64,000 nt of DNA from Amycolatopsis granulosa (lineage in GTDB: Bacteria; Actinomycetota; Actinomycetes; Mycobacteriales; Pseudonocardiaceae): assembly GCF_011758745.1 (NCBI RefSeq), contig NZ_JAANOV010000001.1, positions 1,426,001 to 1,490,000 on the forward strand, written 5' to 3'. How positions within the stretch are numbered: position 1 is the first letter of the stretch; every line of letters begins with the position of its first letter. The translations under genes and the position numbers were made by a program. The notes under the pieces were generated by a model. That model had not been told where the DNA came from. It saw only the letters and a list, made by a program, of their open reading frames with translations, and searched no databases. Shown here piece by piece: positions 1 to 64,000 of this stretch.

Positions 1-3000
1 GGACCTGGTCGGCCTGCGGCAGCCGCTCGATCTCGGCGCGCACCGGCCGGGTGAAGTCGAGGTCGGAACCCGGCAGCAGTGCGGCCGCCCGCACGCCGTC
101 CGGCAGGCTGTGGAAGGCGTCGCCGAGCACCAGCGGCTCGGCTTCGGCGAACTCACGGCGCTGCGGCCCGGTCACCAGGTGGTCGCCGAGCACCAGGAGC
201 GCGGCGACCTCACGCAGCCGCAGCAGGTCCACAGTGGACAGATCCGTGCCGATCCCCGCCCGTTCCAGCCACGCGGTGAACGCGTTCACCTCGCCGGGAC
301 CGAACCCGAACCACGGCGCGGCGTCGGCCGGCGACCGCGGGACGGGGACGTGCGCGGGCACCGCCAGCGCGGCCTGCAGGCCCCGCTCCAGGTCGCCCGC
401 CCAGCGCTCGGCGAGCCCGGCGAGGTAGCCGGCGCCGTGGGCCTGCGCGATCCGGACCACCTGCGGCAGGTGCTCGCCGAAGCGTTCGTGCAACGCCGGC
501 AGATCGAGCTCGTGGGTGAGCAGCGTGTAGACGTTGTCCCCCGCGGTCACCGCGGCGTGCAGCGCGTCGGCCGGCACCGCCGGGGTGTGTCGCGCCGGGG
601 TGGCCGGGGTCGGCAGTCCCTGCCAGACCGGATCCAGGTAGTTGACGGTGAACGGGTCCTCGCCGCTGCGGCGGGTTCGGGGCGCGACCGGATTGCCGTC
701 GGCCGCGGCGGGCGGCACCGGTCCCGCCAACATCGCGCGGGCCCGCTCACTGAGCTGGTCGGCCAAGCTCAGGCCCGGCGGCAGGTCCCGCGCGACGCGC
801 CCGGCGAATCTGCGCATCTCGGCCGGAGCGCGGGTCTGCTCACCGGCTTCCGCCTGCCGCGCCATCGCCTCCAGGATCGTCACGCGGCCGGCGAGATCCC
901 CGGTCAGTGCCGGCTTCCGTCGGCCGAGCAAACCACGGAAGAGGCTCCGCCCCTGCTGTTCGTGCCGCAGTTCGTGCAGCGTGCGGCCGAGGTGGTAGGC
1001 GATCTCCCGGGTGGCCTGGACCCGGCTGATCCCGGTGGCGAGGTGCACCTCGATCCGGTGGTCGCCGTCCTCCTCGATCAGGGCCGACCGCGCCACGATC
1101 GGGTCGCCGGTCTCCTCCGGTGTGTTCAGCACCCCGCCGGAGTGCAGGAAGATCGTCACCCGGGTGCCACCGGCGGTGAACTGGACCGCACTGCCGAGGA
1201 CCTTCGGCGCCGCGGCCCGGGGCAGCACGTCCCCGAGCAACCGCACCGCGTCCACGATGTCGCCCGCGCTGCCGATTCCCTCGCGCGCGGGCGGCTCCTG
1301 CTCGGGCGGCTCGGTGCCTTGCTCCGGTCCGCCGGTGTCACCGGTGCGGTCGGTGCCGGTGGGTCCCGGTGGTGTGGGCGGTGGCGTGGGCGGTGGAGCG
1401 TCCGGTGTGGACGCCGGGCCTGGCGGCGGCTCCGTGTTCTTGACGCCTTCGACGGTGAGCGCGCCGGAGGACAGGTGGGCGCGGGCGTCCACACCGGACT
1501 CGGCGAGTGCCGTCGTGATCGCACCGGGATCGGCCGCGACCCCGGTGGTGATCGCCACCGTGGCGCCCGGCGGCAGTGCGGAACCCAGCAGGCGCAGCGC
1601 GCCGGGCGTGAGGTGCTCGGCGGACAGGCCCGCCACCCGCACCCGCACCGGCCGGCCGGTCTCGGCCGCCGCGTGCCGGTCGAGCGGACCCTTGCCGATC
1701 TCGACCGCGGCGGTGCCCGGCCACACGACCTCGACGCGCACGTCGGTCGCACCCAGTGCGGTGGCCTGGGCGATCAGGTCCGGGAAATACCCGGCGACGT
1801 CGTCGCTGGTGGTCATCACCAGGCGTCCGCCCGGGGGAACGGCGTCGACGAGCTCGGTCAGCGCGGACACCGACGAACCGGCCGCCGGCACCACGTCGAA
1901 GTGCGCGGAGGTGATCCCGCCGCTTCCCGCGACCGTGGCAGCGTTGCCCACTGGCGATGCCGGTTCGACCGCGGCCCCGTCAGGCGCCCGGCTACGGATC
2001 ACCAGCCGGGGCGCGTCCTGGAGCCCGGGGTGGACCGGCCGGTCGCGCTTGGCCGAGGCCACGATCCGGCCGTGGCCGTCTTCGCCGACCTCGCCGAAGT
2101 ACCGCTCGACGGTGTCGCGCACGGTCTCCGCGGCCACGCCCGGCTCGAGCTCGACGACCACCCGGCCGTCGCCGCGCAGGTTCCGCCAGGCGGCATCGAC
2201 GACCTCGGCGACACCCCCGGTCCGGGGATCGGGCCGCACACCACGCAGCACGATCTCCGGGGCCAGGTCCCCGGACCGGGCGGTCGCCGCCTCCGTAGTG
2301 GCATCGGTGGCATCGGTGGCACTGGTGGCACTGGTGGCACCGTCGGGCGCGAACTGCCCGCCCGGCGCGGGCCGGGCCGGGTCCTCCCGCTTGTGGCCGA
2401 TGACGACAGTCCGGTCCCCGCCGGTCAGCTCCGTGACCTCGACCCCGGCCGCGTCCAGCACGGTCCGGATCACCGCGGTGGAGGCGGCGGCCGAGGTGGT
2501 GATCCGGATCCGCGAACCGGCGGGGAGCGCGTCGGCCAGCTGTGCGAGCACATCGCCCGACAACTCCGTGTGGCGCCAGTTCTCCAGGGTCACGGTGACC
2601 GGCCCGGCCGGGGTGGGCGTGCCGGCGGTGGTGCCGGCCATCGTCCGGGCGTGCGCCAGTGCGGCCCGCAGCTGCGGCGCCGCACCGTCGGCATGGGCAC
2701 CCGCGGACCGGAGACGGTGCACGGCTTCGCGGTACACGCGTCCGATCCCGGTGGTCCCGCCCTCCCCCTTGCGGGCGGTGATCGCGACGGCGACGTCGGA
2801 ATCGGCGTGGATCTCCGTGGCGCCGGAGGCGACCAGGGCCTGTACCAGGTCGGGCAGGTGCCGCGCGGTCCGCACGCTGCTGGTGATGGCGAGCGCGCCC
2901 CCGTCGCCGAGCGCCTGCATGGCGTTGGCGACGGCGGCGATCGCGGGGCCGGTGAACGCGGCGGGCGGCAGGTCGTCGAACCGGACCTGTTCGAACCGCC

Positions 3001-6000
3001 CGTCCGGCAGCGTCGCGGCGATGTCGTCGCCGGCGACGAACACCGCTCCCGCGGCCGGCGGGAGGAGCATCGCCCGGCCGCGTGGCATCGACGCGACGAT
3101 CCGCTCGCCGTCCGGGGTGCGGACCTGCTCGACGTGCGTGAACCACTGCCGCAGGCTCGCCCGCAGCTCGGCGGCGTGCCCCGGGGAGGCGCCGGCGGGC
3201 ACGCCGACGGCCAGGCGGCCGTCCGCGGTGAGCAGGTTCCACGCTTCCCCGGTCAGGCGCCCGAACCCGCCGGTCCCCTCGTGGCGGGGCAGCTCGTCCA
3301 GCACGATCTCGTCGTAGACGGCGGTGCGGGGCTCCAGCGCCAGGTCCGCGCCCGAAGCGAGGGCCAGCCGGACGGGCGGCTCGGGGCGCCAGGCCGGTTC
3401 CCGCGCCGGCACCCTCAGGTCCTGGCGGAGGTGCACCGCGGCCGCCACTTCCAGGGCGGCGCGCCCTGGTGCCCCGAGCCGCGCGATGTCCCGCGGGGAC
3501 GGCAGTTCCCCGCCGTCCCGGGCGCGCCGCAGCAGGTCCTCGACCGCGGCGATCCGGTCGTGCAGCGCGGCCGCGTCCGCCACACCGTACCGCCGCAGGG
3601 TCTGCGCCGCCCCCGCCGCGGCGCCGAGTTCGGTCTGCCGGGCCAGGTGGTCCGCGCCGTCGCGCAGGGTGCCGAGCCTCGCGGTGAGCGCGGCGATCAC
3701 CTGCTGCGCCGAGTCCCGGCCGTCCGGGCCGGGCGCCCAGGTCTGCCCGGCCAGCGCGGCGGTGACCGCCGCCGCACCCGCGAGGACGTTGTCCACAGAG
3801 GACACGCCCCACTCGCGGTAGCGCTCGCGCAGGAACTCGTCGAGCGCGGCCGCTTCCGGTGCCGCCGCGAGGTGGTCGTGCCGCACGCGCAGCACGTCCC
3901 CCTCGCGGAAGATGGTCCGCACGGCCACGACACCGCCGTCCGCCGAGGCGAACCGCAGCTCGACCGACGAACCCGCCGTGGTGACCGCGACGACCCGCAC
4001 CGGCACACCGGCGAACTCCGTGCCGTGCACCACGCGGTCGAACGCGGCCCGGATGTCCTCTTCGGACAGTACCGGCCGGCCGGGTCCCGGGACGAGGTCG
4101 GTCACCGGCGCGTCGGCCGGCACGACCGCCTGGGACACCGTCGGCAGCAGGCCGGCAGCACGGGTCAGCGCGGTACCGACGAGGAGGTTGCGGTCGGTGC
4201 GCTCCCCGGGCATCGACGGCAGCTTCGCCTCCGCGATCCCGTCCGCGCCCGGCTCGGCCAGGTGCGGCCGGTCCAGATCCGGGTCGACGCCGATCCGCAT
4301 CCGGAACGTGTCGCCGTTGCGGTGGCGGAAGGACCAGACACCGTCGGTCTCGTCGCCGTCGTGCCGGCTCATCCAGGCCCTGACCGCGTCCTGGAGCCCG
4401 CTGCCCGGTTCCTCGGCCCGCGCGGTCTCCCACTTCGGGCCGATGACGTGCGTGCGGCGCTGCGGCACTCCGTCCTGGCCCGGCACGGAGCCCGGCGTCG
4501 AATGGTAGGAGAACGCCTGCCCGCCCAGTGTTCCCGGATCCCGGCCGGTGCGGGGCGCGGCGACCGGCGCCGTGTCGGTGTCGACGCGGCCGGTCCCGAA
4601 CGGTCCCTCGTGCCCACGGCGGACGGTCCGGCCGGGACCATCCGAGCTTTGCGGTGGCTGCGGGCCACGGCGGTTCGCGGGTTCCCGCGGCGTCCGCTTC
4701 GTGTGCGCGGCGAGCTTCTCCGCGTCTCCGTCGCGGAGGTTGTCCGCGATCTTGGCCGCGAGTCCGCTCCGCTGCGCCGGCGTCGCCGGGTCGGGCTGCC
4801 GCGCCTGCCGGTTGATCTCGTCGAGCGCGGGCCGCAGGTCGCCCCAGCCGATCGGCGTCCCGTCACCGGTCGGCGCGCCGTCGCGGGCCGGCAGGGCCGC
4901 TGTCCCGCCGCGCTGCGCCCGCTCCGGGGACGCGCCCTCGTACCGGCTGTGCCGCGGTGCCGCGAACCGCTCGATGGCGCGGAACCGCGCCCACGCCCCG
5001 CGCGCGAGGTAGATCGCGGGCCCGGTGAGGGCGAACGCCCCGACCGCGGTGAGGGCGACCGGGTTGCTGGTGATCATCGCGGTGCCCACGGCGGTGAGGG
5101 CGCTCTGCGCGAAGAACATGGCTCCCGGACCCAGCTTCGCGCCGACCCGGCCCTCTTTCAGTTCGACCTTGATGCCGATCTGGGACAGCTTGGTGGTGGC
5201 CGCCGTGAGGGTCGTCGCGGCGACGGTCTGGAACCAGGTTCCGCTCTTGATGTACTGCACGGTGAGCGCGGCGTTGGCCACGGTCAGCAGCGGGAACGCC
5301 AGGATGTTCTGGATCTTGCGCATGCCCGGGCGCGCCACCGGGTCGTACTGGCTCCAGACGCCGGGCACCGAGGTGAGTCCGAACAGCAGCGACGACGGCA
5401 GGTACGCGATGGACACCCAGGCGGTCAGGCCCGCACCGACCAGACCCTGGTGCAGCTGGTTCAGCCCGTTGAGCAGCCAGGTCCCGGCGGTGAGCACGTG
5501 CGAACCGCGTCCGGTCGCCCCGGAGGTCGGGTTGAGCCGGTTGATCGAGTCCGAGGTGGCGCCGATGATGCGGTTGACGTAGTCCTTCAAGCGCGAGAAC
5601 TGCATGTTGGCTTGCACGCGGCGGCTCTCGGCGGTCACCCCGTCCGGAAGTCTGAAGTGGACGGTCGCGATGTAGTCGATCAACATCTGCTTGACCTTGG
5701 TCTCGAACTGGGTGACGACCCGTTCGACGATGTGGGCGAACTTGTCGCGGAACTCCTTGCCGCCCGGGCTGATCTCGTTGACCATCAGCTTGCGGGTCAT
5801 CTTCATCAGCCGGTGCACCGATTCGACGTCGACGCGCTCGCGCTCCATCATGGACTCGGTGGTGACCCGGATGTCCTGGCCGTGCGCCACCTTCAGGCTC
5901 GACAGCAACGAGCGCGCGACGAAGGCGCCGCCCGCGATCGTGGTGGCGGCACCGACGACGGCCGCCGGCACGGCGCCCATCACGATGGCGGTGGCGCCCG

Positions 6001-9000
6001 CACCGGACACGGCCGCCGAGGTCGCCCACCCGATGAGACCGCGCTTGCGCCAGTAGCGGTGGAGCTTCTCACCCGTCTCCTCGCTGGCCAGGCGCTGCTC
6101 CTCGGTGGCGCTGACGTCCTCGAGCACCTTGCCGACGAACTGCTGCCGCTCCTCCGGGCTCAGCCCCTCGGCCGCCTGCAGCGCGTAGTGCGCCGCGATC
6201 AGGGCCTCCACCGGGGCGTCGAGCCCCAGCTTGTCCGTTTCCTCCGGCTGGAGGCCCTTGCGGTCCCGGATCTGCGCGGCCCGCTCGCGGGCGGTCTTGC
6301 GGATCTGTTCCCTGTTGTCCCGCACGACCTGCTTGGCGGCCTCGGCGTGGCGGAAGTCCCCGTAGACGATCTGGTAGGCCCGGATGGACGACTGGATCTG
6401 CGGGTTGTCCTGCCAGACGCCGTCCCGGGTGCCGGCGGGGCCGGCCGCCCGGCCCTCGCGCGGGCGGAGACCGCGGTCCCACAGCTCCTGCGCGCGGGCG
6501 TGGAACGCCTGCCACACCTCCTCGGGTGCGTCGGCCATCGTGGCGAGCCAGGCGTCGCGGTGCTCGGAGTAGTACTCGTCGACGAACCGCTGGCTGCGGT
6601 CGTCCGGGGTCTCGGCCGACCGGACGTCCGAGCCGTCGCCCATGCCGGTGCCCGGACCGACGGCCTGGTCCGGGTGCGGCACGAACCCGTTCTCCACCAG
6701 AGCCTTCGCCTTGGCGTGGAAGCCGTCCAGCACGTGCTCCGGCATTTTCGACAGCACCTCGACCCACGCGTTGTGGTGCCGGGAGAAGTACTCGTCGACG
6801 AAGCGCTGGCTCGCGTCCCGTTCCGCATCGCTCATCACCCGGACGTAGTTGCCGCCGCGCATCTTCGCGACGATCGCCTCCCCGTCCGGGTAGCGGTCGA
6901 TGATCGCCCGGTAGACCGGCTCCATCTCGGTGGAGTGCCGGTCGAGCTGGGTGCTGGGCATCATGCTGATGCCGTCCGACCCGAAGATCAGCCGGTCCTG
7001 GTACTTCACCGCGAACTGGATGAACCGTTCGAACACGGCGGGGTCGTCGCGCATGTACTGGCCCAGGGGCGTCCACGAGAAGTCGTAGTTCAGCCCGGGG
7101 ACGAGTTGCATCATGCGGTCGAGCATGTCGAGGTGCTCGGGCGTGAGGTGGGTCCAGTTGCCGACGCCCAGGTGTGCCCAGATGATCCGGTTGTTCCGGA
7201 ACTCCGGGTGGTGCTTCATCAGCGCCATCATGGGGATCAGGCCACGCTCGTCCGGCGGCCCCGCCCGGAACAGTCCGTTCAGGTCGACCGTGGCGAACCC
7301 GTTGTCCTTGTGCAACAGGAACGTCTGCCCGGTCATCCGGTTGCCGCGCAACTTGGACAGCAGGTGCGGGTTGAACATCTCCGGCACCTCGGCCGGCAGG
7401 CTCGCCGCCTTCTCCGGGTGCCCGGCCGACCGCAGCAGGTACCGCAGCGTCTCCCCGTTGCGCACGAGCTTCTCGAGGTATTCGGCCTTGGCCACGGGGT
7501 CGGCGACGGAGGCCGGATCGCCGATGAGGGCGCGGGCCTCCTCCGCCGCGGTCCCGGTCAGCCTGCCCTCGGCGAGATCGGACTTGACCTGCACCGCGGC
7601 GGCCACCGACAGCTTGAGCTGGTTGATCCACTTCGGGTTGTAGGTCGTGTTCGCCTCGTCGCCGAGCAGCTGCTTGATGGCCTCCTTGTCGTCGGTCTGC
7701 TCCGCACCGAGGTAGGCGAACTCGGCCATCAGCATGGTCAGGTCGTAGCCCTCGGCGCCGGTGATGTCCCACCGGGTGCCGACCAGGCCGACGTCCGCCC
7801 GCCACCGGACGTCCGGGGGCAGCTCGTTGTACATCTTGAGCATCAGCACGTCGGCGAGCTTGCCCTGCAGTTCCAGGACGCTCTTCTTGTCGATCAACCC
7901 GGCCCGCAGCGAGTGGACCAGGCCGTAGTACGTCGCGCCACTGGCCGCCGCCAGACCGATCGCGCGCTCCCGGATCGGGGAGTACAGGATCCGGCCCAGG
8001 TCCCCGCGCGCGGCCCGGTACCGCAGCTGCCGCTCCGCCAGGCTCGCCTTCGGCTCGGCCTTGAGCCACGCCAGCAACTCCTGCATCCGGGTCTTCACCG
8101 CGTCGGCGTGCTCCCGGCCCTGCCCGAGGTACTGGTTGTCCAGCGCATAGCTGAGCAGGTGGTGGTGCACGTCGCTGATGTCGCGAGTGGACAACCGGTT
8201 GGTGAACAACGCGAGCGCGCTGTCCAGCGAGACACCCAGCTCCAGCAGCTGCTGCAGGGCGTCCGGCGAGTTCGGGTCGATCGCCTCGAACTTCGCGATG
8301 TAGCCGTTGACGTCCAGCAGGGCGCTGGTGCCGAGGAAGCGGCGGGCGAGCTTGGCCAGCAACCCCCGTCCTTCGAGGTACCGGTCGACGTAGGGCAGGC
8401 CGTACCGGGACTCGGTTTCGGCGCGGCCGGCGGCGACCACCCGGCGCGTGATCTCGGAGATCTCGGCGTCGGTCAGGCCGGTGCGGCGGGCGATCTCGAC
8501 GAGCTTGATCCCGTCGTCGGCGGCGGCGTTGACCGCCGCCCGCACGCCGTCCACATAGGCCCGGTGCGCCTCGTCGCGGGCCCGCTCGGCGGCCAGGTAC
8601 GTCTCGATCGCCGCGTCCAGCCGGGCCTGCCGGGCGCGGACCTCCGTGGCGGCCAGGCGCAGGATCTCCGTCCGGTTGCCTTCGAACGGCAGCGCGGCCT
8701 CGGCGGCCCGGCTCGCGGTGACGTAGCGGACCGGCAGGTTCAGGGCGTTGGCCACGGTCCGGACGCCGGTGTCGGTCCGGCCCTCGGTGCCCAGCAGGCC
8801 GGGCACCCAGCCCCGCCGTTCGTTGACGGCGTTGCGGGCCTCACGCAGATCGATGGCGGCGGCCCGGTACCGCGCCTCGGCTGCCCGCCGTGCCGGCTCG
8901 TGCTCCCGGATCGCCCGGGCGAGACCCCGGCGCGCACCGCGGACCGCCCGCACGTCGAACCCGCGCGAACCGAAGGTCCGGGCCGGATTGACCTTGTCCT

Positions 9001-12000
9001 TGCCGGGCTTGAACTCGGGCCGGCTGTTCTCCAGGTGGAGCCGGCTCTCGGCGCGGGAGGTCGCGGTCCGCGCCGTCCACTCCGGCAGGCCGTCGTCGAT
9101 CGCGTCCTGGCGGATCCGTTCGAGTTCGCGCAGCGCGGTGTCCCGGCTGCGGCTCCACTGCTGCTCGGCTTCGGTCAGGCGGTTCCCCGCGTTTTCCGCG
9201 GCCACCAGCAGGCGCAGGCGGTGCTCGGCGACGAGCCGGGCGGTGATCTCGGCGTTCTGGCCGATGATCTCGCGCGCGACGCCCGGTGGCGGCTCCACGA
9301 CGTGGGTCTTCTGCAGGGTGCCGCCCGGTTCGATGACGCGGGCCTCGATCTCCGGGCGGGTGAGGTCGTACGCCGACGCCAGCGCGTCGAGCACCTGGCT
9401 GTCGTTGGCCGGCACGCCCATCAGCTCGCCGAGCCGCTTCGCGACCCACGGGATGTACGCCTCGTCGTCCTCGATCGCCGTCATCGCGGCCCGGTAGGCG
9501 TGCTGGACGCGGTTGAGGGCGGCCCGGTCCTCGTCCACCCGGCCGACGATCTCGCCCGCGGCGGTGCGCAGCGGATCCGCCTGCGGGAACAACGCCATCG
9601 GATCCAGCGCCCGGACGCCGAACTCCGCGGGCAACCCGGTGTTCGGGATCACCGGCAGCAGCCCGGCCTGGCTGTCCGCGCCGGGCGGGGCGGCCGGCGG
9701 GGGCGGGTCACCGAGACCGAGCACGGCGTGCCGGAACCCGAGCACGGCCCGCATCCCCTCGGCGACCATCCGGACCTGCGTCGCCTGCGTCGCGGCGGGC
9801 GGCACCTCGACCACGTAGGCGACGTGGTCGCCCGCCGCGACCCGGAGCCGGGGGGCGTCGATGCCCTGGATCGTGCGGAATTCGACGCGGAAGGGCCGGC
9901 CGCCGGCGTCGGTGGCCCGCACGGTCACCGCCCCGGTCTCCGGGCCGTCCGTGACGAGGAACCCGCTCGCCGAGCTGCCCAGCCCGGCCCGCGCCACACC
10001 CCGCTCGGCCACCGCCGCCGGAACCGCTTCCCCGGGATCGTGCGAGAACCGGACGGCCTGCGGGGTGTTGAGCTGCGTGCGGAAGCGGGACAGGGTGATC
10101 TGCTGGACCGCGTGCGCCACCACGGCCGGCAACGTGTCGCCCAGCGCCGCCGCGGGCAGCTCGATCCGGTAGCTGTTGTCGTCCTGCCGCCCGAACGTGT
10201 CGTCGCGCACCGGCACGCCGTCGCGCAGGTCCTGGAAGTACGGCCAGACCTGGGTGCCCTCGCGCACCACCACGGTGAACGGCCGCTGGTCGCCGTAGTG
10301 GACCTCGAGCCGGAGGTCACCGTTGTCCGTGCGGGTGGCCCCGACCCGCACCGGGTGCCCGGCCATCAGCGCGACGGTCGTCTCGGCGACCGCCCGGGTC
10401 AGGCCGTCGGTGCCGGTGCCCAGGCGGACGAACCCGGGCCGCACCGGTTCCACCACCGGCGCGCGGCGCGGCCGCACCTGCGCCGGCTCCGGCGACTGGA
10501 TTTCCTGCGGCCCGCGCTTGAAGGGCTCGGCGGTCTCCAGCGCCCACTCGGCGGCGAGCCCGCGCAGCTGCGCGGCGATCAGCCGGGTCCGCACCGCCGG
10601 GTCGCCGTCGCGCGGAACGGCGAACCGGTCGGCCCCCGCCACGTGACCGAGCGGCTCGACGTGCAACGCATCGCCCAGGCTGATCTCCGCCTGGTGCCGG
10701 CGTCCGGACCGGTCCAGCACCACGACCTGGATGTGGTCATCGCGGCGGATGCTGCCCACCTTGGCGCCGTGGTCGCGCAGGCCCGCCTCGGCGATCGCGG
10801 CGTTGACCTCGTCGTGCAGCGACTGAACCACTGCCGGCTCGACCTGCGGCCGGACCGGGACGTCGTCTGCGTCGTCGACGGAAGCAAGCTGTGCGTCCCG
10901 GACCCCGGTCTCGTCCGGGCCGACAGTCTCATCCGGGCCGACGGTCTCATCCGGGACCGTCGGCAGGACGGCCCGCAGCGCCGCGAGCAGTCCGGCGAGC
11001 CGGACCCGCGGGTCGGCCTGTGACGGGACCACCACGCGGGCCACGTCGTCACCCGGCACCGCGGGGTGCACCTCCAGGTCGTCACCGGACCGGAACTCGA
11101 TCCGGTGGGTCCGGCCCTCGCTGTCCACCGCGGTCATCGTGACGCCGTCGCTGTGCCCGGCGAGCGTGACCTGCGCCCGGTCCCGGATACCCAGTTCGCG
11201 GAGGACGGCATCGACTTCCTCGCTGGTCACGAAGGCATCGATCGGGAGCTCGGTGCCGAAGCGCTGCTCGATCAGCCGGACCTGGTGCGCGATCTCGTCC
11301 GGCGAGCGGGACGGCTCCAGCACGACGGTGGCCGTCCGCCCGCCGCGGTAGGTGAACTGCAGCGCCACGCGCCCGGGCTCGCCCATCCGCGCGGTCACGT
11401 GCAGGGGGTGCCCGCCCGGCCCGCCCCGCAGCGCGCCCTCGGCCTCGCGCAGCAGCCACAGGTCGTCCTCGCGCCCGAGGCTCGGCTCCACCAGCGGGTC
11501 GCCCCGGCGCAGCGCCGTGGTGAACCGGTCCACATGGTCCACACTGGACGGATAACGCCACCGCAGCACCTCGGTCAACAGCTCCGGCGTCCACTCGCGC
11601 ACCTCGGCCAATTCCGGAGACAACCGGCCATCCAGTGACTGCACCCACGCGAGCACCACCTGGTGGTCTTGAATCTCACGATCCAGCAACAACTCCGCCG
11701 GCGAACCGGTCGCTGTCCGCGCCGCCTCCGCAGGCGACACACGGAAGGACGTCACCACCTCCTTCACCAAACCGGCCGCCAGCACGTCCAACGTCTGCCG
11801 CGGCCGCAAACCGACCCGGCCGGACTCCCAGTCGTAGACCGCGGACGCACCGGTGTACGGCGCCAGGCGGCCCCGCGCCGCCTCGTCGTCAGGGAATGCA
11901 TCGAGCAATCCGCCTCGGGTCAACGCGAAGGAGGAAGCCGCCTTCTCCTCGATTCGACGCACCACCTCGTCCGCGGACACGCCCAGCGCCTCGGCCACCA

Positions 12001-15000
12001 CACCGGCACCCCGCTTCGCGAAGTCCGCGATCTCCGCCCGCCCCACGTCGTCGATGCGATTGAGGACGACCTCCGCCGGACCAGGTACGCCCTTGAACTC
12101 GGGGTTGTCCTCCCAGCGGGTCACGTGGATCGCGCCCATGGCTGTCACCGTGGCACGCCACCAGCCGGAAATCCGCTCGATGGGCACCTCGACGTGCAGG
12201 ACCTTGCTGGTGCCCGGAACCGGGCCGCCCAAGAGCAGGCTCGATCCGTCGACATCCACACCACCGGGCGTGTAGTGCTCGTAGATCAGGATTTCGTGGT
12301 TGACGAGGTGGGAGAGCAGCGTCGTACCCGCCACGACGAGATCAGAGGTGGACACCGCCATCCGGACCTCGCGGTCCCTGCGCTCCTGGATCGAACGCAC
12401 ATCCTCTCTGGACGGGAAATACGAGCTGTCGGTGAACAGTCCACGCTTTGCTGCCATCCCAGCGGGGTCCACAGTGGAGACGAGATAGAGGGGCCCCTGC
12501 CGTTCTATGAGTTTGCGGTACGCACCGGTCCACACGAAGTCGCCCGACACTTCACCCAGCGATCCCGGCCGGAGATGCTGCGGCACGGCGTCGCCAGGAG
12601 AGGGGACAGTACGTCCCGGTTCTCGTGGCATCCCCCGCTCGCTCAGCGCCAGCGACTGGTACAACTGCCATTCCCGGAGCTTCGCACCCGGGGAGGTCAC
12701 AGCCTCCGGCACGAGACTGGTGACCGCCGGACGGCGATCTTCGGGCTGGGTCTCGAGCAGTGGACCGGTCATCGAATCGACAGCACGGGGCAAGAGATCC
12801 AGTGCCTGCCGCAACGCCGTTTCCAGCGCCATACGCCGGTCGGTGGCGGTGACCGGCACCGGCGGCACCGTCAGCTCCGCGGCCGCCAGTTGCTCGACAC
12901 GGGTGTGCACGTGCAGCGGCGGGAGGTACAGCTGCGGCCTCGACAGTGCCTCGTTCGCCCGCACTTGGAGGGCCACTTCCATGCCGCTGTCGAATTCGAT
13001 GAGCCAGAGGACCCGCCCGTCGACCGGGTCGGCAACGGGCCTCGCCGCACTCACCCCGGGCAGGACACTGCCGAAGACCTCCGCCACCGTCGGGTCGACC
13101 ACAGCGGAGTCGGTGACGGCCTCGCCCTCGGGCCAGACCTCGGACAGGACCAAGGTCCGCCCGGGCAGTCGCGCAGCATCGCTCTCTCGGTATTGCCGCA
13201 GGGCGGACTGAACCGCCCCGTCGAGCTCGCGCACCACGCCCGACCGTCCGGGAAGTGCATCGGCGGCGTCCGTCCCCGGCGAATAAACTCCTCGGAAGGG
13301 CAGCGACGCTCGGGTACCGTCTGGGCGGATCACCCGGATCGTGTCCGCGGCGCCGCTCAAGCCGTCCGTCGGCCTGCCGTCGATGAGCAGTTCGACCCGG
13401 CGGTCACCCTTGCCGTACGCGCTTTCCGCGGCGTCCCAGTGCAACCGCTCGTCCCACCCACCATCGTCGCCGGACGGGGGCGTGCTGACCACGATCGACC
13501 GCGTTCCCGGTTCGGTCCGGATCCAGACGACGTCCCCATCCGGGTTCGGGGCGGAGTAGTAGAACCACTGGTCCGCAATGCGATCGACGACCGACGGCGG
13601 CACGTGCGGCATCGCCAGCCGGGTCAGTTCGTCCAGCAGGGCGGCCGGTGTGGCGGGCCGCACTGGGATCTCCAGGTCGTAGAGCGAACTGATCGGCCCT
13701 TCGTGGACCAGCGGTTCCGTGGATCCCACGATGTCGAACTCCCGCGCGATCCCCGCTTGGTGCAACCTCTGCCAGGACTCGTGGTCGATATTGAGAAGGC
13801 CAGGCCCCGGTTCCCAGCTGTACCGGTCGTAGATGTGCAGCTGGTAGTCCACGCGCACGTCCGGCCGGGCGCGGTCAGTGCCAGGCACCAGGGTCACGGC
13901 GCCGCTGACTGCGTAGTAGAACGTGCCCACACCCCAGTGCCAGTTCTTGCTTTCATTGGAAACACGAGGGGAGTCGATTCGTTGCCATGCAGTGGAGAAC
14001 CGGAACGTGCCCGACTGGCCTCTCGACTCGGCGGCGTGGGCGAGGCGGAGCGCTTCGAAGCGCACCTGCGTGGTCGCGTCCTCCCGGAGGGACGTAAGGT
14101 CCCGGAGCACACGGTGCGGATCCAGGATGAAATCCCGGCCGCTATTGCCGAGGAAGTGCAGCATCATTACCGCGGCCGCCGGTTTGCCCCTCATCTGACC
14201 GCCGAGAGCGACAGCGTGCCCCACGGCTTTGAAGGCGTAATCCCAGACGGTCGGTGTACGGCTCCCCCACACTCCAGAGCCGCCACCGATGAGGTTGAGG
14301 CCTGGGACGGGCTTCGGAGGACGGCCAGGCAGCACCGGCCCGTCTGTCACGCTCGGTTCGGCCGGCATCCAGTTCGGTGTCGAGACGTCGATGCCGTGCA
14401 GCGCGAGGGCGAACAAGCTCGAACGAAGTCGGGCGAGCGCATCGGCGACCGGGTCGAGCACCCCCAGCTCCGCGGTGGCGAGGGCCCGTTCAAGACCGCG
14501 CGCCTCCGCGGTCACTGCATCAAGGGCTGCCCGGGCCCGACGGGGGAGGTGCGTCTGCTCAGCTACCCGGGCTGCCGCGTCCAGGATGCGAGTCACGAGC
14601 TCGGACTGGCCCTCCCCCCGGTACACCACCTCGGCGATCTCGACCAGGTCACCGAGCGATACGCCGTCCGCGGTGGACACCGCTCCGAGACGGTCCGGCA
14701 GGAGCTTGGCCGCAACCGTTTCCCAACGGCCACCGTCGTTCCGGGCCTCCGGACCGATGAGCCGGCCGAGCGCGGCGGACAAGTGTTCACGGGCGAGTTC
14801 GCCGCGCGCCGGCGTGCGATGCAGGAACCGGCGGTCGAGAGGGCCGCCGATCGTCTCCATCCAGGCCCTGAGGACGCGTTGGCGATGCAGTTGCTCAAGT
14901 GCCGACGCTCCCGCGCGGACGTGCGCCCGGGTCGTCAGACCCGGCTCGTGGCGATCGAACCACTCCGCCATTCGCACGAGGCTGTCATGCAGCTTGCTGA

Positions 15001-18000
15001 TCTGCACTGTGAGTGGAACGGGGTGCTGCTCAGCAGCGGACGGATTGGGCCACCCGGCCTTCAGCGTCGCCACGGCGGAATCAAACTCGTCCCATTCGAA
15101 GAAGATGGATAACTCGGGTGTGCTCCCCGCCGGCAGAGCGTGCTTGAGGTGCTCGAAAGCTTTCGCAACATCCGGCAGGAGCTGCTGGAACTCCTTGCGG
15201 TCCACCCAGCCTTCCGCGTTGTACTCGCCCGCACCGGGAATCCGCTCACTTCCGGCGAGGACCGCCCTCTGTGCGGCCACTGCACGCAGTGCCTCGGCGA
15301 TGGCCCGCTGCTGTTCGCCCGGAGTCGACTCGGCGGGCAGGATGAGCCGGTGCATGTCCGGGTGGCTGGTCGTCAACCACAAACGCGGCTCGCTCCAGGT
15401 TGAGCCGACCCGGACGTCCAGGGCCAGGGCACGCCCAGCCTGATCGGTCGCCGTCAGGATGACCGCGGACTCGCTGTCCATGACCTCGAGGTCGCTGAGG
15501 AAGTCGTCAAGACCCGCCATTGTGGTGGCGTTACGAGCGATCTCGGCGCTGAGCGGTGCGGCACTCACCTCCGGGTGCCTGGCCGCGGCATCGGCCGAGT
15601 TCTCGACCAGACGAGCGACCATGTCGCTGACCAAAGGTATGGACATCTCGCCGAGTCGCGCCAACGGCAGCGACGCCTCGAACTCTGCCGCGGTTCCGGA
15701 GACTCGGGACGGCGACCTGGCAGCCCTGTCCCGGATGTGGAGCGTGAACCGCGACCCGCGCCTTTCCGCGACCACCCGCATTCCATGGAGCGTCTCGGCC
15801 ACCCGCACGTGCGCCATGCCCAGGAGCTTCTGGATCTGCTGCTGCATGGTCTTCACCAATGACCGATCACGCCCGAGGCTCGGCTCCACCACCGGGTCGC
15901 CCCGGCGCAGCGCGGTGGTGAACCGGTCCACATGGTCCAGACTGGACGGATACCGCCACTCCACCACCTCGTCCAGCAGCTCAGGCGTCCACGTACGCAC
16001 CTCGCTCAGCTCCGGCGAGAACCGTCCGTCCAGCGACTTCACCCACGCGAGCACCACCCGAAGATCGCGCTTCTCACGATCCAGCAACAACTCCGCCAGC
16101 GAACCGGTCGCCGACCGCGCCTCCTCCGCAGGCGACACACGGAAGGACGTCACCACCTCCTTCACCAAACCGGCCGCGACGACGTCGACGGGATTCCCGG
16201 CAGCCAGGCCGACCCGGCCGGACTCCCAGTCGTAGACCGCGGACGCGGTCAAGTAGGGCGAGAGCCGGTTCCAGGCCGCCCGATCGCCACCGAAAGCCCG
16301 GTCGATCCCGCGCGGGCTGAGTTCGAACGCCTCGGCGAGCTTGTCGTCGATCCGGCGCTCGACCTCGTCCACCGTCAGCCCGAGCGCGTCGGCGATCGTC
16401 TGCGCGCCCCGCTTGGCGAAAGCCCCGATCTCGGTGCGGGAGGTGCCGAGTGAGGCCACCACGTGATCCGCGGCCGGCGCGAGCTCACCCGGGTGCGCGG
16501 GCCGGTGGTCGGCGTCGGCGGTTACCGCCGGGGAAGTTCCGCCAGCCCCTGCTTCGGCAGATCCATCGCGTCCAGCAGCAGCCACAGCGTCCGGCGTTCC
16601 GCCGCCGTCACCGGGATGCGGTGCTTGTTCAGCAGTGCCACGGTCGCCTGGGTCAGATCCAGCCAGTCCTGCTCGTCCTGGGCGTCCGTCAGTTCCCAGC
16701 GGTCCGTCTCCGGGATCCGCTCCCCGAACGTCGGCCGCAGCGTCTTCGCCGTCTCCGCGATCTGCGGCTCCGTCAGACTGCTCACCTCGGTCAGGGCCGT
16801 CAGCTGCGCGGTCGCCCGCTCCAGCAGCGGGCTCAGCCGGCTCGCTCGTGCCGGTTGCGCGAACGTCTCCAGCAACGTCCGCAGTTCCGCTCGTTCCCGG
16901 GTCGACACCGGACTGTCCGCCCGGCTCAGCGACCCGATCAGCGCCTGGACCGTCAGCAGCCACTCCCCCGCGTCCCGGTTGCGCGTCACCGCTCGCAGGT
17001 CCTCCGGCGCCAGCCGGTCCGCGAACCGTTCCGGCAGCCTCGCCATCCGTGCGGCCACCTGTTCCTCGGACAGCGTCACGGCCTCCGCCCTCTCCCCGCT
17101 CCGGGTTGACCCGCACGCCCGGGCCGTTCGGGTCCGGCCGCGCGTCCAGGATCTTGTTCTGCTTGTCGACGACGATGTCGACCCGCACGCCAGCGTAGAT
17201 CGCGCGCACCAGCTGCTGCTTGTCGCGTTCCGGGACGTCCTCGATCCGGTCCTGGCGGATCGCCTCGTCCGCGGCCTCGGCGAGCACCCGCTCGATGCCG
17301 CCGGGTTCGTTCCACCACGCCGCCGGGAACAGCGCGGCTCCGGGCGCCCGGCTGGACGGCCCGAGCTTGCTCGCCAACCGCTTGGCGACCTTCGGGGGCA
17401 CCGTCACCGGGGTGGCGGATCGGGGCGGCGGCGCGGGCGGCGGGTTGCGCACCACGCCGCGGCCCTGCTCGGGGTAGGCGGTCAGGATCCCGTACCCGGG
17501 CAGCACGACCACGGCGACCCGCACCCCGTCGCGTTCGGCGGTGAGCCGCCAGGTCTGCGGCCCCTCCTCCCACTCGGCGTGGTCGGGGTGCCGGGCGACG
17601 CGCTCGATGATGTCCGACACCGCGCGGTCGTCGCCCCAGCGCGACGGGAACTCGGTCTTGTTCGGCTTCCCCAGCCCGCTGCGGTGACCGCCGCCGGTTT
17701 CGTCCCCGTCGAAGATGTGCGCGGTCCGCTCGGGCGGCAACCGCAGGTCCTCCGGCGACGGGAAGCGCGGGTGGTTCGCCACCGCGTCCCACCCGTTGGG
17801 CCGCGTGCCGTCACCGAAGGCCGCGATCGCCTCGGGCACCGTGCGGTCGGCGGTGACCCGCACGACCGCCATGCCGACCTCGTCACCGGCCAGCGCCGCC
17901 TTGCCGGTGAACGCCACCGGCAGCGCCGGTCCGAGGACCGCGAGTTCGGCCCGCAGCCCGGCCAGGTCGGGGTGGATCCGGACCACGGCGGCGTCGGTAC

Positions 18001-21000
18001 CGTCGGTGCGCCGGAGCGTGTAGTGCCCCGGCGCGTCACCGGCCCGCTCCAGGGTCACCGGGCCGGGGATGCCGAGGCGGGCGCCGACGTACTCGGCGAC
18101 CTTGCCGCCCGCGAACGAGCGCATCGCCCGCGCCGCGTCACCCGCGGCCCGCTCGGCGGCCACCAGCCGGTCGAGGAACCGGACCTCGGCCGGCTCGGCG
18201 TCCTGCTCCTGTTCCGGCCGGCGGGCCGGTTCGGTCGTTCCTTCCGCGTACCGGGCGGCGAGGTGGTCGCGGCGGGCGATGAGCGTCTCGGTGAGCTGCC
18301 CGGCGAGCGCCGGGTCCGACACGGTGGCGTGGACGGCCCGGCGGATCGCGTCGTCGCTGATCGACGCGACCGCGCGCACGGACGCCCGCTCGAGGTCCGC
18401 CGGCATGCCCCGGAACAGTTCCGCCGTCCGCGGGCTGCGCACCGGCGACCGGAGTACGTCCGCCTCGGTCACCGCCGGCCCGAACGGGAGGTGGCCGTCG
18501 ACCGCGCTCTTCGGGGCACCCGTGCTGGTGTGGGTGAGGGCGCCGCCGAACTCGACGCGCATCGGGCCGCGCGGGGTCCCGACGACGTTGCGGCCCTCGT
18601 ACCCGTGCAGGTCGGAGTGGCCGAGCCAGGCGTCCGCACCGAACAGGGCCCAGAACGCGCGCCGGTGCTCCTCGCTGACCGGCGCCAGGGACGTCACCGG
18701 ACCGGTGTTGTCCACCCACCGGCTCGCGACGCCGAGTGGGCGGTTCTCGCCGAACCGGCCCTCCAGCCGCACCAGGCGGGTCTCCGGCAGCGGGGCGTCG
18801 ATACCGGTCCCGGCGCGCACCGCGTCGGCCACCATCCGGTAGAGCTCGCCGGCGAGCACCTCGACCTCGGCCTGCTCGGTGGAGGTGGGTGCCTTGACGT
18901 ACCAGCTGGCGTCCGGTCCCTGGAACAGGGCGCCGGGCAGTGACCCGCGCCGCCCCGGCACCTCGGTCATGCCGTCGAGGCCGGGTAGCGCCTGCCCGGC
19001 CAGGGCGGTGTTGATGATGCGGGCATCCCGCTCGGCGACGCGCAGCAACGCGGAGTCGCGGTAGGGCCAGCCCTTGCTCTCCCAGTGGCGCTGGTAGCGG
19101 CCGGTGTCGAACAGCTGCTGCCCGGTGATCCCGCGGCGCAGCAGCTCGGCCTGCTGCCGCGGGTCCATGCCCTCGGCGACGTCGAGGAGGGCACGTGCGC
19201 GCACCTGGTGCCCGTCCAGGCCGTGCGACCACCGCAGGACCGTCGTCAGCTCGGGCCCGGCGGGCGGCACGCCACCGCTGTGGTCCCCGCCCGTCTGCGG
19301 GTCGAACCGGTGGGTGACGGCCTGCGCGAGCCCGGGTTCGGCCGGTGCGGGCTCCGCGCCCGGGGTGCCCGGCACGGCGGGCGGCCGGACCGGAACCGTC
19401 CGGAGTGGACCGTCCGCGACGCGCGCCGACTCGACCGTGCCGTCGGCCCGCACGATCGCGGTCAGGGTCAGCCCGCGGTGTGTGCCGCGGACCTCGAAGG
19501 CACCGAACAGGCCGCGGGCGGGCGAGAGGATCTCCGCCGGCTCGCCCGCGATCGACTGCACCGCTTCCCGCAGGCGGTCCATCACGTCGTCGCCGCCGAA
19601 CCAGGACGGGCCGACGACCCGGCCGCCGGGCTGACCGGCGTCCGGCCGCAGGTCCGCGAGGACGTCGTCGGAGACGACCGCCGCGGCGGGATAGGACGGG
19701 TCGGCCCAGCCCCGCGGCGCGACGCCGTACAGCCGGGGCGTGCCCTCGGCTCCCGGGCCGTCCAGGACGGTGCCCAGTTCGCGGGCCAGCGCCTGGCCGA
19801 GCGCTCGCGGATCGGCGGCGAGCGCGTCGCGGGTGACGCCGTCGGCCACGGTGACGAGGACGTCGTCCCCCGCCCAGGCGTTCTCGCCGGCCCGCAGCTC
19901 GTCGGCGACCCGGCGCGCCAGGTCCTCCGGGGTGGACTGCCCACCACCGTCCAGGACGACCACCGAGGCCAGCCCGGGGCTGTGCTGCACGGAGAACCCG
20001 GTGACCGGCGACTCCGGCAGGCGCAGCCGGTCGGCACCGTCGGGCACCGGTGCGCTGCCCTGGATCTCCAGCTGCCGCGCCGCGAGCCACCGTCGCTTGA
20101 GGACGTCCCCGCGGCCGAGTTCGGCGAGCTGCCGCGCGATCTCGGCGGCGCGGGCCGCGTGCGTGACCGCCTCGGCCGTCGTGAGCCGCACGGTGACGGT
20201 GCGGCCGTCCGGAGTGCGCCAGACGGTGCGCCAGCCGTGCCGGCCGCGACGGCCCCAGTCGATGTCCGCGTCCTGCGGGACCAGGCCCCGGGCGGCGAGG
20301 TCGTCGATCACCGCCTGGGCGTCGGCGGCGAAGGTGCCGGCCGCGACCGTGACCGTGTGGTCGAACGGGTCGCCGGTGGTCAGCGTGGCGCCCGGGACGG
20401 CGCGCACGGCCTCGTCCAGCGCGGGGACCGCGCCGTCCTCCGGGACCGGTTCCGCGCTCGGCTCCTCGATCCGCAGGTGCAGTGCCTGCCCGGTGTCCTG
20501 GTGCACCACCACGACCCGCCCGTCCGCGGTGACCCCGGCCCGGGCGAAGCCGTTGCCGTCGAGGGCGTCGAGCACCGTACGGGCGTCGCCCGGCTCGGCG
20601 AGGTGGATCCCGTAGCGGATCGGGCTGCCGGAGCCCAGGTCGGCCAGGGACGTCGCGGACTCCGGCAGGAGCAGCGCCTTGTCGACCGCGCCGACGGCGG
20701 CGACGAGCGGGGCGATCCAGTTGCTCGCGTCGCCGGGAGCGGGACGGCCGGGCTCGGTGTGCGGTCCCGGGTCCGGCCGGGCGGCCAGGATGTTCCCCTC
20801 GCGGTCCAGAACCATCGCCACCACGACACCGGACCGTTCGCCGCGCACGAACCAGTGCCCGGATTCGGCGTTCCAGCGGACCCAGTCGGGCCGGCGGGCG
20901 ACGTCGCGCAGGAGCGCGCCGAGTTCGGTGCGCGGATCGGTGCCCGCGTCGAACCACCGGGACGCGATGCGCTGGTGCCGCGGGTCGGTGGCGGCGGGCC

Positions 21001-24000
21001 CGTGCTGGTGCACGAAGTGGTCGAGCACGTGCGGTTCGAGCTGAATCGCGAGGAAGTCCGGGTGCTTGGGGGACTCCGGTGACTCCGCCGAATCCCACGC
21101 GTTGGGCCGGTTCCCCGCTGCTTCGGGCAGGGCGATGTCGTCGGCCGCGGGCGGCGCGAGCACCGCGGCCAGGACCTCCTCGCGACGGCCGGCCGCGGTG
21201 TCCGGGTCCAGCGCGGCGACGTGGGCGCGCGCGGCCACCGAGTCGCGGGTCTCCAGGCGCAGCACGTACCGCTGCCCGGTCCCCGGATCGGTCCACTCGG
21301 TCGTCACGCCGGGATCCCTGGTGTCCCACCGGAGCTCCCGCGTGTCCAGCCGCAGGCCAGCTTCGGAAAGCGCTTGCAGCACGGCAGCGGAGTCGTGGGC
21401 GAAGGTCGCCACCTCCGGCATCCGCACCGAGTAGCGGACCGGTTCGCCGGGCGCGGGTTCCGGCGCCAGCGGGTCCGGCAGCAGGCGCGCCCCTCGCACG
21501 GTCGTCGCGACCGCGTGCGCGAGGGGCCGCGTCGCGGGGTCCAGGTAGGTGGCGACCGCACCGTCGGCGAGAGTGCCGAGACCGCCCACCAGGTCGTGCA
21601 ACGTGCCCAGCGCCTGGCGCATCAGCATGTGCACGACGAACCGCTGCTGCGTCGCATCGCCGGGCGCCTGGCCGGAGATCCGGATCTGCGCCGGGGTGGA
21701 CTGCGTTCCGTCCGCGCCGACGCGCGGCGGGATCACCTCGTAGGTGCCGGGCGGCAGCTCCGAGTCCACCGTGGCGGCGACATCGACGGTGACGTCGTCG
21801 TAGAACAGCCGGACGCTCCGCGCCCCGATGTCGGCGCGGACCGGGAGCGTGGCGGTGTTCCCGTTGAGCTGCACCGGCATCGCGTCGCCGAGACCCGGCG
21901 CCGTTGCCGCCGGCGTCACCACCGTGACCGGGGCGGTGGTGCGGCCGATCCCGCGCAGGTAGTCCTCGATGCGTCCGGCGACGTCCGCGGTGTGGTCGGC
22001 GGTCTCCGAGCGGACGGTGCCCACCGTCCGCCGCACCGGGTCGGTGGGCAGGTCCGCCACGTCGCGGAGGTTGACCGCGTGGTGCGGGCGGTCCAGGCCG
22101 GGCACACCGTCGGCCAGGGCACGCAACGCCCGGTCCAGCAGTCCGTCCAGCTGGGCGGCGATCGTGCCCTCCCCGACGAGGATCGTGGCCTCGGCGGTCT
22201 GCCGGGCCGTGCCGTCGGCCCCGACGAGCCACGAACCGGGGTCGACGTGCACCTGGTTCGCCGGGACCCGCGAGTCCAGCCCGATGTCGAACGCGATGCG
22301 GGTGCCGCCGTCGAAGTGGGCGAGCAGGGTGCCCTCGGCGGGATCGCCGGTGAGCCCGGTGACCCGGCCGCGGTCGGGCAGGGCGGTGGAATCGGGCGCC
22401 GGCCGGTTCTCCTGGCGGTGGCGGAGCGCCTCCCCGAGCGCCTCCTCGTCGGCCGCTTCCCCCGTCGCGGGCTCACCGGTCCGGATGGTCTGCGGGAGCG
22501 CACGCCAGGAGGTGCCTTCGCGCAGCCGGGCCATCCCGCCGCGCGGCACGGAGCGCCCGTGGGCGTGGGAGACCGAATCGGCCCGCACGACCGGCGTCTG
22601 CGCGAAGAGGTGACCGAGTGCCTGCGTCATCGCGATGCGGCCGGTGCCGGCGGCCTCGCTGAGGTTGGTCGACATCTGGGAGGCGATGCGGATTTCCGCG
22701 GGCGCGGTCTGCGCGTTGCCCTCGAAGCGGCCGGCGTGGGTTTCGACGGTGCCCGCGGGCAGGGTGTCGTCGAGCACGAGCCGCGCCTGCACGACGTGGC
22801 CGTCGCGTGAGGTCAGGGTGAACAGCCCGGTGTTCTTGTCCACCTCGGCCTGGCCGTCGACGCGTAGTTCGTGGAGCACCTGGGTGGCCACCGCCTTCGC
22901 GGCGTCCGGCCAGTGTGTGGTGCTCTCGGGCGCCGCCTCGGGCCCGAACCGCCGGGTTTCCCCGGCGACCGTGCGGTGGTCGCTGGTCTTGGGCTGGTCG
23001 TCCGCGGGCGGCTCATCGGTGTGCGTGCGGTGCTCGTCGAGCCCCGGCACCTGGTCACCGGCGGCGCGCCGGTCGGTGATCCGCGGGCCGTGCTGTTCAC
23101 CCTCGCCCGGCTGCCGGGTCTGCTGAGCGTCGGCGCCGTCCGGGCGGGCGGTGTCCGCGGACGGGTGGCCGTCGGGGCGACCGGCATCCGCCGACTGGCC
23201 CTCGCCCTGCCGGCCGGGCTGCGCCGTCTCGCCGTCCGGGCGGCCCGCGTGGGCCGGCTGCCGGGCGGTGTCGTCGCCGGTGCCCGGCCGGGACGCGGTG
23301 TCCCCGGGCTGCCCGGCGGCCGCCTGCTGCCGGGTCTCACCGGCACCTGCGGCGGCGGTCTGCCGTCCCGCGTCACCAGCGTCCCTGGCGCTGCTGGCGG
23401 CTGCCGGCCGGGCGGCGTCAGCCGAGGTCGTCTGCCGGCCGGAGTCTGCTGTGGACGTCCGGTGCCCGGACTCGCCTGCGGTGCCGTTCTGCCGTGCCGC
23501 CTCGCCGGAGTTCCCGGTCTGCTGACGTCCCGGCTCCCCGGTGCGGGCGGAATCCGTGCTCCCGCCGCCGGTCTGCCGCCCGCTCTGGGTGCTGCCCGTA
23601 CCACGCGATCCGGCCTCGCCCGTGCGCGCTCCCGCGTTCCCGGCCTGAGATCCACCGCTCCGCGCATTCCCGGTCTGCGCATTACCGGTCTGCGTATTCC
23701 CGGTCTGGGCGCTCCCGGTCTGCGTATTCCCGGTCTGGGCGGCCGCGCTCCCGGCACCCGCGCCGGCGGCACCCGGATCGGTGAAGCCCGCCCAGGCACC
23801 CAGGTGCGACGGCGTGGCGGTCGGGGACGGCGCGACGAACCGGGTGAAGTCCGTGTTCGTCAGGTGCGCGAGGTTCATGTTGAAGCTCGCGAGGTTGTGC
23901 CCGACATCGTGCCAGGACGCTTCGCCGATGTAGCGTTCCCAGGCGCCGCCGACGGCGCCGCCCCACGCGGCGTCCTTGATGGAACCCCAGCTGAGCGGGT

Positions 24001-25402
24001 TGTCCGACCCACCGCGCTCGGCGCGCACCGGCAGCACCTGGCCGTGCTCGTTGACCGTGTAGCTGCCCCATTCGCCGGTGGTCGCCCACTGCCACGCGTT
24101 GCGCCCCCAGGCGTCGAGGTGCTTCGGGTCCGTGAGCGCCACCGATCCGAACTGGCCGAGCACACCACCGACGGCGCCGGTGATCAGGAACCCGTGCACT
24201 GTCGTCGCCAGGCCGATCGGCGCCCCGCCGAGGCCGGCGCCGGCGAACGCGGCGAGGGTGTTCATCAGGTGGTACGAGTAGTTGCCCCCGGTTTCGTACA
24301 TCGTCATCAACTGGGCGCCGACGTCGGAGGTGACGCCGAACATCAGCGCGCTGCGGAGGCCGTAACCGACCATGCGGTTGCCGAGCACCCGGCCGGTGGA
24401 CAATCCCTGGTGGCGGATGGCGCCCGCTACCGCGTCGTCGATCACCGTCCGCAGCTCGGCGGGCACCCGCTCACCCGCCGCGGTGGCCGCGCCGCGGAAA
24501 CGGTTTCCCAGCTGGACGGCGATCTCCCGGTTGACCGCCTTGCTGGCGAGCTTCCGGACCGCCTCACGACCGAGCCCCTGCTGGAGCGCCTCGCGGATCA
24601 GTCCCTTCTGCACCTCGTGTGCCGCCTGGCGCCCGGCGATGCTGGAGAACCGGAGGTTCGACGGGAGGTGGGTGACCATGTCCACGCCGCGCCGGACACC
24701 GGCCTGTCCGAGGTGCGTCAGGCCGGCGCCCGCCTTCTTCAGGCCCTCGGCCAGCCCGTGGGTCAGCGCGGCCTTCGACGCGGACCAGGTGAACTCCCGG
24801 GTGACGACCTTGATTACGATCGTCTGGATCGTTTCCCACGCTTTCAGGACCACCCGACGCAGCACCGGACCCAGCGCGCCGAGCACGATCGGGACCTCGA
24901 GCAGCGACGCGCCCCACGTCGGCAGCGCGCTGATCAGACAGCGGACGAGCTCGTAGGCCATCATCAGCATGTTGGCCTGGTAGCTGTTCTTGGTCAGCAC
25001 GATGGTCTGCAGGTACTGCTGCGTGCCCTGCGTCAGCTGCCCGGCGCCGTCGGCCAGCTGCAGCACCGTGCTGGCGAACTGCGACATCATCATGCCGAAC
25101 TCGGCGGGCGCGGCACCCTGGTACACCTGCTGGATCAGCTCGGTGCCCTTCGAGGCGGCCACTTGGAAGTCGTAGGTGTCGCCCTGCTTCTCGGCCCAGA
25201 ACTTGACGATCTCCGCCACCCGGTCCGGGTCGGCCTTCGGGTATTCGCCGAAGAGTCCGTTGATCACGGTGGTGGCCTTCACCGGGACGATGGGGAACCC
25301 GAGGAACTGGTTCCACGCATCGATGAACTTGTCGATCTCCCCGGCGAACTCCATCATGGCGGTCGCGAAGACGTCGGTGGGCCCATCCAGTGGATTGCTC
25401 AC
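1..25402 (-). CDS. Giant WXG100-like type VII secreted polymorphic toxin-like protein (partial, runs off left edge)
   Basis: One minus-strand frame is open from the GTG at 25402 to the window edge, at least 8,467 codons. The start is set by GGGGAGG six bases upstream. Residues 1-150 are helical and resemble the WXG100-like N-terminus of large actinobacterial ESX toxins. Residues about 344-417 are hydrophobic and Gly/Ala-rich. Residues about 548-788 are a Gln/Thr/Gly/Pro linker with QTGNx repeats. Then come beta-rich repeats with the motif LPxGTxE...PAxIRI (near 22750 and 21740), a HipA-like kinase module (about 2100-2375), and two EndoU-type modules (about 2560-2770). The part beyond residue 2965 has a duplicated 190-residue unit, an amidohydrolase-like module, hydrophobic helices and Rossmann-like repeats. 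Residues 2775-2961 of this frame are Gly/Asp/Ala-rich with poor third-position GC, because the true coding signal there is in another frame (16522-17079). So this may be two genes joined by a frameshift: toxin 25402 to about 17076, then a second protein. It is last in an operon with the YbaB-like and EspC-like genes. Confidence 0.8.
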   Translation of the reverse strand, partial: MSNPLDGPTDVFATAMMEFAGEIDKFIDAWNQFLGFPIVPVKATTVINGLFGEYPKADPDRVAEIVKFWAEKQGDTYDFQVAASKGTELIQQVYQGAAPAEFGMMMSQFASTVLQLADGAGQLTQGTQQYLQTIVLTKNSYQANMLMMAYELVRCLISALPTWGASLLEVPIVLGALGPVLRRVVLKAWETIQTIVIKVVTREFTWSASKAALTHGLAEGLKKAGAGLTHLGQAGVRRGVDMVTHLPSNLRFSSIAGRQAAHEVQKGLIREALQQGLGREAVRKLASKAVNREIAVQLGNRFRGAATAAGERVPAELRTVIDDAVAGAIRHQGLSTGRVLGNRMVGYGLRSALMFGVTSDVGAQLMTMYETGGNYSYHLMNTLAAFAGAGLGGAPIGLATTVHGFLITGAVGGVLGQFGSVALTDPKHLDAWGRNAWQWATTGEWGSYTVNEHGQVLPVRAERGGSDNPLSWGSIKDAAWGGAVGGAWERYIGEASWHDVGHNLASFNMNLAHLTNTDFTRFVAPSPTATPSHLGAWAGFTDPGAAGAGAGSAAAQTGNTQTGSAQTGNTQTGNAQTGNARSGGSQAGNAGARTGEAGSRGTGSTQSGRQTGGGSTDSARTGEPGRQQTGNSGEAARQNGTAGESGHRTSTADSGRQTTSADAARPAAASSARDAGDAGRQTAAAGAGETRQQAAAGQPGDTASRPGTGDDTARQPAHAGRPDGETAQPGRQGEGQSADAGRPDGHPSADTARPDGADAQQTRQPGEGEQHGPRITDRRAAGDQVPGLDEHRTHTDEPPADDQPKTSDHRTVAGETRRFGPEAAPESTTHWPDAAKAVATQVLHELRVDGQAEVDKNTGLFTLTSRDGHVVQARLVLDDTLPAGTVETHAGRFEGNAQTAPAEIRIASQMSTNLSEAAGTGRIAMTQALGHLFAQTPVVRADSVSHAHGRSVPRGGMARLREGTSWRALPQTIRTGEPATGEAADEEALGEALRHRQENRPAPDSTALPDRGRVTGLTGDPAEGTLLAHFDGGTRIAFDIGLDSRVPANQVHVDPGSWLVGADGTARQTAEATILVGEGTIAAQLDGLLDRALRALADGVPGLDRPHHAVNLRDVADLPTDPVRRTVGTVRSETADHTADVAGRIEDYLRGIGRTTAPVTVVTPAATAPGLGDAMPVQLNGNTATLPVRADIGARSVRLFYDDVTVDVAATVDSELPPGTYEVIPPRVGADGTQSTPAQIRISGQAPGDATQQRFVVHMLMRQALGTLHDLVGGLGTLADGAVATYLDPATRPLAHAVATTVRGARLLPDPLAPEPAPGEPVRYSVRMPEVATFAHDSAAVLQALSEAGLRLDTRELRWDTRDPGVTTEWTDPGTGQRYVLRLETRDSVAARAHVAALDPDTAAGRREEVLAAVLAPPAADDIALPEAAGNRPNAWDSAESPESPKHPDFLAIQLEPHVLDHFVHQHGPAATDPRHQRIASRWFDAGTDPRTELGALLRDVARRPDWVRWNAESGHWFVRGERSGVVVAMVLDREGNILAARPDPGPHTEPGRPAPGDASNWIAPLVAAVGAVDKALLLPESATSLADLGSGSPIRYGIHLAEPGDARTVLDALDGNGFARAGVTADGRVVVVHQDTGQALHLRIEEPSAEPVPEDGAVPALDEAVRAVPGATLTTGDPFDHTVTVAAGTFAADAQAVIDDLAARGLVPQDADIDWGRRGRHGWRTVWRTPDGRTVTVRLTTAEAVTHAARAAEIARQLAELGRGDVLKRRWLAARQLEIQGSAPVPDGADRLRLPESPVTGFSVQHSPGLASVVVLDGGGQSTPEDLARRVADELRAGENAWAGDDVLVTVADGVTRDALAADPRALGQALARELGTVLDGPGAEGTPRLYGVAPRGWADPSYPAAAVVSDDVLADLRPDAGQPGGRVVGPSWFGGDDVMDRLREAVQSIAGEPAEILSPARGLFGAFEVRGTHRGLTLTAIVRADGTVESARVADGPLRTVPVRPPAVPGTPGAEPAPAEPGLAQAVTHRFDPQTGGDHSGGVPPAGPELTTVLRWSHGLDGHQVRARALLDVAEGMDPRQQAELLRRGITGQQLFDTGRYQRHWESKGWPYRDSALLRVAERDARIINTALAGQALPGLDGMTEVPGRRGSLPGALFQGPDASWYVKAPTSTEQAEVEVLAGELYRMVADAVRAGTGIDAPLPETRLVRLEGRFGENRPLGVASRWVDNTGPVTSLAPVSEEHRRAFWALFGADAWLGHSDLHGYEGRNVVGTPRGPMRVEFGGALTHTSTGAPKSAVDGHLPFGPAVTEADVLRSPVRSPRTAELFRGMPADLERASVRAVASISDDAIRRAVHATVSDPALAGQLTETLIARRDHLAARYAEGTTEPARRPEQEQDAEPAEVRFLDRLVAAERAAGDAARAMRSFAGGKVAEYVGARLGIPGPVTLERAGDAPGHYTLRRTDGTDAAVVRIHPDLAGLRAELAVLGPALPVAFTGKAALAGDEVGMAVVRVTADRTVPEAIAAFGDGTRPNGWDAVANHPRFPSPEDLRLPPERTAHIFDGDETGGGHRSGLGKPNKTEFPSRWGDDRAVSDIIERVARHPDHAEWEEGPQTWRLTAERDGVRVAVVVLPGYGILTAYPEQGRGVVRNPPPAPPPRSATPVTVPPKVAKRLASKLGPSSRAPGAALFPAAWWNEPGGIERVLAEAADEAIRQDRIEDVPERDKQQLVRAIYAGVRVDIVVDKQNKILDARPDPNGPGVRVNPERGEGGGRDAVRGTGGRTDGEAAGTVRGPAGAGGPASGDAQPGRGGVAADGPGADRVAEPGGQSGVDPGTSGTADVAGDVRATGTSEPAEPAAGAGDRAADGPDRGEQSDGAADRGDGEDAAADVRGADPGDGPLGTDGRPGRAGLAGSDPGDRGTAEQAPHPGDGGGTPDAVAAAGRDGSAEAGAGGTSPAVTADADHRPAHPGELAPAADHVVASLGTSRTEIGAFAKRGAQTIADALGLTVDEVERRIDDKLAEAFELSPRGIDRAFGGDRAAWNRLSPYLTASAVYDWESGRVGLAAGNPVDVVAAGLVKEVVTSFRVSPAEEARSATGSLAELLLDREKRDLRVVLAWVKSLDGRFSPELSEVRTWTPELLDEVVEWRYPSSLDHVDRFTTALRRGDPVVEPSLGRDRSLVKTMQQQIQKLLGMAHVRVAETLHGMRVVAERRGSRFTLHIRDRAARSPSRVSGTAAEFEASLPLARLGEMSIPLVSDMVARLVENSADAAARHPEVSAAPLSAEIARNATTMAGLDDFLSDLEVMDSESAVILTATDQAGRALALDVRVGSTWSEPRLWLTTSHPDMHRLILPAESTPGEQQRAIAEALRAVAAQRAVLAGSERIPGAGEYNAEGWVDRKEFQQLLPDVAKAFEHLKHALPAGSTPELSIFFEWDEFDSAVATLKAGWPNPSAAEQHPVPLTVQISKLHDSLVRMAEWFDRHEPGLTTRAHVRAGASALEQLHRQRVLRAWMETIGGPLDRRFLHRTPARGELAREHLSAALGRLIGPEARNDGGRWETVAAKLLPDRLGAVSTADGVSLGDLVEIAEVVYRGEGQSELVTRILDAAARVAEQTHLPRRARAALDAVTAEARGLERALATAELGVLDPVADALARLRSSLFALALHGIDVSTPNWMPAEPSVTDGPVLPGRPPKPVPGLNLIGGGSGVWGSRTPTVWDYAFKAVGHAVALGGQMRGKPAAAVMMLHFLGNSGRDFILDPHRVLRDLTSLREDATTQVRFEALRLAHAAESRGQSGTFRFSTAWQRIDSPRVSNESKNWHWGVGTFYYAVSGAVTLVPGTDRARPDVRVDYQLHIYDRYSWEPGPGLLNIDHESWQRLHQAGIAREFDIVGSTEPLVHEGPISSLYDLEIPVRPATPAALLDELTRLAMPHVPPSVVDRIADQWFYYSAPNPDGDVVWIRTEPGTRSIVVSTPPSGDDGGWDERLHWDAAESAYGKGDRRVELLIDGRPTDGLSGAADTIRVIRPDGTRASLPFRGVYSPGTDAADALPGRSGVVRELDGAVQSALRQYRESDAARLPGRTLVLSEVWPEGEAVTDSAVVDPTVAEVFGSVLPGVSAARPVADPVDGRVLWLIEFDSGMEVALQVRANEALSRPQLYLPPLHVHTRVEQLAAAELTVPPVPVTATDRRMALETALRQALDLLPRAVDSMTGPLLETQPEDRRPAVTSLVPEAVTSPGAKLREWQLYQSLALSERGMPREPGRTVPSPGDAVPQHLRPGSLGEVSGDFVWTGAYRKLIERQGPLYLVSTVDPAGMAAKRGLFTDSSYFPSREDVRSIQERRDREVRMAVSTSDLVVAGTTLLSHLVNHEILIYEHYTPGGVDVDGSSLLLGGPVPGTSKVLHVEVPIERISGWWRATVTAMGAIHVTRWEDNPEFKGVPGPAEVVLNRIDDVGRAEIADFAKRGAGVVAEALGVSADEVVRRIEEKAASSFALTRGGLLDAFPDDEAARGRLAPYTGASAVYDWESGRVGLRPRQTLDVLAAGLVKEVVTSFRVSPAEAARTATGSPAELLLDREIQDHQVVLAWVQSLDGRLSPELAEVREWTPELLTEVLRWRYPSSVDHVDRFTTALRRGDPLVEPSLGREDDLWLLREAEGALRGGPGGHPLHVTARMGEPGRVALQFTYRGGRTATVVLEPSRSPDEIAHQVRLIEQRFGTELPIDAFVTSEEVDAVLRELGIRDRAQVTLAGHSDGVTMTAVDSEGRTHRIEFRSGDDLEVHPAVPGDDVARVVVPSQADPRVRLAGLLAALRAVLPTVPDETVGPDETVGPDETGVRDAQLASVDDADDVPVRPQVEPAVVQSLHDEVNAAIAEAGLRDHGAKVGSIRRDDHIQVVVLDRSGRRHQAEISLGDALHVEPLGHVAGADRFAVPRDGDPAVRTRLIAAQLRGLAAEWALETAEPFKRGPQEIQSPEPAQVRPRRAPVVEPVRPGFVRLGTGTDGLTRAVAETTVALMAGHPVRVGATRTDNGDLRLEVHYGDQRPFTVVVREGTQVWPYFQDLRDGVPVRDDTFGRQDDNSYRIELPAAALGDTLPAVVAHAVQQITLSRFRTQLNTPQAVRFSHDPGEAVPAAVAERGVARAGLGSSASGFLVTDGPETGAVTVRATDAGGRPFRVEFRTIQGIDAPRLRVAAGDHVAYVVEVPPAATQATQVRMVAEGMRAVLGFRHAVLGLGDPPPPAAPPGADSQAGLLPVIPNTGLPAEFGVRALDPMALFPQADPLRTAAGEIVGRVDEDRAALNRVQHAYRAAMTAIEDDEAYIPWVAKRLGELMGVPANDSQVLDALASAYDLTRPEIEARVIEPGGTLQKTHVVEPPPGVAREIIGQNAEITARLVAEHRLRLLVAAENAGNRLTEAEQQWSRSRDTALRELERIRQDAIDDGLPEWTARTATSRAESRLHLENSRPEFKPGKDKVNPARTFGSRGFDVRAVRGARRGLARAIREHEPARRAAEARYRAAAIDLREARNAVNERRGWVPGLLGTEGRTDTGVRTVANALNLPVRYVTASRAAEAALPFEGNRTEILRLAATEVRARQARLDAAIETYLAAERARDEAHRAYVDGVRAAVNAAADDGIKLVEIARRTGLTDAEISEITRRVVAAGRAETESRYGLPYVDRYLEGRGLLAKLARRFLGTSALLDVNGYIAKFEAIDPNSPDALQQLLELGVSLDSALALFTNRLSTRDISDVHHHLLSYALDNQYLGQGREHADAVKTRMQELLAWLKAEPKASLAERQLRYRAARGDLGRILYSPIRERAIGLAAASGATYYGLVHSLRAGLIDKKSVLELQGKLADVLMLKMYNELPPDVRWRADVGLVGTRWDITGAEGYDLTMLMAEFAYLGAEQTDDKEAIKQLLGDEANTTYNPKWINQLKLSVAAAVQVKSDLAEGRLTGTAAEEARALIGDPASVADPVAKAEYLEKLVRNGETLRYLLRSAGHPEKAASLPAEVPEMFNPHLLSKLRGNRMTGQTFLLHKDNGFATVDLNGLFRAGPPDERGLIPMMALMKHHPEFRNNRIIWAHLGVGNWTHLTPEHLDMLDRMMQLVPGLNYDFSWTPLGQYMRDDPAVFERFIQFAVKYQDRLIFGSDGISMMPSTQLDRHSTEMEPVYRAIIDRYPDGEAIVAKMRGGNYVRVMSDAERDASQRFVDEYFSRHHNAWVEVLSKMPEHVLDGFHAKAKALVENGFVPHPDQAVGPGTGMGDGSDVRSAETPDDRSQRFVDEYYSEHRDAWLATMADAPEEVWQAFHARAQELWDRGLRPREGRAAGPAGTRDGVWQDNPQIQSSIRAYQIVYGDFRHAEAAKQVVRDNREQIRKTARERAAQIRDRKGLQPEETDKLGLDAPVEALIAAHYALQAAEGLSPEERQQFVGKVLEDVSATEEQRLASEETGEKLHRYWRKRGLIGWATSAAVSGAGATAIVMGAVPAAVVGAATTIAGGAFVARSLLSSLKVAHGQDIRVTTESMMERERVDVESVHRLMKMTRKLMVNEISPGGKEFRDKFAHIVERVVTQFETKVKQMLIDYIATVHFRLPDGVTAESRRVQANMQFSRLKDYVNRIIGATSDSINRLNPTSGATGRGSHVLTAGTWLLNGLNQLHQGLVGAGLTAWVSIAYLPSSLLFGLTSVPGVWSQYDPVARPGMRKIQNILAFPLLTVANAALTVQYIKSGTWFQTVAATTLTAATTKLSQIGIKVELKEGRVGAKLGPGAMFFAQSALTAVGTAMITSNPVALTAVGAFALTGPAIYLARGAWARFRAIERFAAPRHSRYEGASPERAQRGGTAALPARDGAPTGDGTPIGWGDLRPALDEINRQARQPDPATPAQRSGLAAKIADNLRDGDAEKLAAHTKRTPREPANRRGPQPPQSSDGPGRTVRRGHEGPFGTGRVDTDTAPVAAPRTGRDPGTLGGQAFSYHSTPGSVPGQDGVPQRRTHVIGPKWETARAEEPGSGLQDAVRAWMSRHDGDETDGVWSFRHRNGDTFRMRIGVDPDLDRPHLAEPGADGIAEAKLPSMPGERTDRNLLVGTALTRAAGLLPTVSQAVVPADAPVTDLVPGPGRPVLSEEDIRAAFDRVVHGTEFAGVPVRVVAVTTAGSSVELRFASADGGVVAVRTIFREGDVLRVRHDHLAAAPEAAALDEFLRERYREWGVSSVDNVLAGAAAVTAALAGQTWAPGPDGRDSAQQVIAALTARLGTLRDGADHLARQTELGAAAGAAQTLRRYGVADAAALHDRIAAVEDLLRRARDGGELPSPRDIARLGAPGRAALEVAAAVHLRQDLRVPAREPAWRPEPPVRLALASGADLALEPRTAVYDEIVLDELPRHEGTGGFGRLTGEAWNLLTADGRLAVGVPAGASPGHAAELRASLRQWFTHVEQVRTPDGERIVASMPRGRAMLLPPAAGAVFVAGDDIAATLPDGRFEQVRFDDLPPAAFTGPAIAAVANAMQALGDGGALAITSSVRTARHLPDLVQALVASGATEIHADSDVAVAITARKGEGGTTGIGRVYREAVHRLRSAGAHADGAAPQLRAALAHARTMAGTTAGTPTPAGPVTVTLENWRHTELSGDVLAQLADALPAGSRIRITTSAAASTAVIRTVLDAAGVEVTELTGGDRTVVIGHKREDPARPAPGGQFAPDGATSATSATDATDATTEAATARSGDLAPEIVLRGVRPDPRTGGVAEVVDAAWRNLRGDGRVVVELEPGVAAETVRDTVERYFGEVGEDGHGRIVASAKRDRPVHPGLQDAPRLVIRSRAPDGAAVEPASPVGNAATVAGSGGITSAHFDVVPAAGSSVSALTELVDAVPPGGRLVMTTSDDVAGYFPDLIAQATALGATDVRVEVVWPGTAAVEIGKGPLDRHAAAETGRPVRVRVAGLSAEHLTPGALRLLGSALPPGATVAITTGVAADPGAITTALAESGVDARAHLSSGALTVEGVKNTEPPPGPASTPDAPPPTPPPTPPGPTGTDRTGDTGGPEQGTEPPEQEPPAREGIGSAGDIVDAVRLLGDVLPRAAAPKVLGSAVQFTAGGTRVTIFLHSGGVLNTPEETGDPIVARSALIEEDGDHRIEVHLATGISRVQATREIAYHLGRTLHELRHEQQGRSLFRGLLGRRKPALTGDLAGRVTILEAMARQAEAGEQTRAPAEMRRFAGRVARDLPPGLSLADQLSERARAMLAGPVPPAAADGNPVAPRTRRSGEDPFTVNYLDPVWQGLPTPATPARHTPAVPADALHAAVTAGDNVYTLLTHELDLPALHERFGEHLPQVVRIAQAHGAGYLAGLAERWAGDLERGLQAALAVPAHVPVPRSPADAAPWFGFGPGEVNAFTAWLERAGIGTDLSTVDLLRLREVAALLVLGDHLVTGPQRREFAEAEPLVLGDAFHSLPDGVRAAALLPGSDLDFTRPVRAEIERLPQADQV
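1450..3350 (-). other. Rossmann/methyltransferase-like repeats within the giant protein
   Basis: Residues about 7351-7985 repeat a pattern like the second half of SAM-dependent methyltransferases: AWNLLTADGRLAVGVPAG, AWRNLRGDGRVVVELEPG and VPPGGRLVMTTS, each followed by a helix and a strand ending in RIVAS or similar. No SAM-binding glycine motif is clear, so these could be structural or degenerate copies. Beyond them to position 1 I recognise nothing. Confidence 0.35.
5010..6035 (-). other. Hydrophobic helices within the giant protein
   Basis: Residues about 6456-6798 contain several candidate membrane helices: a Gly/Ala-rich pair near 6030-5920, one near 5470-5350 (AWVSIAYLPSSLLFGL), one near 5310-5250 (ILAFPLLTVANAAL) and a pair near 5130-5010. 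A charged, coiled-coil-like stretch separates the first pair from the rest. Such a block could insert in a membrane to deliver attached modules; that is inference. Confidence 0.5.
6950..7350 (-). other. Amidohydrolase-like TIM-barrel segment within the giant protein
   Basis: Residues about 6017-6150 of the giant frame read like the second half of an amidohydrolase-2 barrel: a strand RIIWAHLG with the conserved His, then HLDMLDRMMQLVPGLNYDFSW (usual YVDLSW), then RLIFGSDG with the usual metal-site Asp. The surroundings (FATVDLNGLF before, and helical repeats with RFVDEY after) are not typical, so this may be a captured or rebuilt enzyme domain. Resemblance only. Confidence 0.45.
11481..12043 (-). 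repeat. Internal duplication, copy 2 (about 565 bp)
   Basis: Second copy of the unit at 15871-16437, same orientation and frame. Stretches such as CCACATGGTCCA and the bases coding RGDPLVEPSLGR are nearly unchanged, which points to a fairly recent duplication or to gene conversion between the copies. Confidence 0.85.
15871..16437 (-). repeat. Internal duplication, copy 1 (about 565 bp)
   Basis: This stretch is closely similar in DNA and protein to 11481-12043, both in the giant frame. Shared stretches include SAVYDWESGRVGL, LVKEVVTSFRVSPAE, AELLLDRE, RYPSS and DHVDRFTTALRRGDP. The copies are about 3.8 kb apart. The unit starts right after the immunity-like frame ends, and frame 1 regains good codon usage there. 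I do not recognise the domain. Confidence 0.85.
16522..17079 (-). CDS. MafI-like immunity protein, out of frame inside the giant ORF
   Basis: This 185-residue frame (GTG start at 17079, TAA at 16522) has strongly G/C-biased third positions, unlike the giant frame across the same bases, so it is probably the translated one. GGCGGAGG lies just before the GTG. The product is soluble and helical and looks like two copies of one unit. The first is ERFADRL...GEWLLTVQALI...PVSTRERAELRTLLE; the second is FGERIP...QDWLDLTQATVALL...PVTAAERRTLWLLLD. This pattern resembles MafI-family immunity proteins, the known partners of EndoU-type MafB toxins. It starts directly after the EndoU-like end of the toxin. 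A TGA overlaps its GTG (GTGA) in the third frame; one extra base in the G-runs just upstream would end the toxin there, as in a normal toxin-immunity pair. Family assignment is from memory of the pattern and not from a search. Confidence 0.6.
   Translation of the reverse strand: MTLSEEQVAARMARLPERFADRLAPEDLRAVTRNRDAGEWLLTVQALIGSLSRADSPVSTRERAELRTLLETFAQPARASRLSPLLERATAQLTALTEVSSLTEPQIAETAKTLRPTFGERIPETDRWELTDAQDEQDWLDLTQATVALLNKHRIPVTAAERRTLWLLLDAMDLPKQGLAELPRR
17098..17720 (-). other. Tandem EndoU-type nuclease modules within the giant protein
   Basis: The first copy (about 17720-17445) has the hallmarks of bacterial EndoU RNases: HIFDGDE with His at residue 2562, GGGHRSG with His at 2573, KTEFPSRWGD, and the terminal GILTAYPEQG...VVRNP. 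The second copy (about 17355-17098) keeps ALFPAAWW, VRVDIVVDKQ, ILDARPDPNG and GVRVNP but lacks the two histidines, so it is probably inactive. The EndoU family ends at this NP motif, so a stop would be expected near 17080. The MafI-like frame starts there. Confidence 0.7.
18270..19100 (-). other. HipA-like kinase module within the giant protein
   Basis: Residues about 2100-2375 of the giant frame have the order of motifs seen in HipA/PI3K-like kinase domains of bacterial effectors. These are a substrate-loop lysine in SWYVKAP, a helix with AEVEVLAGELYRM, the strand VASRWVDN, a catalytic-loop-like DAWLGHSDLHGYEGRN, and a metal-binding-like segment RVEFGGAL. The usual acidic residue of the last motif appears as VEFGG where related proteins often have VDxGG, so activity is uncertain. 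The fold call is from motif resemblance only. Confidence 0.5.
23663..23737 (-). repeat. 15-bp tandem repeat coding QTGNx pentapeptides
   Basis: Five back-to-back 15-bp units on the plus strand, each ending in CCGGTCTG, code for QTGNT/QTGSA/QTGNA units in the linker of the giant protein. They lie in a larger 0.7-kb Gln/Thr/Gly/Pro-rich stretch (about 23760-23040) that separates the secretion domain from the rest. Confidence 0.8.
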
Positions 25403-25466
25403 CGCTCACCTCCCCAACTCACCACGAACCCACACCCGGACCGAAATCGTGCGACGAACGCCGTGC

Positions 25467-25796
25467 TCACGTCTGCACGTTGTTGACCTTCCTGAGGTTC
25501 TCCAGCTCCGCGTCGAACTGGGTCAGCGCCGCGTCCGCCACCATCTTGCCGATTTCCTCGAGTTGATCACCGAAGGTGGCCATCGCCTTCAGCACCTGGT
25601 GAGGAGCTTCACCATAGGTCTTGAGGAACTGGGCGCCGAGCTTGTCCGTGCCGAACGCCTCCGGTGTGGCGATCCGGTCGTGCTCGCCGACCGCGGCCCT
25701 GGCACGACCGGCGAAGTCCTTACCCGTGCCGCCCAGGTGGCGGCCCATACCGGCGATCTCATGGGCGCTCACGTTCTGCTGGACGAACCCGGTCAT
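25467..25796 (-). CDS. EspC-like type VII secretion target protein
   Basis: A 109-residue all-helical protein (MTGFVQQNVSAHEIAGMG...) with two long helices and no WxG turn. It fits the EspC/DUF2580 kind of small ESX target that sits before WXG100-like toxins in actinomycetes. Its ATG overlaps the stop of the YbaB-like gene (ATGA), and the giant gene starts 64 bases downstream, so the three are probably co-transcribed. It may pair with the toxin N-terminus for delivery to EccC; that is inferred from family context. Confidence 0.7.
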   Translation of the reverse strand: MTGFVQQNVSAHEIAGMGRHLGGTGKDFAGRARAAVGEHDRIATPEAFGTDKLGAQFLKTYGEAPHQVLKAMATFGDQLEEIGKMVADAALTQFDAELENLRKVNNVQT

Positions 25797-26212
25797 CGCT
25801 CGTCCTTCCGCTCGGCGTAGACCTCGGCATCGGCGCGGTACAGGTAATCCATGTCCCCGGCGCCGTCGAACTGGAGCTGGTTGCGCAGTTCGGTGAACTC
25901 CGGGGAGAACTGCTCGGCCATGATCTCCTGGATCTGGGCCGAAACCTGGGCGACCGCTTCGGCGGAAGCCGCCAGAATGGCGGCCTGCAAGCCGGGCGCG
26001 TCGGGTTTGCGGAACACGCGGGGGTCGATCTCCAGATCGACGAGCTGCCCGCGGGGGCCGACCACCACCTTGACCATGCGGTCCGGCGACCACGCGACCC
26101 CGGTGATGGCGAGCATCCGCTGGTGCGTCTTGGGAATGTTTTCCGTGACCTTCTGCAGTTCCTCCAGCATGTCCTGAAAAACCGGGTCTACGCGTTCGGA
26201 AGAGAACTCCAC
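25793..26212 (-). CDS. YbaB/EbfC-like protein of the ESX toxin operon
   Basis: The start is the GTG at 26212, with GGGAGG five bases before it. The 139-residue product has the YbaB pattern: an N-terminal helix, a beta core (ITGVAWSPDRMVKVVVGPRGQLVDLEIDP) and a long C-terminal helix. YbaB proteins bind DNA, but copies in front of WXG100-like toxins are common and are more likely secretion partners or chaperones. First gene of the toxin operon; the next gene overlaps it by four bases. Confidence 0.75.
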   Translation of the reverse strand: MEFSSERVDPVFQDMLEELQKVTENIPKTHQRMLAITGVAWSPDRMVKVVVGPRGQLVDLEIDPRVFRKPDAPGLQAAILAASAEAVAQVSAQIQEIMAEQFSPEFTELRNQLQFDGAGDMDYLYRADAEVYAERKDER

Positions 26213-26292
26213 GACTACCTCCCATCCCTTCGTCCATCCCGCACCGCGGCGACTTTGCCCCGGGCGGTGGGCACTCCGATAGCATTCGGCGC

Positions 26293-27567
26293 GTGCACGC
26301 CAAGCGTCTTCGAACGGCACTCGTCACCGCGGCGACCGGGCTCGCCGTCCTCACGGTGGCCCCACCGGCCGCGCAGGCCCAGCAGAACTGTGTCGTTCCG
26401 GGACAGCTTCTGGTTCCCGTCCCGTGGTCCCAGCAGTTGCTCGCCCCGGACCGGGTCTGGCCGCTGAGCACCGGAGCTGGGCAACGGGTGGCGGTCGTCA
26501 GCACGGGCATCACCGACAACCCGCTGCTCGCCGGGCACATCGCCGAGCGCGCAAACTTCGCGCCGCCGGACACCCGGCCCAGCGGCAACCCCGACTGCGC
26601 CGGCTCCGGCACCGGCGTGAGCGGCATCATCGCCGCACAACCGAGCGATGCGGCAGGATTCCACGGTGTGGCTCCCGGTGCGCAGATCCTGTCCGCGAAG
26701 GTCGTCGGTGACCAGTACCCGGCGGACCGGAACCCGCGCGGAACGGTGGCGCCCGAGACGCTGGCCGCGGGGATCAACTGGGCGGTCGACCGCAACGCGA
26801 CCGTGATCGCGGTGCCGGTCATCACCTACGACGACAGCCCCGCGCTGCGCGGTGCCGTGCAGCGCGCGCTGTCCCGCGACGTCGTCGTCGTGGCTGCCGT
26901 CGGCCAGCGGGCGGCGAACGAGCCGCCCGGCCTGGTCCCCTATCCCGCCGGCTACGACGGCGTGATCGGCGTAGGCTCGATCACCGAGAACGGCGGCATC
27001 GCACCGGACTCCCGTCCCACCGCGGTGGACCTGGTGGCACCCGGGGCGCACGTGATCACGACCTACCCGAACAGCGGACTGGGCACCGCGTCCGGCACCG
27101 AGTTCGCCACCGCCTACGTGGCCGGCGCGGCCGCCCTGGTCCGCGCCCACCTGCCCCATCTGTCCACTCAGGACGTCGCCCGGCGTCTGTTCGCCACCGC
27201 GACGCCCGCTCCGGAGGGCACCGGCAGCGCATCCTACGGTTACGGCCTGGTGAACCCGTACCAAGCGGTGTCCGACGAGGTGGTGGCCGGCAACCCGGTG
27301 GCGCTGCCGCCGATCGTGCCGACGACGGTCCCGCCGGATGTCGCCGCCCGCCAGGCGGCCGAGGACCGCAGTGACACGTGGGCGCTGGTCCTCGCCGCGG
27401 CCGGTCTGGCCCTCGTGGTGCTGGTGACCGCGATCGTCGCGTTCGGACCGCGTGGCCGTCGCCGCCGCTGGCGTGCCGGGCTCGCGTCCGTCCCGCAGGA
27501 CCGGCCCGAGGACGAGCGCCCCGAACCGCCGGTGGAACTGTTCAGCGACCGCCCCAAGCGGTCGTGA
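26293..27567 (+). CDS. mycP: Mycosin-family subtilase with all catalytic residues replaced (pseudoprotease)
   Basis: This 424-residue protein has mycosin layout: signal peptide (residues 1-28), subtilase domain, Pro-rich stretch, membrane helix near 363-385 (WALVLAAAGLALVVLV) and a basic cytoplasmic tail. The active site is gone. The catalytic Asp of VAVxDTG is Ser70 (VAVVSTG), the His of GHGT is Ser105 (GSGTGVSG), the Ser of GTSFA is Glu270 (GTEFATAYVAG), and the oxyanion Asn of AAGN is Gln205. The reading frame is intact with normal codon use, so the loss looks tolerated or selected and not decay. Mycosins are known to stabilise the ESX membrane complex independently of proteolysis, which may be the remaining role. 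It diverges from the toxin operon across 80 bp and faces the esx genes. Confidence 0.9.
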   Translation: MHAKRLRTALVTAATGLAVLTVAPPAAQAQQNCVVPGQLLVPVPWSQQLLAPDRVWPLSTGAGQRVAVVSTGITDNPLLAGHIAERANFAPPDTRPSGNPDCAGSGTGVSGIIAAQPSDAAGFHGVAPGAQILSAKVVGDQYPADRNPRGTVAPETLAAGINWAVDRNATVIAVPVITYDDSPALRGAVQRALSRDVVVVAAVGQRAANEPPGLVPYPAGYDGVIGVGSITENGGIAPDSRPTAVDLVAPGAHVITTYPNSGLGTASGTEFATAYVAGAAALVRAHLPHLSTQDVARRLFATATPAPEGTGSASYGYGLVNPYQAVSDEVVAGNPVALPPIVPTTVPPDVAARQAAEDRSDTWALVLAAAGLALVVLVTAIVAFGPRGRRRRWRAGLASVPQDRPEDERPEPPVELFSDRPKRS

Positions 27568-27619
27568 TCCCGCGTCGGACAACGATGTCCTCCTGTGCAG
27601 TTTCAAGATGTGCGACAAA

Positions 27620-27653
27620 CCGGCCCCGGAGCGCGGGCACGCTCCGGGACCGG
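27620..27653. terminator. Hairpin between mycP and the esx genes
   Basis: Inverted repeat with 14-bp arms (CCGGCCCCGGAGCG and its partner, one mismatch) and a six-base loop, between the convergent mycP and WXG100 genes. Likely a bidirectional terminator. Confidence 0.75.
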
Positions 27654-27670
27654 CTGGGCCGAGACTCGCC

Positions 27671-27958
27671 TCAGATGCTGAAAAAGCCCCTTGCCTGCTG
27701 GTCCTTCTCGAACGCGTTCTCCGCTGCCCGGATCACCGCGTTGCCCATGTCGTTGTGCGTGCTGGCGTAGCTGTTGACGCGCTGGTTCCAGATATCCTGG
27801 GCGTCGTCAAAGGCCCTGGCCGCCGCACCTTTCCAGTCGTCGGCCAGGATCGCCTTGGCCCTGGTCTTGAACTGCTCGAACAGCTGGATCAGCTCGCCGG
27901 ACTTCGTGATGTTGGTGGTGCCGGTGTCGCCGACCGTGCCGTCGTAGCGCAGAACCAT
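27671..27958 (-). CDS. WXG100 family secreted protein (EsxB-like)
   Basis: A 95-residue helical hairpin protein with the WxG turn in ADDWKGAAARAF, which is diagnostic of WXG100 proteins secreted as dimers by ESX systems. It is last in the eccD-eccB-esx run, 31 bases after its partner, so the two probably form a heterodimer. Third positions are less biased than in neighbours, as is common for abundant small secreted proteins. Confidence 0.85.
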   Translation of the reverse strand: MVLRYDGTVGDTGTTNITKSGELIQLFEQFKTRAKAILADDWKGAAARAFDDAQDIWNQRVNSYASTHNDMGNAVIRAAENAFEKDQQARGFFSI

Positions 27959-27989
27959 GTCTGTCCCCTTCCCGAAGTTGGCGGCGCCG

Positions 27990-28340
27990 TCACACGGACG
28001 CGGTTCCGCCGAGCCGGCCGAAGTTCATGCCACCCGAACCCGGCGCGATGGCGTTGATGACGTTCTGGCTGTCGAGATCCTGGTTGGTCAACAGGTTCGT
28101 GGTGCCGGTGATGCCGTTGACCAGGGTGTCGAGGATGGGAGCCAGCTGGCTCTTCCAGAAGTTGAGCATCTCGTCCTGCTTGCCCAGCGCGGCGGTCGAC
28201 GCGCCACCGAGCCAGCTGGCGCCGACCACACCCGCGTAGTCGGCGTGGATGCTCGAGCAGAGCTGCTCGCCCTGGTCCTTGGCGTCGCTGAGGAGAGTCC
28301 TCAGGTTCTGGGTCTGTGTCTCATCGAGTTTCAGGGTCAT
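27990..28340 (-). CDS. WXG100-like secreted protein (EsxA-like)
   Basis: A 116-residue protein with a central ASWLGGAS turn (W-x-G) between two helices, so WXG100-like, with a longer Gly-rich tail (GSGGMNFGRLGG). It precedes the second WXG100 gene and is likely its partner. A 150-base gap separates it from eccB and may hold its own promoter. Confidence 0.8.
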   Translation of the reverse strand: MTLKLDETQTQNLRTLLSDAKDQGEQLCSSIHADYAGVVGASWLGGASTAALGKQDEMLNFWKSQLAPILDTLVNGITGTTNLLTNQDLDSQNVINAIAPGSGGMNFGRLGGTASV

Positions 28341-28454
28341 ACCTGATCACCCCCGTCTAGCGGACGTTGCACCGCCAGCGTAAGTCGCGTACCTGACAGT
28401 GCTCCGTCGCGCGGCAGCGCCCAGACGAGGAGCGCATCCCCAGGTAAACGCTTA

Positions 28455-28469
28455 TTGAAAATTGTTCAA
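28455..28469. promoter_or_regulatory. AT-rich inverted repeat upstream of the esx pair
   Basis: TTGAA-N5-TTCAA lies in the only AT-rich patch between the end of eccB and the first WXG100 gene. On the minus strand TTGAAC here could serve as a -35 element. This would let the esx pair be made independently of eccD-eccB. No protein partner is known. Confidence 0.35.
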
Positions 28470-28491
28470 CAGCGCCACGGGTGCGGGGCCA

Positions 28492-29892
28492 CTACGGGAC
28501 CGCTGTCACCATGGCCGCGGCGGGGTTGAGCGTGGGGCCCTCCGGGATGCGCTGCACCAGCGCGGCCGGCATGTCCACCGCCGAGGCCGCCGAATACCCC
28601 AGCTGGGCCAGCACTTTGTCGTCGGGCACCGGGTACCGCAGGCCGGTGTCGGTCACGAGCGTGTACGCCCCCGCGGTGGCGGTCGCCGAGGGCAGCACCC
28701 GCACCACGGCGACGCTACCCGGCGGGACCAGCACCCGGTCGGCCAGCTTGGTGCCGGTGCTGCTCTCCAGACTGGTGCTGATGGCGGCGTCCAGGACGCT
28801 CGCGTCGCCACCGACCGAGATCACCGGATCGGTGCGGGCGTCGTGCGTCTGCGAGCAGAGCGTCACGTCGGACCCGTCGGGCACGGTGACCAGCTCCGGG
28901 GGCAGCGACGGCGGTGCCGCCTCACCCTGCGCCGGCGCCAGGGCCGTGCTGGTCGGCGCGGCGTTCGCGGCCGCGGCGGGGATTTCCCTGGGCGTCACCG
29001 AGTACTGGCCGGACAGGATCCGCACCTGCAGCTCGGTCAGCGGGGCCAGCCCGTCGGCCCGGACGAGGTAGTACTGCACGCCGCGGGAGAGCGGGTAGTA
29101 CACGATGTCACCGACGCTGGACCCACTGAGCACTGTGGACGGCGAGCCCTGCCCTGGCACGTCGATCCGGCCGATGTCCTGCCCCACCGGCAGGCCGTTC
29201 AACCAGGCCGTGCCGGCCGCCACCGCCGTGGCCCTGGCGCCGAACAGGGACCTGATCACGGCGGCGTCGGTGATCCGGTAGCGGTGGTTGTTCCACACGA
29301 GGTGGACCGTGCCGTCCGTGGCGTCGCGGGCCAGGATCGCGCGCTGGCCCAGCGGGGTGCCGCCGGGCATCGCCTGCCCCACCAGCAGGGTCGTGGTGGT
29401 CATCGGCCCGCCGGCGAAGTTGCGGCCCAGCACCGAGCACATCGTCCACGGCGTCGCGGCGGCGCGGCCGGCGGGCGGCAGCGAGGCCGGCGCCCCGGGG
29501 ATGCCGACCGCGGGCCTGCGGGCCAGCCCCGCCAGGTCCGCACCGGACACGCGGTACGGACCGGCCTTTTCGGCGCTGGTCAGCAGCCGCGCGGAGGCGT
29601 AGTTCAGCGTCGGCTGCAGCTCTCCGGAACGGTAGACGAACGTCGCGCCCGTCTCGCGCTCGATGACCACCGCACCGTCGGTCTTCCAGGACGTGCCGCC
29701 GACCCCGGTGAACACGCCGTACACGCCGAAACCCGCGGCGACCAGCACCGTGATCATGATCCCGGCGAACAGCGCGCCCACTCCGCGCCGCAACGGCGTC
29801 AGCTCCGGATCGGTCTCGTGCACGATGAGCGCGGAGGTGACCCGCTGCATCATGAACTGGTAGGCCTGCAGCTGGTCGCGACGAGTGGGCAC
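28492..29892 (-). CDS. eccB: Type VII secretion protein EccB
   Basis: A 466-residue protein with the EccB layout: a short cytoplasmic N-terminus (MPTRRDQLQAYQFMMQR), one membrane helix near residues 38-60, and a large extracytoplasmic beta-rich repeat domain. EccB is a core subunit of the ESX membrane channel. It follows eccD by 18 bases, so the two are co-transcribed. Length is normal for the family. Confidence 0.92.
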   Translation of the reverse strand: MPTRRDQLQAYQFMMQRVTSALIVHETDPELTPLRRGVGALFAGIMITVLVAAGFGVYGVFTGVGGTSWKTDGAVVIERETGATFVYRSGELQPTLNYASARLLTSAEKAGPYRVSGADLAGLARRPAVGIPGAPASLPPAGRAAATPWTMCSVLGRNFAGGPMTTTTLLVGQAMPGGTPLGQRAILARDATDGTVHLVWNNHRYRITDAAVIRSLFGARATAVAAGTAWLNGLPVGQDIGRIDVPGQGSPSTVLSGSSVGDIVYYPLSRGVQYYLVRADGLAPLTELQVRILSGQYSVTPREIPAAAANAAPTSTALAPAQGEAAPPSLPPELVTVPDGSDVTLCSQTHDARTDPVISVGGDASVLDAAISTSLESSTGTKLADRVLVPPGSVAVVRVLPSATATAGAYTLVTDTGLRYPVPDDKVLAQLGYSAASAVDMPAALVQRIPEGPTLNPAAAMVTAVP

Positions 29893-29910
29893 GCCTCTCC
29901 CTCAGCTCCC

Positions 29911-31311
29911 TCAGCCGATCGAGGCCATCAGGCCCTGGACATATGCGAAGAATCCGGTGATGAAGCCCGCGAACGGGATCAGGGCCACGATAGCGGTGAC
30001 GTCCACGATGTCGGCGATCCGGCCGAGCCAGGGCGAGGGGTTCTTGCGGCTGTACACCACCCCGGCGGCCGCGACCAGCAACGCGATCACCACCAGCGCC
30101 AGCAGGACCAGCCCGGACCCGACGTTTCCGGCGGCGGTGCCGAAGCACCAGCGGGTGAGCAGCGCGAACACCCACAGCCCGGCGGCCAGCAGCGGGATCC
30201 GCTGCCGCGGCACCGGGAACAGCCGGGCGCGCAGCAGCAGCGCCGCGCACGCGAGCAGCAGCATCAGCAGCCGGGAGCCGCCACCGTGCGCGGCGAGGAA
30301 GATCGCGGCGAGCGCGCTGATCAGGGCGCCACCGGAGAGCAGGCCGGTGAGCAGCTCGTCGGCGCGGGCGGCCGCGTCGAACACCGCGGGCGTGGCCGGC
30401 TGCGGCTCGTCGTTGAGCAGGTCGGCCGGACGCTGCGGGAGCGCGGGCAGCGGGACGCGGCCCAGCCGCAGCGACAGCCACGGATACCCGGGCAGCAGGC
30501 CGATCGCGATGGTCAGGACCAGCGCACCGGCCGCGTCCGGGGCCATCCAGTAGCCGAACAGCGCCCCCAGCGCGCCGAAGAACCCGGTGGCGATCGCCGC
30601 GACGAACACCCGGCTCGCCGCGCCGACGCCCAGGTAACCGACGATGCCGAAGACCAGCACCGCGATCATGCCGAGCAGCAGCTGCGGCGCACCGAACCCG
30701 AACAGCCGCAGGTGGTCCGGCGCGGTCGGCAGGTAACCGCCGAGGAACGCGTACGGCAGCGCCGAACCGGCGAACACCGCGCCCGCGTAGGCGTCCGGCA
30801 CCGCGCGGGCCACCACGATGCCCAGCGCGGTCAGGACCACCGCGGCGGCCAGCGCGACCAGGCCGGCGCCGAGCCAGGGTGGTTCGAACGACAGCGAGAC
30901 CAGGCTGCCCCCGCACAGCAGCACGGCCGCGATGACCAGCCCGGCCCGCCGGGTGGCGGCGCGGCCCCAGCTGCGCCCGTACCGGCGCGCGCCGCTGGCG
31001 ATGGCCTCGACCACGTCGTCGTACTCGATCTCGGGCCAGTCGACCGGACCGGGGACCAGGTGCAGGATCTCGCCGTCGCGCACCTCCTGCGCGGCCAGCG
31101 TCTGCCTGCCGTCCAGTCGTTCACCGGTGGGGCGCCGCAGCGACCAGCCGCCGTGCTGCTCCCCGGTGTCCGGCGCGTCCTCGCCCGCGTGGCGCAGGAT
31201 GTAGGGCAGCAGTTCGGCCACCGGCACGTTCTCGGGGAGCGCGACGTCGATCCCGCGCTTGGGCGTGGTGATGCTCACCTTCGCGAGGGTCGTGCCCATC
31301 GCCGACGTCAT
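29911..31311 (-). CDS. eccD: Type VII secretion integral membrane protein EccD
   Basis: Start chosen at ATG 31311, preceded by GGAGGTAGGGG, and not at the in-frame codon 51 bases upstream. The 466-residue product has an N-terminal ubiquitin-like domain (AKVSITTPKRGIDVALPENV...) followed by about eleven membrane helices ending at the C-terminus. This is the EccD pattern; it lines the ESX membrane pore. It diverges from eccC over about 120 bp. Confidence 0.92.
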   Translation of the reverse strand: MTSAMGTTLAKVSITTPKRGIDVALPENVPVAELLPYILRHAGEDAPDTGEQHGGWSLRRPTGERLDGRQTLAAQEVRDGEILHLVPGPVDWPEIEYDDVVEAIASGARRYGRSWGRAATRRAGLVIAAVLLCGGSLVSLSFEPPWLGAGLVALAAAVVLTALGIVVARAVPDAYAGAVFAGSALPYAFLGGYLPTAPDHLRLFGFGAPQLLLGMIAVLVFGIVGYLGVGAASRVFVAAIATGFFGALGALFGYWMAPDAAGALVLTIAIGLLPGYPWLSLRLGRVPLPALPQRPADLLNDEPQPATPAVFDAAARADELLTGLLSGGALISALAAIFLAAHGGGSRLLMLLLACAALLLRARLFPVPRQRIPLLAAGLWVFALLTRWCFGTAAGNVGSGLVLLALVVIALLVAAAGVVYSRKNPSPWLGRIADIVDVTAIVALIPFAGFITGFFAYVQGLMASIG

Positions 31312-31432
31312 GCTGCCCCTACCTCCAAATTGGACCCCGAGCCCGGCTGGGAGAGTATCCATTAAATCGCGACACTAGGCTTTGCGGAAAGCTCTATGCT
31401 GGCGCACCCGGGCGCTCGGGAGGTTTGCGGTC
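31312..31432. promoter_or_regulatory. Divergent promoter region of eccD and eccC
   Basis: This short gap separates the two divergent ESX operons. It contains a less GC-rich stretch (about 31350-31400) with TTTAAT on the minus strand and TATGCT on the plus strand as possible -10 elements, and GGGAGG before the eccC TTG. No clear operator is visible. Confidence 0.4.
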
Positions 31433-34400
31433 TTGGGAACGATCATAGTCAAGCGGCCACTCCGGCGGCCCGCGCCTGACCTGCCCTCGGGCGACGTGGT
31501 GCTCGATCCCCCACCGGAGAACCCGCCGCCCGGCGGCAAGAGCTGGACGCGGGTGCTGATGATCCTGCCGATGCTCGCCGGCACCGGCGGCATGGCGCTG
31601 CTGATCGGCGCCGGCCGGTCCGGCCCCCTGATGTACGTCGCCGGCGCCATGTACGGCATCGCGGTGCTGGGCATGATCCTGTTCCAGATCATCAGCCAGG
31701 GCGGGCAGGGCGCGAGCAAGCAGGAGATGATCGCCAGCCGCCGCCGGTACATGCGGCGGCTGTCGCAGCTGCGTGCCCAGGTGCGGGACACGATCGAGCA
31801 GCAGCGCCGCGCGATGTTCTACCGCCACCCGGACCCGGCGCGGCTGTGGTCGACCGCGCAGAGCGCGCGGTTGTGGGAGCGGCGGCCGGGCGACTGGGAC
31901 TTCACCGTGATCCGGATCGGGCTGGGTTCGCAGGAGCTGGCCACGCCGCTGGTGCCGCCGGAGACCAAGCCGATCGACGAGCTGGAGCCGCTGTGCGCGA
32001 TGGCGCTGCGGAAGTTCGTCACCACCTACTCCACCGTGCCGGACCTGCCGGTGGCGGTCGCGCTGCGCGGGTTCTCCCGGATCCACCTGACCGGCGACGA
32101 CGACCGCAAGCGTGCGCTGGCCCGCGCGCTGGTGGCCCAGCTGGGCACGTTCCACGCGCCGAGCGACGTGCTGACCGCGTTTTGCGTGCGCGACCGAGAG
32201 CTGTGGGACTGGGCCAAGTGGCTGCCGCACGCGCTGCACCCGGCCAAGACCGACGCCGTCGGCCAGATCCGGCTGGTCGCCCCCAGCGTCACCGCGCTGG
32301 AGGCGATGCTCGATGACGTGGTGGCCAACCGGCCGCGGTTCAACCCGGGCACCCAGCCGATCGAGGGCTCGACGCACGTGGTGGTGGTCGTCGACGGCGG
32401 CGACACCGGCGGCTCGGAGCACCTGATGATCGAGGGCGGGGTCGAGGGCGTCACGGTCGTCGACCTCTCCGGCGAGCCGCCGCGCCTGCTCGACGCGGCC
32501 ACGCTGGTCCTGGACATCGCCCCGGACGGGCACCTGACGAGCCGCACCATGGACGGCGCCGGTGACATCGGCACCGCCGACGCGCTGGGCATCGAGGAGA
32601 TGCGCGGCCTGGTGCGCACCCTGGCACCGCTGCGGCTGTCCGCGCTGACCGCGAGCGAGCAGCCGCTGTCCGGGTCGCTGGAGCTCACCGACCTGCTCGG
32701 CCTTGGCGACCCGTACGAGTTCGACCTCGCCAGGAGCTGGGAGGCGAGGTCCAACCGGGACCGGCTGCGGGTGCCGATCGGCATCACCGCCGACGGCAGG
32801 CCGATGGAACTGGACCTCAAGGAGTCCGCGCAGGACGGCATGGGCCCGCACGGCCTGCTCGTCGGCGCCACCGGGTCCGGCAAGTCCGAGCTGCTGCGGA
32901 CGCTGGTGCTGGCGCTGGCCGTCACCCACGACTCGGAAATCCTCAACTTCGTGCTGGTCGACTTCAAGGGTGGCGCCACCTTCACCAAGCTGGACCGGCT
33001 GCCGCACACCAGCGCCGTGATCACCAACCTGGCCGACGAGCTGCACCTGGTGGACCGCATGCTCGACGCGATCGGCGGCGAGCTGGTGCGCAGGCAGGAG
33101 CTGCTGCGCAAGGCGGGCAACTACGGTTCGCAGCGCGACTACGAGAAGGCCCGCACCGCCGGCGCGCCGCTCGATCCGCTGCCCGCGCTGCTGATCGTGG
33201 TGGACGAGTTCTCCGAACTGCTCACCGCGCGGCCGGACTTCATCGACATGTTCGTCCAGATCGGACGCGTCGGCCGGTCGCTCGGGGTGCACCTGCTGCT
33301 CGCTTCGCAGCGGCTGGAGGAGGGACGGCTGCGCGGGCTGGACTCGCACCTGTCCTACCGCATCGCGCTGCGCACCTTCTCGGCCATGGAGAGCCGGGTC
33401 GTGCTCGGCACCCCGGACGCGTTCCAGCTCCCCCGCTCCCCCGGCAACGGCTTCCTCAAGACCGGGGTGGACGAGCTGACCCGGTTCAAGGCGGCGTACG
33501 TGTCGGGTGTGCACCAGCGCGGCACCGTGCAGCGCACCGACGACGAAGGCCGCCAGATCGATCCGGTGCAGGACTACTCCACGGCCTACCTGCGGCCGCG
33601 GCTGGCGGAGCAGCCGCTGGAGCCGGCGCGGCGCGAGTCCGACGACCTCGGCGAGACGCTGATGGACGTGCTGGTGGCCCGGCTGGAGGGGCAGGGCGCG
33701 CCGGCGCACCAGGTGTGGCTGCCGCCGCTGGAGCAGCCCCCGACGCTGGACAAGCTGCTGGAACCGCTGGTGCACGATCCGGACCGGGGTCTGACCACCG
33801 GGCAGACCGAGTACCTCGGCGCCCTGCACGCCGCGGCAGGGGTCATCGACCGGCCGGCGGACCAGCGCCGCGACGTCTGCTGGCTGGACCTGTCGGGCGC
33901 GGGCGGCAGCGTCGCCATCGTCGGTGGCCCGCAGAGCGGCAAGAGCACCGTGATCCGCACGATCATCGGCAGCCTCGCACTCACCCACACCCCGGCCGAG
34001 GTGCAGTTCTTCTGCCTCGACTTCGGTGGCGGTGGCCTCACCGCGATGCGCGAGCTGGCACACGTCGGCGGGGTGGCGACGCGGCGCGACGTCGACCGGG
34101 TGCGGCGCAGCATCGCGGAAGCCCGAACCCTTCTCGCCGAACGGGAACAGCGGTTCGCCGAGCACGGCATCGACGGGATGGGGACCTACCGCAAACTCCT
34201 CCGGGACGGCCGGTTCCCGGAGGACCGGTTCGGCGACCTGTTCCTCGTCGTCGACGGCTGGGGCACCCTGCGGTCGGAGTTCGAGGACCTGGAGCCGGGC
34301 GTCACCGAGCTGATCAACCGCGGCCTGGCGTTCGGGATCCACATCGTCGCCAGCGCCAACCGGTGGATGGACCTGCGGATGAACGTCCGCGACATGTTCG

Positions 34401-35386
34401 GCAGCCGGATCGAGCTGCGGCTGGGCGACCCGGTCGATTCGGTGATCGGGCGACGGCAGGCGGCCGGTGTCCCCGAGCAGTCCCCCGGACGCGGCCTCGC
34501 GCCCGACGGCATGCACTTCCTGTCCGGCGTGCCCCGCATCGACGGGCAGGAGACCGCGGCCGGCCTGGCGGAGGCGGTCAACCAGTTCGTGCACACGGTC
34601 AGCGGTGCGTGGGCCGGGCCGCGTGCTCCGCGGGTCCGCCTGCTGCCCGCCGAACTGCCTTACGCCGAGCTGCCCGCGCCCGGCGCGGCGGGGATCCCGA
34701 TCGGCATCTCCGAGACCGACCTGCGGCCGGTGCACCTCGACTTCGCCGCCGATCCCCACCTGATCCTGTTCGGTGACGTCGAGTCCGGCAAGAGCACCTT
34801 CCTGCGGGCGCTGGCGAAGAGCATCATGACGCGCTACTCCCCGGCCGAGGCGCAGATCGCGCTGATCGACTTCCGGCGGAGCATGCTCGGGCTCATCCCG
34901 GACGAGTACTTGATCGGTTATGCGACGACGAGCGGAACCGTTCAGGAAATGACGCGTCTGACCATCGACGCGATGCAGAACCGGCTGCCGGGAGGTGACA
35001 TCACGCCCGAGCAGCTCCGCTCCCGCAGCTGGTGGACCGGGCCGGAGCTGTTCATCCTGGTCGACGACTACGACCTGGTCGCCCCGAACCCGCACGACAA
35101 CCCGCTGACCAAGCTGCTGGAGTTCATGACCCAGGGCCGGGACATCGGGCTGCACCTGGTGGTCACGCGCCGCACGGGTGGCGCCGCGCGGGCGATGTTC
35201 GACCCGGTCATCGCCCGGATCCGGGACCTCGCCTCGCCGGGGATCCTGATGTCGGGCAGCCGCGAGGAGGGGCCGCTGCTGGGCAACATCAAGCCCCAGA
35301 AGCTGCCCCCGGGCCGCGGCTGGTTCATCACGCGTGGTGCGGGCGCGCAGCTGGTCCAGCTCGCGCACCTGCCCGCCGACGAGTAG
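31433..35386 (+). CDS. eccC: Type VII secretion ATPase EccC (fused EccCa/EccCb)
   Basis: I place the start at TTG 31433, nine bases after GGGAGG, because the EccC N-terminus normally begins GTIIVKRPxRRPAP. The 1,317-residue product has two N-terminal membrane helices (residues about 35-90) and three FtsK/SpoIIIE-type ATPase domains. All three Walker A motifs are intact: GATGSGKSEL (near 32865), GGPQSGKSTV (near 33925) and GDVESGKSTF (near 34770). The first domain also has Walker B LLIVVDEFSELL. EccC recognises substrates and powers ESX export. Ca and Cb are one chain here, as in ESX-3 to ESX-5. Confidence 0.95.
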   Translation: MGTIIVKRPLRRPAPDLPSGDVVLDPPPENPPPGGKSWTRVLMILPMLAGTGGMALLIGAGRSGPLMYVAGAMYGIAVLGMILFQIISQGGQGASKQEMIASRRRYMRRLSQLRAQVRDTIEQQRRAMFYRHPDPARLWSTAQSARLWERRPGDWDFTVIRIGLGSQELATPLVPPETKPIDELEPLCAMALRKFVTTYSTVPDLPVAVALRGFSRIHLTGDDDRKRALARALVAQLGTFHAPSDVLTAFCVRDRELWDWAKWLPHALHPAKTDAVGQIRLVAPSVTALEAMLDDVVANRPRFNPGTQPIEGSTHVVVVVDGGDTGGSEHLMIEGGVEGVTVVDLSGEPPRLLDAATLVLDIAPDGHLTSRTMDGAGDIGTADALGIEEMRGLVRTLAPLRLSALTASEQPLSGSLELTDLLGLGDPYEFDLARSWEARSNRDRLRVPIGITADGRPMELDLKESAQDGMGPHGLLVGATGSGKSELLRTLVLALAVTHDSEILNFVLVDFKGGATFTKLDRLPHTSAVITNLADELHLVDRMLDAIGGELVRRQELLRKAGNYGSQRDYEKARTAGAPLDPLPALLIVVDEFSELLTARPDFIDMFVQIGRVGRSLGVHLLLASQRLEEGRLRGLDSHLSYRIALRTFSAMESRVVLGTPDAFQLPRSPGNGFLKTGVDELTRFKAAYVSGVHQRGTVQRTDDEGRQIDPVQDYSTAYLRPRLAEQPLEPARRESDDLGETLMDVLVARLEGQGAPAHQVWLPPLEQPPTLDKLLEPLVHDPDRGLTTGQTEYLGALHAAAGVIDRPADQRRDVCWLDLSGAGGSVAIVGGPQSGKSTVIRTIIGSLALTHTPAEVQFFCLDFGGGGLTAMRELAHVGGVATRRDVDRVRRSIAEARTLLAEREQRFAEHGIDGMGTYRKLLRDGRFPEDRFGDLFLVVDGWGTLRSEFEDLEPGVTELINRGLAFGIHIVASANRWMDLRMNVRDMFGSRIELRLGDPVDSVIGRRQAAGVPEQSPGRGLAPDGMHFLSGVPRIDGQETAAGLAEAVNQFVHTVSGAWAGPRAPRVRLLPAELPYAELPAPGAAGIPIGISETDLRPVHLDFAADPHLILFGDVESGKSTFLRALAKSIMTRYSPAEAQIALIDFRRSMLGLIPDEYLIGYATTSGTVQEMTRLTIDAMQNRLPGGDITPEQLRSRSWWTGPELFILVDDYDLVAPNPHDNPLTKLLEFMTQGRDIGLHLVVTRRTGGAARAMFDPVIARIRDLASPGILMSGSREEGPLLGNIKPQKLPPGRGWFITRGAGAQLVQLAHLPADE

Positions 35387-35431
35387 GACACCCCGGTACG
35401 GGGGTTGACAGGGGATGGTTGCCTGAGTGCG

Positions 35432-35470
35432 GCGGGTGCCGGCCGACCCCTACCCCCGGCCGGCACCCGC
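35432..35470. terminator. Strong hairpin between eccC and the next gene
   Basis: Perfect 13-bp arms (GCGGGTGCCGGCC and its complement) around a 13-base loop, 46 bases after the eccC stop and 37 bases before the next ATG. It could end the eccC transcript or reduce read-through into the ESX-associated genes. Confidence 0.7.
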
Positions 35471-35506
35471 TGCCAGCCAGGCAGCACGAGGTCAGGGAGG
35501 GACACC

Positions 35507-36508
35507 ATGGGACCGCGGCCCGATCCGGAGCCCACGACGCCGATCGCGGGCTGGGTCTCCCAAGGCAAGCCGTTGAAGATGGACCCGGCCTCGTTCCGGG
35601 GGTACGGCAAGAACATCGCGACCCTGCGCGGCAACCTGGAGAACGACACGCTGGTGGCGAGCACCTCGCTGCAGGGCGGCGGCAAGGACATTTCGATGAG
35701 CACCGGCGGTTTCCCGCCGGGCACGCAGATGCAGCAGCTGTGCTCGCGCAACGCGGGCGAGATGGCGGCGTTCCTGCCGGACATGGGGCAGAACATCGCG
35801 GCGATCTCGTCCGTGGCGCTGATCATGGCCGAGGTGTTCGCGGGTATGGACGGCAGCAACGCCGCGATGCTCAACGCGGTCCAGTGGGCGCTGTGCATGC
35901 CGGGCGCCACCAAGCCGGACGGTCTGCCCGCCGGCCTGGATCCGAAGCAGACCATCGAGAGCCTGATGCAGAAGAAGGGCGAGATCCGGGCCGACCCGCA
36001 CGAGGACCAGCTGATCAGCACCTTCACCTACACGGGCGTGGTCATCGAGGTGTACCGCACCGGTGACGGCGGCACGCGGAGCGTGACGAGGACCCCGGAG
36101 GGCAGGACCGAGACCCTCACCGACAAGGACGGCAAGACCGTCTACACCACCACCGTTCAGCCCGACGGGCAGACCACCACCACCAGCTACGTCAACGGCA
36201 AGCGCGCGGGCAAGACGATCACGTCCACGACCACCGAGAAGCACGGCGCGAACGTCAGCGACGAGGTCACCACCACGACGCGGTACGACGCCGAGGACAC
36301 GAAACTGAGCGTCAGCCACGACCACGTGAAAACCACCAGCTTCCCGGACGGCACCCACATCCGCGACTACTACACGGTCGACGAGAAGGGGAACCGGACC
36401 AACGAACGGCACATCGGAGCACAGGGCGACCCGGTGACCGGCGAGGACTGGGAGAAGCTCGCCCAGCAGCGCATGGACCGGTTGCGGCGGACCACGGGAG
36501 GGATGTGA
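35507..36508 (+). CDS. ESX-associated protein with Thr-rich repeats, unknown function
   Basis: The start is ATG 35507, with GGGAGGG just upstream; an earlier in-frame codon has no such site. The 333-residue product has a helical N-terminal half (residues about 20-165) with an Ala/Met-rich hydrophobic hairpin near 110-135. Its C-terminal half is beta-type and Thr-rich with short DGxT/TxTxY repeats, like YD-repeat strands. No signal peptide. It lies six bases before the PPE-like gene and after eccC, so it is probably an ESX substrate or its partner. I do not recognise a named family. Confidence 0.75.
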   Translation: MGPRPDPEPTTPIAGWVSQGKPLKMDPASFRGYGKNIATLRGNLENDTLVASTSLQGGGKDISMSTGGFPPGTQMQQLCSRNAGEMAAFLPDMGQNIAAISSVALIMAEVFAGMDGSNAAMLNAVQWALCMPGATKPDGLPAGLDPKQTIESLMQKKGEIRADPHEDQLISTFTYTGVVIEVYRTGDGGTRSVTRTPEGRTETLTDKDGKTVYTTTVQPDGQTTTTSYVNGKRAGKTITSTTTEKHGANVSDEVTTTTRYDAEDTKLSVSHDHVKTTSFPDGTHIRDYYTVDEKGNRTNERHIGAQGDPVTGEDWEKLAQQRMDRLRRTTGGM

Positions 36509-36514
36509 CGGGGC

Positions 36515-38662
36515 ATGGCGGACGAGGACGACCCGTATTTCGGGTACAACGAGAACTCCCTCGAGCCCGGTTACGTCGCGCCGCCGTTCCTGCCGGGCTA
36601 CAAGCCACCGGCCAACCCGTTCATCTCCAAGCCGCCGGCGTTCTACTACTCCGACGGCTGGAAGGGCAATGACAACGGCCGGGGGGACGACAACGGCGCC
36701 GCCGGGGGCGACAGCTCCGGCCAGATCGACAACGCCGACATCGACGTCATCAACAAGTGGATCATGGGCGAGCAGCCCGGCACCACGGCCGAACGCGCGC
36801 AGCAGTGGTCGAACGTCGCGCAGCTGCTGCAGGACACCGCCCAGGCCCTGCACGACCAGACCCAGACCCTCGCGGAACACTGGGAGTCGCCCGGCGCGAA
36901 GGCGGTGTTCCTGGAGAAGGTCGGCATGACGCTGGCCTACCTGCGGGTGTGGGAGGACGCGGCGATCAAGAACTCGGTCGCGCTGCACGGCCTGTCCAAC
37001 GTCATGTACGAGGCGCAGGCCGAAATGCGGGTCCTGTACCAGGAGTACGCCGCCGTCACGGGCGCCTTGCAGTACCTGGCCGACCAGCCGGGCGTGGGCA
37101 CACAGTACGGCTACTACAAGGTCATGCCGCAGCGCAAGGTCGACGAGACGAAGGACGAGTACACCGACAAGGCGCGGAAGCTGGCGCACAAGTACGCCGG
37201 TGAGTACTCGCCCTACATCGCCACACTCCAGGCGGGACACGCGAAGGCGCTGGACCCGATCAACGCGATCGCGCACCCGGAGGCACTGGGGGTGGACCTG
37301 CCGGACGTGCCGCCGCCGGGTGCTCCGCCGGGCGCTCCGGGTGGGCCGCCGCCGGGTGCGCCGCCCGGAGGTCCGAACGGGGCGCCGCCCGGGGGCCCGA
37401 AGAACCGCACGCCGCCGACCGGTACACCGCCCGGGGGCCCGAAGCACCCGCCGAAGAACTTCACGAACCGGCCGCCCGGGCCGGGTGGCCCGAAGACGCC
37501 GCCGGGTACCCCGCCCGCCGCACCGCCCCCGGCGCCGAAGAACCTGGTGCCGCCGGGTACGCCCCCGCCCGCGACGCCACCGGCTCCCGCCCCCGCGACG
37601 CCACCGCCGGGCACGCCGCCGCCCGCGTTCGCCGGCCTGCCGCCGGGTTTGCTGCCCAACGGCTTCCGCGGCGGCAAGATCCCGCCCGCGTCGTTCGGCG
37701 GTAACAAGCCGTCGCCGGGCCTGTTCGACGGGTCGAAGGCGCCGAACGCCGCGCCGCCGACGCTCGGCTCCACCTCGCCGGACACCTCCGCCGGTGCCCC
37801 GCCCGGTGGCTTCCCGTCGTCGTCGGCGCCGAACAGCCTCTACCCGCCGGGCACGATCACGCCGCCACCGGGCGGTCAGGTGCCGGAGAATCCGAAGGAG
37901 AAGTCCCCGGGTGCGAACCAGCCCGGGATTCCCTCCTACGGCGAGCAGTCCTTCACCGACCACCTGGAGATGGAGGCGAAGAGCGCCGCCCAGCAGCAGG
38001 CGTCCGCCGCGCCGCCGCCTTCGCTGCCGCCGGGCTCGTCGGCGCCCGGCTCCACCGCGGGGGAGAAAACCGGGTCACCATCGGGTCTGCCCGGGCACAC
38101 CGAGCAGTCACCCGCTTTCCAGGCGCCGCCGAGCACCACCCCACCGGTGCTGGGCAACGACAAGAAGCGCAAACAGCGCGCCGGCAGCAAGGCCGAGGCG
38201 CCGGCCGTGCCGCAGGACGGGCCGGGGCTGGGCGCGCCGCCGGTGCTGTCCAACCCGCACCGCAAACCACCGGAGAAGACGTTCACCGAGAAGCAGCGTG
38301 AGCGCAAGCGGGCGCCGCGGCCGGCGGTGCCCGGGTCGGAGTTCGCGGCGAACCTGCCGGCCGGGATCGCCCCGGTGTTCGACGGCCGCTTCTCCACGGA
38401 GGAATACGTGGTCGGTCCGGCCGGGGAGATCCCGTCGGTGCTGCAGGCGGCCGCGCCCGTGGTGTCCGCACCGGACCGGCACGCCAAGCCGGTCGTGCAC
38501 GCCGACCGCGCCACCCGGGTGGCCAAGCCGGCCGAGAAGACGCCGGTCCGGGAGGACACGGCCTTCGAGGTGGAGACGCCGGGCGGCCCCGTCGTCGCGG
38601 GCGGCCAGGAGGAGCGGCGGCAGAGTCCGGCCGGACCGTCCCCTCTGGACGGACGGACCTGA
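36515..38662 (+). CDS. PPE/EspI-like proline-rich ESX substrate
   Basis: A 715-residue protein. Residues about 75-240 are helical with a WxxxG-type turn (AEHWESPGAKAVF), like the WXG100/PPE fold. Residues about 265-470 are a low-complexity PPG/PPGGP linker, and the rest is Pro/Ala-rich with charged patches. EspI and PPE-type proteins of mycobacterial ESX loci have this layout. It follows the preceding gene by six bases and likely forms a substrate pair with it. It ends at a strong hairpin. Confidence 0.7.
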   Translation: MADEDDPYFGYNENSLEPGYVAPPFLPGYKPPANPFISKPPAFYYSDGWKGNDNGRGDDNGAAGGDSSGQIDNADIDVINKWIMGEQPGTTAERAQQWSNVAQLLQDTAQALHDQTQTLAEHWESPGAKAVFLEKVGMTLAYLRVWEDAAIKNSVALHGLSNVMYEAQAEMRVLYQEYAAVTGALQYLADQPGVGTQYGYYKVMPQRKVDETKDEYTDKARKLAHKYAGEYSPYIATLQAGHAKALDPINAIAHPEALGVDLPDVPPPGAPPGAPGGPPPGAPPGGPNGAPPGGPKNRTPPTGTPPGGPKHPPKNFTNRPPGPGGPKTPPGTPPAAPPPAPKNLVPPGTPPPATPPAPAPATPPPGTPPPAFAGLPPGLLPNGFRGGKIPPASFGGNKPSPGLFDGSKAPNAAPPTLGSTSPDTSAGAPPGGFPSSSAPNSLYPPGTITPPPGGQVPENPKEKSPGANQPGIPSYGEQSFTDHLEMEAKSAAQQQASAAPPPSLPPGSSAPGSTAGEKTGSPSGLPGHTEQSPAFQAPPSTTPPVLGNDKKRKQRAGSKAEAPAVPQDGPGLGAPPVLSNPHRKPPEKTFTEKQRERKRAPRPAVPGSEFAANLPAGIAPVFDGRFSTEEYVVGPAGEIPSVLQAAAPVVSAPDRHAKPVVHADRATRVAKPAEKTPVREDTAFEVETPGGPVVAGGQEERRQSPAGPSPLDGRT

Positions 38663-38677
38663 CCGGAGCCGCGGTCG

Positions 38678-38710
38678 CGGTGGTGCCCCGCCCGGCGCGG
38701 GGCACCACCT
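38678..38710. terminator. Bidirectional terminator between PPE-like and eccE-side genes
   Basis: Perfect 12-13 bp inverted repeat (GGTGGTGCCCCG and its complement) with a short loop, 16 bases after the PPE-like stop and 74 bases from the stop of the facing gene. Confidence 0.8.
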
Positions 38711-38783
38711 GGCACGCCTGGCGCTGGGCGGAGGCCCACTACCCACGAGGGCCGGCCAGGGGCACCGGCGTCCCCGCCCGGGA

Positions 38784-39830
38784 TCAGTACCGGCCGGGCC
38801 GGCCCAGCCGCTCGCGCTCCGCCGGCGCCGGATCCACCCACACGTAGTGGTTGGTCTCCCCCGCCAGCACGGCCAGCATGTCGTCGCGCAGCACCTGGAG
38901 TTGCTGGGACGTCCGCTGGGTCAACTGGAGCGCCGGCGCCAGCAGCGCGGCCTCGTTGGGCGTGAGCCGCTGCATCAGGACCAGGTCCGAGCCCGGCACC
39001 GCGCCGACGCGTTCCGGCGTGAGGCGGCGGTGCAACAGCACCCTGGTCTGCCACGCTTCCGGCTCGCTCTGGGTCTGCGGCGCGTCGTGCAGGCACAGCA
39101 CCGGCGCGTCCGCGCTGGCGCTCATCGCGGGCGGTGATCCCGGCGCCACCACGGCGACGCGGTCGGTGCGGCCGGTCGCGGACCGTCCCAGTTGGACCCA
39201 GTCGGCCGGGTGCTGCGAGAAGACCAGCAGACGCGCACCGGCCCGCAGCGCGCGGTAGGCCATCAGCCGGGCCGCCCAGGCCCCGCCGATCAGGCTCACC
39301 GACACCGGTTCCGGCCGGAACAGCGTCAACGCCACCGGGAAGCCGTTCTGGTCGCGACCGAGCGGCAGGCCGACCGACGACGCGGAGATCTGCAGCAGTT
39401 CCAGCGCGGCGTCCGACGCGTGGTGCGCGCCGATCCGCAGGCGCGGGATCGACCGGTGCCGTCGCGTGCGCCAGTCCCGGTGCTCCCGTGGCGCGACGGT
39501 CGCCGGCCCGGCGGGGCCGGGTCCGGGCGGGCCGGGCGGCATCGGGGCCGGGAGGCCCACGGCGAGCGCGGGCCGCGCGACCTCCACGGTGGTCGCGGTC
39601 GCGGTCGCGGCGGCCTCGGAACCCGCCTGTTGCCGCGTCCGCGCCGGAGCCGCAACGGCGACGACGGCAGGGGCCGACGGTACCGCCGGGGCGCCGAGCA
39701 CGGCCTGCCCCTGCGGTGGCGGCGGCTGCGGCTGCGGCTGGGCCTGCGCCGGCGGAACCGGCGGCCTGGGCCGCGCCATCGCCTGCGCCGGCGGCTGCGG
39801 CCGCGACGGCGGGTGTTGCCCGGCGTTCAT
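38784..39830 (-). CDS. EccE-coupled ESX-associated protein, unknown function
   Basis: The start is ATG 39830, six bases after GGGGGAGG, and it overlaps the eccE stop (ATGA). The 348-residue product has a Pro/Ala/Gln-rich N-terminal third and a C-terminal alpha/beta domain from about residue 120 (RLRIGAHHASDAALELL...). That domain includes SVSLIGGAWAARLMAYRAL, which looks like the core of a P-loop ATPase fold without the GKS/T motif. No membrane helix. Tight coupling to eccE suggests a cytoplasmic accessory of the ESX channel; the function is unknown. Confidence 0.7.
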   Translation of the reverse strand: MNAGQHPPSRPQPPAQAMARPRPPVPPAQAQPQPQPPPPQGQAVLGAPAVPSAPAVVAVAAPARTRQQAGSEAAATATATTVEVARPALAVGLPAPMPPGPPGPGPAGPATVAPREHRDWRTRRHRSIPRLRIGAHHASDAALELLQISASSVGLPLGRDQNGFPVALTLFRPEPVSVSLIGGAWAARLMAYRALRAGARLLVFSQHPADWVQLGRSATGRTDRVAVVAPGSPPAMSASADAPVLCLHDAPQTQSEPEAWQTRVLLHRRLTPERVGAVPGSDLVLMQRLTPNEAALLAPALQLTQRTSQQLQVLRDDMLAVLAGETNHYVWVDPAPAERERLGRPGRY

Positions 39831-41008
39831 CGTGCACCTCCCCCGCTCGGGGCCGAAGCATACACGGCCGGCGCGTGCTGACCGTCCAAACGGGACACCC
39901 GGGCCCCGTTGCGCTGCGCGAGGGTACGGACCAGGTCGCACACCTGCGCGTACCGCTGCGGGGTCGCCGCGACCCGGACCAGGCATCGCAGCATGGTGCC
40001 CTCGTAGGACGGTTCGAGCAGCACCGCGGTGCTGACCAGGTCCGCGGGCAGTTCGGCGAGCGCGGCGAGCAGGCCGGTACCGCGATCCGGGTCCGGCCAG
40101 GACTGGATCCAGAAGCAACCGTGCGCCAGCCGCGCCGAGTGCCAGGCCTCCCAGTCCTCGTGCACCCCGGCCGGGCCGCCGCCGGGCCGCAGGTCGCAGG
40201 ACCGGGCCAGCGCGTCGACGACCTCGTCGGCCGTCAGCATCCGGGCCGGCAGGCCGCGGCGCCGCAGCACCCGTTCCGCACGACGGGTGATCTCGGCGAG
40301 GACCGCGGGCACGTCCAGGCGCCCCGTCGCCGAGTCGATCATCGACTCGGCGACCGCCGTGGCGTCCAGCCGGACCGCCACCCACAGCACGCGGTCACGG
40401 GTTCCGGCGTCCCGCCCGGGCACCGAGTGCGTCACCACCTGGATGACGACACCGGCCTGTTCGGCCTCGGCGGCGGTGCGGGCCAGCGCCGCGAGCGGCA
40501 CGGGCGGGTTCGCGACCGCCGCGCCGCCGCCGACCTCCAGCACGGCGAACCAGCCCGCTTCGTCGCTGCCCATGCCGAGCTTGCTGCCGCCGGGGCCGTC
40601 GATGTTCTCCACCACGAGATCCGGCACCAGCTCGCACAACGCGGTGAGCCGCGGGTCGTCCCGCCGCTCACCCGCGGTGCCCCGGCGGGACCGGAACCCC
40701 ATCCACAGCATCAGGCTCTCGGTCCACCAGCGGCCCTGGGATCGCCCGAACATCAGCACGATCGCGGCGAGACCGATCACGCCCGCCACGATCAGCGCCC
40801 ACATCTTCTGCACGCCGACGGCCGCGACGACCACGAGCACGACCTCGAACGCCAGGAGGCGGGCCAGGCTCACCACCCCGAGCCGTCCCCGGCCGCGTGC
40901 GGGGCGGAACCACGCCTGCCGTCTGGCCTGGGCGCGCAGTTCGACGGAGCCGCCGCCACGCGCGTCGAACTGCGCAGCGGCCTGCGGCTGCTGACCGGTC
41001 GTGATCAC
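39827..41008 (-). CDS. eccE: Type VII secretion protein EccE
   Basis: I prefer the GTG at 41008 (GGAAGGGG eight bases before) over an in-frame GTG at 41026 that has no binding site; the product is 393 residues. Two adjacent membrane helices lie near residues 45-95 (LLAFEVVLVVVAAVGV and MWALIVAGVIGLAAIVLMF), followed by a cytoplasmic/periplasmic domain with YxxxxD-type repeats typical of EccE. EccE sits at the periphery of the ESX membrane complex. Together with eccB, C and D this completes the core. Confidence 0.85.
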   Translation of the reverse strand: MITTGQQPQAAAQFDARGGGSVELRAQARRQAWFRPARGRGRLGVVSLARLLAFEVVLVVVAAVGVQKMWALIVAGVIGLAAIVLMFGRSQGRWWTESLMLWMGFRSRRGTAGERRDDPRLTALCELVPDLVVENIDGPGGSKLGMGSDEAGWFAVLEVGGGAAVANPPVPLAALARTAAEAEQAGVVIQVVTHSVPGRDAGTRDRVLWVAVRLDATAVAESMIDSATGRLDVPAVLAEITRRAERVLRRRGLPARMLTADEVVDALARSCDLRPGGGPAGVHEDWEAWHSARLAHGCFWIQSWPDPDRGTGLLAALAELPADLVSTAVLLEPSYEGTMLRCLVRVAATPQRYAQVCDLVRTLAQRNGARVSRLDGQHAPAVYASAPSGGGAR

Positions 41009-41257
41009 CTGCGGAGCCCCTTCCACCAGCCAACGATATAGCCGGACCCCGCCATGATCACCGCACGAAAACCCGCGGTGTTCGCGGCGGACCCGTAGCC
41101 GCCCCGCACCCTACCGCGACCCGGCGCGCCAGGGCTGGTGATGACCTGGCGTTTTCCCCTTGGCCGCGCGGCGCCGCGGTGTCGGTTCCGTGCCAGGGCG
41201 TTCGGCCACGCTGGCACCGGAAGCGCACTCTCTCCTGGCTGTCGGAGGCAACGGCAG

Positions 41258-42178
41258 GTGACCCCACCGCTCTTCGAGCCGGCCGATCCGGTCCGGACGT
41301 ACCTCAACGGCATCAGCCGGTCCGAGCTGCTGACCCTGGAGGAGGAGGTCGTCCTCGCGAAACGGATCGAGGCGGGTCTCTACGCGCAGCACGTCCTGGC
41401 GACCACGCCGATCGCCGACCCGGAACGCCGCGCGGACCTGCAGCTCGTCGCCGACGAGGGCCGCGAGGCGAAGAACCGGCTGCTGGAGGCGAACCTGCGG
41501 CTGGTGGTCAGCATCGCCAAGCGTTACACCGGGCGCGGCATGTCGTTGCTGGACCTGATCCAGGAGGGCAACCTCGGGCTGATCCGCGCGGTGGAGAAGT
41601 ACGACTACACGCCGGGGTTCAAGTTCTCCACCTACGCGACGTGGTGGATCCGCCAGGCGATCAGCCGGGCGCTGGCGGACCAGTCCCGCACCATCCGGAT
41701 CCCGGTGCACCTGGCCGAACAGGTCAACCGGGTGCTGGCCGCCCGGCGGGAGCTGGCCGTCCGGCTTGGCCGGGAACCCGGGCACGAGGACATCGCCGCG
41801 GAACTGAGCCTGACGCCGTTCCAGGTGATCGAGCTGCTGTCCTACAACGAGGAGCCGATCAGCCTGGATCAGACGGTCGGCACGGACGGCACCAGCGTGC
41901 TCGCGGATTTCCTGTGCCACCCGGCGCGGCCCGGCGTGCCGTCGTCGTACCACGTGCTGCGCCGGGAGATCGACGATCTGCTGGGCACGCTCACCGCCCG
42001 CGAGCAGCAGGTGATCCGGCTGCGGTGTGGTCTGGACGACGGCCGTCAGCGCACCCTCGAGGAGGTCGGCCGCGAGCTCGGCGTCACCCGCGAGCGGATC
42101 CGCCAGATCGAGCGGCGCACGCTGGACAAGCTACGTGAGCAGTCCCGCACCAGCCGGCTGCAGGCCTACGTCTCCTGA
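41258..42178 (+). CDS. Group 2 (HrdD/SigB-like) RNA polymerase sigma factor
   Basis: The start is GTG 41258, nine bases after GGAGG; the longer frame upstream is unlikely. The 306-residue product has region 1.2 ([16 protein letters not shown]), region 2 ([35 protein letters not shown]), region 3 and region 4 with the [23 protein letters not shown]. It lacks the long N-terminal part of the primary sigma factor, so it is an alternative factor of the actinobacterial HrdD/SigB type. It diverges from eccE; there is no direct evidence that it controls the ESX genes. Confidence 0.9.
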
Positions 42179-42344
42179 CGCCGCGACGCGAAGTCCGCAG
42201 CGCCGCCGCGCCGCCACCGTACCGGCGCCGGTGACCTGCGCGTTCGATCTCCCGTCGCGGTCAGCCCGGCGGTCCCGGTCCGGCAGCGGGGCCGGGCACA
42301 CTGACCGCATAGCGACCGTCGAGGGGGAAGATGGGCAGGCTGAC

Positions 42345-42509
42345 GTGGCTGACACGAAGTCCCGCTGCCGCACGTGCGGGGATTGGGACGGCTGGATCCT
42401 GGAGACCGACGTCGATCCGGTGACCGGTCTCGTCACCTCGCACGAGGCGCCGTGCCCGTGGTGCCGTCCGGCTTCGCGGCACCAGGAGGATCCGTTCCGG
42501 CCGTGGTGA
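42345..42509 (+). CDS. Zinc-ribbon miniprotein
   Basis: A 54-residue frame with two CxxC pairs (CRTCGDWDGW and CPWC) spaced as a zinc ribbon, and an acidic DPVTGLVTSHEAP linker. The pattern and good codon use support a real gene, though the GTG start has only a weak binding site. Function unknown. Confidence 0.6.
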   Translation: MADTKSRCRTCGDWDGWILETDVDPVTGLVTSHEAPCPWCRPASRHQEDPFRPW

Positions 42510-42597
42510 AATTCGCAGCCCAGATGTAATACGTAGCGCTTGCAGGATCGTTCAACAATTGAGTACGGTCGCGGCACCCGAACGAACCGGAGTCGCC

Positions 42598-43470
42598 ATG
42601 GCCGCTGTGCTCGAGGTCGTCGACAGCGGGCCGCTGTCGACGGTGCAGGACCTGGGCCGGCCCGGGTACGCCGACATCGGTGTGACCGCGTCCGGCGCCG
42701 CCGACCGCGCCTCGCTGAAGCTCGCGAACCACCTGGTGGGCAACAGCGCCGGCGCGGCGGCGATCGAGGTGACGTTCGGCGGGTTCGCCGCCCGCGCGAG
42801 CCGGGACCTCGTCGTGGCCGTGACGGGTGCACCGAGCCCGATCACCGTGGGCCGGACGAGTGCCCCGATGAACTCGCCGCTGCGGATCCCGGCGGGCACC
42901 GAGTTCCGGCTGGGATGGCCGGCCACCGGGCTGCGCAGTTACGTGGCGGTCCAGGGCGGTGTGACGGTCGAACCCGTCCTCGGTTCGCGGGCGACGGACC
43001 TGCTGACCGGGCTGGGACCGGATCCGTTGCGGCGCGGGATGGTTCTCCCACTGGGCGACCCGGTTCGCCCCGCGGCGCCGCACGGCGAGGCGCCGGTCTG
43101 CGCTCCCCCGTCGGACGAGCTGACGCTGCGCATGATCCCCGGTCCGCGCGACGACTGGTTCGCCGAGTCGGCGTCGCGGACCCTGCTGTCGCAGCCCTAC
43201 GTCGTGACCTCGGAGAGCAACCGCATCGGAATCCGGCTGGACGGGCCGGTGCTGCCCCGCGCGCAGCAGGGGGAACTGGTCAGCGAGGGCATCGTGGCCG
43301 GAGCGTTGCAGGTGCCGCCGTCCGGAAGGCCGACGCTGTTCCTCGCCGACCACCCGGTGACCGGGGGTTACCCGGTGATCGCGGTGGTGGTGACCGAGGA
43401 CGTCGACAAAGCGGCCCAGGCACGCCCGGGGATGCGGATGCGGTTCACCCTCGCCGACGTGCCAGCCTAG
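42598..43470 (+). CDS. pxpC: PxpC-like 5-oxoprolinase subunit (biotin-dependent carboxyltransferase family)
   Basis: The start is ATG 42598, five bases after GGAG. The 290-residue product is of the KipA/PxpC family: LEVVDSGPLSTVQDLGRPGYADIGVTASGAAD at the N-terminus, IEVTFGG, YVAVQGGV, LGSRATDLLTG, and a C-terminal SNRIGIRLDGP, LVSEGI, HPVTGGYPVIA. PxpC works with PxpA and PxpB to open 5-oxoproline with ATP. Neither partner is here, so it acts with genes elsewhere or has another role. Confidence 0.85.
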   Translation: MAAVLEVVDSGPLSTVQDLGRPGYADIGVTASGAADRASLKLANHLVGNSAGAAAIEVTFGGFAARASRDLVVAVTGAPSPITVGRTSAPMNSPLRIPAGTEFRLGWPATGLRSYVAVQGGVTVEPVLGSRATDLLTGLGPDPLRRGMVLPLGDPVRPAAPHGEAPVCAPPSDELTLRMIPGPRDDWFAESASRTLLSQPYVVTSESNRIGIRLDGPVLPRAQQGELVSEGIVAGALQVPPSGRPTLFLADHPVTGGYPVIAVVVTEDVDKAAQARPGMRMRFTLADVPA

Positions 43471-43473
43471 GGG

Positions 43474-43520
43474 CCGGGTTCGCGGGCTCCGGTGACGGAG
43501 CACCCGCTCACTGAACCCGG
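43474..43520 (+). terminator. Hairpin after pxpC
   Basis: CCGGGTTC and GAACCCGG enclose GCGGG...CCCGC and TCCG...CGGA, giving a long stem with small bulges starting four bases after the pxpC stop. Confidence 0.65.
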
Positions 43521-43906
43521 AGTGGACACTCCTCGGGCCGATCCCCGAATTTGGCTCGTGAGGACGCGCAGTGGAAGTAGGGCCCGGGCAGCGGCAGGAG
43601 CTCGGTGGCCGCGATCGCCGTTGCCGATCCGGAAGGTCCACATCGGACCTGGCTGGCACCGGCCTGCCGTCCCGGCGTCCGTCCGGCAGCTGCTGTGCCG
43701 GGTCGTCGTGCTCCGCCACCGGCCGTGCGGGCCGCCGGGCTGCCGGCACCGCGGGCGTGAGCACGCGAAAGGTGAGCCCGGTTCACCGACGTGTTCTCGT
43801 TCACTGAAGCGGGTGTATATCGTTTCGTGATCGGGCCGCGGGGAAAACGGGTTCTGGTTCCGGGAAATGAACCGAAATGCCTTCGAGTGTGAAGGAGGTT
43901 CCTACC
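43521..43906. other. Non-coding stretch upstream of the NlpC/P60 gene
   Basis: No frame here has convincing codon use. The first part is GC-rich; the last 100 bases are less so, with TATATCG near 43816 as a possible promoter element and GGAGG before the next gene. A c-di-AMP (ydaO) riboswitch is often found before such hydrolase genes, but I could not match its conserved core. Confidence 0.4.
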
Positions 43907-44350
43907 GTGCCCACTCGAATACGCAGAATGATCACCGTGCCGATCACGTGCGCCGTCGCGGTCCTGGCGTTCACCGCGCCCGCGACCGCGGCGCAGCTGT
44001 CCACAGGCGACCGTATCGTGCACGCCGCGGCTGCACAGGCCGGAAAGCCCTACCGTTCCGGCGGTACCGGTCCGGGCGGGTTCGACTGCTCCGGCCTGGC
44101 GCAGTACGCGCACAAGCAGGTCGGCATCACCCTGCCCCGGACCGCCCGGGCGCAGCGGACGGCGGTCCGCGGCGTGTCCAAGCCGGACAAGCGGCCCGGC
44201 GACCTGGTGTTCTTCGCCAGCGGCGGCAAGGTTTACCACGTGGGTATCTACGCCGGGGACAACAAGATCTGGGCCGCTCCGGAATCGGGTGACGTGGTCC
44301 GGTTGCAAACCATCTGGACCAGTTCCTACACCGTCGGCCGGGCTTGGTGA
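43907..44350 (+). CDS. Secreted NlpC/P60 family cell-wall peptidase
   Basis: The start is GTG 43907, eight bases after GGAGG. The 147-residue product has a signal peptide (basic start, then VPITCAVAVLAFTAPATAA) and a minimal NlpC/P60 domain: catalytic Cys in GGFDCSGLAQY, His in VYHVGIYAG, plus the usual RTARAQR and PGDLVFF segments. These enzymes cut peptidoglycan stem peptides. There is no substrate-binding domain, so activity may depend on other wall proteins. Confidence 0.88.
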   Translation: MPTRIRRMITVPITCAVAVLAFTAPATAAQLSTGDRIVHAAAAQAGKPYRSGGTGPGGFDCSGLAQYAHKQVGITLPRTARAQRTAVRGVSKPDKRPGDLVFFASGGKVYHVGIYAGDNKIWAAPESGDVVRLQTIWTSSYTVGRAW

Positions 44351-44354
44351 TCCC

Positions 44355-44391
44355 CGCCGCGGGGCATCCGGCGAACCGGTGCCCCGCGGCG
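44355..44391. terminator. Bidirectional hairpin between NlpC/P60 and TetR genes
   Basis: Perfect 12-bp arms (CGCCGCGGGGCA and complement) with a 13-base loop that itself contains a CCGG/CCGG pair, filling the gap between the two convergent genes. Confidence 0.8.
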
Positions 44392-44985
44392 TCATCCGGA
44401 GATCACCGCCGAAACGGCGTCCCGGGCGCATTCCTCGGCCATCACCGGATCCGGTGGCTCACCCATCAGGACCAGCCGGTGGTACAGCGGCGCCGTCGCC
44501 ATCACCACGACCCGGTGCGCGTCCACCCCGTCCGGCAGCTCCCCGCGCGCCTGGGCCCGCGACACCACCACCGCGCACCGCCGGTACCGGTCGCGCCAGA
44601 ACGCGCGCAACGCGGCCGCCGCCGGGGCCGACCGGAACGACGCCGCGATCAACGCCCGGGTCACCGACGAGGTGTCCCGCAGCGACTCGAACACCTCCCG
44701 GTTCACCGCGATCAGGTCACCCAGCAGTGAACCGGTGTCCGCCGGTGCCCAATCGTCCTGTGCCGCCGCGTCGAACACGTCCGCCAGCAGGCCGCCCACG
44801 TCCCGCCACCGCCGGTACACCGTCGCCCGGTGCACCCCGGAGCGTTCGGCGACGGAGTCGATGCTCAGCCCGTCGAACCCGGACTCGACCAGCAGGGACG
44901 TGACCGCATCCAGGACCCGCGCGCGGGTCCGGGCGGTGCGGCCGCCGGGGCGGCGCAAACCGGTTGCACCGGCCGACTCGCTCAT
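44392..44985 (-). CDS. TetR family regulator divergent from the Vgb-type gene
   Basis: 197 residues with an N-terminal TetR HTH (RVLDAVTSLLVESGFDGLSIDSVAERSGVHRATVYRRW) and a C-terminal ligand domain of the TetR_C_11 kind (ALIAASFRSAPAAAALRAFWRDRY). Its start is 42 bp from the divergent Vgb-type gene with a palindrome between them, so it probably represses both. Confidence 0.88.
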   Translation of the reverse strand: MSESAGATGLRRPGGRTARTRARVLDAVTSLLVESGFDGLSIDSVAERSGVHRATVYRRWRDVGGLLADVFDAAAQDDWAPADTGSLLGDLIAVNREVFESLRDTSSVTRALIAASFRSAPAAAALRAFWRDRYRRCAVVVSRAQARGELPDGVDAHRVVVMATAPLYHRLVLMGEPPDPVMAEECARDAVSAVISG

Positions 44986-44994
44986 GTCAGCATC

Positions 44995-45018
44995 TTAGCG
45001 CGACTTTCGTCGCGTTAA
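44995..45018. promoter_or_regulatory. Operator palindrome between tetR and the Vgb-type gene
   Basis: Arms TTAGCGCGAC and GTCGCGTTAA (9 of 10 paired) around TTTC. It lies 10 bp from the tetR start and directly before the GGAGG of the divergent gene, where bound repressor would block both. Likely the TetR binding site. Confidence 0.7.
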
Positions 45019-45027
45019 GGAGGCAAC

Positions 45028-45882
45028 GTGCAGATCGACGAAATCGACGTGCCCGGCGCCGGGCCGTACGGGATCACCGAAGGCCCGGACGGCGCCCTGT
45101 GGGTGACGCTGGTCCACAGTGGCCAGATCGCCCGGATCGCGGGCGACATCACGGTGTTCGACCTCGACCCCGGCTGCGGGCCGGCGGTGATCACACCCGG
45201 TCCGGACGGTGCGCTGTGGTTCAGCCGCCTGCGTGACGACCGCATCGGCCGGATCACCCCCGGGGGCACCGCCACCTCCTACGCGCTGCCGGACGGCTGC
45301 GGCCCGTACGGGGTCGCCGCCGGACCGGACGGTGCGCTGTGGTTCACCGAGATGAACGCCGGCCGGATCGGCCGGATCACCGCGGGTGGCGAGATCACCG
45401 AGTTCTCGCTGGGCCTCGACGCCTCGTTCCCGTCCACCCTGGTCACCGGCGGCGACGGCGCGCTCTGGGTGACGCTGAACCAGGCGCACGCCCTCGCGCG
45501 CGTCACCACCACCGGCGAGGTGACCCGCTTCCCGCTCCCCACCGGGAACGCCGCGCCGGTCGGCATCGCCGCCGACGCGCATGCGGTGTGGTTCGCCGAA
45601 ATCGGCGCCGGGCAGATCGGCCGCATCACCGGTGGCGAGATCACCGAGTTCCCGCTGCCGGACCGCGGAGCCCGCCCGCACGCGGTCGCCACCGATGGGC
45701 GCGGCGGGTGCTGGTTCACCGAATGGGGTGCGGGACGGGTCGGGCACGTGACCGCCGACGGTGAGTTCACGCATTTCACGCTGCCCACCCCGGGTTCCGA
45801 GCCGCACGGGCTCACCGTCGGCACGGACGGCTCGGTCTGCGCGGCGCTGGAGGCCGGCCGGATCGCCCGGCTGCGCGCCTGA
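45028..45882 (+). CDS. vgb: Virginiamycin B lyase (streptogramin lyase)-like beta-propeller
   Basis: 284 residues, GTG start with AAGGAGG six bases before. The protein is made of repeated propeller blades with the Vgb pattern PDGALWFTE...GRIGRIT...GEITEF and PHAVA/PHGLT turns carrying His. Vgb opens streptogramin B antibiotics by elimination in the cytoplasm, and there is no signal peptide here. Many actinomycete Vgb-like proteins have no proven activity, so the substrate could differ. Regulation by the divergent TetR protein fits an inducible resistance gene. Confidence 0.75.
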   Translation: MQIDEIDVPGAGPYGITEGPDGALWVTLVHSGQIARIAGDITVFDLDPGCGPAVITPGPDGALWFSRLRDDRIGRITPGGTATSYALPDGCGPYGVAAGPDGALWFTEMNAGRIGRITAGGEITEFSLGLDASFPSTLVTGGDGALWVTLNQAHALARVTTTGEVTRFPLPTGNAAPVGIAADAHAVWFAEIGAGQIGRITGGEITEFPLPDRGARPHAVATDGRGGCWFTEWGAGRVGHVTADGEFTHFTLPTPGSEPHGLTVGTDGSVCAALEAGRIARLRA

Positions 45883-45988
45883 AGAACCCGGCGGCCCACC
45901 ACACACAGATTGTCCACAGTGGATCGACGCGGGCGGGCACGCGCGGCGGTACCGGTGGCGCGGCGGGGTGCGCGATAAGGTGCCGCCG

Positions 45989-47002
45989 GTGAACACGCAG
46001 CCGATCCCCGTGGTCCTGGTCGCCGGCTACCTCGGCTCGGGCAAGACGACACTGGTCAACCACCTCCTCACGCATGCGCGCGACCACCGCATCGGCGTCG
46101 TCGTCAACGACTTCGGCCGCGTCAACGTGGACGCGCTGGCGGTCGCAGGGCAGATCGACGCGATGCTGCCGGTGGGTAACGGGTGCCTGTGCTGCGCGGT
46201 GGATTCCGCGGGCCTGGACCGCATGCTGGAGCGGCTGACCGAGCCCGCACTGGGCATCGACGCGATCGTCGTCGAAGCCAGCGGCCTCGCCGAGCCACGC
46301 GACCTGGTGCGCATGCTGCTGGCCGGGGAGAACCCGCGGATCGCGTACGGCGGGCTGGTCGAGGTCGTGGACGCGGTCGAATTCGAGGCCAACCGGATCC
46401 GTCACCCCGAGCTGGACGAGCACCTGCGCTTCGCCGACCTGGTGGTGCTGAACAAGACCGACCAGCGGGACGACGAAGACCTGCGGGAACTGGTGCGCGA
46501 GCTCAGCGGCGGCCGCCCGGTCGTGCGGGCGTCGTTCGGCGCGATCGATCCGGGTCTGCTGTTCGATCCGGGCCGGCCGGAGCCGGTGGCACGGCAGCTG
46601 TCGTTCGACGACCTGCGCCACCAGGACGGCCACCTCGGCCACCCCCACGCGCACCTGCACGACGCCTACCGCAGTGTCGAGTTCTCCTCGGCGACACCGC
46701 TGCACCCGCGGCGGTTGCTGAACTTCCTGACCGAACGGCCGGCCGGGTTGTACCGGATGAAGGGGCCGGTGCACTTCGGCGTGCCCGGCCACGACGACCG
46801 CTTCCTGTTGCACACCGTCGGACCGTACCTGCGGTTCCACCGCTCGCCGTGGGGCGACGAGGCACCCGGCACGCGGCTGGTGCTGATCGGGACCGGCCTC
46901 GACGCCGACGACCTGCTCGCGCGGCTCTCGGCCTGTGTGGAACCCGTCCCGGCGGCCCGCACCGAGCGGGCGATCCTGCCGGTGCTCAAACACTGCGGGT
47001 AG
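45989..47002 (+). CDS. COG0523 (CobW/YeiR-like) GTPase metallochaperone
   Basis: 337 residues with Walker A GYLGSGKTTL, the family metal motif GNGCLCCAV (CxCC), EASGLAEP and the GTP-specificity motif NKTD. A His-rich loop follows (DLRHQDGHLGHPHAHLHDAY), then the CobW C-terminal domain. COG0523 proteins deliver zinc, cobalt or iron to target enzymes using GTP. Start at GTG 45989 is preferred, though an in-frame GTG three codons earlier is possible. No Zur-type site is visible upstream. Confidence 0.88.
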   Translation: MNTQPIPVVLVAGYLGSGKTTLVNHLLTHARDHRIGVVVNDFGRVNVDALAVAGQIDAMLPVGNGCLCCAVDSAGLDRMLERLTEPALGIDAIVVEASGLAEPRDLVRMLLAGENPRIAYGGLVEVVDAVEFEANRIRHPELDEHLRFADLVVLNKTDQRDDEDLRELVRELSGGRPVVRASFGAIDPGLLFDPGRPEPVARQLSFDDLRHQDGHLGHPHAHLHDAYRSVEFSSATPLHPRRLLNFLTERPAGLYRMKGPVHFGVPGHDDRFLLHTVGPYLRFHRSPWGDEAPGTRLVLIGTGLDADDLLARLSACVEPVPAARTERAILPVLKHCG

Positions 47003-47036
47003 CGACCGGCTCGTGCCGACGATCTGGACCGGAAAG

Positions 47037-47798
47037 ATGGGCCAGGACCTGTCGCCACCCGCGTGCGTGGACAAGACTGTGCTGGTGACGGACGAACTCA
47101 TCAGACCCGCCGATCTCGAACTCGCCGACGCGCTCAGCGCCGTCGTGCGAACGCTCGAGCCGGAGCCGGACGTCGGGCAGACCGTCGGCAACATCGTGGC
47201 AGCCGTCGCGGCAACCGTGCCGGGCACCGAGGACGCCGGGGTCTCACTGCTCGACTCGGGTGCGTTGCGGACCGTCGCGCCGTCGAGCGAGCGGGTGGCG
47301 CGGCTCGACGAGTTACAGCACGAGCTGGGCGAAGGGCCGTGCGTGGACGCGGTGTTCGCCGGCACCGTCTACCGCACCGGCGACATCCGCGCCGACGATC
47401 GCTGGCCGAAATTCGGTGCGGCCGCCGCCGAGCTGGGGATCAGCTCGATGCTCGCGATCCGCCTGTTCACCGGTAAGACCCTGCTCGGGGCGCTCAACCT
47501 GTTCTCGTCGGAACCGGATGCGTTCGACGAGTCCGCCGTGCACGTGGGCAGCCTCTTCGCCGCGCACGCGGCCGTCGCCCTGGCCGGTTCCCGCGCCCAG
47601 GAGCAGTTGCGCAGCGCACTGGAAACGCGCGACGTGATCTCGATGGCGAAGGGGATCCTGATGGAGCGTCACCGGGTGACCGACGACCAGGCGTTCACCC
47701 TGCTGGTACGCGCGTCGCAGAACTCGAACCGCAAACTGCACGACGTCGCCGACTGGCTGGTGCGGGGCACCAACAACGCCGTCACCGGAAGCGATTAG
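47037..47798 (+). CDS. GAF-ANTAR regulator (RNA-binding antiterminator type)
   Basis: A GAF domain (residues about 60-180, with ELGEGPCVDAVFAGTVYRTGDIRAD) followed by a C-terminal ANTAR domain (LETRDVISMAKGILMERHRVTDDQAFTLLVRASQ). ANTAR proteins bind paired RNA hairpins to prevent termination. The 253-residue length assumes ATG 47037; GTG codons about 10-15 codons later are also possible, since no start has a strong ribosome site. Its stop overlaps that of the facing gene. Confidence 0.85.
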   Translation: MGQDLSPPACVDKTVLVTDELIRPADLELADALSAVVRTLEPEPDVGQTVGNIVAAVAATVPGTEDAGVSLLDSGALRTVAPSSERVARLDELQHELGEGPCVDAVFAGTVYRTGDIRADDRWPKFGAAAAELGISSMLAIRLFTGKTLLGALNLFSSEPDAFDESAVHVGSLFAAHAAVALAGSRAQEQLRSALETRDVISMAKGILMERHRVTDDQAFTLLVRASQNSNRKLHDVADWLVRGTNNAVTGSD

Positions 47799-48571
47799 CC
47801 CAGCTCGAACGAGCCGCCGCGGCCGGCGCCGGCGGCGAAGCGGCGTGCCCCCTCGTCAGCGTCGGCGGCCAGCGAGACCAGCCCGTGCCGCCATTCGTTC
47901 GCCATCGCCGCGCGTTCGTCCAGACCGTCCTGCTCGAGCAGCGACAACCGGTCCTGCCGCAGGCAGGTCTGCGGGAACCGGGCGATCGCCGCGGCCAGGT
48001 CCTCCGCCGCGGCCCGCTCGGTGCCGCGCGGCACCACCCGGTTCGCGAGCCCCATCCGCAGCGCCTCGTCCGCCGGCACCGGCCGTCCGGTGAGCACCAG
48101 GTCCATCGCCTGGCTGACCCCGATCAGCCGGGGCAGCCGCACCGTGCCCCCGTCGATCAGCGGCACGCCCCAGCGGCGGCAGAACACCCCGAACACCGCG
48201 TCCTCGGCCGCCACCCGCAGGTCGCACCACAGCGCCAGCTCCAGCCCGCCCGCCACGGCGTGCCCGGCGATCGCGGCGATCACCGGCTTGCCGAGGCGCA
48301 GCCGGGTCGGCCCCATCGGGCCGGGACCGTCCTCGCCCAGCCGGTTGCCACGGTCCGTGCCGATCGCCTTCAGATCGGCGCCCGCGCAGAACGTGCCGCC
48401 CTCGCCCCACAGCACCGCGACCGCCGCCGAGTCGTCGGCGTCGAACTCCTCGAACGCCGTCAGCAGGGCCTGCGCGGCCGGCCCGTCGACGGCGTTGCGG
48501 GCGTGCGGCCGGGACAGGATCACGGTGTGCACCGGGCCGTCGCGCTCGACCCGGACCCCAGGCTCGGTCAT
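47795..48571 (-). CDS. Enoyl-CoA hydratase/isomerase family protein
   Basis: 258 residues of the crotonase fold: the oxyanion hole segments GTFCAGADLKAI and GHAVAGGLELALWCD are intact. The second catalytic region reads WGVPLIDGGTVRLPRLIG, with Asp where hydratases often have Gly or Glu, so the exact reaction is open. Convergent with the ANTAR gene, overlapping by four bases at the stops. Confidence 0.85.
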   Translation of the reverse strand: MTEPGVRVERDGPVHTVILSRPHARNAVDGPAAQALLTAFEEFDADDSAAVAVLWGEGGTFCAGADLKAIGTDRGNRLGEDGPGPMGPTRLRLGKPVIAAIAGHAVAGGLELALWCDLRVAAEDAVFGVFCRRWGVPLIDGGTVRLPRLIGVSQAMDLVLTGRPVPADEALRMGLANRVVPRGTERAAAEDLAAAIARFPQTCLRQDRLSLLEQDGLDERAAMANEWRHGLVSLAADADEGARRFAAGAGRGGSFELG

Positions 48572-48644
48572 GCCGTCACGCTGTCACAAGGCTGCGGTCC
48601 TTGTCACTCCCGAACGTCACTCCCGAACGTCACGCCGGAGCGGG

Positions 48645-49244
48645 TCAGGGATTGACACCGGTGAGGGCGAAGAACTCCTGGCGCGACCGGGCGTCCTCGC
48701 GCAGCGTGCCGAGGAGGGTGGAGGTGACGGTGCTTGACCCGGCCGCCTGCACGCCCCGCAGGGTCATGCACGTGTGCTCCGCCTCGATGACCACGCCGAC
48801 GCCCTTGGGGTGCACGCGCTCGGCGAGCCAGTCCGCGACCTGCTTGGTCAGCCGCTCCTGCACCTGCGGCCGCCGCGCGAAGTGCTCGACCACGCGGGCC
48901 AGTTTGGACAGTCCGAGGATGCGCTCGCCGGGCAGGTAGCCGACGTGCGCGACCCCGACGAACGGCAGCAGGTGGTGCTCGCACACGGACCGCACCGGGA
49001 TGCCGCGCGCCAGCACGAGCTCGTCGTAGCCCTCGTCGTTGGGGAACGTGGTCAGGTCGAACGGCCGCGGCGAGAACAGCTCGGCGTAGGCGCGCGCCAT
49101 CCGGCCGGGTGTTCCGCGCAGGCTCTCCGAGTCCAGGGAGATCCCCAGAGCCTCGAGGAACTGGGCGGCGTGGAGCTCGGCGGCGGCCAGGTCGACGCTG
49201 TCGCTCTGGTCGTGGACGACGCGCAGGGCGGGTTCGGGCTGCAC
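48645..49244 (-). CDS. folE: GTP cyclohydrolase I
   Basis: I choose GTG 49244 (AAAGG seven bases before) over a longer frame. The 199-residue product has the zinc ligands and catalytic residues of GTP cyclohydrolase I: SVCEHHLLPFVGVAHVGYLP, then LSKLARVVEHFARRPQVQERLT and EHTCMTLRG. It makes dihydroneopterin triphosphate for folate or pterin cofactors. It stands alone, away from other fol genes, and diverges from an Fe-S-type regulator. Confidence 0.92.
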   Translation of the reverse strand: MQPEPALRVVHDQSDSVDLAAAELHAAQFLEALGISLDSESLRGTPGRMARAYAELFSPRPFDLTTFPNDEGYDELVLARGIPVRSVCEHHLLPFVGVAHVGYLPGERILGLSKLARVVEHFARRPQVQERLTKQVADWLAERVHPKGVGVVIEAEHTCMTLRGVQAAGSSTVTSTLLGTLREDARSRQEFFALTGVNP

Positions 49245-49335
49245 GGGATTGCCTTTCGGTGGGGAGGTGGGGCAGCGGGCGGGCCGCGTCGCGTGGTGTT
49301 CCGCGCCGGCCGTGGCGTCCCGCCTCGCACTTTTC

Positions 49336-49351
49336 ACCAACAAAGTTTGGT
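49336..49351. promoter_or_regulatory. Inverted repeat in the folE/regulator gap
   Basis: ACCAA-N6-TTGGT in the AT-richest part of the 178-bp divergent gap. Possible binding site of the adjacent HTH regulator. Confidence 0.4.
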
Positions 49352-49422
49352 CTTTTCTTCCGGCTGAAGTCAAGGCTTCTCGGTGGCATTGGGCAAAGGA
49401 GGTTCGGTGATACCGTGGAACG

Positions 49423-50112
49423 ATGACGGAGGGGCCGATCCGGGCACTGGCCGCGCTCGACGACGAGCTGCGGCGCCGCATGTACGCCTACATCCGCCAG
49501 GCCCGGCGCCCGGTCACCCGGGACGAGGCCGCCGGCTCGGTCGGCATCTCGCGCAAGCTCGCCGCGTTCCACCTGGACAAGCTGGTCACCGCCGGTTTGC
49601 TCCGCGCGCGGTACGAGTTCGTCGGTGAGCGGCGCGGCGCGGGCCGCACCCCGAAGGTCTACGAGCCGTCCGGATTGGACCTCCGCGTCAGCGTCCCGCC
49701 GCGGCGGCCCGACCTGCTGGCGGACATCCTGCTCGACGCGGTGGTCGAGGAGGATGCGGGTGAAACCGCGCACGAGGCCGCGCTGCGGATCGCCCGGGAA
49801 CGGGGACACGCGGTCGGCAGCGCCGAGCGGGAGCGGGCGCGGCCGGGACGGCTGGGCGCCGAGCGGGCACTGACGCTGGCCGCGGACGTCGTGGAACAGC
49901 ACGGCTTCGAGCCGAGCCGCGAGTCCCCGGCGTGCCTGCGGCTGCGCAACTGCCCGTTCCACCCGCTGGCGGTGAAACAACCGGCGGTCGTTTGCGGGCT
50001 GAACCAGTCGTTCCTGACCGGGCTGCTGGACGGGCTGGGCGCCAGCACTGTGGAGGCGGCGCTCGAGCCGCGACCCGGCGAGTGCTGCGTGGAGCTCCGC
50101 TCGGCGGAGTAG
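49423..50112 (+). CDS. HTH regulator with C-terminal cysteine cluster (SufR-like, COG2345)
   Basis: 229 residues. A winged-helix domain (RRRMYAYIRQARRPVTRDEAAGSVGISRKLAAFHLDKLVTAGLL) is followed by a dimer domain and a C-terminal set of cysteines: ACLRLRNCPFHPLA, AVVCGLNQSFL and GECCVEL. SufR-type regulators use such cysteines to hold an iron-sulfur cluster and sense iron or redox state. ATG 49423 has only a weak ribosome site. Divergent from folE, which may be a target. Confidence 0.82.
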   Translation: MTEGPIRALAALDDELRRRMYAYIRQARRPVTRDEAAGSVGISRKLAAFHLDKLVTAGLLRARYEFVGERRGAGRTPKVYEPSGLDLRVSVPPRRPDLLADILLDAVVEEDAGETAHEAALRIARERGHAVGSAERERARPGRLGAERALTLAADVVEQHGFEPSRESPACLRLRNCPFHPLAVKQPAVVCGLNQSFLTGLLDGLGASTVEAALEPRPGECCVELRSAE

Positions 50113-50130
50113 GCCCGGGGCGCAGGCCGG

Positions 50131-51021
50131 TCAGGCCGGTCCGGTCAGCGCGTCCAGCGCGTCGGGCAGGGAGCGCAGGTGCCGGGTGCCCTCGGGGAGC
50201 GGCACCCCGTCCCAGCCGGGGCCGGCCACGTACAGGCGGGTGCCGGTCAGCTCCGCCGCCGGAACCAGGCGCGCCAGCTCCGCCGAATGCGCCCACACCA
50301 CCGTGGCCGGCGGTTTGCGTGCCGTGACGGTGGCGAGCAGGGACTGCGGCGGAACCCGGGCGCCGAGCGCGATCGTGCCGCGCCCTCGTTCGGCGAGCGC
50401 GTGCCGCAGCACCTCCAGCGGCAGTGAATGCTGCTCCTCCGGCGCGCATGCCAGCAGCACGGAAGCCGCCGCGGTGTGCCCGGGCGGGATGGCGTGCAGT
50501 GCGGCGATGATGCCGTCGGTCGCGAGGTGCTCGACCTCCACCGGGCCGTCCGGCTCGGCACACCGCTCGCCCAGCTCCTGCAGGAACGGCACGAGCAGCT
50601 TCTGCCACGTGTCCACGGTGCCGTGCCGGTCGAGAAAGCCCACCACGATGCGGCGGAAGGCGTCCGGGTCGAGCTTTTCGGCGGCTCCGCGCAGTGACCG
50701 CCGCCGCCGGCTCGCCACCCGGTCGGGCACCCGGCCGAGCGGGCCGATCCGCGGCGCCGTGCCGGCGCTGACCGTCGCCGCCGCACTCGCCACCGGCACA
50801 CCCTGGCGCACCAGCTGCACCACGCGCTCCAGGCGCCGCAGGTCGCCGACCGTGTAGCGGCGGTGCCGCCCCGGCTCCCGCGAACTCGGCCCGAGTCCGT
50901 GCCTGCGGTCCCAGCTGCGGAGGGTCGCGACGGCGACGCCGAGGCGGCGCGCGACCGCGGCAGGGGTCAGCACCGCTTCGGGCGGTACCGCGTCTCGTGC
51001 GGCCTGCCCCGTGCGGGTCAT
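50131..51021 (-). CDS. MerR family regulator with B12-binding domain
   Basis: The start is ATG 51021, nine bases after GGAGG. The 296-residue product has an N-terminal MerR HTH (VARRLGVAVATLRSWDRRHGLGP...HRRYTVGDLRRL), a four-helix B12 cap and a Rossmann domain, as in CarH/LitR. The lower-ligand motif is kept (APEEQHSLPLEVL). The cap motif W-x9-EH of CarH reads ERCAEPDGPVEVEH, so the Trp is Cys (codon at 50560-50562). In CarH that Trp packs over the upper face of adenosylcobalamin, so light or ligand response may differ here. Confidence 0.85.
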   Translation of the reverse strand: MTRTGQAARDAVPPEAVLTPAAVARRLGVAVATLRSWDRRHGLGPSSREPGRHRRYTVGDLRRLERVVQLVRQGVPVASAAATVSAGTAPRIGPLGRVPDRVASRRRRSLRGAAEKLDPDAFRRIVVGFLDRHGTVDTWQKLLVPFLQELGERCAEPDGPVEVEHLATDGIIAALHAIPPGHTAAASVLLACAPEEQHSLPLEVLRHALAERGRGTIALGARVPPQSLLATVTARKPPATVVWAHSAELARLVPAAELTGTRLYVAGPGWDGVPLPEGTRHLRSLPDALDALTGPA

Positions 51022-51147
51022 CGGCTCGCGCCTCCTGGTGATGTCCGGGTGGCCGCCTCCCGGCGGATTCATCCTTCGATTGTGCAACATTTCCAGGTCG
51101 CACGGTTGCGGGACAAGTCACTGACCACAGGAGCATCACGGGGTTAC

Positions 51148-51167
51148 TGGAACGATCGGTTGGATAT
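51148..51167. promoter_or_regulatory. Candidate TetR operator, copy 1
   Basis: TGGAACGATCGGTTGG followed by ATAT, just before the tetR start. It matches 17 of 20 bases of a site before the downstream MFS gene (51788-51807), with a GATC core. Likely autoregulation. Confidence 0.6.
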
Positions 51168-51183
51168 AAGCTAGGCTGCGGGT

Positions 51184-51762
51184 ATGGCGAGGACCAAGGA
51201 GTTCGACCCCGACGCCGCGTTGCAGGCCGCGCTGGAGCTGTTCTGGCGGCAGGGCTACGAGGCCACCTCGATGCAGGACCTGGTCGAGCACCTCGGCGTG
51301 AACCGCGCCAGCCTGTACGCCACCTATGGCAGCAAGCACGACCTCTACCTGCACGCCCTGGACCGCTACTGCGAGCTACGCGGGATCCAGACGATGACGG
51401 TGCTGAACCGGCGCGGCCCGGCGCTGGCCGCGGTCCGCGACTTCATCCGCGGCTACCTGACCGAGGTGCTCGAGGACGCCGACCACAAGGGATGCCTGGT
51501 CACCAACACGGCAACCGAGCTCCTGCCGCGCGACGCCACAGCGGCGCGGCGCGTGGAGATCGCGTTCGGCGAGCTGGAGGCCGCGCTGGCCGGCGCCCTG
51601 ACCCGGGCGCAGCACGAGGGTGATCTCGCGCCGGACAAGGATCCGCGGGCACTGGCCCGCTTCCTGGTCACGTTCGTGCAGGGCCTGCGGGTCGTGGGCA
51701 AGACCGACGACGTGCGCCGGGCCGGCGAGGCCGTCGACCAGGCGTTGTCGCTGCTGGCCTGA
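51184..51762 (+). CDS. TetR/AcrR family regulator of the adjacent efflux pump
   Basis: 192 residues with a TetR HTH (ALELFWRQGYEATSMQDLVEHLGVNRASLYATYGSKHDLYLHAL) and a TetR_C_16-like C-terminus with GCLVTNTATELLPRD. Transcribed in the same direction as the MFS gene 58 bases downstream; both have the same near-palindromic sequence upstream. Confidence 0.9.
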   Translation: MARTKEFDPDAALQAALELFWRQGYEATSMQDLVEHLGVNRASLYATYGSKHDLYLHALDRYCELRGIQTMTVLNRRGPALAAVRDFIRGYLTEVLEDADHKGCLVTNTATELLPRDATAARRVEIAFGELEAALAGALTRAQHEGDLAPDKDPRALARFLVTFVQGLRVVGKTDDVRRAGEAVDQALSLLA

Positions 51763-51787
51763 CCGCCGCCGCGGCACGCCCGAATTA

Positions 51788-51807
51788 TGGAATGATCAGT
51801 TGGTTAT
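51788..51807. promoter_or_regulatory. Candidate TetR operator, copy 2
   Basis: TGGAATGATCAGTTGG followed by TTAT, 13 bases before the MFS start. It overlaps the region where the ribosome site begins and is the twin of 51148-51167. Confidence 0.6.
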
Positions 51808-51820
51808 GGAAGGAGTGCGT

Positions 51821-52987
51821 ATGCCGCGCGCTATCTACGTGCTGAGCCTCGGCGTGTTCGCGATGGTCACCAGCGAATTCGTCGTCGCCGGGCTGATGCC
51901 CCAGCTCGCGGACGGGCTGGGGGTGACGGTTCCGGAGATCGGCTACCTCATCACCGCGTTCGCCGTCGCGATGGCCGCCGGCGGCCCGGTCCTCACCGTT
52001 GCGCTGCTGCGGCTGAACCCGAAGTCCGCGCTGATGCTGCTGTTCGTGATCTTCCTGGCCGGCAACGTGCTCGCCGCGACGGCGACGGGCTACGGCACGA
52101 TGATGGCCGCCCGCATCATCACCGGTGTCGCGTCGCAGGCGTTCTTCGGCATCGGCGTGTCCCTGAGCTCACAGCTGGTCCGGCCGGAGGTCCGCGGCCG
52201 GGCGATCGCGGTGGTGCTGAACGGCCTGATGCTCGGCACGCTGCTCGGCCTGCCGCTCGCCACCGTCGTCGGCGAGCACTTCGGCTGGCGGGCCGCGTTC
52301 TGGGCGATCGGCGCGCTGACGGTGGTCGCCGCGCTGGCCACCCTGACCGGAGTGCCCGCGATCGCCCCGTCCGCCGAGGGTGGCTCGTTCCGCGCCGAGC
52401 TCGGCGCGTTCCGCGCGCCGCGGTTGTGGCTGGCGCTGTCGACCAGCACGTTCATCATCGGTGCCACGTTCTCGGCGTTCAGCTACTTCACCCCGATCCT
52501 CACCGAGGTAACCGGGTTCGACGGCGGCACCGTGCCGCCGCTGCTCGTCGCCTACGGCGCGGCCACGGTGGCGGGCAACTTCGTCGTGGGACGCCTCGCC
52601 GACCGGCACACGATGCCCGTGCTGGCCGTCGGGCTGGCCCTGAACCTCGTCTTCCTCGTCGCATTCGCGCTGTTCGCGGACCTGCCCGGGCCGGCGGTGG
52701 TGGCGATGCTCGGCATCGGGCTGGCCGGGGTCACGCTGAACCCGGCGATGGTGACCCGCGTGCAGCGCGCCGGGAACGCCCGTCCGCTGGTCAACACCGT
52801 GCACTCGTCGTTCATCACGCTCGGCGTGATCCTCGGGTCGTCGCTCGGCGGGCTGGCCATCTCGATGTCCGGCCTGCGCGCGCCGCTGTGGCTGGGTGCC
52901 GGGCTGGCGGTGCTCGGCCTGCTCACCGTGCTGCCAGAGCTGGTGCGCCGCCCGGCGCCGGTGCCGGCGCTGCAGCCCTGCTCCTGA
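51821..52987 (+). CDS. MFS transporter, DHA1-like drug efflux
   Basis: The start is ATG 51821, five bases after AAGGAG; an in-frame ATG 15 bases earlier lacks a site. The 388-residue product has twelve membrane helices. It has the motif PEVRGRAIAVVLNGLMLGTLLGLP in the first half and GRLADRHTMPVL as the inter-domain loop. It resembles the AraJ/Bcr group of proton-driven exporters. Control by the preceding TetR gene suggests inducible export of a toxic compound. Confidence 0.88.
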   Translation: MPRAIYVLSLGVFAMVTSEFVVAGLMPQLADGLGVTVPEIGYLITAFAVAMAAGGPVLTVALLRLNPKSALMLLFVIFLAGNVLAATATGYGTMMAARIITGVASQAFFGIGVSLSSQLVRPEVRGRAIAVVLNGLMLGTLLGLPLATVVGEHFGWRAAFWAIGALTVVAALATLTGVPAIAPSAEGGSFRAELGAFRAPRLWLALSTSTFIIGATFSAFSYFTPILTEVTGFDGGTVPPLLVAYGAATVAGNFVVGRLADRHTMPVLAVGLALNLVFLVAFALFADLPGPAVVAMLGIGLAGVTLNPAMVTRVQRAGNARPLVNTVHSSFITLGVILGSSLGGLAISMSGLRAPLWLGAGLAVLGLLTVLPELVRRPAPVPALQPCS

Positions 52988-53804
52988 CCCGCGCGGACAG
53001 GAAGTCCCACATCTGCCCGGCCAGCGGGGCGGGCCAGCCGTGGCCGGCCCCGGCGAAGGTCAGCGACTGCACGGCAGCGCCGCCGGTGCAGTCGCGCCAG
53101 GTCGTGACCACCGCCGCGCCGTCATGGCGCACCGAGGACGCGGGCGGGCACGAGTCCAGCGCCCGCCAGGTCGCGGTCGCGTGCTCCACCACCTCGGCGC
53201 CGTGGCCGAGGATGCCGTCGTTCGTGCCGGCCGCGACCAGCGCCGACAACCCGGCCGCGGCCCGGTTGGCGCACACCCGCGGCGGGGCGGCGCCGTAGGT
53301 GGCGAACGCGGCGAACGGCGCCGGCGACTCGCACGCGAGGCGGAACGCCAGCCGGCCACCGTTGCTGTAGCCGACCAGGTAGACCCGCCGCGGGTCGGTG
53401 CCGAACGCCTGGGCGGCGTCGGCCACGACCGCGGCGACGAACGCCGGGTCGTCGACGTGGTCCCGGGCGGCCAGGCCGCAGCAGCCGTTGCCCGCGTTCC
53501 ACGATTGCCCGGTTCCCGCCGGAAATACGATATCGGCCATTCCGCGTTGCGCGAACGGCAGAAAACCGGTGCGGGCCGCCGCATTCCGGACATCCATCCC
53601 ACGGCCGTGCAGAACGACCAGCAACGGCAGTCCGGAATTCTCCCCCGCCGCTCGCACCGCGAGATAGGACCGGCCCAGCACGGACCGCGTGGACAACGTG
53701 ATCCGGTTGGCCGGCACCGAATCCGCGATCACCGGCGGAGCCGTGCACGCGGCCAGGGCGGCGCACAGCAGACCCACAGCCATCCGCCTCCGCCACCGCG
53801 ACAT
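52923..53804 (-). CDS. Lipoprotein esterase of the PHB-depolymerase/LpqC type
   Basis: 293 residues with a basic start and lipobox (LLCAALAAC), so probably a membrane-anchored lipoprotein. It has an alpha/beta hydrolase with VLHGRGMD, nucleophile Ser in GYSNGGRLAF, acid in GTNDGIL and His in GAGHGWP. The family includes LpqC and polyhydroxybutyrate depolymerases; the substrate is unknown. Its 3' end overlaps the MFS gene by 65 bp on the opposite strand. Confidence 0.82.
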   Translation of the reverse strand: MSRWRRRMAVGLLCAALAACTAPPVIADSVPANRITLSTRSVLGRSYLAVRAAGENSGLPLLVVLHGRGMDVRNAAARTGFLPFAQRGMADIVFPAGTGQSWNAGNGCCGLAARDHVDDPAFVAAVVADAAQAFGTDPRRVYLVGYSNGGRLAFRLACESPAPFAAFATYGAAPPRVCANRAAAGLSALVAAGTNDGILGHGAEVVEHATATWRALDSCPPASSVRHDGAAVVTTWRDCTGGAAVQSLTFAGAGHGWPAPLAGQMWDFLSARVRSRAAAPAPAPGGAPALAAR

Positions 53805-53949
53805 GCGCCCATTCTGAGAGAATTCCGGTCGGCGCGCAGCGCCTCCCGCGATATTTCTCAGGACGTTCTCACCGTCCGCCCAGCGGTCTCCCAGAAAAGC
53901 TGACGACACTCGGCCCGGTCGCCCGCCGCCGATTTTCCGAGGAGACACG

Positions 53950-55419
53950 ATGGGCCGAATTTCCGGGTTGCTGGCGGTCCGCGCCGCGGCCCGCCCGGAC
54001 GAGGTGGCGTTCCTCGACGGCACGGACGGACGGGAGCTGAGCTGGCGCGCGGTCGCGTCCGCCGCACAGCGCTGGCGGAGCCTCGCCCACGACCTCCCGC
54101 CGCGCACCCGGATGGGGCTGGTCGCGGCCGATCCGCTGGCCTTCACCAGCGCCTACCTCGGCTGTCTCGCCGCCGGCCTGACCGCGGTGCCCGTCGATCC
54201 GCGGCTTCCCGCGGCCGAACTGGACGCCACCCTCGACCGGTTGCGCACCGCGGTCGTCGCCACCGACCGTCCCGATCTCGTGCCCCGCCGGCCGGCCTGG
54301 GTCCTCGGCCGGGGCGGACCACGGCCGGTGCGCGCCACGCGGCCGCGGCCCGCGGGTACCGCGGTGCGGCCCGCGGTGCTGTTGACCAGCTCGGGCACCA
54401 CCGGCGCCCCGAAGGGGATCCCGCTCAGCGAGTGGCAGCTGCTGCACACCGCGCGCCGTGTCGCCCGGCACCACCGGCTGGGCCCCGGTGAGCGCGGCTA
54501 CACGCCACTGCCCCTGTTCCACGTGAACGCACAGGTGATGGGCCTGCTCGCGACCGTCGTCGGCGGTGGTTCGCTGGTGGTGGACCAGCGGTTCAGCGCC
54601 GGCGAGTACTGGGATCGCGTGACGCGCTGGGCGCCGACCTGGCTCAACACCGTCCCGGCGATCCTCGCCTCGCTCGCCCGGCGGCCCGCGCCACCGGCTG
54701 CCGTGGCCGACCGGATCCGGTTCGCCCGCTCGGCGTCGGCACCGTTGTCGCCGGGCATCGCCCGGCGCTTCACCGCGCGCACCGGCATCGGCGTCCTGGA
54801 GACCTACGGCATGTCCGAGGCCGCCGGGCAGATCACCGCCAACCCGCTCGATCCCGCGCTCCGTCGCGCGGGTTCGGTGGGCCTGCCGGTCGGCGTCGGG
54901 CTCGTCGTCGCCGCGCCGGACGGCACCGCGCTCCCGCCGGGCGAGCGGGGCGAGGTCCGGCTGCGCGGCCGGCAGGTGGTGAGCCGGTACCTCGACCTCG
55001 ACGGCCCCGGCGAACGGATCCGGCCGGCCCGCGGGGCCGACGGCTGGCTTTCCACCGGTGACGTGGGCGTCCGCGACGCCGACGGGTACCTCACACTCGA
55101 CGGGCGCGTGGACGACGTCATCAACCGCGGCGGCGAGCAGATCTACCCGCGGGAGATCGAGGACGTCCTGCTCGCGCATCCGGCGGTCGGCACGGCCGCC
55201 GTCGTGGGCGCGCCCGACGAGCGGCTCGGCCAGGTGCCGGTCGCGTTCGTCACCGCGGCGTCGGCAGCCGGCCTGGAACGCGCCCTGCAGGACTGGTGCG
55301 GGCACCGGCTGCCCCGGCACAAACGACCGGCCGTGATCGAGGTGACCGCTGCCCTGCCACTCGGGCCGACCGGGAAGGTGCTGCGCCGTGAGCTGCGCGT
55401 CGAAGCGGGCGGGCGGTGA
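53950..55419 (+). CDS. AMP-forming acyl-CoA synthetase/ligase
   Basis: 489 residues, ATG with GAGGAG before it. All core motifs of the ANL superfamily are present: LLTSSGTTGAPKGIPLS (P-loop), YGMSEAAGQI (A5), GWLSTGDVG (A7), DVINRGGEQIYPREIED (A8) and the A10 lysine in PLGPTGKVLRREL. It activates a carboxylic acid as an adenylate and normally passes it to CoA. First gene of the ComA operon; its stop overlaps the next GTG (GTGA). Confidence 0.9.
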   Translation: MGRISGLLAVRAAARPDEVAFLDGTDGRELSWRAVASAAQRWRSLAHDLPPRTRMGLVAADPLAFTSAYLGCLAAGLTAVPVDPRLPAAELDATLDRLRTAVVATDRPDLVPRRPAWVLGRGGPRPVRATRPRPAGTAVRPAVLLTSSGTTGAPKGIPLSEWQLLHTARRVARHHRLGPGERGYTPLPLFHVNAQVMGLLATVVGGGSLVVDQRFSAGEYWDRVTRWAPTWLNTVPAILASLARRPAPPAAVADRIRFARSASAPLSPGIARRFTARTGIGVLETYGMSEAAGQITANPLDPALRRAGSVGLPVGVGLVVAAPDGTALPPGERGEVRLRGRQVVSRYLDLDGPGERIRPARGADGWLSTGDVGVRDADGYLTLDGRVDDVINRGGEQIYPREIEDVLLAHPAVGTAAVVGAPDERLGQVPVAFVTAASAAGLERALQDWCGHRLPRHKRPAVIEVTAALPLGPTGKVLRRELRVEAGGR

Positions 55420-56546
55420 GCCCGCGCGCCGAGCACCTCGACTACGTCGACCTGGTGCGCGTCCTGACGGTCGGGCTGGTGATCGGGATGCACGTGCTGG
55501 TGCTGTCCCCGTTCGCGCACGGCGTGGCGATCGGTGCGCTGATCGTCGTCTTCCACGTCAGCCGCGAGGTGTTCTTCCTGCTGACCGCGTTCGTGCTGAC
55601 CCACAGCACCGTGCGGCGGCCGCGCTGGCCGCGGTTCTGGCGGCGCCGCTACCTGTTGGTGGCCGTGCCGTATCTGCTGTGGACGGTCGTCTACTTCTTC
55701 GCCGACGGCGGCCCGTACTCGCTGACCGCGTTCCGCACCGAGCTGCTCACCGGCACCGCGCGGTACCACCTGTACTTCCTGCTGGTGTCGATGCAGATCT
55801 ACCTGGTGTGGCCGCTGGTCCGGGCCCTGATCGCCGCGACCCGCCGCCACCACGCCGCGCTGCTGGCGTTCGCGGTGGCGTTCCAGCTGGTGTTCGCGCT
55901 CGCCGTGCAGCAGCAGTGGGATCTCGGCGCGCTGTCCGGGTGGGTGCACGCACCGGACGCGTGGCTGCCCAGCTACCTCGGCTACGTCCTGGCGGGCGCA
56001 CTGGCCGGGGCGCACCGCGACCGGCTCGTCGCGTGGACCAGGGCGCACACGGCGCGAGTGCTCGGCGGATGCGCGGCCGCGGTGGCGCTCGGGGTGACCG
56101 TCTACTGGGGACAGGTGTCCCTCGCCGGCCAGTCGCCACCGCAGGCCGCCATCGTGTTCCAGCCCGTGGTCGTGGTGGAGAGTTTCGCCGTGGCGTGGGC
56201 GTTCCTCGCAATTGGTCTGTTGTGGACCGCGCGGGGAACCCCGGGGCGCCACCTGGTCGGACTGACCTCCGACGCGTCGTTCGGGGTCTACCTGCTCCAC
56301 CCGCTGGTGTTGCAGTACCTGCTCGCGGCGGTTGCACTGGCCGGTCCCGGCGCGGACCCGGCGCCCGATGCCGTGGTGCTGCCGGTGCTGGTGCTCGGCG
56401 TCGTCCCGCTCGTCTACCTCGTGTCCGTCCTGGTCACCGCACTGGCGCGCCGCACCCCGGTCAGTCTCGCCCTCACCGGGCGGCCCCGCCGCAACCGTGC
56501 CGCCGTGGCCCGGCCCGCCCTCGTCCCCACCGGAGGAACCCCATGA
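55416..56546 (+). CDS. Membrane acyltransferase (acyltransferase 3 family)
   Basis: 376 residues with about ten membrane helices. The N-terminal DLVRVLTVGLVIGMHVLVL carries the conserved Arg and His of acyltransferase-3 proteins, and the C-terminal helices contain GVYLLHPLVLQYLL. Family members acylate sugars, lipids or antibiotics using acyl donors. It overlaps the synthetase before it and the ComA-like gene after it by four bases each, so translation is coupled. Confidence 0.85.
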   Translation: MSPRAEHLDYVDLVRVLTVGLVIGMHVLVLSPFAHGVAIGALIVVFHVSREVFFLLTAFVLTHSTVRRPRWPRFWRRRYLLVAVPYLLWTVVYFFADGGPYSLTAFRTELLTGTARYHLYFLLVSMQIYLVWPLVRALIAATRRHHAALLAFAVAFQLVFALAVQQQWDLGALSGWVHAPDAWLPSYLGYVLAGALAGAHRDRLVAWTRAHTARVLGGCAAAVALGVTVYWGQVSLAGQSPPQAAIVFQPVVVVESFAVAWAFLAIGLLWTARGTPGRHLVGLTSDASFGVYLLHPLVLQYLLAAVALAGPGADPAPDAVVLPVLVLGVVPLVYLVSVLVTALARRTPVSLALTGRPRRNRAAVARPALVPTGGTP

Positions 56547-57274
56547 ACACCGGCGTCACCATGGTGATCGACCCCGGCCTGCCGACCGGCGCGTTCACCG
56601 ACCTCGTGGCCAGCCACGGCGACCACATCGACCTGCTCAAGTTCGGCTGGGGCACCGCACTGGTGACCAAGGACCTGCACCGCAAGGTCGCGGTGCTGCG
56701 CGAGGCCGGCATCGGCTGCTACTTCGGCGGCACCCTGTTCGAGCACTACCTGGTGCGCGATCAGCTCGACGACTACCTGCTGTTCGTCGAAACGGCGGGT
56801 GCCACCCACATCGAGGTCTCCAACGGCACGATCCCGCTGTCGCAGCACGACAAGGCATCCTATGTGGAGCGAATGGCGCGGTACCGGCCGGTGCTGGCCG
56901 AGGTCGGCTACAAGGACGCGGGGCGTTCGGCGTGCCTGGGTCCCGGTGACTGGGTGGCCGCGATCGCCGAGGACCTCGCCGCGGGGGCGGACCTGGTCAT
57001 CACCGAAACGCGGGAGAGCGGCCGCAGCGGCCTGGCCCGGCCGGACGGGCACGTGCGCGAGGACGTGCTGCACGCGGTCATCTCGTCCGTCGACCCCCGG
57101 CGGCTGCTGTTCGAAGCACCGACCAAGGACCTGCAGGTCGAGCTGATCCAGGCGCTCGGGCCGTCGGTGAACCTCGGCAACATCGCCACCACGGACGTGC
57201 TCGGCGTGGAAACGCTCCGGCGCGGCCTGCGGGCCGACACCCTCATCCAGCTCACCCCGGCCCCCGTGGCCTGA
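56543..57274 (+). CDS. comA: Phosphosulfolactate synthase (ComA family)
   Basis: 243 residues, ATG after GGAGG. The family signature is strong: DLLKFGWGTAL, CYFGGTLFEHY, IEVSNGTIPL, EVGYKDAGR, VITETRESGRSGLA, LLFEAPTKDLQ, VNLGNIATTDVLGVETLRRGLRADTL. ComA adds sulfite to phosphoenolpyruvate to make phosphosulfolactate, the first step to coenzyme M in archaea and to sulfolactate in some bacteria. No ComB phosphatase or ComC dehydrogenase is adjacent, so the product is probably used by the flanking genes in another way. Confidence 0.88.
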   Translation: MNTGVTMVIDPGLPTGAFTDLVASHGDHIDLLKFGWGTALVTKDLHRKVAVLREAGIGCYFGGTLFEHYLVRDQLDDYLLFVETAGATHIEVSNGTIPLSQHDKASYVERMARYRPVLAEVGYKDAGRSACLGPGDWVAAIAEDLAAGADLVITETRESGRSGLARPDGHVREDVLHAVISSVDPRRLLFEAPTKDLQVELIQALGPSVNLGNIATTDVLGVETLRRGLRADTLIQLTPAPVA

Positions 57275-57285
57275 TCGGAGTTCCC

Positions 57286-57684
57286 ATGCGTGATCCGCGA
57301 GACGCCTGCCACGTCGCCGTCCCCGCACGCGACCTCGACGAGGCCGTCGAGTTCTACACCTTCGGCCTCGGCGCGAAGCTGGCCCGCCGCTACGACGACC
57401 GCGTCACCTTCGACTTCTTCGGCGACCAGCTGGTGTGCCACCTCTGCGACGACGTGCCGGCGGAGGCGGTGGCCTATCCTCGGCACTTCGGGGTGAGCTT
57501 CGCCCGCGCCGAGGACTTCGACCGGCTGGTGCGCCTGGTGGAGCACCGGAAGCTGCCGGTGCTGTCCGAGCCGTCGCTGCGGTTCGAGGGCACGGCCGAG
57601 CAGCACCGCACGATCTTCCTGGTCGATCCGTCGAACAACGTGCTGGAGTTCAAGAACTACGACGACCCGCGGTTGCAGTACTGA
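57286..57684 (+). CDS. VOC/glyoxalase family enzyme of the ComA operon
   Basis: 132 residues in two VOC beta-alpha-beta halves. Possible metal ligands are His in CHVAVPARDLDEAVEFY, His in PRHFGVSF and Glu in NNVLEFKNY. Length and layout fit small dioxygenases, isomerases or glyoxalases. It lies 11 bases after the ComA-like gene and so probably acts in the same pathway. The substrate is unknown. Confidence 0.82.
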   Translation: MRDPRDACHVAVPARDLDEAVEFYTFGLGAKLARRYDDRVTFDFFGDQLVCHLCDDVPAEAVAYPRHFGVSFARAEDFDRLVRLVEHRKLPVLSEPSLRFEGTAEQHRTIFLVDPSNNVLEFKNYDDPRLQY

Positions 57685-57707
57685 CCCGGCCGATCGTGCC
57701 CCGCCCG

Positions 57708-58889
57708 TCAGCGCTTGGCTTCGGTGGCCGGCAGGATCCTCCCCCGCACCTCGCCGAAGCCGATGCGGCCCGCGGCGCCGGGGGCGCTGGCCGTGATGGT
57801 CACCTCGTCGCCGTCGAGGAGGAACGTGCGCGGCTCGCCGTTGACCGTGACCGGCTCCTGGCCGCCCCAGGTCAGCTCGATGAACGCGCCGCGCTGGTCC
57901 CTCGCCTCGCCGGAGATCGTGCCGGACGCGTACAGGTCACCGGTGCGCGCGGACGCCCCGTTGACGGTCATGTGCGCCAGCATCTGCGCCGGCGACCAGT
58001 ACATCTCCCGGTAGGGCGGGCGGCTGACCTCCTGCCCGTTCCACGAAACCGCGAGCTCGACGTCCAGGCTCCACGGCTCGCTCTCCCGCAGGTACGGCAG
58101 GACCTGCGGCTCCTGCGGCGGCGTCGGCACGCGGGCGGCCTCCAGCGCGAGCAGCGGCACGACCCACGGTGAGATCGACGTCGCGAAGCTCTTGCCCAGG
58201 TGCGGGCCCAGCGGCACGTACTCCCACGCCTGGATGTCGCGGGCCGACCAGTCGTTCACCAGCACCACGCCGAACACGTGCCGCGGGAAGTCCGCTGTGG
58301 ACAGCGGCGACCCCAGCGGTGTCCCGGTGCCGACGACGAAACCCAGCTCCGCCTCGATGTCCAGCCGCCGCGACTCGCCGAACGTGGGCGCGTCCTCGTC
58401 CGGGGCCTTGCGCTGCCCGCAGGGCCGCACGATGCCGGTGCCGGACACGACGACGGTGCCGGCGCGCCCGTGGTAGCCGACCGGCAGGTGCTTCCAGTTC
58501 GGCATCAGCGGCTCGGCGCCGGGCCGGAACAGCCGCCCGAGGTTGGCCGCGTGGTGCTCGGAGGCGTAGAAGTCGACGTAGTCGGCCACCTCGAACGGCA
58601 GGTGCAGCTCCACCTCACCCACTCCGAAGACCGCCGCGTCCGGCACGTCGCCGCGCACCAAATCGCCGATGCGGGACCGCACCTCGACCCAGCGGTCGTA
58701 GCCCTGGGCCATGAACGCGTTCAGCGACGGCCGCGCGAACACGTCGTCGCCCAGCGCCACCGCCAGGTCGATCACCGAGTCGCCGACGCGCACCCCGACG
58801 CGCGGGGCGGTGCCGGGCGTGGTGAACACGCCGTAGGGCAGGTTGCCGAGCCCGAACAGCGAGCCCTCCGGGATGTCGATCCTGGTCAC
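57708..58889 (-). CDS. fahA: Fumarylacetoacetase
   Basis: The start is GTG 58889, overlapping the previous stop (GTGA). The 393-residue product has the SH3-like N-terminal domain and the FAH catalytic domain: catalytic His in LPVGYHGRAGTVV, metal ligands in RRLDIEAELGFVVG and VLVNDWSARDIQAWEY, and Lys in LGPHLGKSF. It splits fumarylacetoacetate to fumarate and acetoacetate, the last step of tyrosine breakdown. Last gene of the hmg operon. Confidence 0.95.
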   Translation of the reverse strand: MTRIDIPEGSLFGLGNLPYGVFTTPGTAPRVGVRVGDSVIDLAVALGDDVFARPSLNAFMAQGYDRWVEVRSRIGDLVRGDVPDAAVFGVGEVELHLPFEVADYVDFYASEHHAANLGRLFRPGAEPLMPNWKHLPVGYHGRAGTVVVSGTGIVRPCGQRKAPDEDAPTFGESRRLDIEAELGFVVGTGTPLGSPLSTADFPRHVFGVVLVNDWSARDIQAWEYVPLGPHLGKSFATSISPWVVPLLALEAARVPTPPQEPQVLPYLRESEPWSLDVELAVSWNGQEVSRPPYREMYWSPAQMLAHMTVNGASARTGDLYASGTISGEARDQRGAFIELTWGGQEPVTVNGEPRTFLLDGDEVTITASAPGAAGRIGFGEVRGRILPATEAKR

Positions 58890-59728
58890 GCCGTCACTCC
58901 TCCGTTCAGCGCCGCGGCCGGGACCAGTCCGAGGTCCGCCAGCTCGGTCACCGGTTCGATGATGCTGCACGTGCCGAACGAGCGGAACCACGTCCGCGCA
59001 CCGGCGTCCATTTCGGACACCAGCGCGGCGACCCGGGCACCGTCCCGCTCCGCCAGCAACGCGATCAGCTCGTCCGCACCCGCGCCGCGGGCGGCGGCCC
59101 CCGCGGCGAGCAGCAGGTTCAGGAACCCGTGCTGCTCGAACCCGGTCTCCGGGTCCGTGTTGCGCACCGCGTGGTGCAGCCCCGCGGTCGCCTTGAACGG
59201 GACCCCGGCCCGCACCGCCGCGAGCACCGCCGAGGCCAGCTCGGCCTCGTCCGGGTACAGCCCGGCCGTGACCCCGCCGGTGCGGAACTTCGCCCGGTGC
59301 CCGGTCCTCGCGCAGGTCGCGATCACCTCGGCGCGGCGGTCGTCCCGCGGCACCTCGACGAACACCGGGACGTCCCCGGCGGCCTCCAGCCCGGTGAAGA
59401 ACTCGGTCACGCCGAGGCCCGCGGGCATCGCCACCTCGAACCCGGTCAGCCGCACCGGCAGGTCGGCGGCCCGGGCACGAGCGTCCGGCAGCTGGGCCGG
59501 GCCGCCCGGCGCGGTCACCGCCAGGTCCAGCGGCTGCTCCACGACCGCGCCGAGGTCGGCGAGCGCGGGCGCCGCCAGCACCAGCGGGCCGACCAGGCCG
59601 CCGTAGCCCGACGCCAGGTGCACCGCGTGGTCCGGCACCGCCTGCGCCAACGGCTTCAGCCCCGGCGGGAACACCGCCGCGTCGTCGAGGAACCCGTCGA
59701 ACAGGCCCGCCGGGGTCGCCGGGTTCAC
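58886..59728 (-). CDS. Conserved unknown protein of the homogentisate cluster
   Basis: 280 residues, GTG start overlapping the hmgA stop, GTGA overlap with fahA downstream. The chain looks like an alpha/beta barrel of alternating strands and helices (VRLTGFEVAMPAGLGVTEFF, VPVFVEVPRD, AKFRTGGVTAGLYP, VPFKATAGLHHAVRN, HGFLNLLLAA). AKFRTGG and FKATAGLHH could be active-site loops. In other bacteria maleylacetoacetate isomerase sits between these steps; this protein is not a glutathione-type isomerase, but could supply that step in an organism lacking glutathione. That is inference. Confidence 0.8.
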   Translation of the reverse strand: MNPATPAGLFDGFLDDAAVFPPGLKPLAQAVPDHAVHLASGYGGLVGPLVLAAPALADLGAVVEQPLDLAVTAPGGPAQLPDARARAADLPVRLTGFEVAMPAGLGVTEFFTGLEAAGDVPVFVEVPRDDRRAEVIATCARTGHRAKFRTGGVTAGLYPDEAELASAVLAAVRAGVPFKATAGLHHAVRNTDPETGFEQHGFLNLLLAAGAAARGAGADELIALLAERDGARVAALVSEMDAGARTWFRSFGTCSIIEPVTELADLGLVPAAALNGGVTA

Positions 59729-60924
59729 TGCGGCCCCCGGCCGGCCCAGGTCCAGGCGTAGCCCGGGTCCTCGGCCGCGCGGCCGCCCTCACCCAGCTCC
59801 AGCGGGCGGAACGTGTCGACCATGACGGCCAGCTCGTCGAAGAACTCCACGCCGATGCTGCGCTCGTAGGCGCCGGGCTGCGGGCCGTGCGAGTGCCCGC
59901 CCGGGTGCAGCGAGATCGAGCCCTGCCCGATGCCCGAGCCCTTGCGCGCCTCGTAGTCGCCGCCGCAGTAGAACATCACCTCGTCGGAGTCCACATTGGA
60001 GTGGTAGTACGGCACGGGGATGGACAGCGGGTGGTAGTCCACCTTGCGCGGGACGAAGTTGCAGATGACGAAGTTGGCGCCCTCGAACACCTGGTGCACC
60101 GGCGGTGGCTGGTGCACGCGGCCGGTGATCGGTTCGAAGTCGGCGACGTTGAAGGTGTACGGGTACAGGCAGCCGTCCCAGCCGACCACGTCGAACGGGT
60201 GCTGCGGGTAGACGAACCGGGTGCCTGCGATACCACCGTTCCCGGTTCCGCCTCTATGTTTGACCAGCACCTCGACGTCGGTGCCGTCGGCCAGCAGCGG
60301 CTCGGTGGGCCCGTGCAGGTCGCGCTCGCAGTAGGGCGCGTGCTCCAGCAGCTGGCCGTACTTGGACAGGTACCGCTTGGGCGGCGTGATGTGGGAGTTC
60401 GCCTCGATGGCGTAGGCGCGGACCAGGCCGTCGGGCACCCACCGGTGGGTGGTGGCGCGGGGCAGGATCACGTAGTCGCCCTGGCGGAAGGGCAGCACGC
60501 CGAAGACCGTCTCGACCACGCCTTCGCCGGATTCGATGTAGACGCACTCGTCACCGATCGAGTTGCGGTACAGCGGCGACGCCTCGCCCGCCGCGACGTA
60601 GGAGATGCGCACGTCACCGTTGCCCAGAACGAGCCGGCGCCCGGTGACGACGTCACGGGACTTCCACTCCTCGCCGGGGAACAGCTCGTGCAGCTTGAGG
60701 TGCCGCGGCTTGAGCGGGTGGTTGGCCTCGGTCGTCAGGTCCGGCAGCTGCCAGACCGACGAGTCGACGAGCGCGGACGGGATGTTGCGGTGGTAGAGCA
60801 GCGAGGAGTCGCTGGAGAAGCCCTCCTCCCCCATCAGCTCCTCGTAGTACAGGCCGCCCTCGGGCGTGCGGTGCTGGGTGTGCCGCTTGGGGGGAACCGC
60901 ACCGACCTGCCGGTAGTACGCCAT
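59725..60924 (-). CDS. hmgA: Homogentisate 1,2-dioxygenase
   Basis: The start is ATG 60924, seven bases after AAGGAGG, giving 399 residues. Cupin-type protein with YYEELMGEEGF, the segment NSIGDECVYIESGEGVVETVFG, and the iron-site region SLHPGGHSHGPQPGAYE. It opens the ring of homogentisate with oxygen to maleylacetoacetate. A palindrome 26 bp upstream of the start is probably the MarR operator. Confidence 0.93.
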   Translation of the reverse strand: MAYYRQVGAVPPKRHTQHRTPEGGLYYEELMGEEGFSSDSSLLYHRNIPSALVDSSVWQLPDLTTEANHPLKPRHLKLHELFPGEEWKSRDVVTGRRLVLGNGDVRISYVAAGEASPLYRNSIGDECVYIESGEGVVETVFGVLPFRQGDYVILPRATTHRWVPDGLVRAYAIEANSHITPPKRYLSKYGQLLEHAPYCERDLHGPTEPLLADGTDVEVLVKHRGGTGNGGIAGTRFVYPQHPFDVVGWDGCLYPYTFNVADFEPITGRVHQPPPVHQVFEGANFVICNFVPRKVDYHPLSIPVPYYHSNVDSDEVMFYCGGDYEARKGSGIGQGSISLHPGGHSHGPQPGAYERSIGVEFFDELAVMVDTFRPLELGEGGRAAEDPGYAWTWAGRGPQ

Positions 60925-60949
60925 GACTTCGCCTCCTTGCCGGTCCGAT

Positions 60950-60969
60950 GTAGTAAATCTATGTACTAC
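60950..60969. promoter_or_regulatory. MarR operator upstream of hmgA
   Basis: GTAGTA-N8-TACTAC, a perfect 6-bp inverted repeat 26 bp from the hmgA start, with the same length and spacing as the site upstream of marR. Confidence 0.75.
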
Positions 60970-60987
60970 CTTGGCGGCGCGCAAGGG

Positions 60988-61512
60988 TCAGTTGCGGCCC
61001 CGCACGTCGAACTGGTCGCGGTTGGTGATCAGCTTGTCCAGCAGCATCACCAGGATCCGCTGCTCGGCCTCGGTGAGCACGCTGGTCCACTCGTGCTCGC
61101 GCTCGTTGTGCTCGCGGAAGACCTCGGTCATCTCCGAGCGGCCCCGCCCGGACAGCGACAGCAGCACCGAGCGGCCGTCGTGCTCGCCGGGGGTGCGCTC
61201 CAGCAGGCCGTCCGCGACCAGGGTCTTCGCCAGGTTGGACACCGCCGCGCGGCTCATCCCGGTCAGCTCGGCGGCCTTCTTGGCCTCCAGCGGGCCGGCC
61301 AGCCACGTGACGAACAGCAGCCGGAACGCCGACCAGGAGTGGCCGCGCGGCCGGTGGACGCTCGCCTCCAGGTCGTAGGTGACGATGTTGGAGGCGCGGT
61401 TGAGCGTCAGCAGCACCTCGGTGGCGAGCTGGTGCCGGAAGCCGAACTCGTCGGCGAGCCGGCGGTTGGCGAGCTCGACGAAGGACCAGAAGTCGAGCTC
61501 GCCATCAGCCAT
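60988..61512 (-). CDS. MarR family regulator of the homogentisate cluster
   Basis: 174 residues with a winged-helix core (FVTWLAGPLEAKKAAELTGMSRAAVSNLAKTLVADGLLERTPGEHDGRSVLLSLSGRG) flanked by dimerisation helices. It lies between the MFS and hmgA genes; identical-format palindromes stand 26 bp before its own start and 26 bp before hmgA. Likely a repressor released by homogentisate or a related aromatic acid. Confidence 0.9.
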   Translation of the reverse strand: MADGELDFWSFVELANRRLADEFGFRHQLATEVLLTLNRASNIVTYDLEASVHRPRGHSWSAFRLLFVTWLAGPLEAKKAAELTGMSRAAVSNLAKTLVADGLLERTPGEHDGRSVLLSLSGRGRSEMTEVFREHNEREHEWTSVLTEAEQRILVMLLDKLITNRDQFDVRGRN

Positions 61513-61537
61513 GACCGCACCTTAACGCTTCACCGAA

Positions 61538-61557
61538 GTAGTTAATACCTAAACTAC
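61538..61557. promoter_or_regulatory. MarR operator upstream of marR
   Basis: GTAGTT-N8-AACTAC, a perfect inverted repeat 26 bp from the marR start, overlapping the last codons of the MFS gene. Twin of 60950-60969. Confidence 0.75.
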
Positions 61558-62871
61558 CTCGTGCGTGGCCGCCACGCCACGCCGTTCCTTCGTCACCTTG
61601 AGCACGGACAGCATCACCGCGCACAGGACCAGGCAGGCGATCGGGAAGTACAGGCCCACCGAGACGTCGTCGGCGGTGGCGTTCTTGCCGATCACGTACG
61701 GCCCGAAGAACCCGCCGAGCGCGGCGATCGAGTTGATCGCGGCCAGCCCCACCGCGGTGTGCTCCTTCGACAGCAGGCGCGCGGCCAGTGCCCAGTACGG
61801 CGCGAGGTAGCCGAGCACGCCGATGGCGACCAGCGACAGGCAGATCAGCGCGGCCACCGGGGTGTGCCGGAACTGGATCGTGCCGAACAGGCCGATCGCG
61901 GCCAGCAGCATCATCGCCACCACGTGCCCGCGCCGCTCGCCGGTGCGGTCGGAGTTGCGGGCCACCAGCAGCATGCCGATCGCGCCGACGATCCACGGGA
62001 TCACGCCGAGGAAGCCGATGTTGGTCGCCGAGTAGGACCGGTCCATCTGCTTCACGATCTGCGGCAGGAAGAAGGTGAACCCGTACAGCCCGCACGCGGC
62101 GAACAGGTTCGCCAGCGCCAGGTAGAGCACCTTGCGGTCCTTGACGACCCGCAGCTGGCCCAGGAAGGTCTCCTTCCGCTCGGGTGCGTAGTCGGAGTTG
62201 ATCTCCGTCTCCAGCCAGTCCTTCTCCTCGGCGGTGAGGAAGCTCGCCTGGCTGGGCTTGTTCGGCAGCCAGGCCAGCACGATCACGCCGACCAGCACCG
62301 CGGGCAGGCCCTGCAGGAGGAACACCCAGCGCCAGGACGACATGCCGAACCAGTGGACGTGGTCGAGGATCAGGCCGCCGGTGAGACTGCCGAGGATCAT
62401 CGCGATCGGCTGGGCGATCGCCAGCGTCGCGATGGCCCGGCCGCGCTCCTTCGGGCGGAACCACAGCGTCAGGTACAGCAGCAGGCCCGGGTAGAGGCCG
62501 GCCTCGGCGATGCCGAGCACGATCCGGGCGAGGTAGAGCTGCGGGATGTTCTGCACGAACCCGGTGACCACGGTGACGATGCCCCAGCTGATCGCGATCC
62601 GGGCGAGCCAGATCCGCGCGCCCACCTTCTTCATGATCATGTTGCTGGGGACCTCGAACACCACGTAGGCGAGGAAGAAGATCGCCGACGCGGTGCCGAA
62701 CACTGCCGTGGTGATCGCCAGTTCGTGCTGCATGCCGAGCTGGGCGTAGCTGATGTTCGACCGGTCCATGTAGTTGAACACGTACAGCAGCGCGACCAGC
62801 GGCAGGACTCTGCGGCTGACCTTGCGGATCGTGCGGCTGCCGACATCGCCGGCAGCGGTGGTTTCGCTCAT
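61549..62871 (-). CDS. MFS transporter of the anion:cation symporter family
   Basis: The start is ATG 62871, four bases after GAGGAG, giving 440 residues and twelve membrane helices. Family marks are the N-terminal YVFNYMDRSNISYAQLGM, EVPSNMIMKKVGARIWLARI, and LTLWFRPKERGRAIA. Members take up organic and aromatic acids with protons. Placed upstream of the hmg genes, it probably imports an aromatic acid feeding homogentisate. Confidence 0.88.
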   Translation of the reverse strand: MSETTAAGDVGSRTIRKVSRRVLPLVALLYVFNYMDRSNISYAQLGMQHELAITTAVFGTASAIFFLAYVVFEVPSNMIMKKVGARIWLARIAISWGIVTVVTGFVQNIPQLYLARIVLGIAEAGLYPGLLLYLTLWFRPKERGRAIATLAIAQPIAMILGSLTGGLILDHVHWFGMSSWRWVFLLQGLPAVLVGVIVLAWLPNKPSQASFLTAEEKDWLETEINSDYAPERKETFLGQLRVVKDRKVLYLALANLFAACGLYGFTFFLPQIVKQMDRSYSATNIGFLGVIPWIVGAIGMLLVARNSDRTGERRGHVVAMMLLAAIGLFGTIQFRHTPVAALICLSLVAIGVLGYLAPYWALAARLLSKEHTAVGLAAINSIAALGGFFGPYVIGKNATADDVSVGLYFPIACLVLCAVMLSVLKVTKERRGVAATHEVV

Positions 62872-62950
62872 GTCTCTCCTCGTTGAGTACAACAGTTCTG
62901 GAGCGAGGGACCGCCTCGGGTTCCGCTCCCGGACCGCGGCGCGTGCCACT

Positions 62951-64000
62951 TCACGAGGTCGTGACCGCGGCGTTGCGGCCGGCGATGCGGCCCATGGTGA
63001 GGGCGTTGGCGACGGCGTTGCCGCCGCCGACGTAGCGCGGGCCGAGCACGCCGGCACCGGCCTCGCCCGCGGCGAAGAGGCCGTCGATGACCTCGCCGCG
63101 CTCGTCGCGCACGGCCGCGCGGGCGTCGATCTCCAGCCCGGCGTGCGTGCACACCAGCTCGGCGGGCAGCAGGCGCGCCGCGTAGAACGGGGGCTCGGCG
63201 ATCGGGTCCGGGTTGCCCGTCACCCCCTTGCTGGCGAGCGTCCGGTGGCGCAGGAACTCCGGGTCGTGCCCGGCGGGCAGCTGCTCGTTCCACCGGCGGA
63301 CCGTCGCGATCAGCGCGCCGGCGGGGATCCCGGCCTTGCCGGCCAGCTCGGCCAGGTCCGCCGCGCGCAGCGTGCGCCCGGCCTCGGCCTCGGCGAGGAC
63401 GTACTCGGCCGTCCAGTGCGCGTATCCGGGCGGGAGGGTCCGGCGGGCGCGTTCGTCGAAGATCATCCACGCGGTGCCGCCGTGCCGTTCGATGATGCCG
63501 CCGGACACCGCGTAGGAGGCGTCCTCGTCCATGAACCGGCGCCCGCGGGCGTCCACGTGGATGCGCGATTTCGGCGGGAACCCGGACTGCCAGTGGTGCA
63601 GGCGCTGGAAGTAGGCGGTGGGCAGCAGCAGCCCCCAGCCGTCCCCGGCGACCGCCGCGCCGACCTGCGCGCCGAAGCGCAGGTGGTCGCCGCGGCTGCC
63701 GTCCGCGGCGACGACGAACAGGTCCTCGCCCGCCCGCAGTGCCGCCGGGTAGTAGCGCGCCAGCAGACCCGGGTCGCGGGCGAACCCGCCGCTGGCCACC
63801 ACCACCGCCCGCGCCCGCACCTCGATGCCGTCCGCGACGACCCCCGCGACCCGGCCGTGCTCCTCGAGCAGCCGCTCGACCCGGGTGCCGAGGACGATCT
63901 CGACCTGCCGCGTGCGTGCCGCCCTGGCGAGCACCTGGACCACCCCGTAGCCCTGGTCCCTGGGCACGTGACCGCGCCACACGTCCTCGACCCCGGCCTG
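62951..64000 (-). CDS. FAD-dependent oxidoreductase (fumarate reductase/TcuA-like flavoprotein), partial
   Basis: C-terminal 349 residues; the N-terminal FAD-binding GxGxxG lies beyond the right edge. Seen are RARAVVVASGGFARDPGLLARY, the capping domain (SRIHVDARGRRFMDEDASYAV), and the C-terminal FAD segment GLEIDARAAV...IDGLFAAGEAGAGVLGPRYVGGGNAVANALTMGRIAG. This is the flavoprotein family of fumarate reductase, tricarballylate dehydrogenase and ketosteroid dehydrogenase. Likely substrate is an acid taken up by the adjacent MFS carrier. Confidence 0.85.
   Translation of the reverse strand, partial: QAGVEDVWRGHVPRDQGYGVVQVLARAARTRQVEIVLGTRVERLLEEHGRVAGVVADGIEVRARAVVVASGGFARDPGLLARYYPAALRAGEDLFVVAADGSRGDHLRFGAQVGAAVAGDGWGLLLPTAYFQRLHHWQSGFPPKSRIHVDARGRRFMDEDASYAVSGGIIERHGGTAWMIFDERARRTLPPGYAHWTAEYVLAEAEAGRTLRAADLAELAGKAGIPAGALIATVRRWNEQLPAGHDPEFLRHRTLASKGVTGNPDPIAEPPFYAARLLPAELVCTHAGLEIDARAAVRDERGEVIDGLFAAGEAGAGVLGPRYVGGGNAVANALTMGRIAGRNAAVTTS

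What the first reader, a model, noticed from the sequence alone, without database searches (positions are those of the whole stretch)
26293..27567. Mycosin with catalytic Asp, His, Ser and oxyanion Asn all replaced
The positions read Ser70, Ser105, Glu270 and Gln205 in an otherwise intact mycosin with signal peptide and anchor. Known mycosins have a structural role in ESX complexes separate from proteolysis; here only that role could remain. It would be a natural test case for a protease-free ESX system.
Basis: partly seen in the sequence, partly recalled or inferred. Interest (0 to 1): 0.8.

Follow-up and report, generated by a model that had tools for sequence, protein, structure and literature searches.

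The report
Protease-dead mycosin of an ESX system
A soil actinomycete's type VII secretion machine carries a cap protein that still looks like a protein-cutting enzyme but has lost every residue needed to cut, and its relatives have kept it that way, which suggests that the machine can run on the cap's building role alone.

The parts
26293..27567 (+). pseudo-mycosin (MycP-like S8 pseudoprotease), 424 aa, signal peptide, C-terminal membrane anchor about 360-388, conserved cytoplasmic tail 390-424
26500..26502 (+). Ser70 codon at the catalytic Asp position
26605..26607 (+). Ser105 codon at the catalytic His position
26905..26907 (+). Gln205 codon at the oxyanion Asn position
27100..27102 (+). 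Glu270 codon at the nucleophile Ser position
27671..27958 (-). WXG100 protein, EsxB-like
   Evidence: Pfam WXG100 37.5 bits, cut-off 27.3; conserved next to the pseudo-mycosin
27990..28340 (-). second small protein, EsxA-like by position and size only (no Pfam or NCBIfam match)
28492..29892 (-). EccB, with GIPGAP motif
29911..31362 (-). EccD
31382..35386 (+). EccC ATPase, three Walker A motifs present
35405..36508 (+). conserved locus protein, no Pfam match
36515..38662 (+). conserved proline-rich locus protein, weak PPE-like stretch below cut-off (17 bits, cut-off 26)
38784..39830 (-). protein next to EccE, no Pfam match
   Evidence: homologs in some ESX loci
39827..41026 (-). EccE
   Evidence: Pfam EccE 63.4 bits; TIGR03923 89.3 bits, below its cut-off 108
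25793..26320 (-). YbaB/EbfC-like protein, divergent from the pseudo-mycosin (the frame as listed overlaps it; true start probably inside)
25467..25796 (-). small protein (109 aa) beside the giant frame, homologs in the same place in orthologous loci
1..25405 (-). part of an open frame of 12,536 codons (genome 1413798-1451405) that starts with a WXG100_2-like domain and holds an EndoU match: candidate giant ESX cargo
   Evidence: N-terminus conserved next to orthologous dead mycosins

Best explanation
The protein is a mycosin-lineage pseudoprotease. It is exported by its signal peptide, anchored by its C-terminal helix and folded as an S8 domain, and most likely caps and holds together the periplasmic EccB ring of its own ESX complex, as MycP5 does in mycobacterial ESX-5, without cutting anything. 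Shown here: loss of the whole catalytic apparatus, retention of predicted fold, cysteines, anchor and ESX partner genes, purifying selection, the same state in all sampled orthologs, and recurrence in other lineages. Inferred: that it assembles with EccB and EccD, that it is required for secretion, and that no cargo needs mycosin cleavage in this system.
Against: No assembly, secretion or protease assay exists for this protein. Its TIGR03921 score is below the curated cut-off, and by sequence the nearest solved structures are subtilisins, with MycP1 lower in the profile search (183.8 against 200.8 bits). The mycosin has a higher dN than EccB (0.118 against 0.070), and dN/dS of the active mycosin in the second locus is lower (0.157), so constraint is somewhat relaxed. 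GIPGAP was not found by the exact pattern in 9 of 21 EccB proteins of dead-mycosin loci. I did not check the EccB-MycP contact residues known from ESX-5. Non-canonical catalysis is not excluded by sequence alone.
Confidence: 0.75

Rival explanations
1. Cross-supply: the active mycosin of the second ESX locus does the cutting for both systems, and the dead one is only half of a mixed cap.
For: The window's genome has an intact-triad mycosin in another ESX locus. Each of the six genus genomes searched with TIGR03921 (G002, G008, G011, G012, G013, G017) also has at least one intact-triad mycosin.
Against: G026 (2 of 2 S8 matches dead) and G055 (1 of 1 dead) have no active mycosin to borrow. The two systems of the window's genome are far apart in sequence (EccC match 1316 bits against 2938 for itself). 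That mycobacterial mycosins serve their own systems is the wording of one passage seen.
Confidence: 0.1
2. Substrate-binding regulator: the dead cleft still binds exported peptides and gates or checks them without cutting.
For: The S8 fold and most core columns are kept. S8 pseudoproteases with sensor roles exist (CspC; seen in a search listing and as model names only).
Against: Asn173 and Ser175, which I take (recalled, from subtilisin) to line the substrate wall, and Pro274 are lost in 89-100% of 28 dead sequences, and 105 and 270 vary widely. This does not look like a kept ligand site.
Confidence: 0.1
3. Non-canonical protease: other residues (for example invariant S70, H124, D101, E210) form a new active site.
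For: Several polar residues are invariant in the 12 orthologs.
Against: Outside the 12 orthologs Ser70 is found in only 3 of the other 16 dead sequences (in all 28: 15 S, 6 G, 5 D, 2 A); H124 is also seen in intact-triad relatives; the sedolisin Ser-Glu-Asp set is absent because 270 is not Ser and 105 not Glu in 12 of 12.
Confidence: 0.03
4. Relic: a decaying gene on its way out.
For: All four catalytic residues are gone, and dN is higher than in partners.
Against: Frame without stops in 12 of 12, dN/dS 0.10-0.54 with median 0.28; tail conserved (entropy 0.31, the lowest of six regions); kept in G008 although its partner genes lie elsewhere.
Confidence: 0.02

Closest known systems
MycP1, MycP3 and MycP5, mycosins of mycobacterial ESX-1, ESX-3 and ESX-5
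   Different: They have Asp-His-Ser (commentary); this one and its 11 orthologs have none of the three. Conserved cytoplasmic tail of about 35 residues here; that mycobacterial tails are shorter is recalled
Laboratory active-site mutants of MycP1 and MycP5 (van Winden et al. 2016)
   Same: Protease-dead mycosin that can still serve the secretion complex (passages)
   Different: Made in the laboratory with one residue changed; here four positions changed by evolution and the state is kept
CspC/CspBA S8 pseudoproteases of clostridial spores
   Same: S8 fold without a working triad (NCBIfam models of that name gave weak matches)
   Different: Germination proteins of spores (names and listings only); no ESX locus
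Intact-triad mycosins of the same subfamily in Micromonospora, Longispora, Dactylosporangium
   Same: 37-46% identity; ESX genes beside them in the examples checked (L091, L092)
   Different: Asp, His, Asn and Ser present

Membership tests
Mycosin serine protease (TIGR03921, MycP) | Catalytic Asp, His, Ser | tested here: not met
   Ser70, Ser105, Glu270
Mycosin serine protease (TIGR03921, MycP) | Oxyanion-hole Asn | tested here: not met
   Gln205
Mycosin serine protease (TIGR03921, MycP) | Score over the curated family cut-off | tested here: not met
   252.2 against 278.75 bits; some intact-triad mycosins also score below it
Mycosin serine protease (TIGR03921, MycP) | Subtilisin-like S8 fold | tested here: met
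Mycosin serine protease (TIGR03921, MycP) | Signal peptide and single C-terminal membrane helix | tested here: met
   hydropathy and predicted helix 348-389; no dedicated signal-peptide program was run
Mycosin serine protease (TIGR03921, MycP) | Cysteine pair joining the N-terminal extension and the core (recalled) | tested here: met
   C33 and C102 kept in 28 of 28 dead sequences; the bond itself not tested
Mycosin serine protease (TIGR03921, MycP) | Encoded with EccB, EccC, EccD, EccE and WXG100 proteins | tested here: met
Mycosin serine protease (TIGR03921, MycP) | Stabilises the ESX membrane complex | not testable with these tools
   needs biochemistry
S8 pseudoprotease | S8 fold with catalytic residues lost | tested here: met
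S8 pseudoprotease | Maintained by selection in the dead state | tested here: met
   12 of 12 orthologs dead, dN/dS 0.24
S8 pseudoprotease | No proteolytic activity | not testable with these tools
   inferred from residues only
Sedolisin (S53) | Ser-Glu-Asp triad with Asp at the oxyanion position | tested here: not met
   no Ser at 270 and no Glu at 105 in 12 of 12 orthologs
Named ESX subtype (ESX-4, ESX-4EVOL and others) | Place in a tree with mycobacterial ESX systems | not tested
   no mycobacterial reference ESX sequences were put in the trees

The most novel reading that the evidence does not exclude
A whole branch of actinobacterial ESX systems has given up mycosin proteolysis and runs with an inert, pseudoprotease-capped export chamber. 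In the Amycolatopsis branch this went together with, and may serve, the export of giant cargo (open frame of 12,536 codons next door), which an active cap whose sites face the lumen would risk cutting.
Probability: 0.15. Interest if true: 0.85.

Novelty: new variant of a known kind. Interest (0 to 1): 0.62.

Why it matters
Whether mycosins matter as proteases or as scaffolds has been studied with laboratory mutants. Here evolution ran a similar experiment more than once: natural ESX systems whose own mycosin cannot cut, including two genomes estimated as complete in which no intact subtilase was found. They separate the two functions, give a native background for testing the scaffold role, and show by comparison which mycosin positions belong to catalysis and which to fold and assembly.

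Tried and rejected
Decay or sequencing error: rejected by 12 stop-free orthologs and dN/dS. Misalignment of the catalytic positions: rejected by invariant motif flanks. Sedolisin-type catalysis: rejected. A second mycosin in the same locus: among the loci read only L153 and L158 hold two mycosin-like frames; both are Micromonospora records whose gene looks broken into pieces. Loci fetched later were not given to that check, and the stretches differ in length.

Giant-cargo idea: the N-terminal 498 residues of the 12,536-codon frame are matched in 17 rows, which by my count are 12 places: 10 genus genomes besides the window's, and one locus each of G272 and G135. It was not matched in the other G272 locus (L194), and G009 could not be tested (short locus). 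But a divergent frame of 1600 codons or more lies upstream of 19 of 94 active mycosins as well as 13 of 25 dead ones with at least 6 kb of upstream sequence, so the link is not exclusive and follows ancestry. That filter missed L195, where one search found the frame.

One origin or several: the quick tree of 63 rows needs 4 changes, 3 forced by starred branches; the careful tree of 55 rows needs 2 and puts 25 of 27 dead rows in one weakly supported clade (82/91); the careful tree of 61 rows needs 4, 3 forced, bootstrap 4-6, with the DHDS row of G065, whose triad is intact, labelled dead. At least two origins is what all three support. Rows dropped: six broken or non-mycosin frames (L153 two, L158 two, L163, L009); 94 of 129 active rows as near-copies; L047, L002, L155, L043, L154, L226 and L078 from both careful trees, and L081.

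Uncertain readings: four Dactylosporangium rows (L155, L156, L162, L164) read DHNA in the alignment and DHNS in that; they are counted as active. Mycosins read are not in the 161.

Wider search: in 394 genomes of the class 25 matches in 24 genomes were listed; of 23 that could be read 22 have DHNS and the only dead one is the window's own; 2 could not be read. That search ranks by likeness to one dead query with 3 candidates scored per genome, so it is no census.

Full report
What is there. The frame 26293-27567 (+) codes for 424 residues. It matches the S8 family (107.6 bits, cut-off 21.8) and, below its curated cut-off, the mycosin model TIGR03921 (252.2 against 278.75 bits). The four catalytic motifs are placed by their flanks and read Ser70, Ser105, Gln205 and Glu270 instead of Asp, His, Asn and Ser. 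The N-terminus looks like a signal peptide and the only strong hydrophobic stretch lies near 360-388.

Surroundings. The gene lies in an ESX locus: EccE, EccC, EccD, EccB and a WXG100 protein are identified by family models, a second small Esx-like protein by position only. One search was given 11 further loci of the Amycolatopsis type (L067, L068, L069, L070, L083-L089 with L084 included). The order YbaB-like, mycosin, two Esx genes, EccB, EccD, EccC, two further genes is kept in 10 of these 11, or 9 of 10 if L083 and L086, which look like one species, count once. The exception is L070 (G008). There EccB, EccC and EccD are missing between the Esx genes and the next gene, and lie with EccE on another contig. 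The dead mycosin stayed with the Esx genes. G008 is a draft with 7% estimated contamination. In the window's locus EccC has three Walker A motifs and EccB the GIPGAP motif; by the exact pattern used GIPGAP was found in 12 of 21 EccB proteins of dead-mycosin loci and not in 9, eight of them distant loci and one L089.

Relatives. Named relatives place the genus as Amycolatopsis. Of 19 genomes sampled in the genus, 12 have the ortholog, the window's and 11 others at 60-84% identity, and all 12 are triad-less. No active ortholog was seen in this sample. Residue 70 is Ser in all 12; 105 is T, S, V, N or I; 205 E or Q; 270 E, Q, A or G. Positions 105 and 270 are more variable than 97% and 89% of core columns; 205 is ordinary (62%) and 70 invariant, so not every catalytic site drifts.

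Selection. Pairwise dN/dS by a Nei-Gojobori script is 0.10-0.54, median 0.28, over 66 pairs of the 12. In four genomes the mean is 0.24 for the dead mycosin, 0.21 EccB, 0.23 EccD and 0.17 EccC; the active mycosin of the second locus has 0.16 and its EccC 0.06. So it is held by purifying selection much like its partners, though less than the second system. The method ignores base-composition bias in these G+C-rich genomes.

What was lost and kept. In 129 intact-triad mycosins (many of them Micromonospora), 66 columns are at least 90% conserved. Of these, 56 are kept by at least half of 28 dead ones and 10 are not: 70, 105, 205, 270, and 86, 136, 173, 175, 274, 292. From memory of subtilisin I take 173 and 175 to be in the substrate-binding strand and 274 to lie on the nucleophile helix; 86, 136 and 292 I cannot assign. 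Cys33 and Cys102 are kept in 28 of 28. The cytoplasmic tail (390-424) is the most conserved of six regions in the 12 orthologs (all).

How wide. Of the mycosin-like sequences compared are dead and 129 have DHNS, one more has an intact triad with Asp at the oxyanion position (DHDS), and 6 frames were left out as broken or not mycosins. The set was drawn by similarity to this protein and is no census. Besides the 12 of the genus, dead ones are: in the same family G272 (three), G135, G395, G019 and a second copy in G011; in family f13 G036, G060 and G069 (while G050 of f13 has an active one); in family f3 G026 (two), G042, G055 and G074; three Klenkia; a Geodermatophilaceae MAG; and Phytohabitans suffuscus. 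Two are partial: G135 keeps the Ser but not Asp, His or Asn; Klenkia keeps Asp and His but not Asn or Ser. By my count over, 26 of the 32 have EccB and EccC matches in the stretch fetched, 2 (L027, L279; short stretches) have EccB without EccC, and 4 have neither: L090 (moved, see above), L147 and L159 (short contigs) and L051. Trees need 2 to 4 changes of state.

Is there an active mycosin elsewhere? Yes in the window's genome: of six S8 matches the one at 2638052 has DHNS and sits in a second ESX locus with EccC, EccD, EccB and EccE matches. No in G026 (estimated 100% complete; two S8 matches, SSDQ and SEDG) and G055 (estimated 100% complete; one S8 match, SQDA), at E up to 1e-5. G074 has two further S8 matches that are not mycosins by the model used, and G042 an intact-triad S8 gene without ESX neighbours in the 16 kb read. 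G065 has only the DHDS one.

Mechanism. Published work, of which I saw passages, one abstract and the first part of a commentary, shows that MycP1 and MycP5 with a mutated active site still support secretion and that the MycP1 mutant restores the complex, and that a MycP5 trimer caps the EccB5 chamber with its active sites facing the lumen and is important for complex integrity. The simplest account of the present protein is the same cap without the blade. Capping by this protein, its need for secretion and the absence of processing are inferred.

Comparison and novelty. It probably works like a mycosin scaffold; as a mycosin protease it fails defining features (triad, oxyanion Asn, model cut-off), so I file it as a mycosin-lineage pseudoprotease, a new variant of a known kind. 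Eight full-text searches of the open library, passages of nine papers and the first part of a tenth showed no report of natural triad-less mycosins. Most subscription papers are not held, so this is weak evidence of absence.

Verdict. A real, conserved and recurrent loss of protease function in an ESX component. The stronger natural experiment is not the window's genome, which keeps an active mycosin elsewhere, but G026 and G055. Interest 0.62.

Noticed in passing
window 1-25405 (-), continuing to genome position 1413798: An open frame of 12,536 codons begins about 60 bases from the small gene beside the pseudo-mycosin locus, starts with a WXG100_2-like domain (25.7 bits, cut-off 27) and holds an EndoU nuclease match (32.3 bits, cut-off 25.3): a candidate giant ESX cargo of interbacterial toxin type.
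   Followed up: partly
L070/L285 and L290 (G008): One ESX system split over two contigs: pseudo-mycosin, Esx genes and two locus genes on one, EccE, EccC, EccD and EccB on the other.
   Followed up: partly
L277:6931-8505 (+), G065: Mycosin with intact Asp, His and Ser but Asp at the oxyanion position and SDTS in place of the usual GTS context: possibly an early step of the loss.
   Followed up: no
window 26293-27567, residues 390-424: The cytoplasmic tail, ending near PEPPVELFSDRP, is the most conserved region of the 12 orthologs; related endings (EPEDVF, PPVQLF, GEALF) are seen in other members of the subfamily, some with an intact triad.
   Followed up: no
L288:8698-9978 (+), G272: A third dead mycosin in one genome (Asp kept, His to Arg, Ser to Glu), directly after an EccC gene.
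   Followed up: no
L009:1417-2373 (-), own genome about 1880244-1881074: A 319-residue S8-like frame with Asp, Asp, Trp, Ser at the four catalytic columns; no ESX match in the 3.7 kb fetched; left out of the mycosin counts.
   Followed up: no
window 36515-38662 (+): Proline-rich 715-residue protein conserved in the locus, with a weak PPE-like stretch: a possible cargo.
   Followed up: no
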